This document shows positions 1-64,000 of a stretch of 64,000 bases of DNA, one piece after another. The stretch is from Limonium bicolor (taxonomy: Eukaryota > Streptophyta > Magnoliopsida > Caryophyllales > Plumbaginaceae): the NCBI GenBank assembly GCA_023374045.1, contig CM041782.1, positions 186,886,925-186,950,924 on the forward strand, given 5' to 3'. Numbering within the stretch: position 1 is the stretch's first letter; every line of letters starts with the position of its first letter. The notes beneath the pieces are model-generated. The model did not search any database. It was given only the letters and a program-made list of their open reading frames with translations, and was not told the DNA's origin. The position numbers and the translations under genes were made by a program.

Positions 1-741
1 AAATGGTCCCAAAGTGACACAGGATCCAATGAGCTAACACTAGGAACAGCTCTCAAAGTTCAAAACCGGGAAACACAAGAACCCCGAAGGAAAAGGATTC
101 AAAGAAAGGAAAACCTGAAAAGCCTCAAAGAAATCCAAAATCGAAAAAGAGAGAAGGTGCTAGGAACAACTCAAAAGTCCCAACCCCAAGCTCATAAACA
201 GTCATCACGAAGTAGCCAAACGACTTCAGGACAAAGAAGGCAAGTCCGAGAGAAGGTGCAAGTTGCAGCTTTGGTCACCCTTATAGCTCCACGTATCCTA
301 AACATTCCCCCATCATCCCATTGTATTTCATTACACCCCATAGCCACGTTATAAGCTCAAAAGACTTCCGACTTAGTAGCTGTGTATCCAATCATGTGAA
401 AGTAACAGGTTGAACGCGTAAATCTAACAAGTGTCAAATTCAATGGTTGAGAAGTTGTAACCGTAAGTGAGAAACGAGTGCAAGCACCAAACACGTCGAG
501 CGTAGGTTAGGAAGAACCACATCAAAACATAAGCCTTGACCCTGTGAGGATGAGACTTGTTTGCACGTTTAATCAGAGAAAATACTGGGGGCAATCGATC
601 GTTCCGATTGATCGCCATGAACTCTAGCTCAGATTGTCTTAAGGGAAAATGCTGGGGGCAATTGTTGATTCAAACAATTGTTGTGACAACGCCAATTGGA
701 ACCCAAAGCTCAAACACCACCCACCGCCATCATACATCACA

Positions 742-1000
742 CAGGCCCGTCCTAAGCCCTACCTCCACATTTCAACATCCTCAGGCCCGTCCTAAGCCCT
801 ACCTCCACATTTCAACATCCTCAGGCCCGTCCTAAGCCCTACCTCCACACAAATTTCTCCAGGCCCATCCTAAGCCCTTCCTTCACATTCAAGCATCCAT
901 AGGCCCGTCCTAAGCCCTACCTCCACACAAAATTTCTTCAGGCCCGTCCTAAGTCCTTCCTTCACATTCAAGCATCCACAGGCCTGTCTTGAGCCTCACC
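742..1000 (+). repeat. Tandem array A in the Tat 3' untranslated region
   Basis: About seven copies of a 38-45 bp unit built on AGGCCCGTCCTAAGCCCTAC followed by a CTCCACA/TTCACATTCAAGCATCCA-type tail. The unit is mirrored at 37111-37368. Tat-lineage elements are known for tandem repeats upstream of the 3' LTR. Confidence 0.85.
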
Positions 1001-1083
1001 ATCTCCAGGTTTGACATAAGCCCTAATCCTTCTACATCCATTTAGACCCATCATACATTTTACTCACTTTCACTTAGAACTAC

Positions 1084-1410
1084 CTTTAGGCTCGTCATAA
1101 GACCTAGTTGCATTCCTTTAGGCTCATCATAAGACCTCGATCCAACCTTTAGGCTCATCAAAAGACCTCGGTCCCACCTTTAGGCTCGTCATAAGACCTA
1201 GATCCAACCTTTAGGCTCGTCATAAGACCTAGGTCCATCCTTAGGCTCGTCATAAGACCTAGAACCGTCCTTTAGGCTCGTCATAAGACATAGTTGCATT
1301 CCCTTAGGCTCGTAGTAAGACCTAACGTTACCCTTTAGCTTACCCAATCTCATCAAACAAATTGCATTCATCTCATTCATATAGGCTCGTCATAAGACCT
1401 AGTTGCATTA
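1084..1410 (+). repeat. Tandem array B in the Tat 3' untranslated region
   Basis: Roughly nine to ten copies of a 28-36 bp unit with core TTTAGGCTCGTCATAAGACC, separated by variable TAGTTGCATTCC or TCGGTCCAACC spacers. It is mirrored at 36701-37026. The unit has no relation to array A except an AGGC..GTC..AAG backbone, which hints at a common origin. Confidence 0.85.
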
Positions 1411-1734
1411 TCCAGGCGCGTCACAAGACCTGTCGACAAAAGTTGGCGAGGTGATGACAATAAATCCTCCATTTGCGATGTCAACTTATTTTGGGATCAA
1501 CGAATGGTGGGCGAAGGCAATAAGTCCCCAGGGTTTTTACCAGGAGTTATCCCTGTACACCGGCTTGGGGGGCGATGGCGATAAGTCCACATTGGGTCCA
1601 GCCAGGAGCATTGGCACGAGTTTCGGTCCCCAGAAGCATCAGAGCATCATCAACATCAGCATCAGCATCACCATCATTAGCATCATTAGCATTTCGGCAT
1701 TCTTGCATTTGCATACCATCCAGTCTTCACATCC

Positions 1735-2004
1735 TAGGTAGTCAACGCCTTAGAATCGCTTGACATTGCATCATTTCATCCATTACAGGTAGTCAACGCC
1801 TAAGAATCGCTTGACATCTCATCATTTCATGTATTATAGGTAGTCGACGCCTTAGAACCGCTTGACATTATTTCATTTTTGTCACCTAGGTAGTCAGTGC
1901 CTTAGAATAGCTTGACACATTTTTACTTATAGGTAGTCAGCGCCTCAGAATAGCACGACAGCGTTTTGTTGCTTAGGCAGTCAGCGCCTCCGAATAGCTG
2001 GACG
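1735..2004 (+). repeat. Tandem array C in the Tat 3' untranslated region
   Basis: About six copies of a 45-55 bp unit with core TAGGTAGTCAACGCCTTAGA followed by ATCGCTTGACA. Copies become more divergent towards the polypurine tract. Mirrored at 36108-36377. Confidence 0.85.
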
Positions 2005-2108
2005 TAGTCAACGTGGTTTCGGACAACATGGAGGATTTTGTGGAATCCAAAATTGTGGGCATCACTCAAGCATCAACCAGACTTTTCACATCCATTACAA
2101 AGTCCAGT

Positions 2109-2123
2109 TGACGGGGGGCAATC
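2109..2123 (+). other. Polypurine tract of the Tat-like element
   Basis: TGACGGGGGGCAATC sits directly before the LTR start TGTTATACCC. This is the expected priming site for plus-strand DNA synthesis. Confidence 0.85.
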
Positions 2124-2636
2124 TGTTATACCCAAAATTTTGACCCCCCTGGTTAGGGTCTACAAGGTTTTGGTGTTGTGAAGGGCATTTAATCGAGTAA
2201 TGAGGGATTCCGGCTCGATCGGCGCATCCCAGGGCATGAGGAGCAGTTTCGTCATTGTCAGGGGCGTTTTTGTAATTTTTAAGGCTCCTGATACCTCCTA
2301 AAGGCTTTCTCTCTCCTCCGAAAGATGCCCAAATCAGCTTGAAATGCTTTGATATTTTAACCCATGGTAGAGGATGACATTCTAAGCATAATGCGTTGGA
2401 ATTTTGATTTTTCGAATTTCCAATAATTTTCTAGCAATTTCTGACTGAATCTGGCGAGAAATTCAATTTAAAAATATTCCAACATTTAAAAAAATCCGAT
2501 TCCACTTCAGAAAATTCATAATTGTCATCCTTGACACGTGGTTAAAATTTCACCGCCAAATTCCTTTGGGAATTCACTTAATTAAAATATCAAAAAAAAT
2601 TACTTTTACTAGATTTTCTTTATCTTTAAGAAAGTC

Positions 2637-2644
2637 TATATAAG
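2637..2644 (+). promoter_or_regulatory. TATA box of the Tat LTR
   Basis: TATATAAG, preceded by AAAGTC, is kept in all three LTR copies. Transcription would begin about 25-35 bp downstream, just before the CT-rich TCTCTCTC leader. Confidence 0.6.
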
Positions 2645-3230
2645 GGATAGGTTTTTTTGATAAAAGCAGAATCTCATATGATCAAGAACCCTAGGAAGAC
2701 AGAAAGCACATCCTCCTCTCTCTCTCTCTCTCACGTTTTCCAACACCCAGCCACCCGAATCATACCGAAAATCCCCCGAAATCACCATCTAAACACGTTT
2801 TCCAATCCCCAAAGCACCAATAATCATCAAAACCCCACAAAAACACCACCAAAACGTGAAGAACAGCAAGAACAACCAACCACCAGAAGCTTGGTTCGAA
2901 AATCTTTCGGGTCTGCCACAAACGGAGCACTCTTCGAATCCCGGTGTGAAGAATCGTTGTGAATCCGAAGGTAAAATAGGTAGAAATCCCACTTTCCTAA
3001 CTATCCACGACCTTATCAGTCTTGCCTCAAAATTTGGGCTTAAACTAACTCTTTTTCGTTTCTGTATTGCTGATTGTTTTTAGCTACTGCCTTGTTACTT
3101 GTTTGCTAAGTTTCATATTAATTTTGATGTCAAATTGAGTTCTTTCAGTTACTAACGTGTTTAAAATCTTTCAGGCTACACACCCATAAAATTTGAGCTC
3201 AAAACACCCTCGGGAACCATCGAAAACCCA

Positions 3231-3315
3231 CTGTCCGTGGGTTGTCCGTGACCTCGGACTCATTGCCCGGGACCACGGACGGGTTGTCCGTGACCACGGA
3301 CACCCACGGACGGTG
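3231..3315 (+). repeat. GC-rich palindromic repeats in the Tat LTR
   Basis: Overlapping copies of GTCCGTG-[A/G]CC-type half-sites (GTCCGTGACCACGGAC is self-complementary). The right-arm 3' LTR carries one extra 21 bp unit, so the block behaves as a small minisatellite. Confidence 0.75.
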
Positions 3316-3479
3316 GCGGGATTTGTATTTTTCAATTTTTCAAATCTTAGGTTATAAGTGGACCTAAAACCCGGTTAGACCTTAATCAGCCTTAATCGAC
3401 ATAGGATAGGGTTTAAAATCGAGGCTCACATATTAGTAACGTGTATTAGAGACACAGTATGTATGATGGTTGGTTTATC

Positions 3480-3485
3480 AATAAA
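3480..3485 (+). promoter_or_regulatory. AATAAA between the captured AlkB region and protease
   Basis: A canonical polyadenylation hexamer 66 bp upstream of the protease splice acceptor. Ignoring the Tat insertion, it lies roughly 80 bp after the AlkB stop codon, where the 3' end of a Gag-AlkB transcript would be expected. The right-arm copy is at 34605-34610. Confidence 0.4.
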
Positions 3486-3549
3486 GAGCAGTGTTGATTT
3501 AAATTCCACTTGTGTCCACCATCATTACTTAACCACTTGTGAATTCAAT

Positions 3550-3551
3550 AG
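3550..3551 (+). other. Candidate splice acceptor before protease
   Basis: CTTGTGAATTCAATAG|GTTGTGG. The exon starting at 3552 continues the protease frame if joined to a donor that leaves one codon base, which is the phase of the gag donor at 45382 of copy 1b. The pyrimidine tract is weak. This is inferred, not shown. Confidence 0.4.
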
Positions 3552-4323
3552 GTTGTGGACTCGGTACCGAAGGTAACCTGAGTATCCTCACCGAAGCACA
3601 AGCCGGCAAAAGCGGCACCATCTTAACGGGAACCTTCCCAGTGAACGGCATTGAAGCCACAGTGTTATTCGACTCTGGCGCCTCTCACACCTTCGTATCA
3701 CCATCTTTTGTGAAGAGGTTGAAGCTAGATGCAGATGAGCTACCGAACTTCATGGTTACTCTCCCATCGAAGGAGCGAGTACAGTGTACCAAATACTACC
3801 AAGCAGCCAAGATTGAAATTAAAGGCGAAGCATTTCCCATCTCCTTCATCGAGTTCAATGGGTTAGGATTCGACTTGATAATCGGGATGAATTGGTTGGA
3901 GCGGCACAAGGGTAGAATCCTCTGCGCCGAGCATCGATTGCTGCTAAAGAGTCCTTCTGGGGTTACGGTATCTTACCGCCAGAGACCGAGAGAGCCTTCG
4001 ACCACAGTCATCTCCGCTATGGCTATGTACCGGGAGCTCAGAAAGGGCCATGAAGTATATTTGTGTTATATACAAGACCTGGAGAGAGATCCAGAATTCA
4101 GTGATGATGTACCGGTTGTGTCTGAATTTCCCGATGTATTCCCTAAGGAGCTACCCGGCATGCCACCTCAGAGAGCGATAGAATTTGAGATTGATCTTTT
4201 GCCAGGTACTGGTCCCATTGCTAAGGCACCGTACCGCATGGCACCCGTAGAAATGACAGAGTTGAAAGAACAGTTGCGAGACCTACTCGACAAAGGGTTT
4301 ATACGCCCGAGCGTATCACCCTA
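3552..4323 (+). pseudogene. Retropepsin (aspartic protease) and start of RT, element 1a
   Basis: The frame is open from before 3539 to the TAG at 4321-4323. The protease active site is VLFDSGASHTFVS, followed by the second conserved block DLIIGMNWLE about 70 residues later, as in Ty3/gypsy retropepsins. The C-terminal part (EIDLLPGTGPIAKAPYRM, then RDLLDKGFIRPSVSP) is the beginning of the reverse transcriptase. The terminating TAG replaces a Trp codon expected in the P-W-G-A-P block; the stop is present in both arms, so it predates the inverted duplication. The product would have cleaved the Gag-Pol polyprotein in the virus-like particle. Confidence 0.88.
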
Positions 4324-4898
4324 GGAGCACCGGTCCTCTTCGTGAAGAAGAAGGACGGTAGTCTCCGACTTTGTATCGACTACGCGAGTTGAATGCGGTC
4401 ACAGTCAAGAATAAATACCCATTGCCACGCATCGACGACCTATTCGACCAGCTGAAAGGAGCCTCAGTCTTCTCCAAGATCGACCTCCGTTCTGGGTATC
4501 ATCAGATTGCTATCAAGGGCAAGACATCGAGAAAACGGCATTCCGTACCAGATATGGCCACTACGAGTTCACCGTCATGCCATTCGGTTTGTCAAATGCA
4601 CCAGCAAAATTCATGGATCTCATGAATCGACTTTTCAGTGAGCAGTTAGACACTTCGTTGTTGTCTTCATCGACGACATCCTTGTATACTCAAAATCAGC
4701 AGAAGAGCATGAATTTCATTTGAGGAAAGTACTTGAGACACTGCGCGAGAACCAGCTGTATGCGAAGTTCTCCCTTCTAGATTAAGTTGTCACATCAAGC
4801 CTAGACCCAAGACTGTTTACCAGGACATTAGGAGCTTTCTTGGTCTAGCCGGTTACTACCGGAGATTCGTAAAGGACTTCTCGAAAGTCACTAAGCCC
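4324..4898 (+). pseudogene. Reverse transcriptase, element 1a, broken
   Basis: Recognisable RT blocks appear in shifting frames: [56 protein letters not shown], then the catalytic FIDDILVYS segment, and [17 protein letters not shown]. Shared with the right copy are a one-base deletion before RELNAV and a frameshift after GYHQIAIK. Specific to this copy are a one-base loss after the TAG and a deletion of roughly 100 bp near 4770-4773. That deletion removes the block which in the right copy reads [17 protein letters not shown]. It would have been the polymerase copying element RNA into DNA. Not functional. Confidence 0.85.
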
Positions 4899-5285
4899 AT
4901 GACCACACTGATGAAGAAAGATGCACCGTTTGTATGGACAGACGAGTGCGAATTATCATTTCAGAGCCTAAAGGACTCATTGACCTCGGCGCCCATCCTT
5001 ACTCTTCCAGAGGGCACAGAGGGATTTGAAGTATATTGTGATGCATCAGGCAAGGGAATGGGATGTGTACTCATGCAGCATGGCAAGGTTGTAGCTTATG
5101 CCTCCCGCCAGCTGAAAAAGCATGAGGAGAATTACGCGACACACGACTTAGAGCTAGGAGCCATTGTCTTCGCCTTGAAGATATGGCGACACTGTCTCTA
5201 TGGGGTAAGCATCACCATCACTCCTACTCACGACCACGAGAGCTTACAGTATGCATTCAAACAGAAAGAATTGAACTTGCGATAG
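4899..5285 (+). pseudogene. RNase H domain, element 1a
   Basis: One open stretch of 128 codons. It carries the RNase H starting block [18 protein letters not shown] (first catalytic Asp), then [25 protein letters not shown] (catalytic Glu) and [18 protein letters not shown] at 5283-5285 replaces the Gln codon expected before the following Arg-Arg-Trp (C-to-T change). The same stop is present in the right arm. The product would have degraded the RNA strand of RNA-DNA hybrids during reverse transcription. Confidence 0.85.
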
Positions 5286-6317
5286 AGAAGGTGGATGGAG
5301 TTTCTTTCAGACTACGACATCGACCTACAGTATAAGGAAGGGAAGGCAAACATCGTAGCCGACGCCCTGAGTCGTCGAGCACACTTGCTCCATTCGCTAC
5401 TCGCTTCTTCTAGCTTGGTTGACGAGGTGCGAGACGCTCAGTTGAGCGACCCTTACCTAACCGAAATCAGACAAAAGATCGAAAATGGTACGTTCAAAAA
5501 GAAGAAGTATGATTTTAAGTTGCATGAAGATGGTCTGATTCGGCTGAATGGCAGGCTATGCGTCCCCCGAAGCAATGCTGAGCTAAGGGATCGCATCCTG
5601 TGAGAGTCACACAGTTCTACATTGTCAGTTCATCCAGGAGCCTCCAAGATGTACAAAGACATGAAGAGGTACTTCTGGTGGTCTGGGATGAAATCAGATG
5701 TGATGGAGTTTGTATTGAGATGCTTGACATGCCAAAAGGTGAAATTTGAACATCGTAGACCGGGCGCAATGGTACAATCGATGCCAGTTCCGGAGTGGAA
5801 GTTCCACGATATCTCCATGGATTTTGTTGTAGGACTCCCACCTGCCAGGGGAGGACTCAACATGATCTGGGTTGTAGTCGATCGCCTTACCAAGGTTGCC
5901 CGATTCATACCGATGAAGGACACCTGGAAGGTAGTGAAGCTAGCTGAGCTATTTGACAAGGAGATTATCAGACACCACGGAGTCCCGAAGACTATAGTAT
6001 CTGACCGTGACACCAGATTTCTTTCGAGATACTGGAGAGCTACACGGGAAGCGCTGGGTATAGAATTGAAGTTGAGTACCGCCTTCCATCCTCAGACCGA
6101 CGGTCAGACAGAAAGGACCATCCAGACACTAGAGGACATGCTTCGGGCACGTGCCTTAGACTTTCAGGGGAGTTGGTTAGATAAGCTTCATCTTATCGAG
6201 TTTTCATACAATAACAGCTACCATGCTTCGATTAAGATGTCGCCTTTCCAAGCCCTATACGGTAGACCGTGCCGTACGCCCTTGTGTTGGATGAGTCAAG
6301 CGAAGCGGTCATCATAG
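5286..6317 (+). pseudogene. Tether and integrase (zinc finger plus catalytic core), element 1a
   Basis: Residues after the RNase H stop read [20 protein letters not shown] and ALSRR, the standard tether. After a TGA at 5601-5603 (shared with the right arm) comes the HHCC finger (VHPGASKMYKDMKRYFWW, then CLTCQKVKFEH). The integrase core follows, with catalytic acidic residues in SMDFVVGLP, VSDRDTRF and FHPQTDGQTERT. A one-base loss near 6288 (CTGTGTTGG-ATGAG; the right copy has GGG) shifts frame and ends this segment at 6317; that lesion is specific to this arm. The enzyme would have inserted element cDNA into chromatin. Confidence 0.87.
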
Positions 6318-6858
6318 GACCGGAGTATCTTGAACAAGTACAAGCTGAAGTTCAGCAGATTCGAGCAAATATGAAGGCAGCCCAGATAGACAGAAATCCT
6401 ATGCGGATGTGTGATGACGCGACCTTGAGTTCGCCGTGGGCGACCAAGTGTTCTTGCGCGTTTCACCTATGAAGGGTGTCTTCCGATTTGGCCAGAAGGG
6501 CAAGCTGAGCCCAAAGTTTGTAGGGCCGTATGCTATCACCGAAAGAGTTGGAGCTGTAGCCTACAGGTTAGCACTACTTGAGGACGTGGGACGTGCCCAT
6601 GATGTATTTCATGTGTCACAACTCAAGAAGTGCATTGCTGATCCTTCTCATGTCCTAGAGCCCGAGAGACTGTCCATTGAGCCGACAATGAGATACGTTG
6701 AAACTCCCGTCAGAATCCTTGATAGGAAGACCAGAGACACTCGCCACATGTCTATCCGAATAGTGAAGGTCCTATGGTCAAACCATGATGTCGAAGAAGC
6801 GACATGGGAGTTGGAAGATTCCATGAAGGCGAAGTACCCACAGTTATTCATAGACTAG
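6318..6858 (+). pseudogene. Integrase C-terminus with chromodomain, element 1a
   Basis: The sequence continues as ESSEAVIIGPEYLEQVQAEVQQIRANMKAA. Tandem TGA codons at 6412-6417 stand where Arg-Arg would be expected (two C-to-T changes at CpG). From about 6436 it is open to the TAG at 6856-6858: GDQVFLRVSPMKGVFRFGQKGKL is the GPY/F module (FVGPYAITERVG), followed by DVFHVSQLKKCI. A terminal chromodomain ends IVKVLWSNHDVEEATWELED. Such domains are thought to guide integration to heterochromatin by reading histone marks. The shared stops show the copy was dead before the duplication. Confidence 0.88.
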
Positions 6859-6900
6859 ATAGTCTAGTGTCTGTAAATACGGGTACGGGGCGTACCCCTT

Positions 6901-6917
6901 TTTTAAGGGGGGTAGAG
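6901..6917 (+). other. Second (upstream) polypurine tract, element 1a
   Basis: TTTTAAGGGGGGTAGAG lies about 40 bp after the pol stop and about 400 bp before the 3' LTR. Its core TTAAGGGGGGTAGA is the same as the true PPT at 7309-7322. It follows a short hairpin (GGGGCGTACCCC). Confidence 0.7.
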
Positions 6918-7308
6918 CCTTTTTTCTTTTGCATTGCTTTGGGTGTGCATTGCATAGTGTGTAGGTATTGTATATATGTTGATGGCACATGTAGTGCAAG
7001 TGGATTTGGTATGTGTATGTATGCATGTGTAATGTTTAGTGCATGGATGTGTATGTGTAATGTGTAATGTATCTGAGTAATGTGTATTGTGAATTGCAGT
7101 GTTGTATTGTGTAATGTGGATGTGATGGTATGTATGAAAAAGGTGCATTGTGTATGTGAATTCGTATTGTGCTTGAATTGTGTATGTTTGCAATGTGGAG
7201 AAAATAAACACCTCATAGGTGTAGTAAGACACATTACGGCAATCGGTTTGCCTAATGAGTAGAATAATTAACTATTAACCCTTGAGCAACTTTGAGGGCA
7301 AAGTTTCT

Positions 7309-7322
7309 TAAGGGGGGTAGAT
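7309..7322 (+). other. 3' polypurine tract, element 1a
   Basis: TAAGGGGGGTAGAT lies immediately upstream of the LTR start TGAAATACCCC. Bases 6918-7308 between the two tracts are GT-rich low-complexity sequence without a gene. Confidence 0.88.
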
Positions 7323-10300
7323 TGAAATACCCCGTAATTAAAAATAGTGATTAATTATACTAATAAGTAATTTAGAAGCTTAATTATGTCTAAACAATCA
7401 TGAGGGAACAAATCCCGAAGAAAACGGATCCTTAAAATGGATCAAAAACACTAACGAACCTTAAAGCACGTTCTTCAAGGAAACCGGGAAACGTGACTTT
7501 AAGCGGGTCAAATAGACTCGTAAAAATTTTGGTCAACTAAATAGTCATTAATAAATATTAAAACTTTAGAACCAATAAAATCAATAAAACGAGAAATTTG
7601 TAAAAACTGTCAAAAACGGGAAGTTGTGGGGTGGAAACATAAATAACTCAAACTTATGTGTCCACTTTTGAAAATAAAATGTAAAGTGTGTGTGTGTGCG
7701 GTGTGCCAGCCGGCCCCCATCCCTCTCTCTCACACACTCACTTATCCTCTCTTATTTACAAAACAACAAAACAATTAAAAACAATAAAGTAAACTACTTT
7801 ACTACTCTACCTCACATTCTCTCTCCTACCCCATTCTCTTCACTCACGTACACAGCCCCCATCTCCCTCACTCTCTGATTCTTTCTTCTTCTCCTGGCGA
7901 CAGCAATGGAGAAATAAGAGAACTCACACCATTCTCCACTTCTCTCCTCTTGTTACTCCCTTAAACCTCCTCCAAAAATTATAAAAATTACACCATTGTC
8001 TTCCTCTCATCAAGGAGAGTATTTCCCTTTTCCAAAATCCGTAAAGGAGCATCTTCATCTCCATGGGTGTGGAGCATTTGGAGCTTCAAGACTACCATTA
8101 GAACCACCTCCTTCTCCTTGTCATCTTGAGGTAAAAATATTCTTGAAACCTCATTGTTTTTCTAGCCTTGTGGGCAAAACGAAATTTAAAGCTAAACCCT
8201 TGTTTGCCCCTTTGTACTCTAACCGATTTTGGCACTCTTGGAGGGTGAGAAATATTGTTCTTGAGCCATACCAAGCTTCACTTATACCCTTACAGGTAAT
8301 GGAATTTCTAAACCCTAAAATATGCATTAAGCTTTAAAGAATGATTAAGGGTTAGTTAGTGTATTAAAATGGTGTGTATATATGGGTGTAGTGTTAGAGG
8401 ATTTATGTTGCTAAACCGGTGGAAAGAGATAGAAGGAAGAAGGAAGAAGAAGAAAAGGAAGAACTAGAAGAAGAAACAAGGTAATTACACTCATCTTTTG
8501 TGTAGTTTAGTAATGTGTAATGTAACAGATTTTAGTGGTATAAATGTGTAGTGTACAATGGTAATGAGTAGAGGTATAATGTAGGAAAGAACCAAACTGT
8601 TTTTAAAACCCTTAAAAGACATTTAAAACATGTTAAAACATAGATGGAATTAATGTTGAGTGCAGGGATTTAATGTTGTTTAGTGTGGTATTTGTGTATG
8701 AGAGTTGGGTATATTGATATTGGCTATAAACAGGTGGTATGGATCATTTATGTGAGTGAAACAAAGTGGTGAGAGTGTATAATTATAGGGGAGACTATGG
8801 CAAAATTTACCTAGGATTAGAACACTTAAGAAACTAGAAAACTAGGTAAAAGTATATCCTTGTAACAGATTTTAATTGGAGCTGTTTAGTTGGTAGGTCA
8901 GGAGAGATAGCTAGTGTATTGTAAGCTCTAGAAATGGCATTATAAGAGGGAGCAATAGATGGGGAAAGTGAGAGTTTAAAATCTGTAGCATAATGCAACC
9001 AAAGGAAGATAAGGTAAGTGATGAGATGAGAAACTTAGAAAATATGAGAGTGAATTAGTATAAAAGGTGTAATAGGTTAGTAAAGGAATTAAACATGTTT
9101 AGGAGGCTAATTAGGTGTGGGATTCAGTGTAGGAACAATGGGGGATTAATTAGGCAAAATTTGGTTTGTAACAGATAAAGAAAACTGTAAAATCTGTAAA
9201 ACTGATAGCAGGGTCCGGGACTTAAGTCTAGGACTAAGTCCCGGACCAGTTGAATAAAATAGCCGAGAGTTGTAGTAAGATGGTGGTCCGGGACTTAAGT
9301 CCCATACAAGGACCCGGACCACCCTACAAAAACACACCGAGAGTTGCCTAAGTCTTGGTCCGGGACTTACCTTAAGTAAGAAGACCCGGACCACTTGAAA
9401 TTTCTGTTCGAGACTGGACATACCTGATGGTCCGGGACTTGAACCCTGTACAAGGACCCAGACCAGGCACCAAAAATGACCCGAGAGTTGGACCACCTGT
9501 TGGTCCGGGACTTAAGACCTTGACAAGGTCCCGGACCAACACAAACTTGTAAAACTAAGCTTATTGAATGGGTACTAAGGTAAGGAAGTGAATAGTAATG
9601 GTAGTATAAGGTAAATAGGACTTAATTAGGATGTTTAAAGGTCATTAAGAGTATGAACAAGTTTTAAAAGTAACAAAGAGTAAGTAAACCATATGTAAGT
9701 ATAAGAATTGTAAAGGTATAGTAAGTATGAGTTAGGAAACGTAAGAGTAATCGAGTTAAGTTAATGATAGTTAGATTAATCACTCGATTGTATGTATATC
9801 ATAGGATTTGATTTGTGAACACCGGAGGAACGTCGGATACAAGTACAACGGTGAACGGTATGAATTCCTCATGCCCCGTATGTTATCTTGGTTACTCTGA
9901 TTTGTGTGTTGTGTGCTAATTGATCACCAAATAAGATAAATGCATGAATCGGAGTTATTATGCTTACTTGTGAATATGTAGTGTTGTATCTTGTTGAATA
10001 TTTTCTTAAATCATAGTTTGTATAATTCATGAAATGTATGGATGAATATGAGTGTGTGTATGTATGATGCATTGTACTGTGACCGAATGTGTTTGTAATT
10101 GGACTTCTAACTGATTCCTAACAAGCTAACCAATCTAACTTAAATTGGTAATTAAATTGGAATGAGTAGAAGTCCGATATAGTTTTGGCCACGCGTGAGG
10201 ATGCGGAGACACAAGAGGTTGGATCCAATTCCTGACTCTTAAACTGGTTTGCGGCCCAAACCCCTTAAATGGGTAGCATCCCGGATTGGTGACTCAAGTA

Positions 10301-11182
10301 AATCCCGGTGGTGGGACGGTGTAGTCCCCGGGCCGGAAGTCATACCGACTTAACATGAGTATGAGTAAGTAAGCAAGAATGAGTAAGTAAGTAAATGAAA
10401 GTAAGTCAGTAAAGTAAGAGTAAGTAATGTGCAATGAGTAAGGAGTAATAAGCATACCGATTAACCCGGATGCGTAATTTGGCTAACACCGTGAAGGTAA
10501 GTAAAGTGTATGTTATTGCAATGTTGCCTTGAATCGTGTAATGTATTGTATATGCATGTATGTTGTATGCAAAGCATGTATGTATGAAATAAATGAACCG
10601 CATGCCTAATCGACCTTAATTAGTCGGCGTGCCCTAGCTAGCACGCGGTATATGCGGAATTTATGCGCGGCTTTTGCTGAGCCCCTTGGGGCGATGTTTT
10701 TACTACACGCAGGTACACGAGAAGGGTGAAGACGAGGAAGACTTAGATAGATTTCTTTTTGGTTGTAATTAATGAATTGTGAATGGTGTACTAAGTTGTA
10801 CACGGCTAGGAGCCTTTTTGATTAGCCGGTGTACCATGGGTTACACCTTTTGGATATTGTTGGGATGGTGAATTGGTACAGATGAGTAGATGGTAGAGAC
10901 TCATTATTTTGGTAAACTTGGGAATGATGTAATTGAATATACTTTGGCACTCGGTAATCCATTAATGTAAGTATTTGATATTCGGTAATTGGTAAGTAAC
11001 GTAGTAGCTTGGTATACTATGATCATCAGACCGTGACTGTAAGTAAGGTAAGCCTAGCTAGCCGTACGGGCGGTTAGCGGCGTTGTACCACCCGCCGTAG
11101 TAGTAGTACTCTTCCGCTGCGAACTGATAAAATAAAGGGATGATTGGACTGTAAGCATAGGATTAGCGGTAGGGGTGTTATA
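7323..11182 (+). repeat. 3' LTR of Tekay element 1a
   Basis: 3860 bp, starting TGAAATACCCC and ending GGGGTGTTATA; the usual terminal CA is changed to TA in both inverted copies. It contains CA/CT-rich leader sequence (7690-7960), a palindrome array (9211-9540), AAGTAAGTAAG-type runs (10360-10440), and a hairpin CCCCTTGGGG with TTTTTACTACACGCAG downstream (10681-10712). No protein-coding gene is supported in it. Confidence 0.92.
9211..9540 (+). repeat. Five tandem GC-rich palindromes in the Tekay LTR
   Basis: Five stem-forming units of the GGTCCGGGAC...GTCCCGGACC type. Several have the symmetric centre CTTAAG, and units are spaced by CGAGAGTTG. The same array is at 28464-28792 and 63024-63352. 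Confidence 0.85.
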
Positions 11183-11322
11183 GTAACTTTTAATTCACTA
11201 TGTACAGGATGCAGTCCTATTGTACGTGAACAGTGAACTGGTTCGTGTACCTCTTCCTGGCAAAAGTAATTACCAGCAGTAACTTTTAATTCACTTTGTA
11301 CTGGATGTAGTCCTATTGTACA
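11183..11322 (+). repeat. Left inverted subrepeat block
   Basis: One and a third units: TAACTTTTAATTCACT, then TGTAC..GGATG.AGTCCTATTGTAC, then TTCGTGTACCTCTTCCTGGC. It is followed by unique sequence from about 11323. Confidence 0.75.
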
Positions 11323-11887
11323 TGAATAAACCCCCAAATACCCCATTGTCGCTATGTTTTTCTGCCGAGGAGGGACTGTCAAGGCACGAGTTACTCGTCG
11401 TTATAGATCACGAAGATTACTAGGATATGGCTAAGTTACTTTCTACGCGTGAGTGCCCCCATCCTTCTATCAAATTATGCTCCATGATGACCAAAAGTAA
11501 CTACATAATTAATGTGCAAACTAAAAGGAAACTCCATTTGATTTTGAGAGCAAAATGTGGCGTAAGATATGAAGAATTCGCGTAAGATATAATTAGAAAG
11601 ATTTTGAGAGCACAAGGTAAGGAATGAGTATGCTGGGAGACCCATACCCCCTTTATAATACTAGTAATGGTCATTGACAAGTCCAACAGCTAGTTCAACG
11701 GCTAGTGTGAAAAGTAAGGTTAAAATGGTATCATGGAGTAGGCTATGTCTGTTTCTAGTACAAAAATTAGATACTAATAATTATATTTTGGGTGCTTACT
11801 TAAGGAACAACCTGACAACATAGGAGCTACATAATATAGTGACGTTCAAATGTAACATACAGTAAAAGAGACAAACAACACTTAGCC

Positions 11888-12402
11888 TTAATTAATCAAA
11901 TTACATCCTATAATAGTTTGTTGAGTCTTGAAGCCATTTGAATGTGTGCGTTCTATCAAAGCATTGGTATTTCCACTATCATCTATGCCCATGGACCGTT
12001 TCGAAGATGACGAGTCACTGCTTAGAATTATAATCTCAAGGATTTTCTTCCTTGTCGTGGATTATGCATCAACCTGGTTTTGAATAATGTTGCGATATTG
12101 TCCAGGAGTTGGTGTAGAGTAACCATTGAATAGGGCTTCTTCGTTGTAAGTGAAATTTTCGGACAGTAATCCTTTGAAGAAATCAGAGTCTACATCAAAG
12201 TCGGTGAGAAAATCTATGTCTTTCAACCGGTCAGATGATGAGGAATCACTGCTTAGAATTATAATCTCCGGGATCTTCCTGCTCGTTGAGATTTTACTTT
12301 TGGATGATGAACCTTAGATATGGAGGTTCTTGGTGTCGTCCACACTTGATTTCTTTCGATGGATTTTTGTGCTTTGAGTGAGAGTTCCTCCTTGGGCGCC
12401 AT
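11888..12402 (-). pseudogene. Unrecognised captured gene fragment with duplicated SIM-like acidic motif
   Basis: Reading the - strand from an ATG at 12400-12402 gives a basic 47-residue frame (MAPKEELSLKAQ...) that ends at 12259. An overlapping frame from about 12306 to the stop at 12062-12064 carries STSRKIPEIIILSSDSSSSD followed by an acidic FLTDFDVDSDFF region. A second, diverged copy follows from about 12060 to 11888 (RKKILEIIILSSDSSSSK). The hydrophobic IIIL run followed by serines and acids resembles a SUMO-interacting motif. This looks like a host-derived exon duplicated inside the transposon. The parent gene is not recognised, and the frame breaks argue against a functional protein. 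Confidence 0.35.
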
Positions 12403-12689
12403 TCTTAGTGAAGATTGGACAGTAGTTTATGACTAAAATCAACTTGTGACGTACGGTATGAAGATTTCACTCTGTCAGTAGATAGACAGATATTAAGAGC
12501 AAGAAGTGATGGATGAATTGGTTTGAACACCCATCCTTTTACACTATCAGGGTAACGGTCACTAACATGCCCAACGGCTAGTACACACTTAAACATTGAA
12601 TACTCCTCTGTTGTTGTCCTTGAGTAAATCATGACTGATAACTCCGTTGAAGTGACAACACATTGCAAAAAAAAGTAAAAGACACAGAT

Positions 12690-12926
12690 CACGTACAATA
12701 GGACTGCATCCAGTATAAAGTGAATTAAAAGTTACCGTTGGTAATTACTTTTGCCAGGAAGAGGTACACGTACTAGGTCACTATTCACGTACAATCCACT
12801 ACATCCAGTACAAAGTGAATTAAAAGTTACTGCTGGTAATTACTTTTGCCAAGAAGAGGTACACGAACCAGTTCACTGTTCACGTACAATAGGACTGCAT
12901 CCTGTACATAGTGAATTAAAAGTTAC
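12690..12926 (-). repeat. Right inverted subrepeat block
   Basis: Just over two copies of the same unit of about 105 bp in inverted orientation, one more than the left block. Units diverge at the CCTATTGTAC segment; the middle unit has GGATTGTAC. Confidence 0.75.
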
Positions 12927-14260
12927 TATAATACCCCTACCGCTAATCCTATGCTTACCGTCCAATCATCTCTTTTATTCTATCAGTTCGCAGCGGAGAC
13001 TACTACTACTACGGCGGGTGGTACAACGCCACTACCGCCCGTACGGCTAGCTAGGCTTACCTTACTTACAGTCACGGTCTGATGATCATAGTATACCGAG
13101 CTACTATGTTACTACCAATTACCGAATATCAAATACTTACATTAATGGATTACCAGTGCCAAAGTATATTCAATTACATCATTCCCAAGTTTACCAAAAA
13201 TAATGAGTCTCTACCATCTACTCATTTGTACCAATTCACCATCCCAACAATATCCAAAAAGGTGTAACCCATGGTACCCGGCTAATCAAAAAGGCTCCTA
13301 GCCGTGTACAACTTAGTACACCATTCACAATTCATTAATTACAACCAAAAAGAAATCTATCTAAGTCTTCCTCGTCTTCACCCTTCTCGTGTACCTGCGT
13401 GTAGTAAAAAAACATCGCCAAGGGGGCTCAGCAAACCAGCGCATAAATTCCGCATATACCGCGTGCTAGCTAGGGCACGCCGACTAATTAAGGTCGATTA
13501 GGCATGCGGTTCATTATTTCATACATACATGCTTTGCATACAACATACATGCATATACAATACATTACACAATTCAAGGCAACATTGCAATAACATACAC
13601 TTTACTTACCTTCACGTGTTAGCCAAATTACGCATCCGGTTTAATCGGTATGCTTATTACTCCTTTACTCATGCACATTACTTACTCTTACTTTACTGAC
13701 TTACTTTCATTTACTTACTTACTCATTCTTGCTTACTTACTCATACTCATGTTAAGTCGGTATGACTTCCGGCCCGGGGACTACACCGTCCCACCACCGG
13801 GATTTACTTGACTCACCAAATCCGGGATGCTACCCATTTTAAGGGTGTTTGGGCCGCAAACCCGTTTAAGAGTCAGGAATTGGATTCAACTCTTGTGTCT
13901 CCGCATCCTCACGTGTGGCCAAAACTATATCGGACTTCTACTCATTCCAATTTAATTACCAATTTAAGTTAGATTGGTTAGCTTGTTAGAATCAGTTAGA
14001 AGTCCAATTACAAACACATTCGGTCACAGTACAATGCATCATACATAACACACACTCATATTCATCCATACTTTTCATGATTATACAAACTATGATTTAA
14101 GAAAATATTCAACAAGATACAACACTAATATTCACAAGTAAGCATAATAACTCCGATTCGTGCATTTATCTTATTTGGTGATCAATTAGCACACAACACA
14201 CAAATCAGAGTAACCAAGATAACATACGGGGCATGAGGAATTCATACCGTTCACCGTTGT
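12927..14260 (-). repeat. 3' LTR of Tekay element 1b, distal piece
   Basis: Reverse complement of the 3' third of the LTR at 7323-11182, ending GGGGTATTATA at 12927. It is interrupted at 14261 by element 3; the rest of this LTR is 28159-30696. Confidence 0.92.
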
Positions 14261-14876
14261 TGAAATACCCCAAACCTAAGTATGCTAAGTAAACATCAAA
14301 TCATGATGTATTAAGGCTAAATATGCTTAGAAAGATTGGTAGACAGTTTAAACCAAGGAAAACACAAGAAAGTGCCTTAAGGGCAATCAGGGCAAAAACA
14401 TGCTCTAAGCTTGGAGAGACTTGGGTGAGTACCCAATATCATGATAAGACCTTAGTAATATTCTAATGGTCATTTTAAATCAATTAGCAAAGAAAACCAA
14501 GCTTGAAAACAAGTTAAAACACAAAATGTGCTTTAAGAGGTCTTAAAGCACATTTTTGAGAAATTGTCTTAGAATTGAGTTTTGAGTGGCTAAATGTCCA
14601 TCATTACTCTTTAATCAACATGTGTACTAATTAGTATCACATTAGGAAGCCTAAATCAATGGGAACCAAAAATTTCACGAATATGTGCACTAATTAGTGA
14701 ATAGTGCCAAATAGTGCCCAAATTAAGCTTAAGTCAACATAAGTCAATGAGATGGTCAACTAAGACCATAAATATCTCCAACTACAAGAGGGGGGCCAGT
14801 TTTTGATGTGAGGAGTCACCACATGACTAAGCAAATAAAGGAAAAGAAGAGTAAAAGAGAGAATAGTACTATTTGC

Positions 14877-14886
14877 TTTATAAAAG
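14877..14886 (+). promoter_or_regulatory. TATA box of the element 3 LTR
   Basis: TTTATAAAAG inside TTGCTTTATAAAAGCAAAT, itself a palindrome. Conserved in the 3' LTR at 24627-24636. A CT-rich leader follows, as in the other LTR families here. Confidence 0.55.
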
Positions 14887-16906
14887 CAAATCCTTATATT
14901 AGCCTACCTCTCTCCTCTCTTCTTCATTTCTCTTCTTCTTCCACGGTTCTTTTTCTTTTTCCTCTGTTCCAAACCGTCCCAAGCAGCCTCCATTGTTGCT
15001 TCACCTTGCTTTGGCAACAACTTACTCATTTTAGCTCCAAATCAAAAACTAAACACATTTATTCTTAGTTAGCTCAAGCTCTAGCTTTCTATCTTTTCAA
15101 ATCTTGCAAAGCTCAATTTTGGTGCCATGAGAAAACTCCATTGATGGAGGAAAATCAAGTTTGAAGAGCTCATTAGCTTCTCCATTCTCTTAAGGTAAAG
15201 AAAATGTAAGAAAAACCATGTTTCCATCATCTCTTGTACATGGCCGAAAATTTCTACTCATGGGGCCTTGTTTTTATGCCTTGTTCTAGCTTGATTTATT
15301 CACCAAGGACTAGTGGAGGTCCTATTTCATTCAATGCCAAAGTCTACCTTGAGACTTCAAAGGTAATCATCCACTTTTATGCCTTAGAACACATTTCTAA
15401 CCTAGGTTTTTATTCCTTGAGGTTAGTGTATTGTTTAGTACTCATATGAGTCTTTGAATATTGATTAGAACATTGGCAAGGGGAATTTAAGTGGTGGCCG
15501 AGATCTATGCAAGAAGAAGGTCTAAGGAGGAGATTAAGATAAGCTTGAGAAAACAAGGTAAAATGCTTACCTAATGGTGGTTTAAGATTAAGGAATGAGT
15601 TTTAGATAAGTACCAATGTAGCTTAGAGCTTACATTGTGTATTGGGTTATATACCTAAGAAAAAGAACTTAAACAAGCTTATGAACTTGTGATTAAGGAG
15701 CTAATGAGAATGAGTTAGTAATATAAGTTTAAGGTGGATTTTAAGAGCATTATAACTACTATGAGATTGATGGGTGTATTTGCAGGTTGAAAGCTTTTAT
15801 ATGTGGGAAATTCAGTGTTTAAGTTTAAGTCATTTAAGGGCCTAAGAGCCATGTCATTTAAGAGCCTTGGTGCTATGCAATTTAAGATTATTGCAATATA
15901 ATGAGTTGTTGTGAATGATTGGTTTAGTGATGAGATGTGGTGAAAAAACAATGCATTTGGGCATGAAATATACTAGAGGAGCTATGGCGAAATTTGAGTA
16001 GAAAATAAGTGCTTAGGTGATGGTGGTGAATTAATATGACCTAGGATTTACTAGGAGTCATTATGAAGAATTTGAGTGGAAATGAGTTAACTAAGGAGTT
16101 CTTGAGGTTTAGAATGACCTAGAATGGTCTATGAGGAATTAGAGTTTAGATGGGTGTATTGAACACACCAAATTCATGGTATGAGGAATAGTAAGACTTG
16201 TGCAAATCTGGAAGGAAATGATGTGTAATGCTTTGAGATGATTTAGGTATGAACTAAGAGAAGAACAATGAGAGTTCGAGAAGTTTGTGTAAGAGGTGGT
16301 GATGTTAGTGGTGGACTAGTAAGGTTTAGTTGAATGGTAATGTGTGGACTTGGGTGATGGAAGTGAAAATGGTAGGAGGATATTGTAAGTCGTCAAGGAA
16401 AATGACTAGAAACGTATAAGAGGGTATGATCATGAGAATGGTGAGTAAGTTGCATAAGAGAAGTGGAAATGTCTAAGGAGGGTGTTGCATGTTAAGGTAA
16501 ATGAAGAACAATGTCAAGGTATTAAGATAATGGAAAGAAATGTATACAAGCTTAAGAGTTTAAGAGTGATGAGTAACAAGAAAAGAAGAGAAATTGTGCA
16601 TGGACATGCAAGATACCTTGGAAGGTTTAACAAGCAATGATGTTAAGGAGGAGTTATATGGTAGAAAGAAACACTTTGGTTAGTTGAAGTTTTAGACAAT
16701 GTACATGTTAGAATATAAGGAATTAATTGACAAGTGTTAGGAATTTCTTACAAGAATTGAGCTAAAGGTTGGAAGATCTTTGGAGGTGTTTTAATGAGTT
16801 TGGTGGAGGTTATAAGGTAGGTTTGATGTGCCAAATGATGTTAGAACACATTAGAGGCTTGAGGAAAAATTTGGAGAAGTTTGACAATATGGGAAGTTTC
16901 TGCAGC

Positions 16907-17018
16907 CGACCTACCCAGGGGACCGACCCCAGTCTGGGTCGGTCGGGCTGAAACTGTGAATTTGGATGTTCTCTGCAGCCGACCTACCCAGGGGTGGGTC
17001 GGTCGGTGGGTCGGTCGG
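16907..17018 (+). repeat. GC-rich palindromes in the element 3 LTR
   Basis: Two units of GCAGCCGACCTACCCAGGGG followed by GGTCGGTCGG-type arms. In the 3' LTR only the first unit remains (26674-26718), because the second lies in the deleted segment. A run of 17 A follows near 17024. Confidence 0.75.
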
Positions 17019-17884
17019 ACCATAAAAAAAAAAAAAAAAACCCTAAGAGAGTTTAGTGGTATTAATGGTACCCCATTAAGGGGGCAATGATGATTAGAGG
17101 TATAAAGACCTAAGGGATTAAGTTAAGAATAAACTTAAAAGTTTAAGATTAAGTTTGTAAGATTAAGTTGTAAGACTTAAGAGGTGTTAGGTTGGATCAT
17201 TAAGGGTTAAGTAAGTTAAGTAAGATAAGTAAGTTGAATTGAGTTAAGTGATTAACAACCTGAAACTGAATGAATGTTTTAGGACTTGGAAATTGGACTC
17301 CGGAAGAGATTAAGCAACTGAACGGCCAACGGTGAACGGTACAGTTCTCTTGTGACCTGCTTGCTAACGAGGTGTCCCTCGGCTTGTGTGCTATTTGTTT
17401 TGTGTGCTCACTAAACAAGATAAAGCATGCAACCGGAATATATATATATTTCTGTATTGTTGTGTGATGTTTGAAAACTAACACAACATACCGTGAGAAC
17501 TTACTAACCAATGTTTAGTAAGGAATTGAGTGAGACTAAGGAACGCCCCCTAATAGGGACGATATGAACCGAAAGAGGTTAACCAACAATATGGTCTTGA
17601 GATTACTACTAACTGGAACTTGAGTGAGGAAACCCGGGACCGATCTCCGGTCATGCATGCTAAGGAAAAAGGGGGACGGTATCTGAATCAGATCCGCCCT
17701 CCGCTTAAGGACTTGTCTTCGGACTTGTAGCCTAGGGCCGGTTGCCGGCTCAGCTACGCTGGATTCCCGTCCAGGGTAGGTGGCATTAAGATGGTGCGGT
17801 GGGATCACCTAAATCCCAGGTTTGGACTTAGGCTACAACCATTCCCCTCCAGGAACGGTTTGTATTCTGAGAATAAGTTAAGAT

Positions 17885-18175
17885 AAGATAAGTTACAATC
17901 ATTCCTTTTTAAAGGATGATTTGTATTGTTAAGATAAGATTAAGTTAAGAATAAGATAAGTTACAATCATTCCTTTTTAAAGGATGATTTGTATTGTTAA
18001 GATTAAGATTAAGTTAAGATTAAGATAAGTTACAATCATTCCTTTTAAAGGATGATTTGTATTGTTAAGATTAAGATTAAGTAAGATTAAGATAAGTTAC
18101 AATCATTCCTTTTAAAGGATGATTTGTATAATTAAGATTAAGATAAGCAACATCCACTCCTTATTAAGGATGGTT
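17885..18175 (+). repeat. Tandem repeat of about 69 bp in the element 3 LTR
   Basis: Four good copies and one decayed copy of ATAAGTTACAATCATTCC-TTTTTAAAGGATGATTTGT, followed by AAGATTAAG runs. Each unit contains the hairpin ATCATTCC..AAAGGATGAT. Present again at 27260-27545. Confidence 0.85.
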
Positions 18176-18781
18176 GTTTCTAAGGTTAAGATAAGACTAA
18201 GATTAAGGTGAGATAAGATGGACTAAGGTTAAGAGGGAACATTACTTAAGGAGTTAAATAACTAACTCTCTAATTAAGGGAACGCATTTAAGTCGTTCAT
18301 TGTGTGTGAACTTTGATTGTTCATATATGATTGTTGTTTACAGCATTTACTATTATGTTGTGCATCTAATCAACCTCCATGCTATCGACAATTAGTCGTC
18401 GTAGCCACGTTAGCTTGGGGGCCATGAGGGGATCGTACCAGCATTCGTGCTGACCCCCTTTGGGGGCTTGTTTTTACTACACAGGTACATCAGGAAGCGG
18501 CGTCGCAAGTAAGAAGAAGGAGTACAAGTGTTAAGGACTAAGTGTGGCCTACGAGTTGTGCATGTACACTCGTATGGCAATTGAGTTAGTAAGATGTATA
18601 GGATGTGAGGGGAATGTAAGAAGGATATGTATTGGTTAAGATTGTTGTACTAATGTTCGGTATATTCTGTAGTCAGACCGTGGCAAGGTCCTGGATTGTA
18701 AAGAATTCCGCTGTGACATGTATATATATATGCTGTTAAGTTGCGAGACCACATCTGGATTGAGTTGGGGTGTTACAAAAG

Positions 18782-18808
18782 TGGTATCAGAGCGTAGTTA
18801 CGCTCTGA
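18782..18808 (+). other. Primer binding site of element 3 with overlapping stem
   Basis: TGGTATCAGAGC (18782-18793) matches the 3' end of plant initiator tRNA-Met, 4 bases after the LTR. Its CAGAGCGTA pairs with TACGCTCTG just downstream (loop GT), giving a perfect 9 bp stem. Confidence 0.85.
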
Positions 18809-19725
18809 AGACAAGAAATACCGAACTTAGGAGAATGTTGAGGTTGAGATTGAGTTATGGGTTAAGGGTTGAGAGATAGAGTGAGAGGTGCGTTAGTCGG
18901 ACTTCCCGGTGTTTACCGGATATCCATAGTACCTAGGCCCGCCCTCCACATCCCTAACCCTAAATATGTGGAACAAACGCCAGAGAGAAGAAAGCCTTCT
19001 CTTACTCGGGGAAACCCGATCTGGCAGTTAGCTAACAATAAGCAGTACGAGAAACATCTTGTTGCACAACAGTTACGGAGAACTTGGGGGTTTTCAATGG
19101 AGCGCAACAGAGGAACAGGCGCTACCTATGGAATACTATCAGTAAGGGAACGGAAATTACCGGCAACATGGGTCGACATGCTACGCAGTCGAAATAACCC
19201 GCGATACCAATGGTAAGGAAAGCACTACGCGTGCAATGGATAAGGAAATGATAAGAGACATGAGTACCGGACAGCGGTCCGAGTGAGCATAACAGTGGGA
19301 TAATACAAGCATGAGGATTGAGATTACTGGAAAGTCCAGTTAGAACGGGAACTCCAAACCCCATACAATGAGGAAGGTTATAAAACCTGGCCAACATAAT
19401 GCGACGACGATAGGAACTCATATAAATTGTTTACCGAAATAGGACTACGATGTAGTGCCTAAAGGAGAATCATTACTGAGTAACCACAACAAAATGTGTG
19501 GAGACAGGAGCGAGGATTAAGACATAAGAAATATTAAGGGGTTCCCTCAGAAAGAGGAACGCCCTGATAAATGACAGTACTGTCAAACAACAAGGAAACT
19601 GCCGGATGGACGGTTATCCAAAATAAGAGATTATCGAAGGAGTCCCGAGGACTACCAATTACATGGAAATTAGAAGGAAGTATCACTACCGATGTACCTT
19701 GTACCAATAACCCATCCTGCATGGC

Positions 19726-19745
19726 GCACTTGCCATAGCAAGTGC
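19726..19745 (+). other. Leader hairpin of element 3
   Basis: GCACTTGC-CATA-GCAAGTGC, a perfect 8 bp stem about 945 bp after the PBS. Element 4 keeps the same stem with a different loop at a similar distance (56186-56206). Confidence 0.6.
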
Positions 19746-22389
19746 TACCACGGTTAAGCCACACGAAAAGCCATCAAGGCGAAATAGAGAACGCTACAGT
19801 TGTAGTATATATTAATACCGGATTGTAAATCCATAAGAACAGAAAAAAAAGACCTTGGAAGGCCCGACGGCCTGACCATGATGAGATGAACCGACCATCA
19901 CCAGCAGGGAGCTGAACTTGACAAATACTAAACCATATAAATACTAGCAACGGTATAACCCACTACAACAACAACCGACAGTACGGTAAGAACACCAATC
20001 TCAACTCCACGAGGAAAATCTAAGAGATCGCTCAATAATTCGAGCAAAAACACTACGTAAGTACAACATACATGGAATGTATCAAAGATACAATAAGGCA
20101 GTCGACCGAACGACTCCCAACAGGGAGGGATAAAACTCCCAGTTTGGACACTAAAAATACCAATAACAAACATTCTACAATGAAGATGTTGGAAAGCCCA
20201 GAAAACAAAGATAAAGAAATAAACTTAAGATATAACCTACAAGGGTTAAGGACATACGAATCCCACGGAGGAAAGCTCAGAGGACTACCCCCACAGAGCG
20301 GGCATAGTCGAGCCGAACAAACTGATGAATGACAGCTAATACTGTTCGTCTAACTCATTAACACCCAAGTATGATTGATCATCAACGGGTGGCGTAGTCA
20401 ACAGAAGTTGAACGAAGCGTTGAGATGGAAGTATAAGACGACAGGATGATATCCAACTTGGACACCTTAAGGCAAACGCCTAATACGAACCTAACCTTGA
20501 CTATTAAAAGACATAAGTCTAGTAAAATGACAGCATTGTCAAAGACATTAAGTAACCTCAGATCACCTGAACAACTTCCCTAGCAGGAAGCAGGATGCAG
20601 CAACTTATCATGAAACCCGATACTACATTTAGTATGTAACCTAACGGTGGATAGTGCTCAAAGAACCAGAATCTTATAGGGATGACCTGCAGATGAGTAA
20701 GAGTACAAATAATGAACTGAGACATTAAGCATTAAGAGCCTACGAGCCAAGGATGTTAACCACATCAGAGCCCGAGGCGCAGTAAGTTATAAGAGAGCTT
20801 GTTTAAGCCACGAAGGGACTACAATTTGTAGATATGAACGGTTACCAAACCTATAACTTAGATTGGGAAGAACATTACCAAGAAAGGGTACCAATGAGAA
20901 TATTGAGATAATGCTAAGGACAGGAGCGGAGAACGAACCATGCCTTTTAGGGTGGGGATACCTCTCCTTGTTGTGAGGCCATGAGTGGGAATGAACCCCT
21001 CAAAAGGGCTTTCACCTATTAGAGATAAAATACACTTTATTTAGAAAATGGAAACTATGAACCTTGAGATTACCTTAGAACATACCAGATACACTTGAGT
21101 AATAAGGAAGGTTGCACAGATAGACCCCATATCCAACACCCAGATGTAAGAATTAGTAATGTCAGAGATAAACATTGTGACTGCACATTATGGCACGTCA
21201 ATTAATCAATGCTCAGAAGAGCTTGTGATTCAGTGGATGACTTCTTCAGTAACCAGTTAAACTACATGGTAGATAACATCACTAAGGATGAAAGAAAGCG
21301 AAAGAAATTAGCCTACTTACGAATCTGAGATTGGAGCATAACATCTTCATATCAAGAGTCAACTATTTTACAACACGGTACGACAACCGCCAATACCGGA
21401 ATGAGAGAACTCCCAGTGTGTTTACACCAAGAAGGGATTGAGTATAAGGTAAGACATTAGAATAAGTGAGTAAGAGGTTGCACCATTAATGGGCAACATG
21501 GTAAAGGCCAACTACCACGGTAGTAATGGTCGTGAGTACAATAGTTAGATAAGTGGATTAAGTCATGGTGCGCGGTAAGGCGACCATTATGTATGAGCCG
21601 TCAAATATTGACACTGAGGCAATTAGATTTATGAGTTAAGACCAGCATAAGTAAGAAAATAAGATGGTAGACGAACTGAGCATTGGTGCCAGTAGTCTGG
21701 ACCTGGTTAGGTAAGATTTCACAGAAGCACACTACCCATTCCTTAAGGAACTGGAAGTGCATTCCTAGTAGCATAAATATGAGAAACAAGATAAGAGGCT
21801 CTACGGAAAGAGACCTCAATTATTAAGAGACCGAATCAGTACGGATACAGAAAGAGCTAGAGCATACAATACCCAAGAACACAGTAAATGGACTTCCCTT
21901 GATTAACTTCAAGAAGAACAATAAATGTTATTATGGAACGATGAAAGAGGAGATCGACAACAGAATACTTCATAATTAGCAATAGCTAAACGTGTGACGG
22001 ACACTATGAGTTTACTAAAACGAGACGTGGGACGACTGCACCCCACAGGGGCTTGCAGGCCTGACACGCTCATTTATGAGTTAGTTGGGTAAGTAGTAAT
22101 GTACCAGTAAGGTACCCCATGCATGTAGACGAGTGGTGTAAGGAACACGGGAGGTAGTCGACTCCGTACCACGGACAACGACGCAAGATCAGACAAGAGC
22201 AGCTACTACCACAGACAGTCGAAGAGAAGAATTCAGTTGAACCAGCAACACAAGGAATCAGAGAACGATAATTAAGGACTATGAAGTGCGAAGAGCACGG
22301 ATTGTTAAGTACAGACATTGGACATGTCTTAAGATGTAAGAGATTAAGACTGTAAAGCGCGATACGCACTAAACAGTAGTTTCAGATTA

Positions 22390-22560
22390 AGAATCATCCT
22401 CAGACCAAAGGTCAGTTGGAGAGAACAATTTAGACATTCGAGAAAACACTAAGAGTATGAACATAAGATCTTCAAGGAGAATGGATAGACGAGTTACAAC
22501 TCATTAAGGCCGTGTATATATAAGATAACGTGTCCATTGAGAGACCAATACCTAAACTGT
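22390..22560 (+). pseudogene. Integrase remnant of element 3
   Basis: One frame reads NHPQT.GQLERTI followed by a stop and TFEKTLR. This is the block around the catalytic Glu of Ty3/gypsy integrases (compare FHPQTDGQTERT in element 1). Later, at 22690-22740, RILDTETKS recalls the segment before the chromodomain. The order and orientation are right, but the frame is broken throughout. Confidence 0.6.
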
Positions 22561-22847
22561 AAGGAGGCAGGAGGATATACAATGCTATAAAAGATAAGTG
22601 AGCAGTTAAGCCTAAGAACATCAGAGTGGTGCAGCGGAAGCTAGCAGATCACTACCTTTGAGATTAGACCAAACTAAGTTAAGAAACGGTATAAGTACCG
22701 TTAAGAATCCTCGATACAGAGACTAAGTCATTTCTGATCGAATTATAAGTAAGATAGATGACATGGAAGCTAGAATGCTTGGTAAGAATTAGACATCTTG
22801 AACTTATGTTCAAGGATGATATAAGTTGATTACGTGGGCGTAATCCA

Positions 22848-22864
22848 TTTTAAGGGGGGTAGAG
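22848..22864 (+). other. Second polypurine tract, element 3
   Basis: TTTTAAGGGGGGTAGAG after GTGGGCGTAATCCA, about 1.15 kb upstream of the 3' LTR. The same core is at the true PPT. Confidence 0.7.
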
Positions 22865-23996
22865 CGAAAACCGCTTAGCGTATGTTTGTGTACTGAGTAC
22901 ATAAACTACGGTGTGCATAGCACAAAATAATTTGAGAATATGTTTTACATAAACATTTTGAGATAAATCATGGTTATTGCACACAGAAGATGTGAATACC
23001 ATACATATTAAGTACCTATCTTGTTAACTCCGGTGTGAGTACAAGTTAAGAGAATTAAGGAGAGGTTAAGGAGACTTAAGAAATAAGGAATATATGAGGT
23101 ATGAGTCGATATGAGACTAGTGTGAGATAAGAATAAGATAACACTATGAGATATCATTTGATATGAGTATGAGGAAGGAAATGTAATGCTATGAGATATA
23201 AGATGGTGAGAATTGGTATGGGACAGTTATAGAACTTAGTAGGAATTTAAGTCTTGAGGTAATTACTAAGATGAATTGGGAATGTTTGATGGAATGAGTC
23301 CACACTTTGGAGATGTATTGATTATGATTAGAAGAACTAAAAAGATAGAAAATTGGACATGAGTGAATTATTTGGATCTTTGAAAATGACGTGGGAGGTG
23401 GAACTTGATTTTCTAGGGATCAAGGGAAACCGAACACAAATTGGGTGGAAGGATAGTTCTACACTGATGCTGATCACATCAGGGTTGGATGATTCCTGAA
23501 ACTCCCTACCAGTGGTCACAATTAAATCACACTATGGATAGAGGCCTTAGGATAAAATGAAATTGGAGTTGATTGTATTTTTAATTAGAGGAATTATTCC
23601 TCACATGACCTCGTAAAAAGGATTACCTTTTTACTGAGTCTCGCCCATGAAGTCGAGGACGCACGAGCCTTTGTCTTCGGACCGGTGACATGGGGAGAGC
23701 AGAGTGTTTTGTATTCTGGCCCATGGTGACGAGGACGAATGAGCCATTGTCTACGGACCGGTGACATGGGAGAATACGTTGGAAGTTATGTGAATGTTTT
23801 AATCATCAAAAGGAACAAAAAATTTTGAGTGTTATACATGCTTAAGCATGTTGTGTGATATTTAAGAATAGATATGGTGGACCTAAGGATTCAAGGAGTT
23901 TAAGTATACATAAGTACGATCTATATGATCTAAGGAATGAGGTAAGACATGTATTCTAATAAGATAAGATGCATGGGAACTTTGGGGACAAAGTTC

Positions 23997-24013
23997 TTTT
24001 AAGGGGGGTAGAT
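23997..24013 (+). other. 3' polypurine tract, element 3
   Basis: TTTTAAGGGGGGTAGAT directly before TGAAATACCCC. It is preceded by ACTTTGGGGACAAAGTTC, a short inverted repeat also seen (with GAGGGC) in elements 1 and 4. Confidence 0.88.
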
Positions 24014-27000
24014 TGAAATACCCCAAACCTAAGTATGCTAAGTAAACATCACATGATGTAGTAAGGCTAAATATGCCTTAGAAAGATTGGTAGACAATTT
24101 AAACCAAGGAAAACACAAGAAAGTGCCTTAAGGGCAATCAGGGCAAAAACGTGCTCTAAGCTTGGAGAGACTTGGGTGAGTACCCAAATATCATGATAAG
24201 ACCTTAGTAATATTCTAATGGTCATTTTAAATCAATTAGCAAAGAAAACCAAGCTTGAAAACAAGTTAAAACACAAAATGTGCTTTAAGAGTCTTAAAGC
24301 ACATTTTTGAGAAATTGTCTTAGAATTGAGTTTTGAGTGGCTAAATGTCCATCATTACTCTTTAATCAACATGTGTACTAATTAGTATCACATTAGGAAG
24401 CCTAAATCAATGGGAAACCAAAAATTTCACGAATATGTGCACTAATTAGTGAATAGTGCCAAATAGTGCCCAAATTAAGCTTAAGTCAACATAAGTCAAT
24501 GAGATGGTCAACTAAGACCATAAATATCTCCAACTACAAGAGGGGGGCCGGTTTTTGATGTAGGAGTCACCACATGACTAAGCAAATAAAGGAAAAGAAG
24601 AGTAAAAGAGGAATAGTACTATTTGCTTTATAAAAGCAAATACCTTATATTAGCCTACCTCTCTCCTCTCTTCTTCATTTCTCTTCTTCTTCCACGGTTC
24701 TTTTCTTCTTTTCCTCTGTTCCAAACCGTCCCAAGCAGCCTCCATTGTTGCTTCACCTTGCTTTGGCAACAACTTACTCATTTTAGCTCCAAATCAAAAA
24801 CTAAACATATTATTCTTAGTTAGCTCAAGCTCTAGCTTTCTATCTTTTCAAATCTTGCAAAGCTCAAGTTTGGTGCCATGAGAAAACTCCATTGATGGAG
24901 GAAAATCAAGTTTGAAGAGCTCATTAGCTTCTCCATTCTCTTAAGGTAAAGAAAATGTAAGAAAAACCATGTTTCCATCATCTCTTGTACATGGCCGAAA
25001 ATTTCTACTCATGGGGCCTTGTTTTTATGCCTTGTTCTAGCTTGATTTATTCACCAAGGACTAGTGGAGGTCCTATTTCATTCAATGCCAAAGTCTACCT
25101 TGAGACTTCAAAGGTAATCATCCACTTTTATGCCTTAGAACACATTTCTAACCTAGGTTTTTATTCCTTGAGGTTAGTGTATTGTTTAGTACTCATATGA
25201 GTCTTGAATATTGATTAGAACATTGGCAAGGGGAATTTAAGTGGTGGCCGAGATCTATGCAAGAAGAAGGTCTAAGGAGGAGATTAAGATAAGCTTGAGA
25301 AAACAAGGTAAAATGCTTACCTAATGGTGGTTTAAGATTAAGGAATGAGTTTTAGATAAGTACCAATGTAGCTTAGAGCTTACATTGTGTATTGGGTTAT
25401 ATAACCTAAGAAAAAGAACTTAAACAAGCTTATGAACTTGTGATTAAGGAGCTAATGAGAATGAGTTAGTATATAAGTTTAAGGTGGATTTTAAGAGCAT
25501 TATAACTACTATGAGATTGATGAGTGTATTTGCAGGTTGAAAGCTTTTATATGTGGGAAATTCAGTGTTTAAGTTTAAGTCATTTAAGGGCCTAAGAGCC
25601 ATGTCATTTAAGAGCCTTGGTGCTATGCAATTTAAGATTATTGCAATATAATGAGTTGTTGTGAATGAGTTGGTTTAGTGATGAGATGTGGTGAGAAAAA
25701 CAATGCATTTGGGCATGAGAATATACTAGCGGAGCTATGGCGAAATTTGAGTAGAAAATAAGTGCTTAGGTGATGGTGGTGAATTAATATGACCTAGGAT
25801 TTACTAGGAGTCATTATGAAGAATTTGAGTGGAAATGAGTTAACTAAGGAGTTCTTGAGGATGAGAATGACCTAGAATGGTCTATGAGGAAGTTAGAGTT
25901 TAGATGGGTGTATTGAACCACCAAATCATGGTATGAGGAATAGTAAGACTTGTGCAAATCTGGAGGAAATGATGTGTAATGCTTTGAGATGATTTAGGTA
26001 TGAACTAAGAGAAGAACAATGAGAGTTCGAGAAGTTTGTGTAAGAGGTGGTGATGTTAGTGGTGGACTAGTAAGGTTTAGTTGAATGGTAATGTGTGGAC
26101 TTGGGTGATGGAAGTGAAAATGGTAGGAGGATATTGTAAGTCATCAAGGAAAATGACTAGAAACGTATAAGAGGGTATGATCATGAGAATGGTGAGTAAG
26201 TTGCATAAGAGAAGTGGAAATGTCTAAGGAGGGTGTTGCATGGTTAAGGTAAATGAAGAACAATGTCAAGGTATTAAGATAATGGAAAGAAATGTATAAG
26301 CAAGCTTAAGAGTTTAAGAGTGATGAGTAACAAGTGAAAAGAAGAGAAATTGTGCATGGACATGCAAGATAACCTTGGAAGGTTTAACAAGCAATGATGT
26401 TAAGGAGGAGTTATATGGGTAGAAAAGAAACACTTTGGTTAGTTGAAGTTTTAGACAAAATGTACATGTTAGAAATATAAGGAATTAATTGACAAGTGTT
26501 AGGAATTTCTTACAAGAATTGAGCTAAAGGTTGGAATGATCTTTGGAGGTGATTTTAATGAGTTTGGTGGAGGTTATAAGGTAGGTTTGATGTGCCAAAT
26601 GATGTTAGAACACATTAGGAGGCTTGAGGAATAATTTGGAGAAAGTTTGACAATATATGGGAAGTTTCTGCAGCCGACCTACCCAGGGGACCGACCCCAG
26701 TCTGGGTCGGTCGGGCTGAAACTGTGAATTTGCTAACGAGGTGTCCCTCGGCTTGTGTGCTATTTGTTTTGTGTGCTCACTAAACAAGATAAAGCATGCA
26801 ACCGGAATATATTATATTTCTTGTATTGTTGTGTGATGTTTGAAAACTAACACAACATACCGTAAGAAACTTACTAACCAATGTTTAGTAAGGAATTGAG
26901 TGAGACTAAGGAACGCCCCCTAATAAGGGACGATATGAACCGAAAGAGGTTAACCAACAAATATGGTCTTGAGATTACTACTGACTGGAACTTGAGTGAG

Positions 27001-28153
27001 GAAACCCGGGACCGATCTCCGGTCATGCATGCTAAGGAAAAAGGGGGACGGTATCTGAATCAGATCCGCCCTCCACTTAAGGACTTGTCTTCGGACTTGT
27101 AGCCTAGGGCCGGTTGCCGGCTCAGCTACGCTGGATTCCCGTCCAGGGTAGGTGGCATTAAGTTGGTGCGGTGGGATCACCTAAATCCCAGGTTTGGACT
27201 TAGGCTACAACCATTCCCCTCCAGGAACGGTTTGTATTCTGAGAATAAGTTAAGAATAAGATAAGTTACAATCATTCCTTTTTAAAGGATGATTTGTATT
27301 GTTAAGATTAAGATTAAGTTAAGAATAAGATAAGTTACAATCATTCCTTTTTAAAGGATGATTTGTATTGTTAAGATTAAGATTAAGTTAAGATTAAGAT
27401 AAGTTACAATCATTCCTTTTTAAAGGATGATTGTATTGTTAAGATTAAGATTAAGTTAAGATTAGATAAGTTACAATCATTCCTTTTAAAGGATGATTTG
27501 TATAATTAAGATTAAGATAAGCAACATCCACTCCTTATTAAAGGATGTTGTTTCTAAGGTTAAGATAAGACTAAGATAAGGCGAGATAAGGATGGACTAA
27601 GGTTAAGAGGGAACATTACTTAAGGAGTTAAATAACTAACTCTCCAATTAAGGGAACGCATTTAAGTCGTTCATTGTGTGTGAACTTTGATTGTTCATAT
27701 ATGGATTGTTGTTTACAGCATTTACTATATGTTGTGCATCTAATCAACCTCCATGCTATCGACAATTAGTCGTCGTAGCCACGTTAGCTTGGGGGCCATG
27801 AGGGGATCGTACCAGCATTCGTGCTGACCCCCTTTGGGGGCTGTTTTTACTACACAGGTACATCAGGAAGCGGTCGTCGCAAGAGTAAGAAGAAGGAGTA
27901 CAAGTGTTAAGGACTAAGTATGGCCTACGAGTTGTGCATGTACACTCGTGTGGCAATTGAGTTAGTAAATGTATAGGATGTGAGGGGAATGTAAGAAGGA
28001 CATGTTATTGGTTAAGATTGTTGTACTAATGTTCGGTATATTCTGTAGTCAGACCGTGGCAAGGTCCTGGATTGTAAAGAATTCCGCTGTGACATGTATA
28101 TATATATGCTGTTAAGTTGCGAGACCACATCTGGATTGAGTTGGGGTGTTACA
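24014..28153 (+). repeat. 3' LTR of element 3
   Basis: 4140 bp. It matches the 5' LTR except for small indels and the loss of about 400 bp that correspond to roughly 16965-17360 there. The join at about 26733 is GAATTTG|CTAACGAGG; TTG occurs at both deletion ends, suggesting a microhomology-mediated deletion. Confidence 0.93.
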
Positions 28154-28158
28154 GTTGT

Positions 28159-30696
28159 ACTTGTATCCGACGTTCCTCCGGTGTTCACAAATCAAATCCT
28201 ATGATATACATACAATCGAGTGATTAATCTAACTATCATTAACTAAACTCGATTACTCTTACATTTCCTAACTCATACTTACTATACCTTTACAATTCTT
28301 ATACTTACATATGGTTTACTTACTCTTTGTTACTTTTAAAACTTGTTCATACTCTTAATGACCTTTAAACATCCTTAATTAAGTCCTATTTACCTTATAC
28401 TACCATTACTATTCACTTCCTTACCTTAGTACCCATTCAATAAGCTTAGTTTACAAGTTTGTTGTTGGTCCGGGACCTTGTCAAGGTCTTAATCCCGGAC
28501 CAACAGGTGGTCCAACTCTCGGGTCATTTTTGGTGCCTGGTCTGGGTCCTTGTACAGGGTTCAAGTCCCGGACCATCAGTATGTCCAGTCTCGAACAGAA
28601 ATTTCAAGTGGTCCGGGTCTTCTTACTTAAGGTAAGTCCCGGACCAAGACTTAGGCAACTCTCGGTGTGTTTTTGTAGGGTGGTCCGGGTCCTTGTATGG
28701 GACTTAAGTCCCGGACCACCATCTTACTACAACTCTCGGCTATTTTATTCAACTGGTCCGGGACTTAGTCCTAGACTTAAGTCCCGGACCCTGCTATCAG
28801 TTTTACAGATTTTACAGTTTTCTTTATCTGTTACAAACCAAATTTTGCCTAATTAATCCCCCATTGTTCCTACACTGAATCCCACACCTAATTAGCCTCC
28901 TAAACATGTTTAATTCCTTTACTAACCTATTACACCTTTTATACTAATTCACTCTCATATTTTCTAAGTTTCTCATCTCATCACTTACCTTATCTTCCTT
29001 TGGTTGCATTATGCTACAGATTTTAAACTCTCACTTTCCCCATCTATTGCTCCCTCTTATAATGCCATTTCTAGAGCTTACAATACACTAGCTATCTCTC
29101 ATGACCTACCAACTAAACAACTCCAATTAAAATCTGTTACAAGGATATACTTTCACCTAGTTTTCTAGTTTCTTAAGTGTTCTAATCCTAGGTAAATTTT
29201 GCCATAGTCTCCCCTATAATTATACACTCTCACCACTTTGTTTCACTCACATAAATGATCCATACCACCTGTTTATAGCCAATATCAATATACCCAACTC
29301 TCATACACAAATACCACACTAAACAACATTAAATCCCTACACTCAAACATTAATTCCCATCTATGTTTTAACATGTTTTAAAATGTCTTTTAAGGGTTTA
29401 AAAACAGTTTGGTTCTTTCCTACATTATACCTCTACTCATTACCATTGTACACTACACATTTATACCACTAAAATCTGTTACATTACACATTACTAAACT
29501 ACACAAAAGATGAGTGTAATTACCTTGTTTCTTCTTCTAGTTCTTCCTTTTCTCCTTCTTGCTTCTTCCTTCTTCCTTCTATCTCTTTCCACCGGTTTTA
29601 GCAACATAAATCCTCTAACACTACACCCATATATACACACCATTTTAATACACTAACTAACCCTTAATCATTCTTTAAAGCTTAATGCATATTTTAGGGT
29701 TTAGAAATTCCATTACCTTGTAAGGGTATAAGTGAAGCTTGGTATGGCTCAAGAACAATATTCTCACCCTCCAAGAGTGCCAAAATCGGCTAGAGTACAA
29801 AGGGGCAAACAAGGGTTTAGCTTTAAATTTCGTTTTGCCCACAAGGCTAGAAAAACAATGAGGTTTCAAGAATATTTTTACCTCAAGATGACAAGGAGAA
29901 GGAGGTGGTTCTAATGGTAGTCTTGAAGCTCCAAATGCTCCACACCCATGGAGATGAAGATGCTCCTTTACGGATTTTGGAAAGAGGGAAATACTCTCCT
30001 TGATGAGAGGAAGACAATGGTGTAATTTTTATAATTTTTGGAGGAGGTTTAAGGGAGTAACAAGAGGAGAGAAGTGGAGAATGGTGTGAGTTCTCTTATT
30101 TCTCCATTGCTGTCGCCAGGAAGAAGAAGAAAGAATCAGAGAGTGAGGGAGATGGGGGCTGTGTACGTGAGTGAAGAGAATGGGGTAGGAGAGAGAATGT
30201 GAGGTAGAGTAGTAAAGTAGTTTACTTTATTGTTTTTAATTATTTTGTTGTTTTGTAAATAACAGAGGATAAGTGAGTGTGTGAGAGAGAGGGATGGGGG
30301 CCGGCTGGCACACCGCACACACACACACTTTACATTTTTATTTTCAAAAGTGGACACATAAGTTTGAGTTATTTATGTTTCCACCCCACAACTTCCCGTT
30401 TTTGACAGTTTTTACAAATTTCTCGTTTTATTGATTTTATTGGTTCTAAAGTTTCACTAATATTTATTAATGACTATTTAGTTGACCAAAATTTTTACGA
30501 GTCTATTTGACCCGCTTAAAGTCACGTTTTCCCGGTTTCCTTGAAGAACGTGCTTTAAGGTTCGTTAGTGTTTTTGATCCATTTTAAGGATCCGTTTTCT
30601 TCGGGATTTGTTCCCTCATGATTGTTTAGACATAATTAAGCTTCTAAATTACTTATTAGTATAATTAATCACTATTTTTAATTACGGGGTATTTCA
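28159..30696 (-). repeat. 3' LTR of Tekay element 1b, proximal piece
   Basis: Continues the LTR piece 12927-14260 after element 3 and its second GTTGT copy. Net LTR length is about 3.87 kb. On the - strand it starts TGAAATACCCCG at 30696. The palindrome array is at 28464-28792. Confidence 0.92.
28464..28792 (-). repeat. Palindrome array of the element 1b 3' LTR
   Basis: The same five-unit array as 9211-9540. One unit here has TTAATCCCGG instead of TTAAGTCCCGG, a right-arm-specific change. Confidence 0.85.
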
Positions 30697-30710
30697 ATCT
30701 ACCCCCCTTA
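30697..30710 (-). other. 3' polypurine tract, element 1b
   Basis: Minus-strand TAAGGGGGGTAGAT directly before the LTR. Confidence 0.88.
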
Positions 30711-31101
30711 AGAAACTTTGCCCTCAAAGTTGCTCAAGGGTTAATAGTTTAATTATTCTACTCATTAGGCAAACCGATTGCCGTAATGTGTCTTACTACA
30801 CCTATGAGGTGTTTATTTTCTCCACATTGCAAACATACACAATTCAAGCACAATACGAATTCACATACACAATGCACCTTTTTCATACATACCATCACAT
30901 CCACATTACACAATACAACACTGCAATTCACAATACACATTACTCAGATACATTACACATTACACATACACATCCATGCACTAAACATTACACATGCATA
31001 CATACACATACCAAATCCACTTGCACTACATGTGCCATCAACATATATTACAATACCTACACACTATGCAATGCACACCCAAAGCAATGCAAAAGAAAAA
31101 A

Positions 31102-31120
31102 GGCTCTACCCCCCTTAAAA
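31102..31120 (-). other. Second polypurine tract, element 1b
   Basis: Minus-strand TTTTAAGGGGGGTAGAGCC just after the pol stop, equivalent to 6901-6917. Bases 30711-31101 are low-complexity CA/TG sequence with no gene. Confidence 0.7.
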
Positions 31121-31162
31121 AAGGGGTACGCACCGTACCCGTATTTACAGACACTAGACTAT

Positions 31163-31606
31163 CTAGTCTATGAATAACTGTGGGTACTTCGCCTTCATGG
31201 AATCTTCCAACTCCCATGTCGCTTCTTCGACATCATGGTTTGACCATAGGACCTTCACTATTCGGATAGACATGTGGCGAGTGTCTCTGGTCTTCCTATC
31301 AAGGATTCTGACGGGAGTTTCAACGTATCTCATTGTCGGCTCAATGGACAGTCTCTCGGGCTCTAGGACATGAGAAGGATCAGCAATGCACTTCTTGAGT
31401 TGTGACACATGAAATACATCATGGGCACGTCCCACGTCCTCAAGTAGTGCTAACCTGTAGGCTACAGCTCCAACTCTTTCGGTGATAGCATACGGCCCTA
31501 CAAACATTGGGCTCAGCTTGCCCTTCTGGCCAAATCGGAAGACACCCTTCATAGGTGAAACGCGTAAGAACACTTGGTCGCCCACGGCGAACTCAAGGTC
31601 ACGTCA
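31163..31606 (-). pseudogene. Integrase C-terminus with chromodomain, element 1b
   Basis: 140 codons open from 31585: GDQVFLRVSPMKGVFRFGQKG, FVGPYAITERVG (GPY/F module), DVFHVSQLKK, then the chromodomain VKVLWSNHDVEEATWE and a terminal YPQLFID. Compared with the left copy it has Met for Lys before FVGPY. It is separated from the integrase core by the same tandem TGA codons that break the left copy. As part of the integrase it would have bound heterochromatin marks. Confidence 0.88.
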
Positions 31607-32401
31607 TCACACATCCGCATAGGATTTCTGTCTATCCTCGGCTGCCTTCATATTTGCTCGAATCTGCTGAACTTCAGCTTGTACTTGTTCAAGATACTCC
31701 GGTCCTATGATGACCGCTTCGCTTGACTCATCCCAACACAAGGGCGTACGGCACGGTCTACCGTATAGGGCTTGGAAAGGCGACATCTTAATCGAAGCAT
31801 GGTAGCTGTTATTGTACGAAAACTCGATAAGATGAAGCTTATCTAACCAACTCCCCTGAAAGTCTAAGGCACGTGCCCGAAGCATGTCCTCTAGTGTCTG
31901 GATGGTCCTTTCTGTCTGACCGTCGGTCTGAGGATGGAAGGCGGTACTCAACTTCAATTCTATACCCAGCGCTTCCCGTGTAGCTCTCCAGTATCTCGAA
32001 AGAAATCTGGTGTCACGGTCAGATACTATAGTCTTCGGGACTCCGTGGTGTCTGATAATCTCCTTGTCAAATAGCTCAGCTAGCTTCACTACCTTCCAGG
32101 TGTCCTTCATCGGTATGAATCGGGCAACCTTGGTAAGGCGATCGACTACAACCCAGATCATGTTGAGTCCTCCCCTGGCAGGTGGGAGTCCTACAACAAA
32201 ATCCATGGAGATATCGTGGAACTTCCACTCTGGAACTGGCATCGATTGTACCATTGCGCCCGGTCTACGATGTTCAAATTTCACCTTTTGGCATGTCAAG
32301 CATCTCAATACAAACTCCATCACATCTGATTTCATCCCAGACCACCAGAAGTACCTCTTCATGTCTTTGTACATCTTGGAGGCTCCTGGATGAACTGACA
32401 A
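31607..32401 (-). pseudogene. Integrase zinc finger and core, element 1b
   Basis: 264 codons open. The HHCC finger (VHPG, CLTCQKVKFEH) is followed by the D,D,E core: SMDFVVGLPPARGG, TIVSDRDTRFLSRYW, FHPQTDGQTERTIQTLEDML. The segment YNNSYHASIKMSPFQALYGR is the conserved block after the core. It runs through CWDESSEAVIIGPEYL without the frameshift seen in the left arm, ending at the tandem TGA. Upstream it is cut off from the tether (32437-32727, [11 protein letters not shown]) by the shared TGA at 32416-32418. Catalytic residues are intact, but the polyprotein cannot be made. Confidence 0.88.
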
Positions 32402-32436
32402 TGTAGAACTGTGTGACTCTCACAGGATGCGATCCC

Positions 32437-33513
32437 TTAGCTCAGCATTGCTTCGGGGACGCATAGCCTGCCATTCAGCCGAATCAGACCATCTTCATGC
32501 AACTTAAAATCATACTTCTTCTTTTTGAACGTACCATTTTCGATCTTTTGTCTGATTTCGGTTAGGTAAGGGTCGCTCAACTGAGCGTCTCGCACCTCGT
32601 CAACCAAGCTAGAAGAAGCGAGTAGCGAATGGAGCAAGTGTGCTTGACGACTCAGGGCGTCGGCTACGATGTTTGCCTTCCCTTCCTTATACTGTAGGTC
32701 GATGTCGTAGTCTGAAAGAAACTCCATCCACCTTCTCTATCGCAAGTTCAATTCTTTCTGTTTGAATGCATACTGTAAGCTCTCGTGGTAGGAGTAGATG
32801 GTGATGCTTACCCCATAGAGATAGTGTCGCCATATCTTCAAGGCGAAGACAATGGCTCCTAGCTCTAAGTCGTGTGTCGCATAATTCTCCTCATGCTTTT
32901 TCAGCTGGCGGGAGGCATAAGCTACAACCTTGCCATGCTGCATGAGTACACATCCCATTCCCTTGCCTGATGCATCACAATATACTTCAAATCCCTCTGT
33001 GCCCTCTTGAAGAGTAAGGATGGGCGCCGAGGTCAATGAGTCCTTTAGGCTTTGAAATGATAATTCACACTCGTCTGTCCATACAAACGGTGCATCTTTC
33101 TTCATCAGTGTGGTGATGGGCTTAGTGACTTTCGAGAAGTCCTTTACGAATCTCCGGTAGTAACCGGCTAGACCAAGAAAGCTCCTAATGTCGGTAATAG
33201 TCTTGGGTCTAGGCCTTGATCGTACAACTTCAATCTTAGAAGGGTCAACTGAGATACCTGCACTCGAGATGACATGACCGAGGAATGATACCTGATCTAG
33301 CCAGAACTCGCATTTGGAGAACTTCGCATACAGCTGGTTCTCACGCAGTGTCTCACGTACTTTCCTCAAATGAAATTCATGCTCTTCTGCTGATTTTGAG
33401 TATACAAGGATGTCGTCGATGAAGACAACAGCTGAAGTGTCTAACTGCTCACTGAAAAGTCGATTCATGAGATCCATGAATTTTGCTGGTGCATTTGACA
33501 AACCGAATGGCAT
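32437..33513 (-). pseudogene. Reverse transcriptase C-terminal part, RNase H and tether, element 1b
   Basis: Open from 33513 to the shared TAG at 32737-32739, then the tether to 32437. It contains [20 protein letters not shown], catalytic [28 protein letters not shown] (missing from the left copy) and [15 protein letters not shown]. RNase H follows with [18 protein letters not shown] and [15 protein letters not shown]. The tether begins [20 protein letters not shown]. This is the better-preserved RT of the two copies and the best sequence here for placing the element in a Ty3/gypsy tree. Confidence 0.88.
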
Positions 33514-33766
33514 GACGGTGAACTCGTAGTGGCCATATCTGGTACGGAATGCCGTTTTCTCGATGTCTTGCCCTTTGATAGCAATCTGATGATACCCAGA
33601 ACGGAGGTCGATCTTGGAGAAGACTGAGGCTCTTTCAGCTGGTTGAATAGGTCGTCGATGCGTGGCAATGGGTATTTATTCTTGACTGTGACCGCATTCA
33701 ACTCGCGTAGTCGATACAAAGTCGGAGACTACCGTCCTTCTTCTTCACGAAGAGGACCGGTGCTCC
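33514..33766 (-). pseudogene. Reverse transcriptase N-terminal part, element 1b, frameshifted
   Basis: After the TAG (right copy TCACCCTAGGGAGCACC) comes GAPVLFVKKKDG. A one-base deletion shared by both arms precedes [22 protein letters not shown] one-base loss specific to this arm lies in AAGAGCCTCAG (left arm AAGGAGCC), and the shared shift after GYHQ follows. No single frame survives across the segment. Confidence 0.82.
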
Positions 33767-34538
33767 CTAGGGTGATACGCTCGGGCGTATAAACCCTTTG
33801 TCGAGTAGGTCTCGCAACTGTTCTTTCAACTCTGTCATTTCTACGGGTGCCATGCGGTACGGTGCCTTAGCAATGGGACCAGTACCTGGCAAAAGATCAA
33901 TCTCAAATTCTATCGCTCTCTGAGGTGGCATGCCGGGTAGCTCCTTGGGGAATACATCGGGAAATTCAGACATTACCGGTACATCATCACTGAATTCTGG
34001 ATCTCTCTCCAGGTCTTGTATATAACACAAATATACTTCATGGCCCTTTCTGAGCTCCCTGTACATAGCCATAGCGGAGATGATTGTGGTCGAAGGCTCT
34101 CTCGGTCTCTGGCGGTAAGATACCGTAACCCCAGAAGGACTCTTTAGCAGCAATCGATGCTCGGCGCAGAGGATTCTACCCTTGTGCCACTCCAACCAAT
34201 TCATCCCGATTATCAAGTCGAATCCTAACCCATTGAACTCGATGAAGGAGATGGGAAATGCTTCGCCTTTAATTTCAATCTTGGCTGCTTGGTAGTATTT
34301 GGTACACTGTACTCGCTCCTTCGATGGGAGAGTAACCATGAAGTTGGTAGCTCATCTGCATCTAGCTTCAACCTCTTCACAAAAGATGGTGATACGAAGG
34401 TGTGAGAGGCGCCAGAGTCGAATAACACTGTGGCTTCAATGCCGTTCACTGGGAAGGTTCCCGTTAAGATGGTGCCGCTTTTGCCGGCTTGTGCTTCGGT
34501 GAGGATACTCAGGTTACCTTCGGTACCGAGTCCACAAC
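33767..34538 (-). pseudogene. Aspartic protease, element 1b
   Basis: Active site VLFDSGASHTFVSPSFVKRL lies in the first frame. A one-base loss near 34348 (CTACC-AACTTC; the left copy has CTACCGAAC) shifts to the second frame, which holds DLIIGMNWLEWHKG and the RT start LPGTGPIAKAPYRM. It follows a candidate splice acceptor at 34539-34540 (minus ATTCAATAG|GTTG) in the same phase as the gag donor. The frameshift is unique to this arm, so the protease frame was still open when the arms separated. Confidence 0.85.
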
Positions 34539-34604
34539 CTATTGAATTCACAAGTGGTTAAGTAATGATGGTGGACACAAGTGGAATTTAAATCAACACT
34601 GCTC

Positions 34605-34610
34605 TTTATT
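34605..34610 (-). promoter_or_regulatory. AATAAA upstream of protease, element 1b
   Basis: Minus-strand AATAAAGAGC, counterpart of 3480-3485. It lies after the AlkB stop and before the protease acceptor once the Tat insertion is removed. Confidence 0.4.
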
Positions 34611-34659
34611 GATAAACCAACCATCATACATACTGTGTCTCTAATACACGTTACTAATA

Positions 34660-35985
34660 TGTGAGCCTCGATTTTAAACCCTATCCTATGTCGATTAAGG
34701 CTGATTAAGGTCTAACCGGGTTTTAGGTCCACTTATAACCTAAGATTTGAAAAATTGAAAAATACAAAATCCCGCCACCATCTGTGGGTGTCCGTGGTCA
34801 CGGACAACCCGTCCGTGGTCACGGACAACCCGTCCGTGGTCCCAGGCAATGAGTCCGAGGTCACGGACAACCCACGGACAGTGGGTTTTAGATGGTTCCC
34901 GAGGGTGTTTTGAGCTCAAATTTTATGGGTGTGTAGCCTGAAAGATTTTAAACACGTTAGTAACTGAAAGAACTCAATTTGACATCAAAATTAATATGAA
35001 ACTTAGCAAACAAGTAACAAGGCAGTAGCTAATACAATCAGCAATACAGAAACAAAAAAGAGTTAGTTTAAGCCTAAATTTTGAGGCAAGACTGATAAGG
35101 TCGTGGATAGTTAGGAAAGTGGGATTTCTACCTATTTTACCTTCGGATTCACAACGATTCTTCACACCGGGATTCGAAGAGTGCTCCGTTTGTGGCAGAC
35201 CCGAAAGATTTTCGAACCAAGCTTCTGGTGGTTGGTTGTTCTTGCTGTTCTTCACGTTTTGGTGGTGTTTTGTGGGGTTTTGATGATTATTGGTGCTTTG
35301 GGATTGGAAAACGTGTTTAGATGGTGATTTCGGGGGATTTTCGGTATGATTCGGGTGGCTGGGTGTTGGAAAACGTGAGAGAGAGAGAGAGAGGAGGATG
35401 TGCTTTCTGTCTTCCTAGGGTTCTTGATCATATGAGATTCTGCTTTTATCAAAAAAAACCTATCCCTTATATAGACTTTCTTAAAGATAAAGAAAATCTA
35501 GTAAAGTAAGATTTTTTTGATATTTTAATTAAGTGAATTCCCAAAGGAATTTTGCGGTGAAATTTTAACCACGTGTCAAGGATGACAATTATGAATTTTC
35601 TGAAGTGGAATCAGATTGTTTTAAATGTTGGAATATTTTTAAATTGAATTTATCGCCAGATTCAGTCAGAAATTGCTAGAAAATTATTGGAAATTCGAAA
35701 AATCAAAATTCCAACGCTATTATGCTTAGAATGTCATCCTCTACCATGGGTTAAAGTATCAAAGCATTTCAAGCTGATTTGGGCATCTTTCGGAGGAGAG
35801 AGAAAGCCTTAGGAGGTATCAGGAGCCTTAAAAATTACAAAAACGCCCCTGACAATGACGAAACTGCTCCTCATGCCCTGGGATGCGCCGATCGAGCCGG
35901 AATCCCTCATTACTTTATTAAATTCCCTTCACAACACCAAAACCTTGTAGACCCTAACCAGGGGGTCAAAATTTTGGGTATAACA
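34660..35985 (-). repeat. 3' LTR of the Tat-like element
   Basis: 1326 bp, TGTTATACCC...GGCTCACA on the - strand. It has one more 21 bp CCGTGGTCACGGACAACCC-type unit than the 5' LTR. TATA box (minus TATATAAG) at 35466-35473; palindromic block at 34776-34887. Confidence 0.93.
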
Positions 35986-36001
35986 GATTGCCCCCCGTCA
36001 A
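35986..36001 (-). other. Polypurine tract of the Tat-like element
   Basis: Minus-strand TTGACGGGGGGCAATC next to the LTR start. Two upstream look-alikes (CTGGGGGCAAT) are at about 37445-37455 and 37513-37523. Confidence 0.85.
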
Positions 36002-36107
36002 CTGGACTTTGTAATGGATGTGAAAAGTCTGGTTGATGCTTGAGTGATGCCCTACAATTTTGGATTCCACAAAATCCTCCATGTTGTCCGAAACCACGTT
36101 GACTACG

Positions 36108-36377
36108 TCCAGCTATTCGGAGGCGCTGACTGCCTATGCAACAAAACGCTGTCGTGCTATTCTGAGGCGCTGACTACCTATAAGTAAAAATGTGTCAAGC
36201 TATTCTAAGGCACTGACTACCTAGGTGACAAAAATGAAATAATGTCAAGGTTCTAAGGCGTCGACTACCTATAATACATGAAATGATGAGATGTCAAGCG
36301 ATTCTTAGGCGTTTACTACCTGTAATTAATGAAATGATGCAATGTCAAGCGATTCTAAGTCGTTGACTACCTAGGAT
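36108..36377 (-). repeat. Tandem array C (right copy)
   Basis: Counterpart of 1735-2004. One unit here is shortened (near 36245-36260). Confidence 0.85.
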
Positions 36378-36700
36378 GTGAAGACTGGATGGTATGCAAA
36401 TGCAAGAATGCCGAAATGCTAATGATGCTAATGATGGTGATGCTGATGATGTTGATGATGCTCTGATGCTTCTGGGGACCGAAACTCGTGCCAATGCTCC
36501 TGGCTGGACCCAATGTGGACTTATCGCCATCGCCCCCCAAGCCGGTGTACAGGGATAACTCCTGGTAAAAACCCTGGGGACTTATTGCCTTCGCCCACCA
36601 TTCGTTGATCCCAAAAATAAGTTGACATCGCAAATGGAGGATTTATTGTCATCACCTCGCCAACTTTTTGTCGACAGGTCTTGTGACGCGCCTGGATAAT

Positions 36701-37026
36701 GCAACTAGGTCTTATGACGAGCCTATATGAATGAGATGAATGCAATTTGTTTGATGAGATTGGGTAAGCTAAAGGGTAACATTAGGTCTTACTACGAGCC
36801 TAAGGGAATGCAACTACGTCTTATGACGAGCCTAAAGGACGGTTCTAGGTCTTATGACGAGCCTAAGGATGGACCTAGGTCTTATGACGAGCCTAAAGGT
36901 TGGATCTAGGTCTTATGACGAGCCTAAAGGTGGGACCGAGGTCTTTTGATGAGCCTAAAGGTTGGATCGAGGTCTTATGATGAGCCTAAAGGAATGCAAC
37001 TAGGTCTTATGACGAGCCTAAAGGTA
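36701..37026 (-). repeat. Tandem array B (right copy)
   Basis: Counterpart of 1084-1410, with the GGTCTTATGACGAGCCTAAA core on the + strand. Confidence 0.85.
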
Positions 37027-37110
37027 GTTCTAAGTGAAAGTGAGTAAAATGTATGATGGGTCTAAATGGATGTAGAAGGATTAGGGCTTATGTCAAACCT
37101 GGAGATGGTG

Positions 37111-37368
37111 AGGCTCAAGACAGGCCTGTGGATGCTTGAATGTGAAGGAAGGACTTAGGACGGGCCTGAAGAAATTTTGTGTGGAGGTAGGGCTTAGGAC
37201 GGGCCTATGGATGCTTGAATGTGAAGGAAGGGCTTAGGACGGGCCTGGAGAAATTTTGTGTGGAGGTAGGGCTTAGGACGGGCCTGAGGATGTTGAAATG
37301 TGGAGGTAGGGCTTAGGACGGGCCTGAGGATGTTGAAATGTGGAGGTAGGGCTTAGGACGGGCCTGTG
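37111..37368 (-). repeat. Tandem array A (right copy)
   Basis: Counterpart of 742-1000, with the GTAGGGCTTAGGACGGGCCT core on the + strand. Bases 37369-39057 between this array and the PF20167-like ORF hold no convincing gene. Confidence 0.85.
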
Positions 37369-39057
37369 TGATGTATGATGGCGGTGGTGATGTTTGAGCT
37401 TTAGGTTCCAATTGGCGTTGTCACAACAATTGTTTGAATCAACAATTGCCCCCAGCATTTTCCCTTAAGACAATCTGAGCTAGAGTTCATGGCGATCAAT
37501 CGGAACGATCGATTGCCCCCAGTATTTTCTCTGATTAAACGTGCAAACAAGTCTCATCCTCACAGGGTCAAGGCTTATGTTTTGATGTGGTTCTTCCTAA
37601 CCTACGCTCGATGTGTTTGGTGCTTGCACTCGTTTCTCACTTACGGTTACAACTTCTCAACCATTGAATTTGACACTTGTTAGATTTACGCGTTCAACCT
37701 GTTACTTTCACATGATTGGATACACAGCTACTAAGTCGGAAGTCTTTTGAGCTTATAACGTGGCTATGGGGTGTAATGAAATACAATGGGATGATGGGGG
37801 AATGTTTAGGATACGTGGAGCTATAAGGGTGACCAAAGCTGCAACTTGCACCTTCTCTCGGACTTGCCTTCTTTGTCCTGAAGTCGTTTGGCTACTTCGT
37901 GATGACTTTGTTTATGAGCTTGGGGTTTAGGACTTTTGAGTTATTCCTAGCACCTTCTCTCTTTTTCCGATTTTGGATTTCTTTGAGGCTTTTCAGGTTT
38001 TCCTTTCTTTGAATCCTTTTCCTTCGGGGTTCTTGTGTTTCCCGGTTTTGAACTATGAGAGCTGTTCCTAGTGTTAGCTCATTGGATCCTGTGTCACTTT
38101 GGGACCATTTGCGGATCGTTTCGTTACGCTGGTAGCAATTTTGCTTCTTTGGACTTGTGAAGTTGCTGTTCGGAAGTCAGGCTCCTTGCCTCCTTTGGTC
38201 ACCGGGTCGGTTATTCACCATTGGCTGGCTTATTTGTGGAGCTTGTAGTGTTGTAAAAGAGGTTATATATGAAAAGCTCAGCGGGGGTGCCTAGGGTGTA
38301 ATGTCAGGGGTCACAAGCTTTTGGACTGTGTGGTGCTATACCTAGGTGCTTCGTCATCCCTAATAGTTGTGTACCTGTTCTTTGTTACTTTTCATAGGTT
38401 TAAGCGTAAATTTACAAATTATCTCCTTCGGTCAGAGTCATGCCGTTTACCTTACCTTTGAATGTGACCTCTCTGGAGTCGTGTAAAAATGACACGCTCT
38501 TTCGCTCTTGGTTTTTCCGCTCAAAGCGCTCTCGTGAAATGTACACTCAGAGACTTGTTTGCACGTTTAAACAAAAGAAATAAACATTATCGTTCCTTAA
38601 CTCAGATTGCCCCCAGTATTGTTGTGGGGTTCACTTAACAAACCTTTTGGATACCCAAGTTATTTGTGGAGGATTGCTGTACGTGTAATGGTGATGAGAT
38701 ATTCCTGTGAAGAGGTGAAGGGTGATTTTGTAACAACAAATTTTTGGCTTTATGTATTTAGTGAAATGTTGAGAAAGCGGATTGGTGAGACACATATGAG
38801 GGTTATGATGAGGGTGGGTGGAATGATGAGATGACTTATCTTTGACCTTGTTTTGACAACAAAGATGCATACCTAACCTGTAATAACAGACAATGATTTT
38901 CTACATGCAAGAGATTTCTCGAATAACACTAAACGAAACATGCAGCAAATGTCAAAGCACAAAAACATCGAAAGAGAGCTCATGTCAGGCAATACAGCTA
39001 AAAGAAAAGACAACATCCTAATCATAAAATACATAGAGAAAATATGAAGTCCTAAAA

Positions 39058-40298
39058 CTACGGCTGTGGAGGAGGTGGAAGTGGGAAGGCCGAGTACATA
39101 TGAGTCATGAAATCATCCATACGGCCGTCCATGCGTATCTGCCTACGCTCCATACGACCCTGAGTAATGTGAAGAGATCTGATATCCCTCTGCAAGCTCT
39201 CAAGCGTAGCCGGCTGCGGAGGTGTAGGCGGTAGGGTGTAGTAGGAGGAGAGTGGTGTAGGGTACTCGGTGCCCATGTAGCTCGACCCTTCACCCTGGTA
39301 GGTGTATCCTCCTGACGGGTCCTCATGGTGTGGGATGTCCTCGGGCTCCGGTGCCTGCTGCCTCTGCCTAGGCCGGACTGGCCTCTAAGAAAAGACTCTG
39401 GCCTGCTGTGGGAAGGCCCAACCCTGATCGGCTGAGTAGCCAAGGGACCTCAGCATCTCCATGGTGTAGGTAGGATATAGAGGCTCCCAATCGTTATCCC
39501 CCATCGGGACCTGTGCGCACTCGCATAGCCACTGAATGAAACTCGGGTAGACTAAAGCATGGCGTCCAACCCAAGTTGTCGTCATCAGATGGTCTCTCAT
39601 CAAGACCGACAGTGGGATCGAACCCTCCTCGAATCGGGCGGGTGCTGAATGTATCTCATGAGGAAGCAATAGCGGGCAGAGACATCATTGCGTGCTTTTG
39701 GCAGCACGTTATGAGACAGAACCTCCAGGAGTACCCTGTCTAAAGCGGTGGGTAGAGCAGAGGGAAGGATCACCTGCTTCCTCGGCTGATCCCTCGTAGA
39801 AGAGCGAACACGCTCTGACAAGGTGGAGTGTTGTAGATAAAACTGGCGCGCCTCACTCTCTGACGCTGCTATCGTCTCGAACCCTCTATGCTCAGGGTTG
39901 CTAGGATGTAGGCCGTAAAAGTGCACAAAATCCTCTAAGCCCACAGTGATGGGCTGACCACGCACATAGGATACAATGGCCCCGGTCTCATCCTGGTCCA
40001 AGTTAGCATAGAACTTGACTAACTCCCTGATGTAACTCCTCGGGCAGGTAAGCAACCCCACCCAGTGAAGGTGCTGAAGCAGGTGATCAAGATCGAAAGT
40101 GGTGATTACCTCATCACTGAAGAGACGCTCCTGCTGGATGGAAACATCTTGATTCTCATAAAACCAGCGCTCCTGCCGAGCTCCTCTGAAGCGGGTATGG
40201 TCAAAGGTTGGGGATGTCTCTCTGCAACGCCTACGACGTGGCTGAGAGCCTGATGCCCCAGCCTCAGCTACCCTATGGGAACTCCTGCGACCTTCCAT
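39058..40298 (-). pseudogene. PF20167-like 'putative plant transposon protein' of the Tat-like element
   Basis: The first 233 codons start MEGRRSSHRVAEAG with a basic RRRRCR patch, then FRGARQERWFYENQ, LVKFYANLDQDETGAIVSYVRGQPI and DFVHFYGL. That run (short beta-rich block, FYANL, VRGK/Q-x-I) resembles the Pfam family called putative plant transposon protein, common in plant retroelement ORFs. Near 39640 the frame shifts to EEGSIPLSVLMRDHLM..WVGRHALVYPSFIQWLCE. Near 39380 it shifts again to a proline-rich tail with a helical LESLQRDIRSLHITQGRMER segment ending FPLPPPPQP. It is probably a Gag-like structural protein. The family assignment is from memory of the motif pattern. Confidence 0.6.
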
Positions 40299-41400
40299 GA
40301 TATGCCTAAGGATTCAACAAAAATAAAAGACAATAATTCTATAAGAATTTCGGCAGAGTTTCCCCTAAATTTTCATGAATCCCATGCTTTCAAATGCACT
40401 CCACACCATATAATCAGTCCTAGGATCTACCACTCATGCAAATTTTAAACACTCCATGAGCTAGAAACGCGAGGAACCTCATTTCGCACTTAAAACGCAC
40501 TAAACTAAAACGGGCGACTCTTGGCAGTTACAAGCAGTTTTAACCTTCCAAACGAACTTTTCACATTTTAAAATGTCCTTTTAAAGCTAGTTGGCCATTT
40601 AAAACATAAAAAATCAAACTTCAAAAATTTGACCCGAGAACCACCATTGTCGTCTTCTTCCTAGCTCCAAATTTTGTTATTCTTCGTTTCTTCACCAAAA
40701 TGGACAAATGAGTAGTCAAAATGTAGATAAAATTTACCCAAATGCAATGGTGGAAGAAGATTTCTGATTGGAAGTTGAGAGCTACACAAATCCGGTCCTC
40801 GAAGGTCCGCCTCGGACTGGACTTCGGACGCGAGTTTCCGCGATCGCAAGTGCTCGAAATGGGGAGATCTTGGTGTGGAAATGCTTAAAATCGAAAGAGG
40901 GATGTTTTGTGAGCAAAATGGTGGTGGAATGGAGTGATTTGGTCAAGAAATGAGTGAGATATGGAGGAGAGAAGCCAAGGGTTTGAGAATGGAGTTTGCT
41001 GAAACAAAAATGGTGAATTTAGGGAGAAATCCCGATTTGAATCGGGTGAATAAAGCCACTAACCGAAACGGCGCCGTTTGGCGGTCAAACGGACGCGTTC
41101 GAGTCAACATCCGGGGCCATGGACGGCGCGTCCGGGGTCACAGACGCCCTTTTTTTTCCTTTTTCCGAAAATTAATTGATTAATTTAAAAGAAACCAAGC
41201 AAAACAAAATTCTCTTTATTCATCTCGAAATTAAAGAAGAACAATTTAAAGGGGTCTTAAGAAAACAGAAAATGCCTAGGATTAAATGTCTAAAATGCAA
41301 GCTTCCTTTTGACAACTCTTGGCTCGGCTACCCCCTCCTTTTTTCGTTTGAATGCATCTACCTCCTCCTTTCGACCGTATAGCTATTTCTGATAACTTGC

Positions 41401-42408
41401 TCAGAGCTCCAAGTCTTCAGGTGCCAGGGGCTGCACCACTTGAACTTCCTCTTCGAGTCGATCCATCATGATCGCACGAAGAGCCTCATGATCGTATGCT
41501 TTCCTTGGCGCTTCATATAACGAACCATTGGGTTGGCTCTGGGCTCGCCCAATCTGACGGCTTGAACGCCACGGGTGGATGACATGAAAGTTCTCAAAAC
41601 CGGGTAACGAGATCCCTCCGTAATAGCCTCCACACATTCGAACTCCTTCAATTTTCCAAGCTGAGACCGTCCATCGGACTTGATGTCCCTGCCGTATGGA
41701 GTTCAAAAAGGCCGGCCACCCGTCAACCGGCTCCTTGGGGGTACGTCTTCTAGGAAGATGCTGAATCGTGAACATTTGGTTGTACTCGGGAATCAGCTTG
41801 AGCCGCTCGAGAAGCCAAACTTGCAGAAGGTGAATGCTTCCTTCGAAGAAGTAAGGGGTATCCTTTGATTTGGGCCATGAATCCAGGCTCTGAATAATTT
41901 GTGCGACTATCAATGGTCCCAAGGCGAAACCAGCTTGAACCTGCGGAAGCAAAGGGAAAACTTTTCGGTGTATGGCCATGTACGGGGTTCTGAAGAGGTA
42001 GACTGCTAGCAACGCAAGATCAAGAAAATTCCTCTTGTGCTCCAAGGAGATCTCAGAGGTAATGAAGTTTGAAAGAGTTTCCACTGGCAATCCCTCGGGC
42101 CCTACCATTCCTAGCAACTGGGTCGGACTTAGCCCAAGTAAATGGGAATGGGCCTCGACCGGTGAGGGTGTCAAGTTTGGTACTACTGGGCTAGCTAGGG
42201 TATTGGCCCCTAGAAGTGCGTCAAATTCCTCAGGTAGTAAAGTTAGCTCGTTATCTCAAAACTTGAAAAGCTGTTCGACCGGATCCCAATGGTTAATAGC
42301 TGCTCTCAGGAAATCTTCATGCAATCGTGTCTGGATAGATATGCTAGCGTGTGGAGGATAGACAACTTGTTGACCTTCTTTGACCAATTGAACACATCCT
42401 TCATAGTT
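41401..42408 (-). pseudogene. DUF7745-like Gag-type protein of the Tat-like element
   Basis: 257 codons are open from 42174. The frame extends upstream through an in-frame TGA (42256-42258, after EQLFKF) to about 42408, adding LHEDFLRAAINHWDPVEQ and DNELTLLPEEFDALLG. Downstream: LALLAVYLFRTPYMAIH, PLIVAQIIQSLDSW and FFEGSIHLLQVWLLERL. The pattern (WDP, LxPxxEE, ALxxxxLFP, ILAExxxSL, cxxLLxxWLxxH) matches the plant DUF7745 family found in Ogre/Tat-type elements and many plant gag-like proteins. Its position just after the PBS leader is that expected for gag or an upstream ORF. The TGA makes this copy defective. Confidence 0.6.
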
Positions 42409-43137
42409 CTGTCACAGGACTTGATGAATTTGAAGCAGTGGGCCATGGACTCATTCTTCTGTTTTTATCAAGAAAAGAAAATACATACATGGTATCAATC
42501 AGCACTCAACTTTGCTTATGGGCCACAAACAACTGGGACTTCGAACTGGGTTGGGCCAACTGTGGAATGATTCCCTATCCGTTATAAGTCTAGTCATGGA
42601 TCAATCACAAGAGCAAACAAGGTTCCACACAAATTCAAAATGTCCTCACCCAACGACCTTGGTTAATGGGTATGGATCAATCCGGAGAGGTGCTTGGGGC
42701 GCTAGCCCAGGTCACCACAAAGGAATAGGGCTTGCACGCTATTCTCTTTGGGCTTCCCCACTTTTTTCACATCACTTGAAGATGTGCGTCTACGGTCGGG
42801 TCTTTGACTAACCAAACAATGGGCTAGGTAAGGGTACTGCCAGGAAAATGCTTGGGGCTAAAGCCCAGGTATTAAGGGGGTGTGGTTAGACGACACCCTC
42901 CTCTTTTCCCCCACTTATTCACATCACCTAAAAGGTGTGAGTCCCTGACAGGGGACCCTCAAACGGGTCCCAGGTGAAATTGGTTTGCGTGGACCCTCGC
43001 TCTCGTATGATGCAGGGTACAAAATTTCAAATTGCGCACAAAAGTAAATAAACAATGTAATAAAAAGCCATAAATAAACAATTATTCAAGTGAAGCCCTC
43101 TTTCTTAAAATTAAAAAAGTTAAAATTAGGAAGTTTA

Positions 43138-43155
43138 TCCCCAGCAGAGTCGCCA
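43138..43155 (-). other. Primer binding site of the Tat-like element
   Basis: Minus-strand TGGCGACTCTGCTGGGGA begins 3 bases after the LTR end. It differs from the iMet type used by the other elements here and is of the kind reported for Tat/Ogre elements (tRNA-Arg, from memory). Confidence 0.7.
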
Positions 43156-43158
43156 GTC

Positions 43159-44466
43159 TGCGAGCCTCGATTTTAAACCCTATCCTATGTCGATTAAGGC
43201 TGATTAAGGTCTAACCGGGTTTTAGGTCCACTTATAACCTAAGATTTGAAAAATTGAAAAATACAAAATCCCGCCACCGTCCGTGGGTGTCCGTGGTCAC
43301 GGACAACCCGTCCGTGGTCCCGGACAATGAGTCCGAGGTCACGGACAACCCACAGACAGTGGGTTTTCGATGGTTCCCGAGGGTGTTTTGAGCTCAAATT
43401 TTATGGGTGTGTAGCCTGAAAGATTTTAAACACGTTAGTAACTGAAAGAACTCAATTTGACATCAAAATTAATACGAAACTTAGCAAACAAGTAACAAGG
43501 CAGTAGCTAAAACAATCAGCAATACAGAAACAAAAAAGAGTTAGTTTAAGCCCAAATTTTGAGGCAAGACTGATAAGGTCGTGGAGAGTTAGGAAAGTGG
43601 GATTTTTACCTGTTTTACCTTCGGATTCACAACGATTCTTCACACCGGGATTCGAAGAGTGCTCCGTTTGTGGCAGACCCGAAAGATTTTCGAACCGAGC
43701 TTCTAGTGGTTGGTTGTTCTTGATGTTCTTCACATTTTGGTGGTGTTTTATGGGGTTTTGATGATTATTGGTTCTTTGGGGATTGAAAAACGTGTTTAGA
43801 TGGTGATTTCGAGGGATTTTCGGTATGATTTGGGTGACCGGGTGTTGGAAAACGTGAGAGAGAGAGAGGAGGTTGTGCTTTCTGTCTTCCTAGGGTTCTT
43901 GAGCATATGAGATTCTGCTTTTATCAAAAAAAACCTATCACTTATATAGACTTTCTTAAAGATAAAGAAAATCTAGTAAAAGTAAGATTTTTTGATATTT
44001 TAATTAAGTGACTTCCCAAAGGAATTTTGCTGTGAAATTTTAACCACGTGTCAAGGATTACAATTATTAATTTTCTGAAGTGGAATCGGATTTTTTTAAA
44101 TGTTGGAATATTTTTAAATTGAATTTCTCGTCAGATTCAGTCAGAAAATTGCTAGAAAATTATTGGAAATTCGAAAAATCAAAATTCCAACGCCATTATG
44201 CTTAGAATGTCATCCTCTACCATGGGTTAAAATATCAAAGCATTTCAAGCTGATTTGGGCATCTTTCGGAGGAGAGAGAAAGCCTATTGGAGGTCTCAGG
44301 AGCCTTAAAAATTACAAAAACGCCCCTGACAATGACGAAACTGTTCCTCATGCCCTGGGATGCGCCGATCGAGCAGGAATCCCTCATTACTCGATTAAAT
44401 GCCCTTCACAACACCAAAACCTTGTAGACCCTAACAAGGGGGGGGGTCAAAATTTTGGGTATAACA
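43159..44466 (-). repeat. 5' LTR of the Tat-like element
   Basis: 1308 bp. TATA box (minus TATATAAG) at 43941-43948. Palindromic block at 43273-43362 has one unit less than the 3' LTR. Differences from the 3' LTR are scattered and few. Confidence 0.93.
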
Positions 44467-44491
44467 TAATACATTACATGATGCTATGAAT

Positions 44492-45229
44492 TTAATAGTT
44501 CCTAGAGGTAAGGTTCAGGCGTCCTGGTTTCATGTGTGTGGCATTGATTATTTCCGGTGGTGCCGTATTCAGCTTGATCTTGTTGATCCCGTGATACAGC
44601 ATCCTGGATTTTCCACCCATGATTAGGACATCTCTGATCTCAATACCAATTTCTGTGCGAAGTCCACACACTTCTGCTCGCTATACAAAAATACGGCGTC
44701 ATCACCAATGGACCAAGACACTACGGACACTCCTTGTTCAAGGGATTCCGCTGTCTCGTCCTTGTCTTGGTGTAACCCAAGTCGTCCTTCTTTCTCATAG
44801 AAGTTGACGATACAAGGTCTGCTTCAAGTGCGGGGATCGGATCATATTCGCATTGTTGTGCAAGTGTTACTGCTTGTGTGACAAGTGTATGAAACTCCGA
44901 AGGTAATGTCAGTGGCGTTGCTCCGTCTTGTGTTCGTGTCTCTTGGTATGTCTTGGTATAAGGATTCCAGTCCTTTCCCAAGCACATCATTTTCAGCTTC
45001 ATCTTCGCTCCACTGGGGAATCTGGGTGTATAAAATCCTCTTTGACCCGTTCCTAGTTCGTTGCATCGTCGGATGATTGAAATTTGTGCTTCGGGTGTCA
45101 GGTATCCCCTTAATAAAATCATACCTGGGCGGATGACCTGACACTGTTCACTGGGGTAGTGGTGTGTGGTGATGTCGGTCTCTTCTTGATTCAGTTTCGA
45201 AGGTATTGGATAGCAGATACTAAGGCTTC
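44492..45229 (-). pseudogene. AlkB-like 2-oxoglutarate/Fe(II) dioxygenase captured by the Tekay element
   Basis: On the - strand, the same as gag and pol. A possible own ATG is at 45246-45248. The open frame to about 44813 reads VIRPGMILLRGYL, then GQRGFYTPRF..GAKMKLKMMCLGKDWNPYT, the signature start of plant ALKBH1-type proteins. After a one-base loss (near 44813) comes CIVNFYEKEGRLGLHQDKDE, with N-x-Y and the iron ligands H-x-D (His 44770-44772, Asp 44764-44766), then VSVVSWSIGDDAVFLYS. After a second one-base loss (near 44632) comes DVLIMGGKSRMLYHGI (distal His 44591-44593) and PGRLNLTSRNY with R-x5-R (Arg 44519-44521 and 44501-44503), then TAA at 44492-44494. All catalytic positions survive. 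AlkB enzymes remove alkyl groups from DNA or RNA bases; the substrate here is unknown. Calling it a host capture is inference. Confidence 0.88.
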
Positions 45230-45382
45230 CTATGGTTAGAAATTTCATCTACGTAAGTACTAATTTCAACTACTTCATTTCATGCTCAATACAACTTCAA
45301 TTTATTCACCCATGCATTCACTCAAACAGTTACTTTAATACTTAGACATGCTTCTCAAGGATTCAAGGTTTAGATTAATTAC
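45230..45382 (-). other. Candidate intron between gag and the AlkB exon
   Basis: Minus-strand donor CCCAG|GTAATTAATC at 45382, acceptor ACCATAG|GAAGCC ending at 45230 (153 bp). Joining keeps the frame: gag ...SGP-G|SLSICYPIP of AlkB. A second acceptor 19 bp upstream (TTACGTAG|ATG, ending at 45249) would instead expose the AlkB ATG directly. The region is AT-rich, as plant introns are. Confidence 0.5.
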
Positions 45383-46748
45383 CTGGGCCGGACTTAGAAC
45401 CGGACCTGTCTCGGTCTATGATATGCAAGGCAGGCTGCCTCTGAGGTGCGCCCCTCTGAGGACCTCGGGATCCCTATCCCTGTGGTGCCTGCTAGGTCGG
45501 TGCATCACCAGATGCAACCTCCTTGCCTTCCCTTTGTTTGTAGCCTTGGAAGTTTCCTCTCGGTTTAGCATTCTCGGGGCATACATTGGCTCGGTGTCCG
45601 GGCTTCTGACAATTGTAGCACCGGATTTCTCTCCCTTGGCAATCCTTGCCGGGATGGTCTTGGTTGCACTTTCGGCACACATAAACGCGGCCGTCAGAGA
45701 AGTTTTTGGTGAAACCGGAGCCAGAACCTAAGGTTTAGAGAATTAGCACATTTGTGCGGGAATACAAGGTATGATACTTATGCAAATACGGATTTAGATT
45801 CGAAGTTTACCCTTAGGTGGGTGTGATCTCAGTGGCTTCGCAGCCACCGGCGCAGAAGAACCTAGTTGAAGTAGCTCGACTGGTTTGCCCTGCTCAGCAT
45901 GGGCACTGCTCTCACTTGGGAGGTTCTTTGGGGTTTGATTGAAGAACTTTCCCTTCTTCTTTTTCCAGCTTTTCCCTTGGTTCTGCTCCTCATAACTGGT
46001 GTTCTTACTATTAGCTTTGCGCTTCAGCGTGGTTTCTTCATCCCGAAGTTGGCAAGTGATCTCAACGCAGGAAGCCGCGTGATAACACTCCTGAAGGGAG
46101 GTAAACCGTGTGTAGCCCATACCGTACCGAAGGCGATGGCTCAGACCGCCATAGAAGCGATCGACCAACACCTGGTCGGTGTATCCTTGGTCGGGTAGAA
46201 GATGGAGGATAGAAGTGAAGGTTTGTAGTATTCATCGACAGACATCTTCTCTGTCATTTTCAAGGCATCCAGCTCTAGCCTTTTCTTGGTTTTCACATGC
46301 TCCGGATAGTATTTGGATCGGAGGAGTGATGCAAAGGATTCCCAATCGAAAGTAGGGTCATTGACATGCTATGCTTGACTAGCTTCCACCAATCCATGGC
46401 TGCATCTTTTAGATAGTAGGCCGCTACTCTAACTTGAACTTTAGCAGGAGCTTCGAGGGTTTGAAAGCCGTCTCCATCTCAGAGATGTAGGCTTTTAACT
46501 TAGCCGGATCACTCTCGCCCCAAAAGCAGGAGGGCGGAGTTCCGCTACAGCTTTTACCCAGTTGGCTTCTCTGGGTGGAGGGGGAGGGATTGGCCCGCTT
46601 GTGTTTGCTGATTTTGCTGCATTGCGGTAATTTCTTGTGGTAGCATTTGCGCTACCGTGGCGGCGACGATCTCTGCTATCGTCTGTGCACCAGGTCCTTC
46701 TGAGGCTTCGCCTCTCCCTCTCCCTCGGCCTCGGCCTCGTCCTGACAT
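45383..46748 (-). pseudogene. Gag polyprotein with two zinc knuckles, element 1b
   Basis: Starts MSGRGRGRGRGRGEASEG at 46746-46748, a typical Tekay Gag N-terminus, about 210 bp after the PBS. Frameshifts near 46570, 46500, 46455 and 46215 break it. Recognisable capsid segments are SDPAKLKAYISEMETAF, RVAAYYLKDAAMDWW, FASLLRSKYYPEHVK, MSVDEYY and VDRFYGGLSHRLRYG. Two CCHC-type knuckles follow the intron at 45728-45810: CRKCNQDHPGKDC (CX2CX3HX4C) and CYNCQKPGHRANVC (CX2CX4HX4C). Two TAG codons (about 45500 and 45481) replace Gln downstream of the knuckles. The product would have formed the particle and bound RNA. Confidence 0.85.
45728..45810 (-). other. Candidate 83 bp intron inside gag
   Basis: Minus-strand CCTAAGG|GTAAACTTCG ... 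CTAAACCTTAG|GTTCTGG. Removing it joins HPPK-G to SGSGF in frame, where the unspliced frame ends at KLRI-stop. The size and T-rich 3' end suit a small plant intron. Confidence 0.55.
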
Positions 46749-46950
46749 CTGAACAGTCAACATTTACATTAGGCTTTGCAAGATATGACTCAAGGGTCTT
46801 GGAATTTAAGCAAGATATCATCCATAAGGACGTCAAGGGTATCCGTTGTTAACAACGGTAGTTCCTAGTTAGGTTTTCATGTATCCGTCTTAAGACGGTT
46901 GAAATCCTAACTCGGTAATCCCTATGCTCGGTATCTATGGACATCAGAGC

Positions 46951-46970
46951 ATAACTACGCTCTGATACCA
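46951..46970 (-). other. Primer binding site of element 1b with overlapping stem
   Basis: Minus-strand TGGTATCAGAGC (46959-46970) is complementary to initiator tRNA-Met and lies 5 bases after the LTR. CAGAGCGTA pairs with TATGCTCTG downstream with one G-U pair, as in elements 3 and 4. Confidence 0.85.
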
Positions 46971-46975
46971 CTTTT

Positions 46976-47318
46976 TGTAACACCCCTACCGCTAATCCTA
47001 TGCTTACCGTCCAATCATCCCTTTTATTCTATCAGTTCGCAGCGGAAGACTACTACTACTACGGCGGGTGGTACAACGCCGCTAACCGCCCGTACGGCTA
47101 GCTAGGCTTACCTTACTTACAGTCACGGTCTGATGATCATAGTATACCGAGCTACTACGTTACTTACCAATTACCGAATATCAAATACTTACATTAATGG
47201 ATTACTGAGTGCCAAAGTATATTCAATTACATCATTCCCAAGTTTACCAAAAATAATGAGTCTCTACCATCTACTCATCTGTACCAATTCACCATCCCAA
47301 CAATATCAAAAAGGTGTA
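46976..47318 (-). repeat. 5' LTR of element 1b, proximal piece
   Basis: Minus-strand end GGGGTGTTACA at 46976 borders the PBS. Matches 12927-13262. Interrupted by element 4, with target site GTGTA at 47314-47318. Confidence 0.92.
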
Positions 47319-50300
47319 TGTAACACCCCTACCGCTAATACCGTCATTACCATACCATACTTACCTTCGCAGCGGATATTACTTACTCAACGGCGGGTGT
47401 ACAATGCCGTTAGTCACCCACGTGACTAACAAGGCGAGTTACAATTCTACATACTATCGGTCTGATGAATATGAACATACCGAGTACTCTACACAATACA
47501 ATACTTCCCATTGCTTACTTACCCATATTTCAATTACAACGTCAATACATTACTATACCGAGTATACTACAATCCTTAACTTACCGATACAGTCTAAGCT
47601 TCCATGTTTGCATTACAATACAAGTACCAATCCCTACTATACAACTACCCATGCTTACGTAGTAGTCCCCGTCCTACTCTCTCGAACGGTGGTCAGCTTC
47701 GAGTACCTGCACACTAAAAACGGTCCCCCTAGGGGGTCAGCTTACGCTGCATAAGAAATCCGCATATACCGCGTGCTAACCGCGGTACGCCGACTACTTT
47801 GGGTCGGATATACATGGAGTTCATTTTACACGCATACATACATACTCATACTACAACAATACAATCAAAATACCTACATAAATATACAAGTTCAATACTT
47901 ACTAAGGAAGACAACTCAATAGTCAACCATTCGTGTTTGTTATTCATTCATTACTCTTCGTACTGTGTTCGATATTCGCTACTCTACTCATACTTACTCC
48001 TTACTCTTGCATACTCATCACTCCATGTTCAATACCTTACTCGTACACGATCTTTACTCTGTACTCGTTACTATACTTGTGCATACTCACTACTCAATTC
48101 TCCGTACTTACTCTTACGTAATCAATACCCAATGCTTACTCATACATACTCGATACTCGGTACTCAATACATACTCATACTCACTTCCTACTCAGTACTC
48201 ATTACTTTGCTCATACATACGCAATACTCATTACTCATTACTTTGGCCTCTGGGCGGAGTCATACGCAAGACTCGCCACCGGACCTACAATACGAGGGCT
48301 ATACGCTTAGCTCCTCAAATACTCAAACGCCCGCTTTTACCGGACTACTCAAATTCCCAACACTCTTCTCTCAGAGTACATTGCAATCTCATGGATTAGC
48401 CTAGGAGTATCTCTCTGGATAACCTCCACTAGCTTAGGGAATTACCACCGACTAGTATCCTCAGATTTAAGGGTTTCCCCAACGTATCGAATACTCTCAT
48501 GTTCGGGACGTACTTACATCAGTCAGGTCCTCTCATAATGGGTCGACTAGTTACTAAGGGGTTTGGAGATCCCTCATCATTCTTTACTACTCTCATGGTT
48601 CATGTCTTGCACCAAGATTAATTCCTCTATTAGAGGTTACTTATATACTTCCACTACTTTTGTTTGTGGATTGTTCAATTCGGTTCTCCTACCGTCATCG
48701 GGAGGTTATTACACCCGTGCACTCTCCCACATTCTAGTGAGTTTCGTTGGGCTGCGTTATCGTTTGTTGATTCGTTAGTTTAGTGTGTTGCTACGGTTCC
48801 ATTAGTTCACAACATGACTCTTACTACGAGCCACTACACAACAAGACTCATCTATGAGTCGTACTACGCACCAAAGGAAGCCACACAATCAATCAAGAAG
48901 GGTTAGCTCACACAGCATACAACAAGACATATAATGAAAGGCAATAAACCATTTTCATGCTTTAGTCTTGATTAGCTGGCATACAGCACACAAATCAACG
49001 TAACTCGGTTAGCATACGGGGCATGAGGAAATCATACCTTTCACCGGAGTTAGCTTTACCATGTGTTCCCTTGTTACTTGGTTCACACTTGTTCCACTGA
49101 TAATGTTTCCAACATTGTTATTAATACTATGCTCATACGATATACAAGTAATTACTACTCCCTTACTTACCCCGTTATCCCGGTACACTTAATGTTCTTA
49201 TACTTACAACTTCCTTAACTTGTTTCCTTACTCACATGTGCATTTCCTCATCCTTTCTTTCCATTAATGTTGTGTTACTACATTTACATATACCTATGTG
49301 TATAGGCATATACTCATATACATATGATAACTCTAATCATATATATATATTTGTTTTGACTCGACCGACCTTACCCAGGGTCGGTCCCAAGGTCGGTCGA
49401 AGTCAGTAAGGAGTTACGCTGGAAAATTACAGGGCCGACCGACCTTGCAAGTCCGGTCCCAAGGTCGGTCCATTCCAGTGAGTTACCTAACGGAAAATTT
49501 TAGCCCGACCGACCTTGCAAGTCCGGTCGCAAGGTCGGTCCATTCCAGTAAGTTATAAGACGGGAAAATTTTGAGTCGACCGACCTTGCAAGTCCGGTCG
49601 CAAGGTCGGTCCATTCCAGTAGGTTGTATTACGGGAAATTCTTCTGGCCGACCGACCTTGCATGTCCGGTCCCAAGGTCGGTCCGTTCCAGAAGGTTTCC
49701 GTCTTTTGCAAATCTGGGCTCGACCGACCTTGCAAGTTCGGTCCCAAGGTCGGTCCGGCCCAGTACTTCAGTTTTCATTTCTGTTTTCAGTCCTCTCCTT
49801 TACCCATTACTTCCTCATTGTTCCTACACTTAATGCCACATATTTTAACACTACTTAGGCCCTCAAAATTTCCTTGGTTCATCCCCCAAATACTTTACCC
49901 ATTTCTAAATCCATATACACAATTTTTCCTCACTTCCTCCAACACTTGTAACAGTTTTTGTTACACTTATGCTACAGATTTTATAACTCAATCCTCACAT
50001 CCAATACCTCTACTACCAATACCATTACTAGCATCCCAAATACAATTCCAATCAATTACCATGTCTATACCCAAGTCCAACATCCATTTCACTACATCTT
50101 GCACACTAATTTTTTTCCTAGCTTTTCCAATACATTTTTATCACTTCTTGCTACAGATTTTTATATACTTTATCCTCATCCTCCAATTACCAATCCATGG
50201 TCATTAAACATTTCTACTAACCCCAATGCATACCTTGGTTCTCCCATTCACCAAGTCATTCTTTAATGCACAATTCCTACCAAAATTTTGTCATAGCTCA

Positions 50301-51946
50301 CCTATAATTCTTACTTATCCACACATACCCATCATCACCAAAATCATTCCTATTCTAGCCACACCCATACAAGGGTCCTACCAGCAATACAAAGCAATCT
50401 TAATACATCTTTAATTCCTCAAAACACAATATCAATACACATACACAATTCCTTGGCTCTAAGGCCTACAATCCACATACTTGTTCACAAATACCCAAAC
50501 TTTCATAATTACAATTCTACTACATTATTTTGGTTTCTTTAAATTGGTTTACCCATTCCCATTATCCTAATGCATCAAAATTTCGCATTAAGGAAGAGCT
50601 CTTACCTTGAGCTTATATTTCCTTCATTTCCTTTCCACTTCTTCTCCTTCTCTTTTTCTTGCAAAATCGGCCATGTGGGGGATGGAGTTTCCAAACTCCA
50701 TCCCAACACCCAAATTACATGAGGAGAATATAATTAGAATTCTAACCTCTTATAACACCACTAATTAATTGAAGGGTTTAAATTACCACAAGTTAGGGGT
50801 TTTACCTTGGAGCTTCTAAGAGAGGTTTTCAAGCCTTGAATGCAAAGGAGGGTTCCTCCACCATTGGAGAGTTGAACCAAGCTCAAACAAAGAAGAACAA
50901 GGCATTACAAGAAGGGGCAAAAATCGGCCACCATAGAGAATGGAGGAAAAATGGATTTTTCTTGAAACTTTTTACCTTAGGAGGAAAAGGAGACTCCAAG
51001 CTCCATAATGGTGCGCTTTTCTCTTCAAATGGGGAAAACCCATGGAGATGAAGTTGCTCATTTTCGGATTTTGAAAAGATAGAAATGTAGAGCTTGAAGA
51101 GAGGAGTTCAAATATGCATTTTATTTTACATTTGGAGCTCAAATGGAGCTAGAGCTTGTGGAAGAAAGTGAGGAAGCCATGGGAGCTTCCTTTGGGGCTT
51201 TGAAATCGCCAACAAGAAGGGAGGAAGGAAGAAGAGAGCTGCAGAGAGGGGGTTCCATCGTGAGAGAGGGAAGGGAATTGGAGAGAGAGAAGAGAAATGA
51301 GAGAATAAGAGGAGAGAGGGGGTTATCTACTTTTGTACTTTTTGCTTTCTTTGATTTACTTATTTGTTACTTGTGTGTGTGTGTGAGAGAGAGTTGTTTA
51401 CACCAGTAAAAACCGGCCCCCTCTGTAATACTAGCTGGAGCGTTTTTCATCTTTTACAGAAAACGCTCGTTATTTTACCCGGTTTTGATACTATTCACTA
51501 ACCGGGCCCGTTTTCCGGAATTTTCTTGTTTCTTTATTTTTATTGGTTATTAAGCTTCCATAAATGCTTAATAATTATTATTTAATAATTTATAATTTTT
51601 ACGGGTCTGTTTGACCACTTAAAATCACGTTTTCGGGTTTCCTCGAAAAACATGCGCTAAAGCTCTATTAGCGTTTTAATACCTTATTTAGCTCCGGTTT
51701 CTTCGGGGATCATTCCCGTATACTAATTACGCATGAATAAGCCTTAGGAATACTTACGATACTATAACCGAGGTCTCGTACCTCCTATGGTTATTTAACG
51801 CTCATTTTAGCGTTTTCTGCTTTCTAAGTGTTTTTCACATTTCTTTTGGATTTATTTTCTTTACCAAAAATTACTTAGGCACTATTAGGCCCTTAAATAC
51901 TATATTAGAATAATTTAATCACCATATTTAAGTTCAGGGTATTTCA
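47319..51946 (-). repeat. 3' LTR of element 4
   Basis: Minus-strand TGAAATACCCTG at 51946 to GGGGTGTTACA at 47319. It contains a TACTCATAC-rich tract (about 47965-48245), a six-unit palindrome array (49361-49762) and an AG-rich leader (about 50620-51400). Frames up to about 200 codons (47799-48404, 49662-50207) are low-complexity Tyr/Ser/Thr or Pro/Ser/Thr-rich and mirrored in the other LTR; I do not regard them as genes. Confidence 0.93.
49361..49762 (-). repeat. Six tandem GC-rich palindromes, element 4 3' LTR
   Basis: Six units of about 64-68 bp: CGACCGACCTTGCAAGTCCG followed by GTCCCAAGGTCGGTCC and a variable TTCCAGT spacer. Arms CGACCGACCTTG and CAAGGTCGGTC are complementary. Repeated at 59126-59530. 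Confidence 0.88.
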
Positions 51947-51960
51947 ATCTTCCCCCCTTA
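51947..51960 (-). other. 3' polypurine tract, element 4
   Basis: Minus-strand TAAGGGGGGAAGAT before the LTR, one base different from elements 1 and 3 (GAAG for GTAG). Confidence 0.87.
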
Positions 51961-53345
51961 AAGAACTTTGCCCTCAAAGTTGGTGAATCTAATATTATTA
52001 CTTGTATAAATACTCCATGCTAAGGTTGTAACCTCTACATATAACTTGTCAAACTCCAAATGTCTGACATGATGCATACTACGCATCCAAACAGCATGTC
52101 GCTGCATGCATAGCAATCAAAAATATCCGTTTTACTTCTCTCCAAGGGGGTCCATCCGCAGACAATTAGGTACAATCCTCCCCCAATGGCGAGTGATCCC
52201 TCAGGTACCGGTCACGTTTGAACACTTACGCTTTCTGGTTCACGGCCGTCATGACTTGAGCACTTACGCTTTCTGGCTCTACGGTCCTTTGGTTCTGATC
52301 AAATTCATTTGCACATATAGAGATCCTCAGGCACTTACTCATACTTACTTACTCATACTTTACTCATACTTACTCATACTTACCGGGACTACGCTGTCCC
52401 AGTGCCCTTGGAAAAATACAAAACACACACTGTCACCGTACAAACGGTGTAGTGGTTTCAAACTACTCTACACTTCCACAGACTCAAAACTAGCTTCACT
52501 TCCTATGGTTTCGACCGGATACCCGTGCCTAGGCATGGAAGATCCACTAGCGCCCGTGGGAGCGGTTTAAAACCGATCCTCATTCTCAAGTTTGAAGAAA
52601 ACGTTGTACCAAATTAGTTTTGGAAATTCATTTTGAAAACTTTGCATACATCTCCCAATTCCAATTTATGATGATTATTCCTACTACTAGTGTTATTATT
52701 GTGGCCACTTAAGGGAGCTTCCAGAGTCCTTCAACCCCAATGTGATCAGCATTGGTGTTGAGTTATCCTTCCACTCCAATTTGTGTTCGGCTTCCCTTGA
52801 TCGCTAGCAAATCAAGTTCCACTTCCCACCTCAATACAAATAGACAGCTCATCAAACATCATTTCGTTTTCTATCTTTTTAATCTTGCTACTCATAATCA
52901 TACACATACATTTTCCAATTTATATGATTCACTTCACTTACTTATCATCTCATCAACTATTACTACATCATCTCCCACTACCATACTCACGAAATTCATG
53001 GGTGTAATGTCCCATTAACTTGCTATACCAAATTTATACTCATAAAATACATCGGTTGTATACCGATTTATACTCATTACATACATCGGTTCCAAACCGA
53101 TTTGTACTCCTCAAGTCTCCCATACATACTCATTCCTCATACTATTACCAATCGGGGTTCTTATTCCCCTGGAGTTTCTCTACTCCTTTTCCTATACTTG
53201 CTTCTCAAATTACCACAATTACACGATGAGTGAATACAAATGTTTATGTAGCATAAGTATCAACCATCAAAACGAATTCTCTTGCGCTATGTGCATTGTA
53301 GTTTACGCACCTATCACGTAAAACATACATTACGCGGTTTTCGCG

Positions 53346-53362
53346 CTACCCCCCTTAAAAGG
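53346..53362 (-). other. Second polypurine tract, element 4
   Basis: Minus-strand TTTTAAGGGGGGTAGCG after GTGGGCGTAATCCC, about 1.4 kb upstream of the 3' LTR. It is in the same context as 22848-22864 of element 3. Confidence 0.7.
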
Positions 53363-56185
53363 GATTACGCCCACGTAATCTACCATGTGTCAACATTGGA
53401 CATTGGCTGAAGGCATTCGGCCGTCATGGAGTGGTTCAGTTTCCATGCGGTCTATTATACAATGTTCCTTGATCAATGGGTCTTAACGGTACTACCGGTT
53501 AGTCCTTGCATCAAGAATTTTCATCGGAGTTATTTAACTCTTAACCGGGTTCGGTTCTAGGTGTATTTCACTTAGAATTCTGGGCCCACAAGCTTCTGCT
53601 GCGCGACCCTGATAACTTGGGTTATTCGCCCTTCTTGTTATCTTAGATGTGCTATACAACACCATTTTATCCCTCTTATTATGGGAATAAGGTCTGTTCC
53701 ATCTCGCGAGGTATTCTGTTACCGTGCATGAACTCAATGAGTTTTAGATTTATAACCAGATCCTTGGCCATCTATATACATTATGTTGTGTTTGTAGTGA
53801 TCTTTCACTTGGTTCCTCCGACTTATTGTCGGTTGAGGTTGAGTCACTACTTAGCTGTAGTGCTTCCTCTATTGTTATCAGCTTCTGAACTATACCAGTT
53901 TCTCTGGTTCAGTACGAGTGTTCTTTACTTGTATGACCTTGCATTTTCAATGCGTCGGTCCTTATGACTTCCTTAAGTTTCCTTTCACTTTTATTCCAAT
54001 GGAATTCACATCTTGTGATTGTTGGTGTGTTTCACACTCTTCGTGCTCTTTGGCCTTAGGCCGCACGGTTTGTTTCCAAGCCTTTGTTTAACTGGCTTAC
54101 GCCATGTTTACTGGTGAAAGGAAGACTTTACCACGATTTACATTTTCTCATATTCCTAGCTATCCCACTAGATCATTAATTGCGCAAGTGCAATACCAAA
54201 ACACTCAGTCCTACAGAGTGTAGAGGCGTAAACGCTTGGCAGTAACTCTCTTATGAGATCGCATTAGGAATTATTGTTACTCCTTCAGGTGGTGTTTCAT
54301 CATTTCGTGCGGACTCCTGGCTTGTTGCCCGGTCTGTCCACTATCTCGAATTAACAATTCCATAGCATTAGTGATTACTCATATACATTGGTCGCCTGTT
54401 GCGCACCATGTTCTTACAGATTCCACAGTATTGGTTTACATGGCATCCACTGTTGCTAGCTTCAGCTCATGCATCTCTATCATTCATGCAATGGTTCCCC
54501 ATGTATCTGAGCATCATTGGTTTTATAACCGGTTATTCCTTGGTTGTCAACAATTGCTGTTGAAGCTTATTTCACATTGCTTGACAATAGTTGTATGCTC
54601 AAGCTTGACTACATTAGTAGTTCTGAGAGGGTATATTTCCCGACAGTTACTGATGGTATTCCCTTCTTGGTATCCATGTGTTCACCGCTCTTGCGGTTTC
54701 GCATTTATGAGGGGATCCACCATTATTGGTTGTTACTCTTTTATCGGTGTCATCCTTGACCACTTTCCATATAGTCCACATTGGTTTTGCAACCGTTGGG
54801 TTATGTGGTAACAGTTTCATGGCGTACTAGCCATATTGCCTAGAGCTCTGCTCATCATAGGTCGTTCTCGAGTGGTTACTTCCCTGTAAGCCATCGCTGG
54901 GCTTGGAGGTGATACTGGGCTCCCTAATAAGATCGTCGCATCACGCTTCCGTTCGTTGGAGACCCTTTTGTATCTTGGTATTGATTGATACCATTTATTA
55001 GTTTGGGGGTATTCCCTATCAAGTGGGATCCCTCCGGTGTTCTAACCAAATGTTCGTTCCAATTGTGGTGTTCTTACCACGATATCTCATTCAACCGTGT
55101 TGACTTGATACCCTTTATGGGTTGCTCCTGGGTAGTACTGGTTACATGGCAGCATCTGGCTGACATTTATGAGTATGTTCAGTTTATTGTCCTACCTTGC
55201 GGCTCTGGATCTGAGTTATCCGTTGAGGGTTGTAACGTCTCCCGTTCTTAGGGTAGACCATTGGTATTCTTCCTTGTGTTATAACGGATTTGATATCCCT
55301 TCCGGTGATGAATGGTATTTCTGGTACCTTATAACATCACCCTGGGTATTGGTGGTAGTTGTTCTAGGAATTCTATCCCGCTCATTGCACACTGATGTGT
55401 CAATGTTAGGCATTTGCCTTGCAGTGTTTAGACTAGGTGTTCCTTCCAGTTATCGTGCTTTACTTAGATATCCTAGAGACATATCCAATGTCTTATCCCG
55501 TTGTTAGTGCTTCTTGCACTTTCAACTCTTAATCATCCTCCTGGAGTAGGTTCTTGACTCCTTAGCTTGTAACTTATCTGAGTTTCCTTTGTTCGGTTGG
55601 GGTATCCAACTGTTCTGTTTTAAATTTACTTATGGTCCGTAGAACAGAGTTGACTACTTCCCGTGTTTCGTACACTACATGTATACATACGTGGGGTACC
55701 GTCTTGGCACGTTACCACTTACCTAACTATATGTCAGGCCCGTAAGCTCCTTCGGAGTGCGGTCGTCCCACATCCCGTATTTGGGTACACTCGTAGTGTT
55801 CGTCACACGCCTAGTTGAAGTATTCTATTGTCAACTCCTCTTGTATCATTCTATGATACTCACCGTAATTCCGTCTGTTTGGTTTTAAAAATCCAAGGTT
55901 TAAAAGAAGGGTTCGTAGTTTTGAAAGAAAAATATTGGTTTTGAAATAACGGTTCGGTGTTAAGAGAAATTCTTCATGGCGTTGCCATGATTCAGGTCTT
56001 GACCAAGTTCAGCTTCTTGCAGACCGGTATACTCTCAATACAATGGTCGGGCCGTTAGGCCTTTCCGAGGTTTCATTATTTAAATACTTAGGATTGGTGA
56101 TCCTATATTTGCTCCATTCGTCATAGCGGTACTTTAGTAAGTATTTGCGGGTTGTTAAAAGCCTTCCAACCGTCTTGTAGTAGCT

Positions 56186-56206
56186 GCACTTGCCCTGGGC
56201 AAGTGC
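56186..56206 (-). other. Leader hairpin of element 4
   Basis: GCACTTGCCC and GGGCAAGTGC arms (stem 10 bp, one-base loop on paper, realistically 8 bp with a small loop). It lies about 875 bp after the PBS and has the same stem as 19726-19745. Confidence 0.6.
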
Positions 56207-57050
56207 GCGGGTAGGTTGTTTTTCGGTTAACATATACCGGTTACGGTATCGTTTCCATCCATGATTGGTGGTTTTGTCGGATCTTCCTTTGATCTTTTGA
56301 TCTTGGTGATCTATCTCCTGAGTCGTTTCCCAGGTACTTGACGTGGTTGTCGTCCCTCCGGGTGTCTCACACCTTCGGTGTGGTTAACGAGACTTGACTT
56401 ATCCTTAGGAACCATATTGCGGTCCTATACGTGTCTGTGTTATGATTTCTTTCATAATTATCTGAACTATGTTGTTTGGTTATTACAGCCTCTTGGCATG
56501 TAGGTTTGGTATTAATCCAACCTCGACTAATTCCTTAGTCGGTTTGTATACCATTGTTGGTATCATCAAAGATTACAGTCCGTAGACTCTCTTGTCTCGG
56601 CTTGTTACTCCATCTTCCTTGCTTCATTGCACGATTGTGCTTCTCTTCTTGCTGGCTACACATGGTTCTCGCGACTGTGAAGCATGTCGCCCATGGTGCC
56701 ATAAATTCCATTATCCTTGTGTCTAGGATCTTCATTTTCCCGCCATTAAGTGCGGTCATCGTCATCCAACGGGAACCGTCTTCGGGACTTCCAGTTCTTG
56801 GACTCTACCGTATGACAGGTTCTTTTCTAATAAGGTTTGTCTTTGCAACTGCCAGATCGGGTTTTACCCGAGTGTGAGAGGTATTTCCATCTCTCTGGCG
56901 TTCTTCTCCCAACTTAATACCGTGGGTTGCGGAGGGCGGGGTATGGTTGTTGTAGGTTTCCGGTTCACGCGGAAGTTCCTAACTAGCGTACCTCACGCGC
57001 TAACACTCAACCCTTAGCCCTAAGTCTCCAATTCCTAACTCGGTATTTCA

Positions 57051-57081
57051 TCCATCAGAGCGATACTTCACTCTGATACTA
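57051..57081 (-). other. Primer binding site of element 4 with overlapping stem
   Basis: Minus-strand TAGTATCAGAGT (57070-57081) differs at two positions from the iMet site of elements 1 and 3. CAGAGTGA can pair with TCGCTCTG downstream through one G-U pair. Confidence 0.75.
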
Positions 57082-57086
57082 CTTTT

Positions 57087-60000
57087 TGTAACACCCCTAC
57101 CGCTAATACCGTCATTACCGTACCATACTTACCTTCGCAGCGGATATTACTTACTCAACGGCGGGTGTACAATGCCGTTAGTCACCCACGTGACTAACAA
57201 GGCGAGTTACAATTCTACATACTATCAGTCTGATGAATATGAACATACCGAGTACTCTACACAATACAATACTTCCCATTGCTTACTTACCCATATTTCA
57301 ATTACAACGTCAATACATTACTATATCGAGTATACTACAATCCTTAACTTACCGATATAGTCTAAGCTTCCATGTTTGCATTACAATACAAGTACCAATC
57401 CCTACTATACAACTACCCATGCTTACGTAGCAGTCCCCGTTCTACTCTCGAACGGTGGTCAGCTTCGAGTACCTGCACACTAAAAACGGTCCCCCTAGGG
57501 GGTCAGCTTACGCTGCATATGAAATCCGCATATACCGCGTGCTAACCGCGGTACGCCGACTACTTTGGGTCGGATATACATGGAGTTCATTTTACACGCA
57601 TACATACATACTCATACTACAACAATACAATCAAAATACCTACATAAATATACAAGTTCAATACTTACTAAGGAAGACAACTCAATAGTCAACCATTTGT
57701 GTTTGTTATTCATTCATTACTCTTCGTACTGTGTTCGATATTCGCTACTCTACTCATACTTACTCCTTACTCTTGCATACTCATCACTCCATGTTTATTA
57801 CCTTACTCGTACACGATCCTTACTCTGTACTCGTTACTATACTTGTGCATACTCACTACTCAATTCTCCGTACTTACTCTTACGTACTCAATACCCAATG
57901 CTTACTCATACATACTCGATACTCGGTACTCAATACATACTCATACTCACTTCCTACTCAGTACTCATTACTTTGCTCATACATACGCAATACTCATTAC
58001 TCATTACTTTGGCCTCTGGGCGGAGTCATACGCAAGACTCACCACCGGACCTACAATACGAGGGCTATACGCTTAGCTCCTCAAATACTCAAATGCCCGC
58101 TTTTACCGGACTACTCAAATTCCCAACACTCTTCTCTCAGAGTACATTGCAATCTCATGGACTAGCCTAGGAGTATCTCTCTCGATAACCTCCACTAGCT
58201 TAGGGAATTACCACCGACTAGTATCCTCAGATTTAAGGGTTTCCCCAACGTATCGAATACTCTCATGTTCGGGACGTACTTACATCAGTCGGGTCCTCTC
58301 ATAATGGGTCGACTAGTACTAAGGGGTTTGGAGATCCCTCATCATTCTTTACTACTCTCATGGTTCATGTCTTGCACCAAGATTAATTCCTCTATTAGAG
58401 GTTACTTATATACTTCCACTACTTTTGTTTGTGGATTGTTCAATTCGGTTCTCCTACCGTCATCGGAAGGTTATTACACCCGTACACTCTCCCACATTCT
58501 AGTGAGTTTCGTTGGGTTGCGTTATCGTTTGTTGATTCGTTAATTTAGTGCGTTGCTACGGTTCCATTAGTTCACAACATGACTCTTACTACGAGCCACT
58601 ACACAACAAGACTCATCTATGTGTCGTACTACGCACCAAAGGAAGCCACACAATCAATCAAGAAGGGTTAGCTCACACAACATACAGCAAGACATATAAT
58701 GAAAGGCAATAAACCGTTTTCATGCTTTAGTCTTGATTAGCCGGCATACAGCACACAAATCAACGTAACTCGGTTAGCATACGGGGCATGAGGAAATCAT
58801 ACCTTTCACCGGAGTTAGCTTTACCATGTGTTCCCTTGTTCCTTGGTTCACACTTGTTCCACTGATAATGTTTCCAACATTGTTATTAATACTATGCTCA
58901 TACGATATACAAGTAATTACTACTCCCTTACTTACCCCGTTATCCCGGTACACTTAATGTTCTTATACTTACAACTTCCTTAACTTGTTTCCTTACTCAC
59001 ATGTGCATTTCCTCATCCTTTCTTTCCATTAATGTTGTGTTACTACATTTACATATACCTATGTTTATAGGCATATACTCATATACATATGATAACTCTA
59101 ATCATATATATATTTTTTGTTTTGACTCGACCGACCTTACCCAGGGTCGGTCCCAAGGTCGGTCGAAGTCAGTAAGGAGTTGCGCTGGAAAATTACAGGG
59201 CCGACCGACCTTGCAAGTCCGGTCCCAAGGTCGGTCCATTCCAGTGAGTTACCTAACGGAAAATTTTAGCCCGACCGACCTTGCAAGTCCGGTCGCAAGG
59301 TCGGTCCATTCCAGTAAGTTATAAGATGGGAAAATTTTGAGTCGACCGACCTTGCAAGTCCGGTCGCAAGGTCGGTCCATTCCAGTAGGTTGTATTACGG
59401 GAAATTCTTCTGGCCGACCGACCTTGCATGTCCGGTCCCAAGGTCGGTCCGTTCCAGAAGGTTTCCGTCTTTTGCAAATCTGGGCTCGACCGACCTTGCA
59501 AGTTCGGTCCCAAGGTCGGTCCGGCCCAGTACTTCAGTTTTCATTTCTGTTTTCAGTCCTCTTCTTTACCCATTACTTCTCCATTGTTCCTACACTTAAT
59601 CCCACATATTTTAACACTACTTAGGCCCTCAAAATTGCCTTGGTTCATCCCCCAAATACTTTACCCATTTCTAAATCCATATACACAATTTTTCCTCACT
59701 TCCTCCAACACTTGTAACAGTTTTTGTTACACTTATGCTACAGATTTTATAACTCAATCCACACATCCAATACCTCTACTACCAATACCATTACTAGCAT
59801 CCCAAATACAATTCCAATCAATTACCATGTCTATACCCAAGTCCAACATCCATTTCACTACATCTTGCACACTAATTTTTTTCCTAGCTTATCCAATACA
59901 TTTTTATCACTTCTTGCTAGATTTTTATATACTTTATCCTCATCCTCCAATTACCAATCCATGGTCATTAAACATTTCTACTAACCCCAATACATACCTT

Positions 60001-61715
60001 GGTTCTCCCATTCACCAAGTCATTCTTTAATGCACAATTCCTACCAAAATTTTGTCATAGCTCACCTATAATTCTTACTTATCCACACATACCCATCATC
60101 ACCAAAATCATTCCTATTCTAGCCACAACCATACAAGGGTCCTACCAGCAATACAAAGCAATCTTAATACATCTTTAATTCCTCAAAACACAATATCAAT
60201 ACACATACACAATTCCTTGGCTCTAAGGCCTACAATCCACATACTTGTTCACAAATACCCAAACTTTCACAATTACAATTCTACTACATTATTTTGGTTT
60301 CTTTAAATTGGTTTACCCATTCCCATTATCCTAATGCATCAAAATTTCGCATTAAGGAAGAGCTCTTACCTTGAGCTTATATTTCCTTCATTTCCTTTCC
60401 ACTTCTTCTCCTTCTCTTTTTCTTGCAAAATCGGCCATGTGGGGGATGGAGTTTCCAAACTCCATCCCAACACCAAAATTACATGAGGAGAATATAATTA
60501 GAATTCTAACCTCTTATAACACCACTAATTAATTTAAGGGTTTAAATTACCACAGGTTAGGGTTTTTACCTTGGAGCTTCTAAGAGAGGTTTTCAAGCCT
60601 TGAATGCAAAGGAGGGTTCCTCCACTATTGGAGAGTTGAACCAAGCTCAAACAAAGAAGAACAAGGCATTACAAGAAGGGGCAAAAATCGGCCACCATAG
60701 AGAATGGAGGAAAATGGATTTTTCTCGAAACTTTTTACCTCAGGAGGAAGAGGAGACTCCAAGCTCCATAATGGTGTGCTTTTCTCTTCAAATGGGGAAA
60801 ACCCATGGAGATTAAGTTGCTCATTTTGGATTTTGAAAAGATAGAAATGTAGAGCTTGAAGAGAGGAGTTCAAATATGCATTTTATTTTACATTTGGAGC
60901 TCAAATAGAGCTAGAGCTTGTGGAAGAAAGTGAGGAAGCCATGGGAGCTTCCTTTGGGGCTTTGAAATCGCCAACAAGAAGGGAGGAAGGAAGAAGAGAG
61001 CTGCAGAGAGGGGGTTCCATCGTGAGAGAGGGAAGGGAATTGGAGAGAGAGAAGAGAAATGAGAGAATAAGAGGAGAGAGAGGGTTATCTACTTTTGTAC
61101 TTTTTGCTTTTTGCTTTCTTTGATTTACTTATTTGTTACTTGTGTGTGTGTGTGAGAGAGAGCTGTTTACACCAGTAAAAACCGGCCCCCTCTGTAATAC
61201 TAGCTGGAGCGTTTTTCGCCTTTTACAGAAAACGCTCGTTATTTTACCCGGTTTTGATACTATTCACTAACCGGGCCCGTTTTCCGGAATTTTCTCTTTT
61301 CTTTATTTTTATTGGTTATTAAGCTTCCATAAATGCTTAATAATTATTATTTATTAATTTATAATTTTTACGGGTCTGTTTGACCACTTAAAATCACGTT
61401 TTCGGGTTTCCTCGAAAAACGTGCGCTAAAGCTCTAGTAGCGTTTTAATACCTTATTTGGCTCCGGTTTCTTCGGGGATCATTCCCGCATACTAATTAGG
61501 CATGAATAAGCCTTAGGAATACTTACGATACTATAACCGAGGTCTCGTACCTCCTATGGTTATTTAACGCTCATTTTAGCGTTTTCCGCTTTCTAAGCGT
61601 TTTTCTCATTTCTTTTGGATTTATTTTCTTTACCAAAAATTACTTAGGCACTATTAGGCCCTTAAATACTATATTAGAATAATTTAATCACCATATTTAA
61701 GTTCGGGGTATTTCA
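57087..61715 (-). repeat. 5' LTR of element 4
   Basis: 4629 bp, minus-strand TGAAATACCCCG (61715) to GGGGTGTTACA (57087). Differences from the 3' LTR are sparse substitutions and a few 1-7 bp indels (for example an extra TTGCTTT at about 61105). Confidence 0.93.
59126..59530 (-). repeat. Six tandem GC-rich palindromes, element 4 5' LTR
   Basis: Copy of 49361-49762 with the same six units in the same order; only isolated base differences. Confidence 0.88.
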
Positions 61716-61720
61716 GTGTA

Positions 61721-64000
61721 CCCCATGGTACACCGGCTAATAAAAAAGGCTCCTAGCCGTGTACAACTTAGTACACCATTCACAATTCATTAATTACAAC
61801 CAAAAATAAATCTATCTAAGTCTTCATCGTCTTCACCCTTCTCGTGTACCTGCGTGTAGTAAAAACATCGCCCCAAGGGGCTCAGCAAAAGATGCGCATA
61901 AATTCCGTATATACCGCGTGCTAGCTAGGGCACACCGACTAATTAAGGTCGATTAGGCATGCGGTTCATTTATTTCATACATACATGCTTTGCATACAAC
62001 ATACATGCATATACAATACATTACACGATTCAAGGCAACATTGCAATAACATACACTTTACTTACCTTCACGGTGTTAGCCAAATTACGCATCCGGGTTA
62101 ATCGGTATGCTTATTACTCCTTTGCTCATTGCACATTACTTACTCTTACTTTACTTACTTACTTTCATTTACTTACTTACTCATTCTTGCTTACTTACTC
62201 TTACTCATGTTAAGTCGGTATGACCTCCGGCCCAGGGACTACACCGTCCCACCACCGGGATTTACTTGACTCACCAATCCGGGATGCTACCCATTTAAGG
62301 GGTTTGGGCCGCGGACCAGTTTAAGAGTCAGGAATTGGATCCAACCTCTTGTGTCTCCGCATCCTCACGCGTGGCCGAAGCTATATCGGACTTCTACTCA
62401 TTCCAATTTAATTACCAATTTAAGTTAGATTGGTTAGCTTGTTAGGAATCAGTTAGAAGTCCAATCACAAACACATTCGGTCACAGTACAATGAATCATA
62501 CATACACACACTCATATTCATCCATACATTTCATGAATTATACAAACTATGATTTAAGAAATTATTCAACAAGATACAACACTACATATTCACAAGTAAG
62601 CATAATAACTCCGATTCGTGCATTTATCTTATTTGGTGATCAATTAGCACACAACACACAAATCAGAGTAACCAAGATAGCATACGGGGCATGAGGAATT
62701 CATACCGTTCACCGTTGTACTTGTATCCGACGTTCCTCCAGTGTTCACAAATCAAATCCTATGATATAATACAATCGAGTGATTAATCTAACTATCATTT
62801 ACTAAACTCGATTACTCTAACGTTTCCTAACTCATACTTACTATACCTTTACAATTCTTATACTTACATATGGTTTACTTACTCTTTGTTACTTTTAAAA
62901 CTTGTTCATACTCTTAATGACCTTTAAACATCCTTAATTAAGTCCTATTTACCTTATACTACCATTACTATTCACTTCCTTACCTTAGTACCCATTTAAT
63001 AAGCTTAGTTTTACAAGTTTGTGTTGGTCTGGGACCTTGTCCAGGTCTTAAGTCCCGGACCAACAGGTGGTCCAACTCTCGGGTCATTTTTGGTGCCTGG
63101 TCCGGGTCCTTGTACAGGGGTCAAGTCCCGGACCATCAAGTATGTCCAATCTCGAACAGAAATTTCAAGTGGTCTGGGTCTTCTTACATAAGGTAAGTCC
63201 CGGACCAAGACTTAGGCAACTCTCGGTGTGTTTTTGTAGGGTGGTCCAGGTCCTTGTATGGGACTTAAGTCCCAGACCACCATCTTACTGCAACTCTCGG
63301 CTATTTTAGTCAACTGGTCCGGGACTTAGTCCTAGACTTAAGTCCCGGACCATGCTATCAGTTTTACAGATTTTACAGTTTTCTTTATCTGTTACAAACC
63401 AAAATTTGCCTAATTAATCCCCCATTGTTCCTAAACTTAATCCCACATATTTTAACACCTAATTAGCCTCCTAAACATGTTTAATTCCTTTACTAACCTA
63501 TTACACCTTTTATACTAATTCACTCTCATATTTTTTAAGTTTCTCATCTCAGCACTTACCTTATCTTCCTTTGGTTGGATTATGCTACAGATTTTAAACT
63601 CTTACTTTCCCCATCTATTGCTCCCTCTTATAATGCCACACTAGCTATCTCTCATGACCTACCAACTAAACAGCTCCAATTAAAATCTGTTACAAGGACA
63701 TACTTTTACCTAGTTTTCTAGTTTCTTAAGTGTTCTAATCCTAGGTAAATTTTCCATAGTCTCCCCTATAATTATACACTCTCACCACTTTGTTTCACTC
63801 ACATAAATGATCCATACCACCTGTTTATAGCCAATATCAATATACCCAACTCTCATACACAAATACCACACTAAACAACATTAAATCCCTACACTCAAAC
63901 ATTAATTTCCCATCTATGTTTTAACATGTTTTAAAATGTCTTTTAAGGGTTTAAAAATAGTTTGGTTCTTTCCTACATTATACCTCTACTCATTACCATT
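61721..64000 (-). repeat. 5' LTR of element 1b, distal piece
   Basis: Resumes after the second GTGTA copy and matches 13268-14255 followed by 28159 onward. It leaves the window before the LTR start, with about 1.25 kb still missing. It carries the palindrome array at 63024-63352 and differs from both 3' LTR copies, for example by lacking about 18 bp near 63638 and having CACATATTTTAACACC near 63445. Confidence 0.92.
63024..63352 (-). repeat. Palindrome array of the element 1b 5' LTR
   Basis: Five GGTCC(G/A)GG...CCCGGACC units, as in 9211-9540, with several unit-specific substitutions. Confidence 0.85.

Follow-up and report, generated by a model that had tools for sequence, protein, structure and literature searches.

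An ALKBH1-type AlkB domain as a predicted alternative 3' exon of gag in a chromovirus family of Limonium bicolor

In one LTR retrotransposon copy of Limonium bicolor, an AlkB domain lies between gag and protease. Does this domain belong to the element and, if it does, how would it be expressed? The copy is contained in a stretch of 64,000 nucleotides, here called the window (C7:186886925-186950924), of the 2.92 Gb host assembly that was searched. The initial annotation of the window proposed that an ancestor of the element had captured a demethylase. The reading favored here, to which we assign a probability of roughly 0.8, is that a chromovirus captured an ALKBH1-type gene, which has since served as an alternative 3' exon of gag. 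Either Gag-AlkB or Gag-Pro-Pol would then be made, and demethylation would take place in the particle.

The AlkB element in the window

The AlkB domain is on the strand that also carries gag and pol, after the zinc knuckle, as first annotated, and the Pfam matches agree with this (Table 1). Three frame pieces match successive parts of PF13532 (2OG-FeII_Oxy_2), namely profile positions 1-89 (E 2.6e-7), 98-153 (2.4e-11) and 154-194 (5.2e-9), and the NFY, HQD, YHG and R-x5-R motifs named in the initial annotation are all readable in them. The three pieces also fit its proposal that two single-base losses caused the breaks. Upstream of AlkB there is a CCHC zinc knuckle, together with pieces that match Retrotrans_gag weakly. 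Downstream are a protease, RT, RNase H, integrase and a chromodomain match (34557..31163); this part is broken in places, and its rve and Chromo scores are under their cut-offs.

The start of gag was set by eye at MSGRG. The window copy lacks gag intron 1 and reads CTTCAG/GAGTGT at the junction 46091/46090 (slashes mark exon boundaries). Gag exon 3 ends in CCCAG/GTAATT, a shared splice donor whose GT is at 45382-45381; the stretch originally singled out for its AlkB domain ends at 45382, on this GT. The AlkB acceptor is CCATAG/GAAGCC (AG at 45231-45230), and the protease acceptor is AATAG/GTTGTG (AG at 34540-34539).

Table 1. Features of the AlkB element and of the LTR element nested in it, in window coordinates.
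Feature	Position	Strand	Remarks
5' LTR, outer part	61716..64000	-	split from the inner part by N1; runs off the window
5' LTR, inner part	46978..47318	-	self-alignment to 10842-11180 and 12929-13266
Primer binding site TGGTATCAGAGC	46959..46970	-	read in the sequence
gag exons 1+2 (capsid part)	45811..46748	-	Retrotrans_gag pieces; frame broken in places
gag intron 2 (AAGG/GTAA...TTAG/)	45728..45810	-	phase 1; same place in subfamily I
gag exon 3, CCHC zinc knuckle	45383..45727	-	zf-CCHC, E 2.3e-6
AlkB (ALKBH1-type) exon	44492..45229	-	PF13532, three frames; own stop TAA
Nested LTR element B	34660..44466	-	1.3 kb LTR pair; sits between AlkB stop and protease
Protease-RT-RNase H-integrase-chromodomain	31163..34538	-	RVP_2, RVT_1, RT_RNaseH, Integrase_H2C2, rve, Chromo
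3' LTR, aligned part	28148..29447	-	continues at 12929-14260 beyond N2

The domain order PR-RT-RNase H-INT in the window pieces is that of Ty3/gypsy chromoviruses. The chromodomain match (PF00385) covers residues 98-142 of the last pol piece, at the C-terminus of the integrase, with an E value of 2.5e-4 and 21.3 bits against a curated cut-off of 25.1 bits. The tentative label Tekay (Del) rests on this match, on the domain order and on an apparent resemblance of the chromodomain motif to that of Tekay elements. TGGTATCAGAGC is presumably a primer binding site of the initiator-Met tRNA type, and a Met-type site would be a Tekay trait. Of 2,609 sites aligned between the LTRs of the window copy (three pieces, gaps left out), 64 are mismatched, or 2.5%. 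With a substitution rate of 1.3e-8 per site per year, this copy would be about one million years old.

The 9.8 kb that separate AlkB from protease in the window are a nested LTR element, B, which the initial annotation did not set apart from the AlkB element. B is flanked by a 5-bp target duplication, TATTA, at 44467-44471 and 34655-34659. In five sibling copies without B (L108-L112), gag exon 3, AlkB and protease are contiguous and in the same order. B was considered as the carrier of AlkB and rejected, since AlkB lies outside its target duplication and is present in the five siblings that lack it. An ORF of B resembles the plant mobile domain (PF10536, E 1e-7, just under the cut-off), and pol was not seen among the longer frames of B. 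The LTRs of B are 3.4% diverged versus 2.5% in its host element, which is the wrong order for a later insertion.

Two further elements, N1 (47319-61715) and N2 (14260-28153), have large LTRs of 4.1-4.6 kb, with LTR mismatches of 1.5% and 0.5-0.6%. Coding frames are not recognizable by eye in either, and the primer site of N2 is identical to that of the AlkB element. N1 and N2 are probably non-autonomous relatives inserted into the LTRs of the AlkB element. The window also contains an inverted duplication, about 97-99% identical, of positions 1-11328 against 12782-14260 plus 28148-38110; its center is near 12.05 kb, and N2 interrupts it.

Copies in the host genome and selection on AlkB

Copies with AlkB at the same place between gag and protease are found across the host genome. 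In a PF13532 search, all of the best 150 of 38,325 candidates cover profile positions 1-194; their open AlkB frames, as printed, are 211-263 aa long, and 149 are free of internal stops, the exception being L007 with one. When the N-terminal AlkB piece of the window was the query, the best 150 of 47,129 candidates were 74-100% identical to it. Candidates were scored best first, which biases both sets of 150, and selecting copies by AlkB score inflates their apparent intactness. Twenty copies were fetched over 9 kb; L010 and L003 are a single locus. When the other 19 were aligned to L003 from gag through AlkB and protease to RT, 18 matched it at 81-96%, with one or two aligned pieces each; for L017, whose gag was taken from open frames, the values are 72-74%. 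An LTR search within the 9-kb loci found none.

The copies are assigned to three subfamilies: I comprises the L003-like copies, II comprises L017, L001 and L008, and III comprises the window copy and its siblings L108-L112. With at most three mismatches, 6,316 places (3,136 + 3,180) match the unspliced subfamily I gag donor, and a reversed control gave 0. The AlkB-element association is old, and the family comprises thousands of copies in the 2.9 Gb genome. A single chance insertion, for which AlkB should be present in this one copy only, is ruled out by full-length AlkB frames between gag and protease in the others. The many full-length copies with AlkB at the same place instead bear out the suggestion that an ALKBH1-type gene was captured and became a lasting component of an LTR family. 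The capture by an ancestor that the initial annotation envisaged is upheld, but not the restriction of the enzyme to that ancestor, as many copies are intact. Four AlkB copies of equal score, spaced about 10.1 kb apart at C1:497439466-497470353, are likely a tandem array of the element.

Comparisons of AlkB between subfamilies (Nei-Gojobori, 242 codons) give dN/dS values of 0.126 for I-II (L003-L017), 0.148 for I-III (L003-L110) and 0.100 for II-III (L017-L110), at dS values of 1.2-2.1, where synonymous sites are near saturation. For two further I-III pairs the values are 0.140 and 0.152, and within subfamily III three pairs have 0.185-0.240. Within subfamily I, the mean dS is 0.140 and the mean dN is 0.019 (153 pairs of 18 copies, with L009 and L017 left out). 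The protease has a dN/dS of 0.164 between I and II over 138 codons; in gag and the RT part, synonymous sites are saturated in this comparison. The check across copies that the initial annotation had suggested thus yields 0.10-0.15 between subfamilies, and on these codon comparisons AlkB is under purifying selection in all three. Such low values indicate that the enzyme was long kept working on the element. AlkB might still have been carried along by a successful element without being of use to it, as the many broken copies (including that of the window) and the existence of AlkB-skipped copies would allow, but constraint as strict as that on the protease, measured at near-saturated synonymous sites, makes this very improbable.

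The metal and 2OG motifs (HxD...H and R-x5-R) are kept in all 25 copies checked, a sample biased by having been found through PF13532. Among the five subfamily III siblings, four have a 252-aa open AlkB frame and three match the strict motif strings fully. L108 retains the H, D, distal H and R-x5-R by eye with different neighboring residues, and the frame of L112 is shorter. Gag exons 1, 2 and 3 are open in 13, 12 and 15 of 22 subfamily I copies, respectively. Gag exons are less often intact than AlkB, whose intactness is inflated by AlkB-based sampling.

One gag donor and two acceptors

In L003, the zinc-knuckle exon ends in CCAG/GTACC, in phase 1. The AlkB exon starts after ...TTAAAG and the protease exon after ...GAATTAG, and both fit phase 1. 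The donor could be anchored in 19 of the 20 fetched copies (not in L017); it reads CCAG/GTACC in 17, CCAT/GT in one (L018) and is deleted in one (L020). The AG of the AlkB acceptor is retained in all 19 anchored copies, and that of the protease acceptor in 19 of the 20 copies, being lost in L020. The donor and both acceptors are present in all three subfamily II copies. Of the five subfamily III siblings, four match the donor, all match the protease acceptor, and three match the AlkB acceptor by string. The intron sequence of subfamily II and of the window copy differs from that of subfamily I, but the sites are kept. The donor and the two acceptors are therefore conserved, in phase 1, in three subfamilies.

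Given one donor and two acceptors, both in frame, the element could make Gag-AlkB or Gag-Pol. The zinc-knuckle exon has a single donor at its end, in phase 1. Splicing from this donor to the AlkB acceptor would produce Gag-AlkB, ending at the AlkB stop, and splicing from it to the protease acceptor would skip AlkB and produce Gag-Pro-Pol. The position of AlkB between Gag and protease is thus as initially annotated, but the domain is better described as an alternative splice exon of gag than as a mere intervening domain. Further upstream, gag intron 2 is common to the window copy and subfamily I. Gag intron 1 is at one place in subfamilies I and II and is absent from L024 and from the window copy; members of two subfamilies have lost it exactly.

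Reverse-transcribed spliced RNA should leave exact junctions in the genome, and the splice evidence consists of such genomic fossils. In subfamily I, the gag/AlkB junction occurs at 12 places (3 exact) and the gag/protease junction at 14 (4 exact); in subfamily II, the corresponding numbers are 11 (4 exact) and 2 (1 exact). Places that are not exact have one to three mismatches. Reversed-pattern controls gave 0 in every junction search, and a shift of four bases, applied as a control to the gag/AlkB junction only, also gave 0 places. Spliced copies of subfamily I are few, 26 versus 6,316 unspliced donors.

Six of these 26 junction copies were read (L102-L107). L105, a gag/protease copy, is base-exactly without introns 1 and 2 and the whole stretch from the donor to the protease acceptor. 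In L104, a gag/AlkB copy, intron 1 and the last intron are missing exactly, and intron 2 is missing with an extra CAG left behind. This points to a tandem TTAG-CAG acceptor whose upstream AG was used for L104 and whose downstream AG was used for L103 and L105. L103 has the gag/AlkB junction, lacks intron 2 and keeps intron 1. In L102, L106 and L107 only the last intron is missing; introns 1 and 2 are retained. Junction copies lie 9-11 kb apart at C2:386.60, C2:353.44, C1:98.43 and C7:92.18 Mb. Because some share variants or lie in tandem, the junction copies are not all independent events. The variant TTCGAGACC is common to four of the 14 gag/protease (AlkB-skipped) copies of subfamily I; a retrocopy without AlkB may itself have given rise to a few further copies, perhaps with help in trans.

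On their sequences, the junction copies are best read as retrocopies of alternatively spliced RNA. Plant LTR elements undergo many deletions, and chance deletion or recombination could join exons as well, but the junctions are base-exact at GT/AG, involve two acceptors in two subfamilies, are accompanied by the joint loss of several introns in L104 and L105, and disappear when the gag/AlkB pattern is shifted; an origin other than splicing is hardly credible.

A different question is whether AlkB is made as a free protein from an ORF of its own, with the gag/AlkB junction as an occasional by-product. This is the arrangement of an orchid element whose AlkB is in a separate ORF2, as described in parts of PMC9289625. 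In subfamily III an ATG is found a few codons before the AlkB exon, and in L003 of subfamily I a Met is at residue 34 of the AlkB frame, just before the domain; free AlkB is possible in these two subfamilies. In all three subfamily II copies read, however, the AlkB frame contains no Met ahead of the domain, so an AUG start inside that frame cannot give the whole domain. As the AlkB acceptor and its phase are also conserved in three subfamilies, and the gag/AlkB junction is present in two, production mainly as a free protein is unlikely, and the alternative gag exon is the preferred reading.

Origin, possible role and known systems

The nearest solved structure to the element AlkB is a rice 2OG-Fe oxygenase, 5xeg (residues 34-249 of 250, E 1.8e-70). 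ALKBH5 is not represented among the 21 PDB sequences with E<=0.001, which comprise the rice 2OG-Fe oxygenase along with entries for ALKBH1 and for AlkB of the E. coli type. Named plant relatives include ALKBH1C/D-like proteins, and identity to named plant proteins is 41-52% among the 120 matches listed. By PDB matches and named plant relatives, the element AlkB is closest to ALKBH1 rather than ALKBH5, which confirms the type first assigned. It shares by eye an FDIC-type segment before the domain with rice OsALKBH1 (5xeg/5xoi) and ALKBH1C/D, but is without the long N-terminal part of host ALKBH1 proteins. According to sections of PMC8118384, 5XEG is rice ALKBH1, a DNA 6mA demethylase that is active on single-stranded DNA and may also act on RNA.

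In a quick tree with 53 of the 120 proteins listed, one clade (SH-aLRT 98) unites the element rows with five database proteins. In a more careful tree (34 rows, 29 listed proteins), the three subfamilies group with support of 94/86, two ENA proteins join them at 98/90 and three more database proteins join with weaker support, 86/83. Twenty land-plant host proteins are on the opposite side of a branch supported at 99/96. The element clade is therefore outside the 20 sampled land-plant host proteins in the best tree, in which nesting was not found. The comparison with host genes envisaged in the initial annotation thus separates the elements in the best tree. The AU test does not reject placing the elements with monocots (p-AU 0.167), nor placing them with angiosperms but not the fern (0.317). 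Judged from these sequences, the capture is old or the domain fast evolving. The database proteins P0001-P0004 and P0080 (ENA, Logan proteins) are 60-71% identical to the element AlkB, and P0002 reads GPFDICYP after an apparent acceptor; they probably represent the same kind of element in other plants. Viral and bacterial contigs have only distant AlkB, at 3 and 70 loci, with a best identity of 45%.

The Gag part of a Gag-AlkB fusion would carry AlkB into virus-like particles, beside packaged RNA and nascent cDNA. There it could remove N-methyl groups, such as m6A or m1A on RNA and 6mA on single-stranded cDNA, and so protect the element from methylation-based restraint by the host or from methyl damage that blocks RT. 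A motive for an element-borne demethylase is provided by m6A on the RNA of plant LTR elements, which leads to its sequestration in stress granules, and by ALKBH9B, which frees ONSEN RNA (as covered in parts of the review PMC12786077). That the element packages a demethylase as a Gag fusion, in a dose set by acceptor choice, and cleans RNA, primer tRNA or cDNA in the particle seems to us evenly poised between right and wrong. This splice-choice design predicts that the Gag-AlkB fusion is inside particles. The chief rival substrates would be cDNA and primer tRNA.

It is rather unlikely that the enzyme acts mainly on something other than RNA or cDNA of the element, for instance on transcripts of the host or on m1A58 of the primer tRNA (initiator tRNA-Met), a target to which a primer site presumably of the initiator-Met type would point. 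Parts of a review (PMC13191261) describe demethylation of m1A57 of a tRNA by ALKBH1 during RSV infection, and the setting of the HIV-1 plus-strand strong stop by m1A58 of the primer tRNA. The same source reports that loss of m1A58 causes plus-strand run-on and lower HIV-1 infectivity, so a benefit to the element is not obvious.

Gypsy elements of the orchid Phalaenopsis carry a paALKBH5-like domain (Gypsy_Pa_2799; Alvarado-Marchena et al. 2022, PMC9289625). In the portions of that paper drawn on here, paALKBH5-like has m6A demethylase and RNA-binding activity in vitro, and a screen found the domain in two Phalaenopsis genomes and in no other genome screened. Both the orchid and the present families are abundant plant Ty3/gypsy LTR elements with a PF13532 AlkB whose metal and 2OG residues are kept. 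By its ALKBH1-type domain, its chromodomain and its predicted splicing to gag, the present element is nevertheless not of the orchid type. Its AlkB lies between gag and protease and is joined to Gag by predicted splicing, and its primer site, which we take to be Met-type, contrasts with the Arg-tRNA site of the orchid element. The latter is a 25.5 kb member of the Tat/Ogre lineage with a dual RNase H, an Arg-tRNA primer site, gag-pol in one ORF and an ALKBH5-type AlkB in the separate ORF2 (same portions of PMC9289625).

The initial annotation knew of no described retrotransposon family with this arrangement. In the literature searched, that still holds for the arrangement, but not for AlkB in retroelements in general, given the orchid Gypsy. 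In the open literature, with subscription papers and preprints outside its scope, the orchid elements are the sole primary report found of an LTR element with AlkB, and AlkB is absent from the main text of the REXdb paper (PMC6317226).

In Ogre elements, partial splicing takes place between gag-pro and RT (parts of PMC6317226 and PMC12786077), and in Ogre as in the present element, partial intron removal decides which polyprotein is made. In those parts a competing enzyme exon is not described for Ogre, whereas the present intron contains one, with two acceptors for one donor. The short GAG of EVADE and BARE is likewise a Gag product set by alternative splicing, but both are Copia elements, and the EVADE splice removes the protease to give a short Gag with no added domain (parts of PMC12786077). 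The junction copies of the present family imply that the alternative splicing of a retroelement can be traced in the genome sequence alone.

In plant RNA viruses, AlkB sits within the replicase; unlike that of the present element, it is not an ALKBH1-type domain fused to Gag. These viruses share with the element that a mobile, RNA-based entity has its own AlkB (parts of PMC9289625). If the reading given here is true, AlkB genes of different subfamilies were captured twice independently, by the separate lineages of the present and of the orchid elements, and methylation of element nucleic acid would be a general host restraint in plants. Because two plant retrotransposon lineages appear to have taken different AlkB dioxygenases, plants and their transposons seem to contend repeatedly over base methylation of element RNA or cDNA. 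An AlkB in a retroelement is itself known in kind; what is new here is AlkB as an alternative 3' exon of gag.
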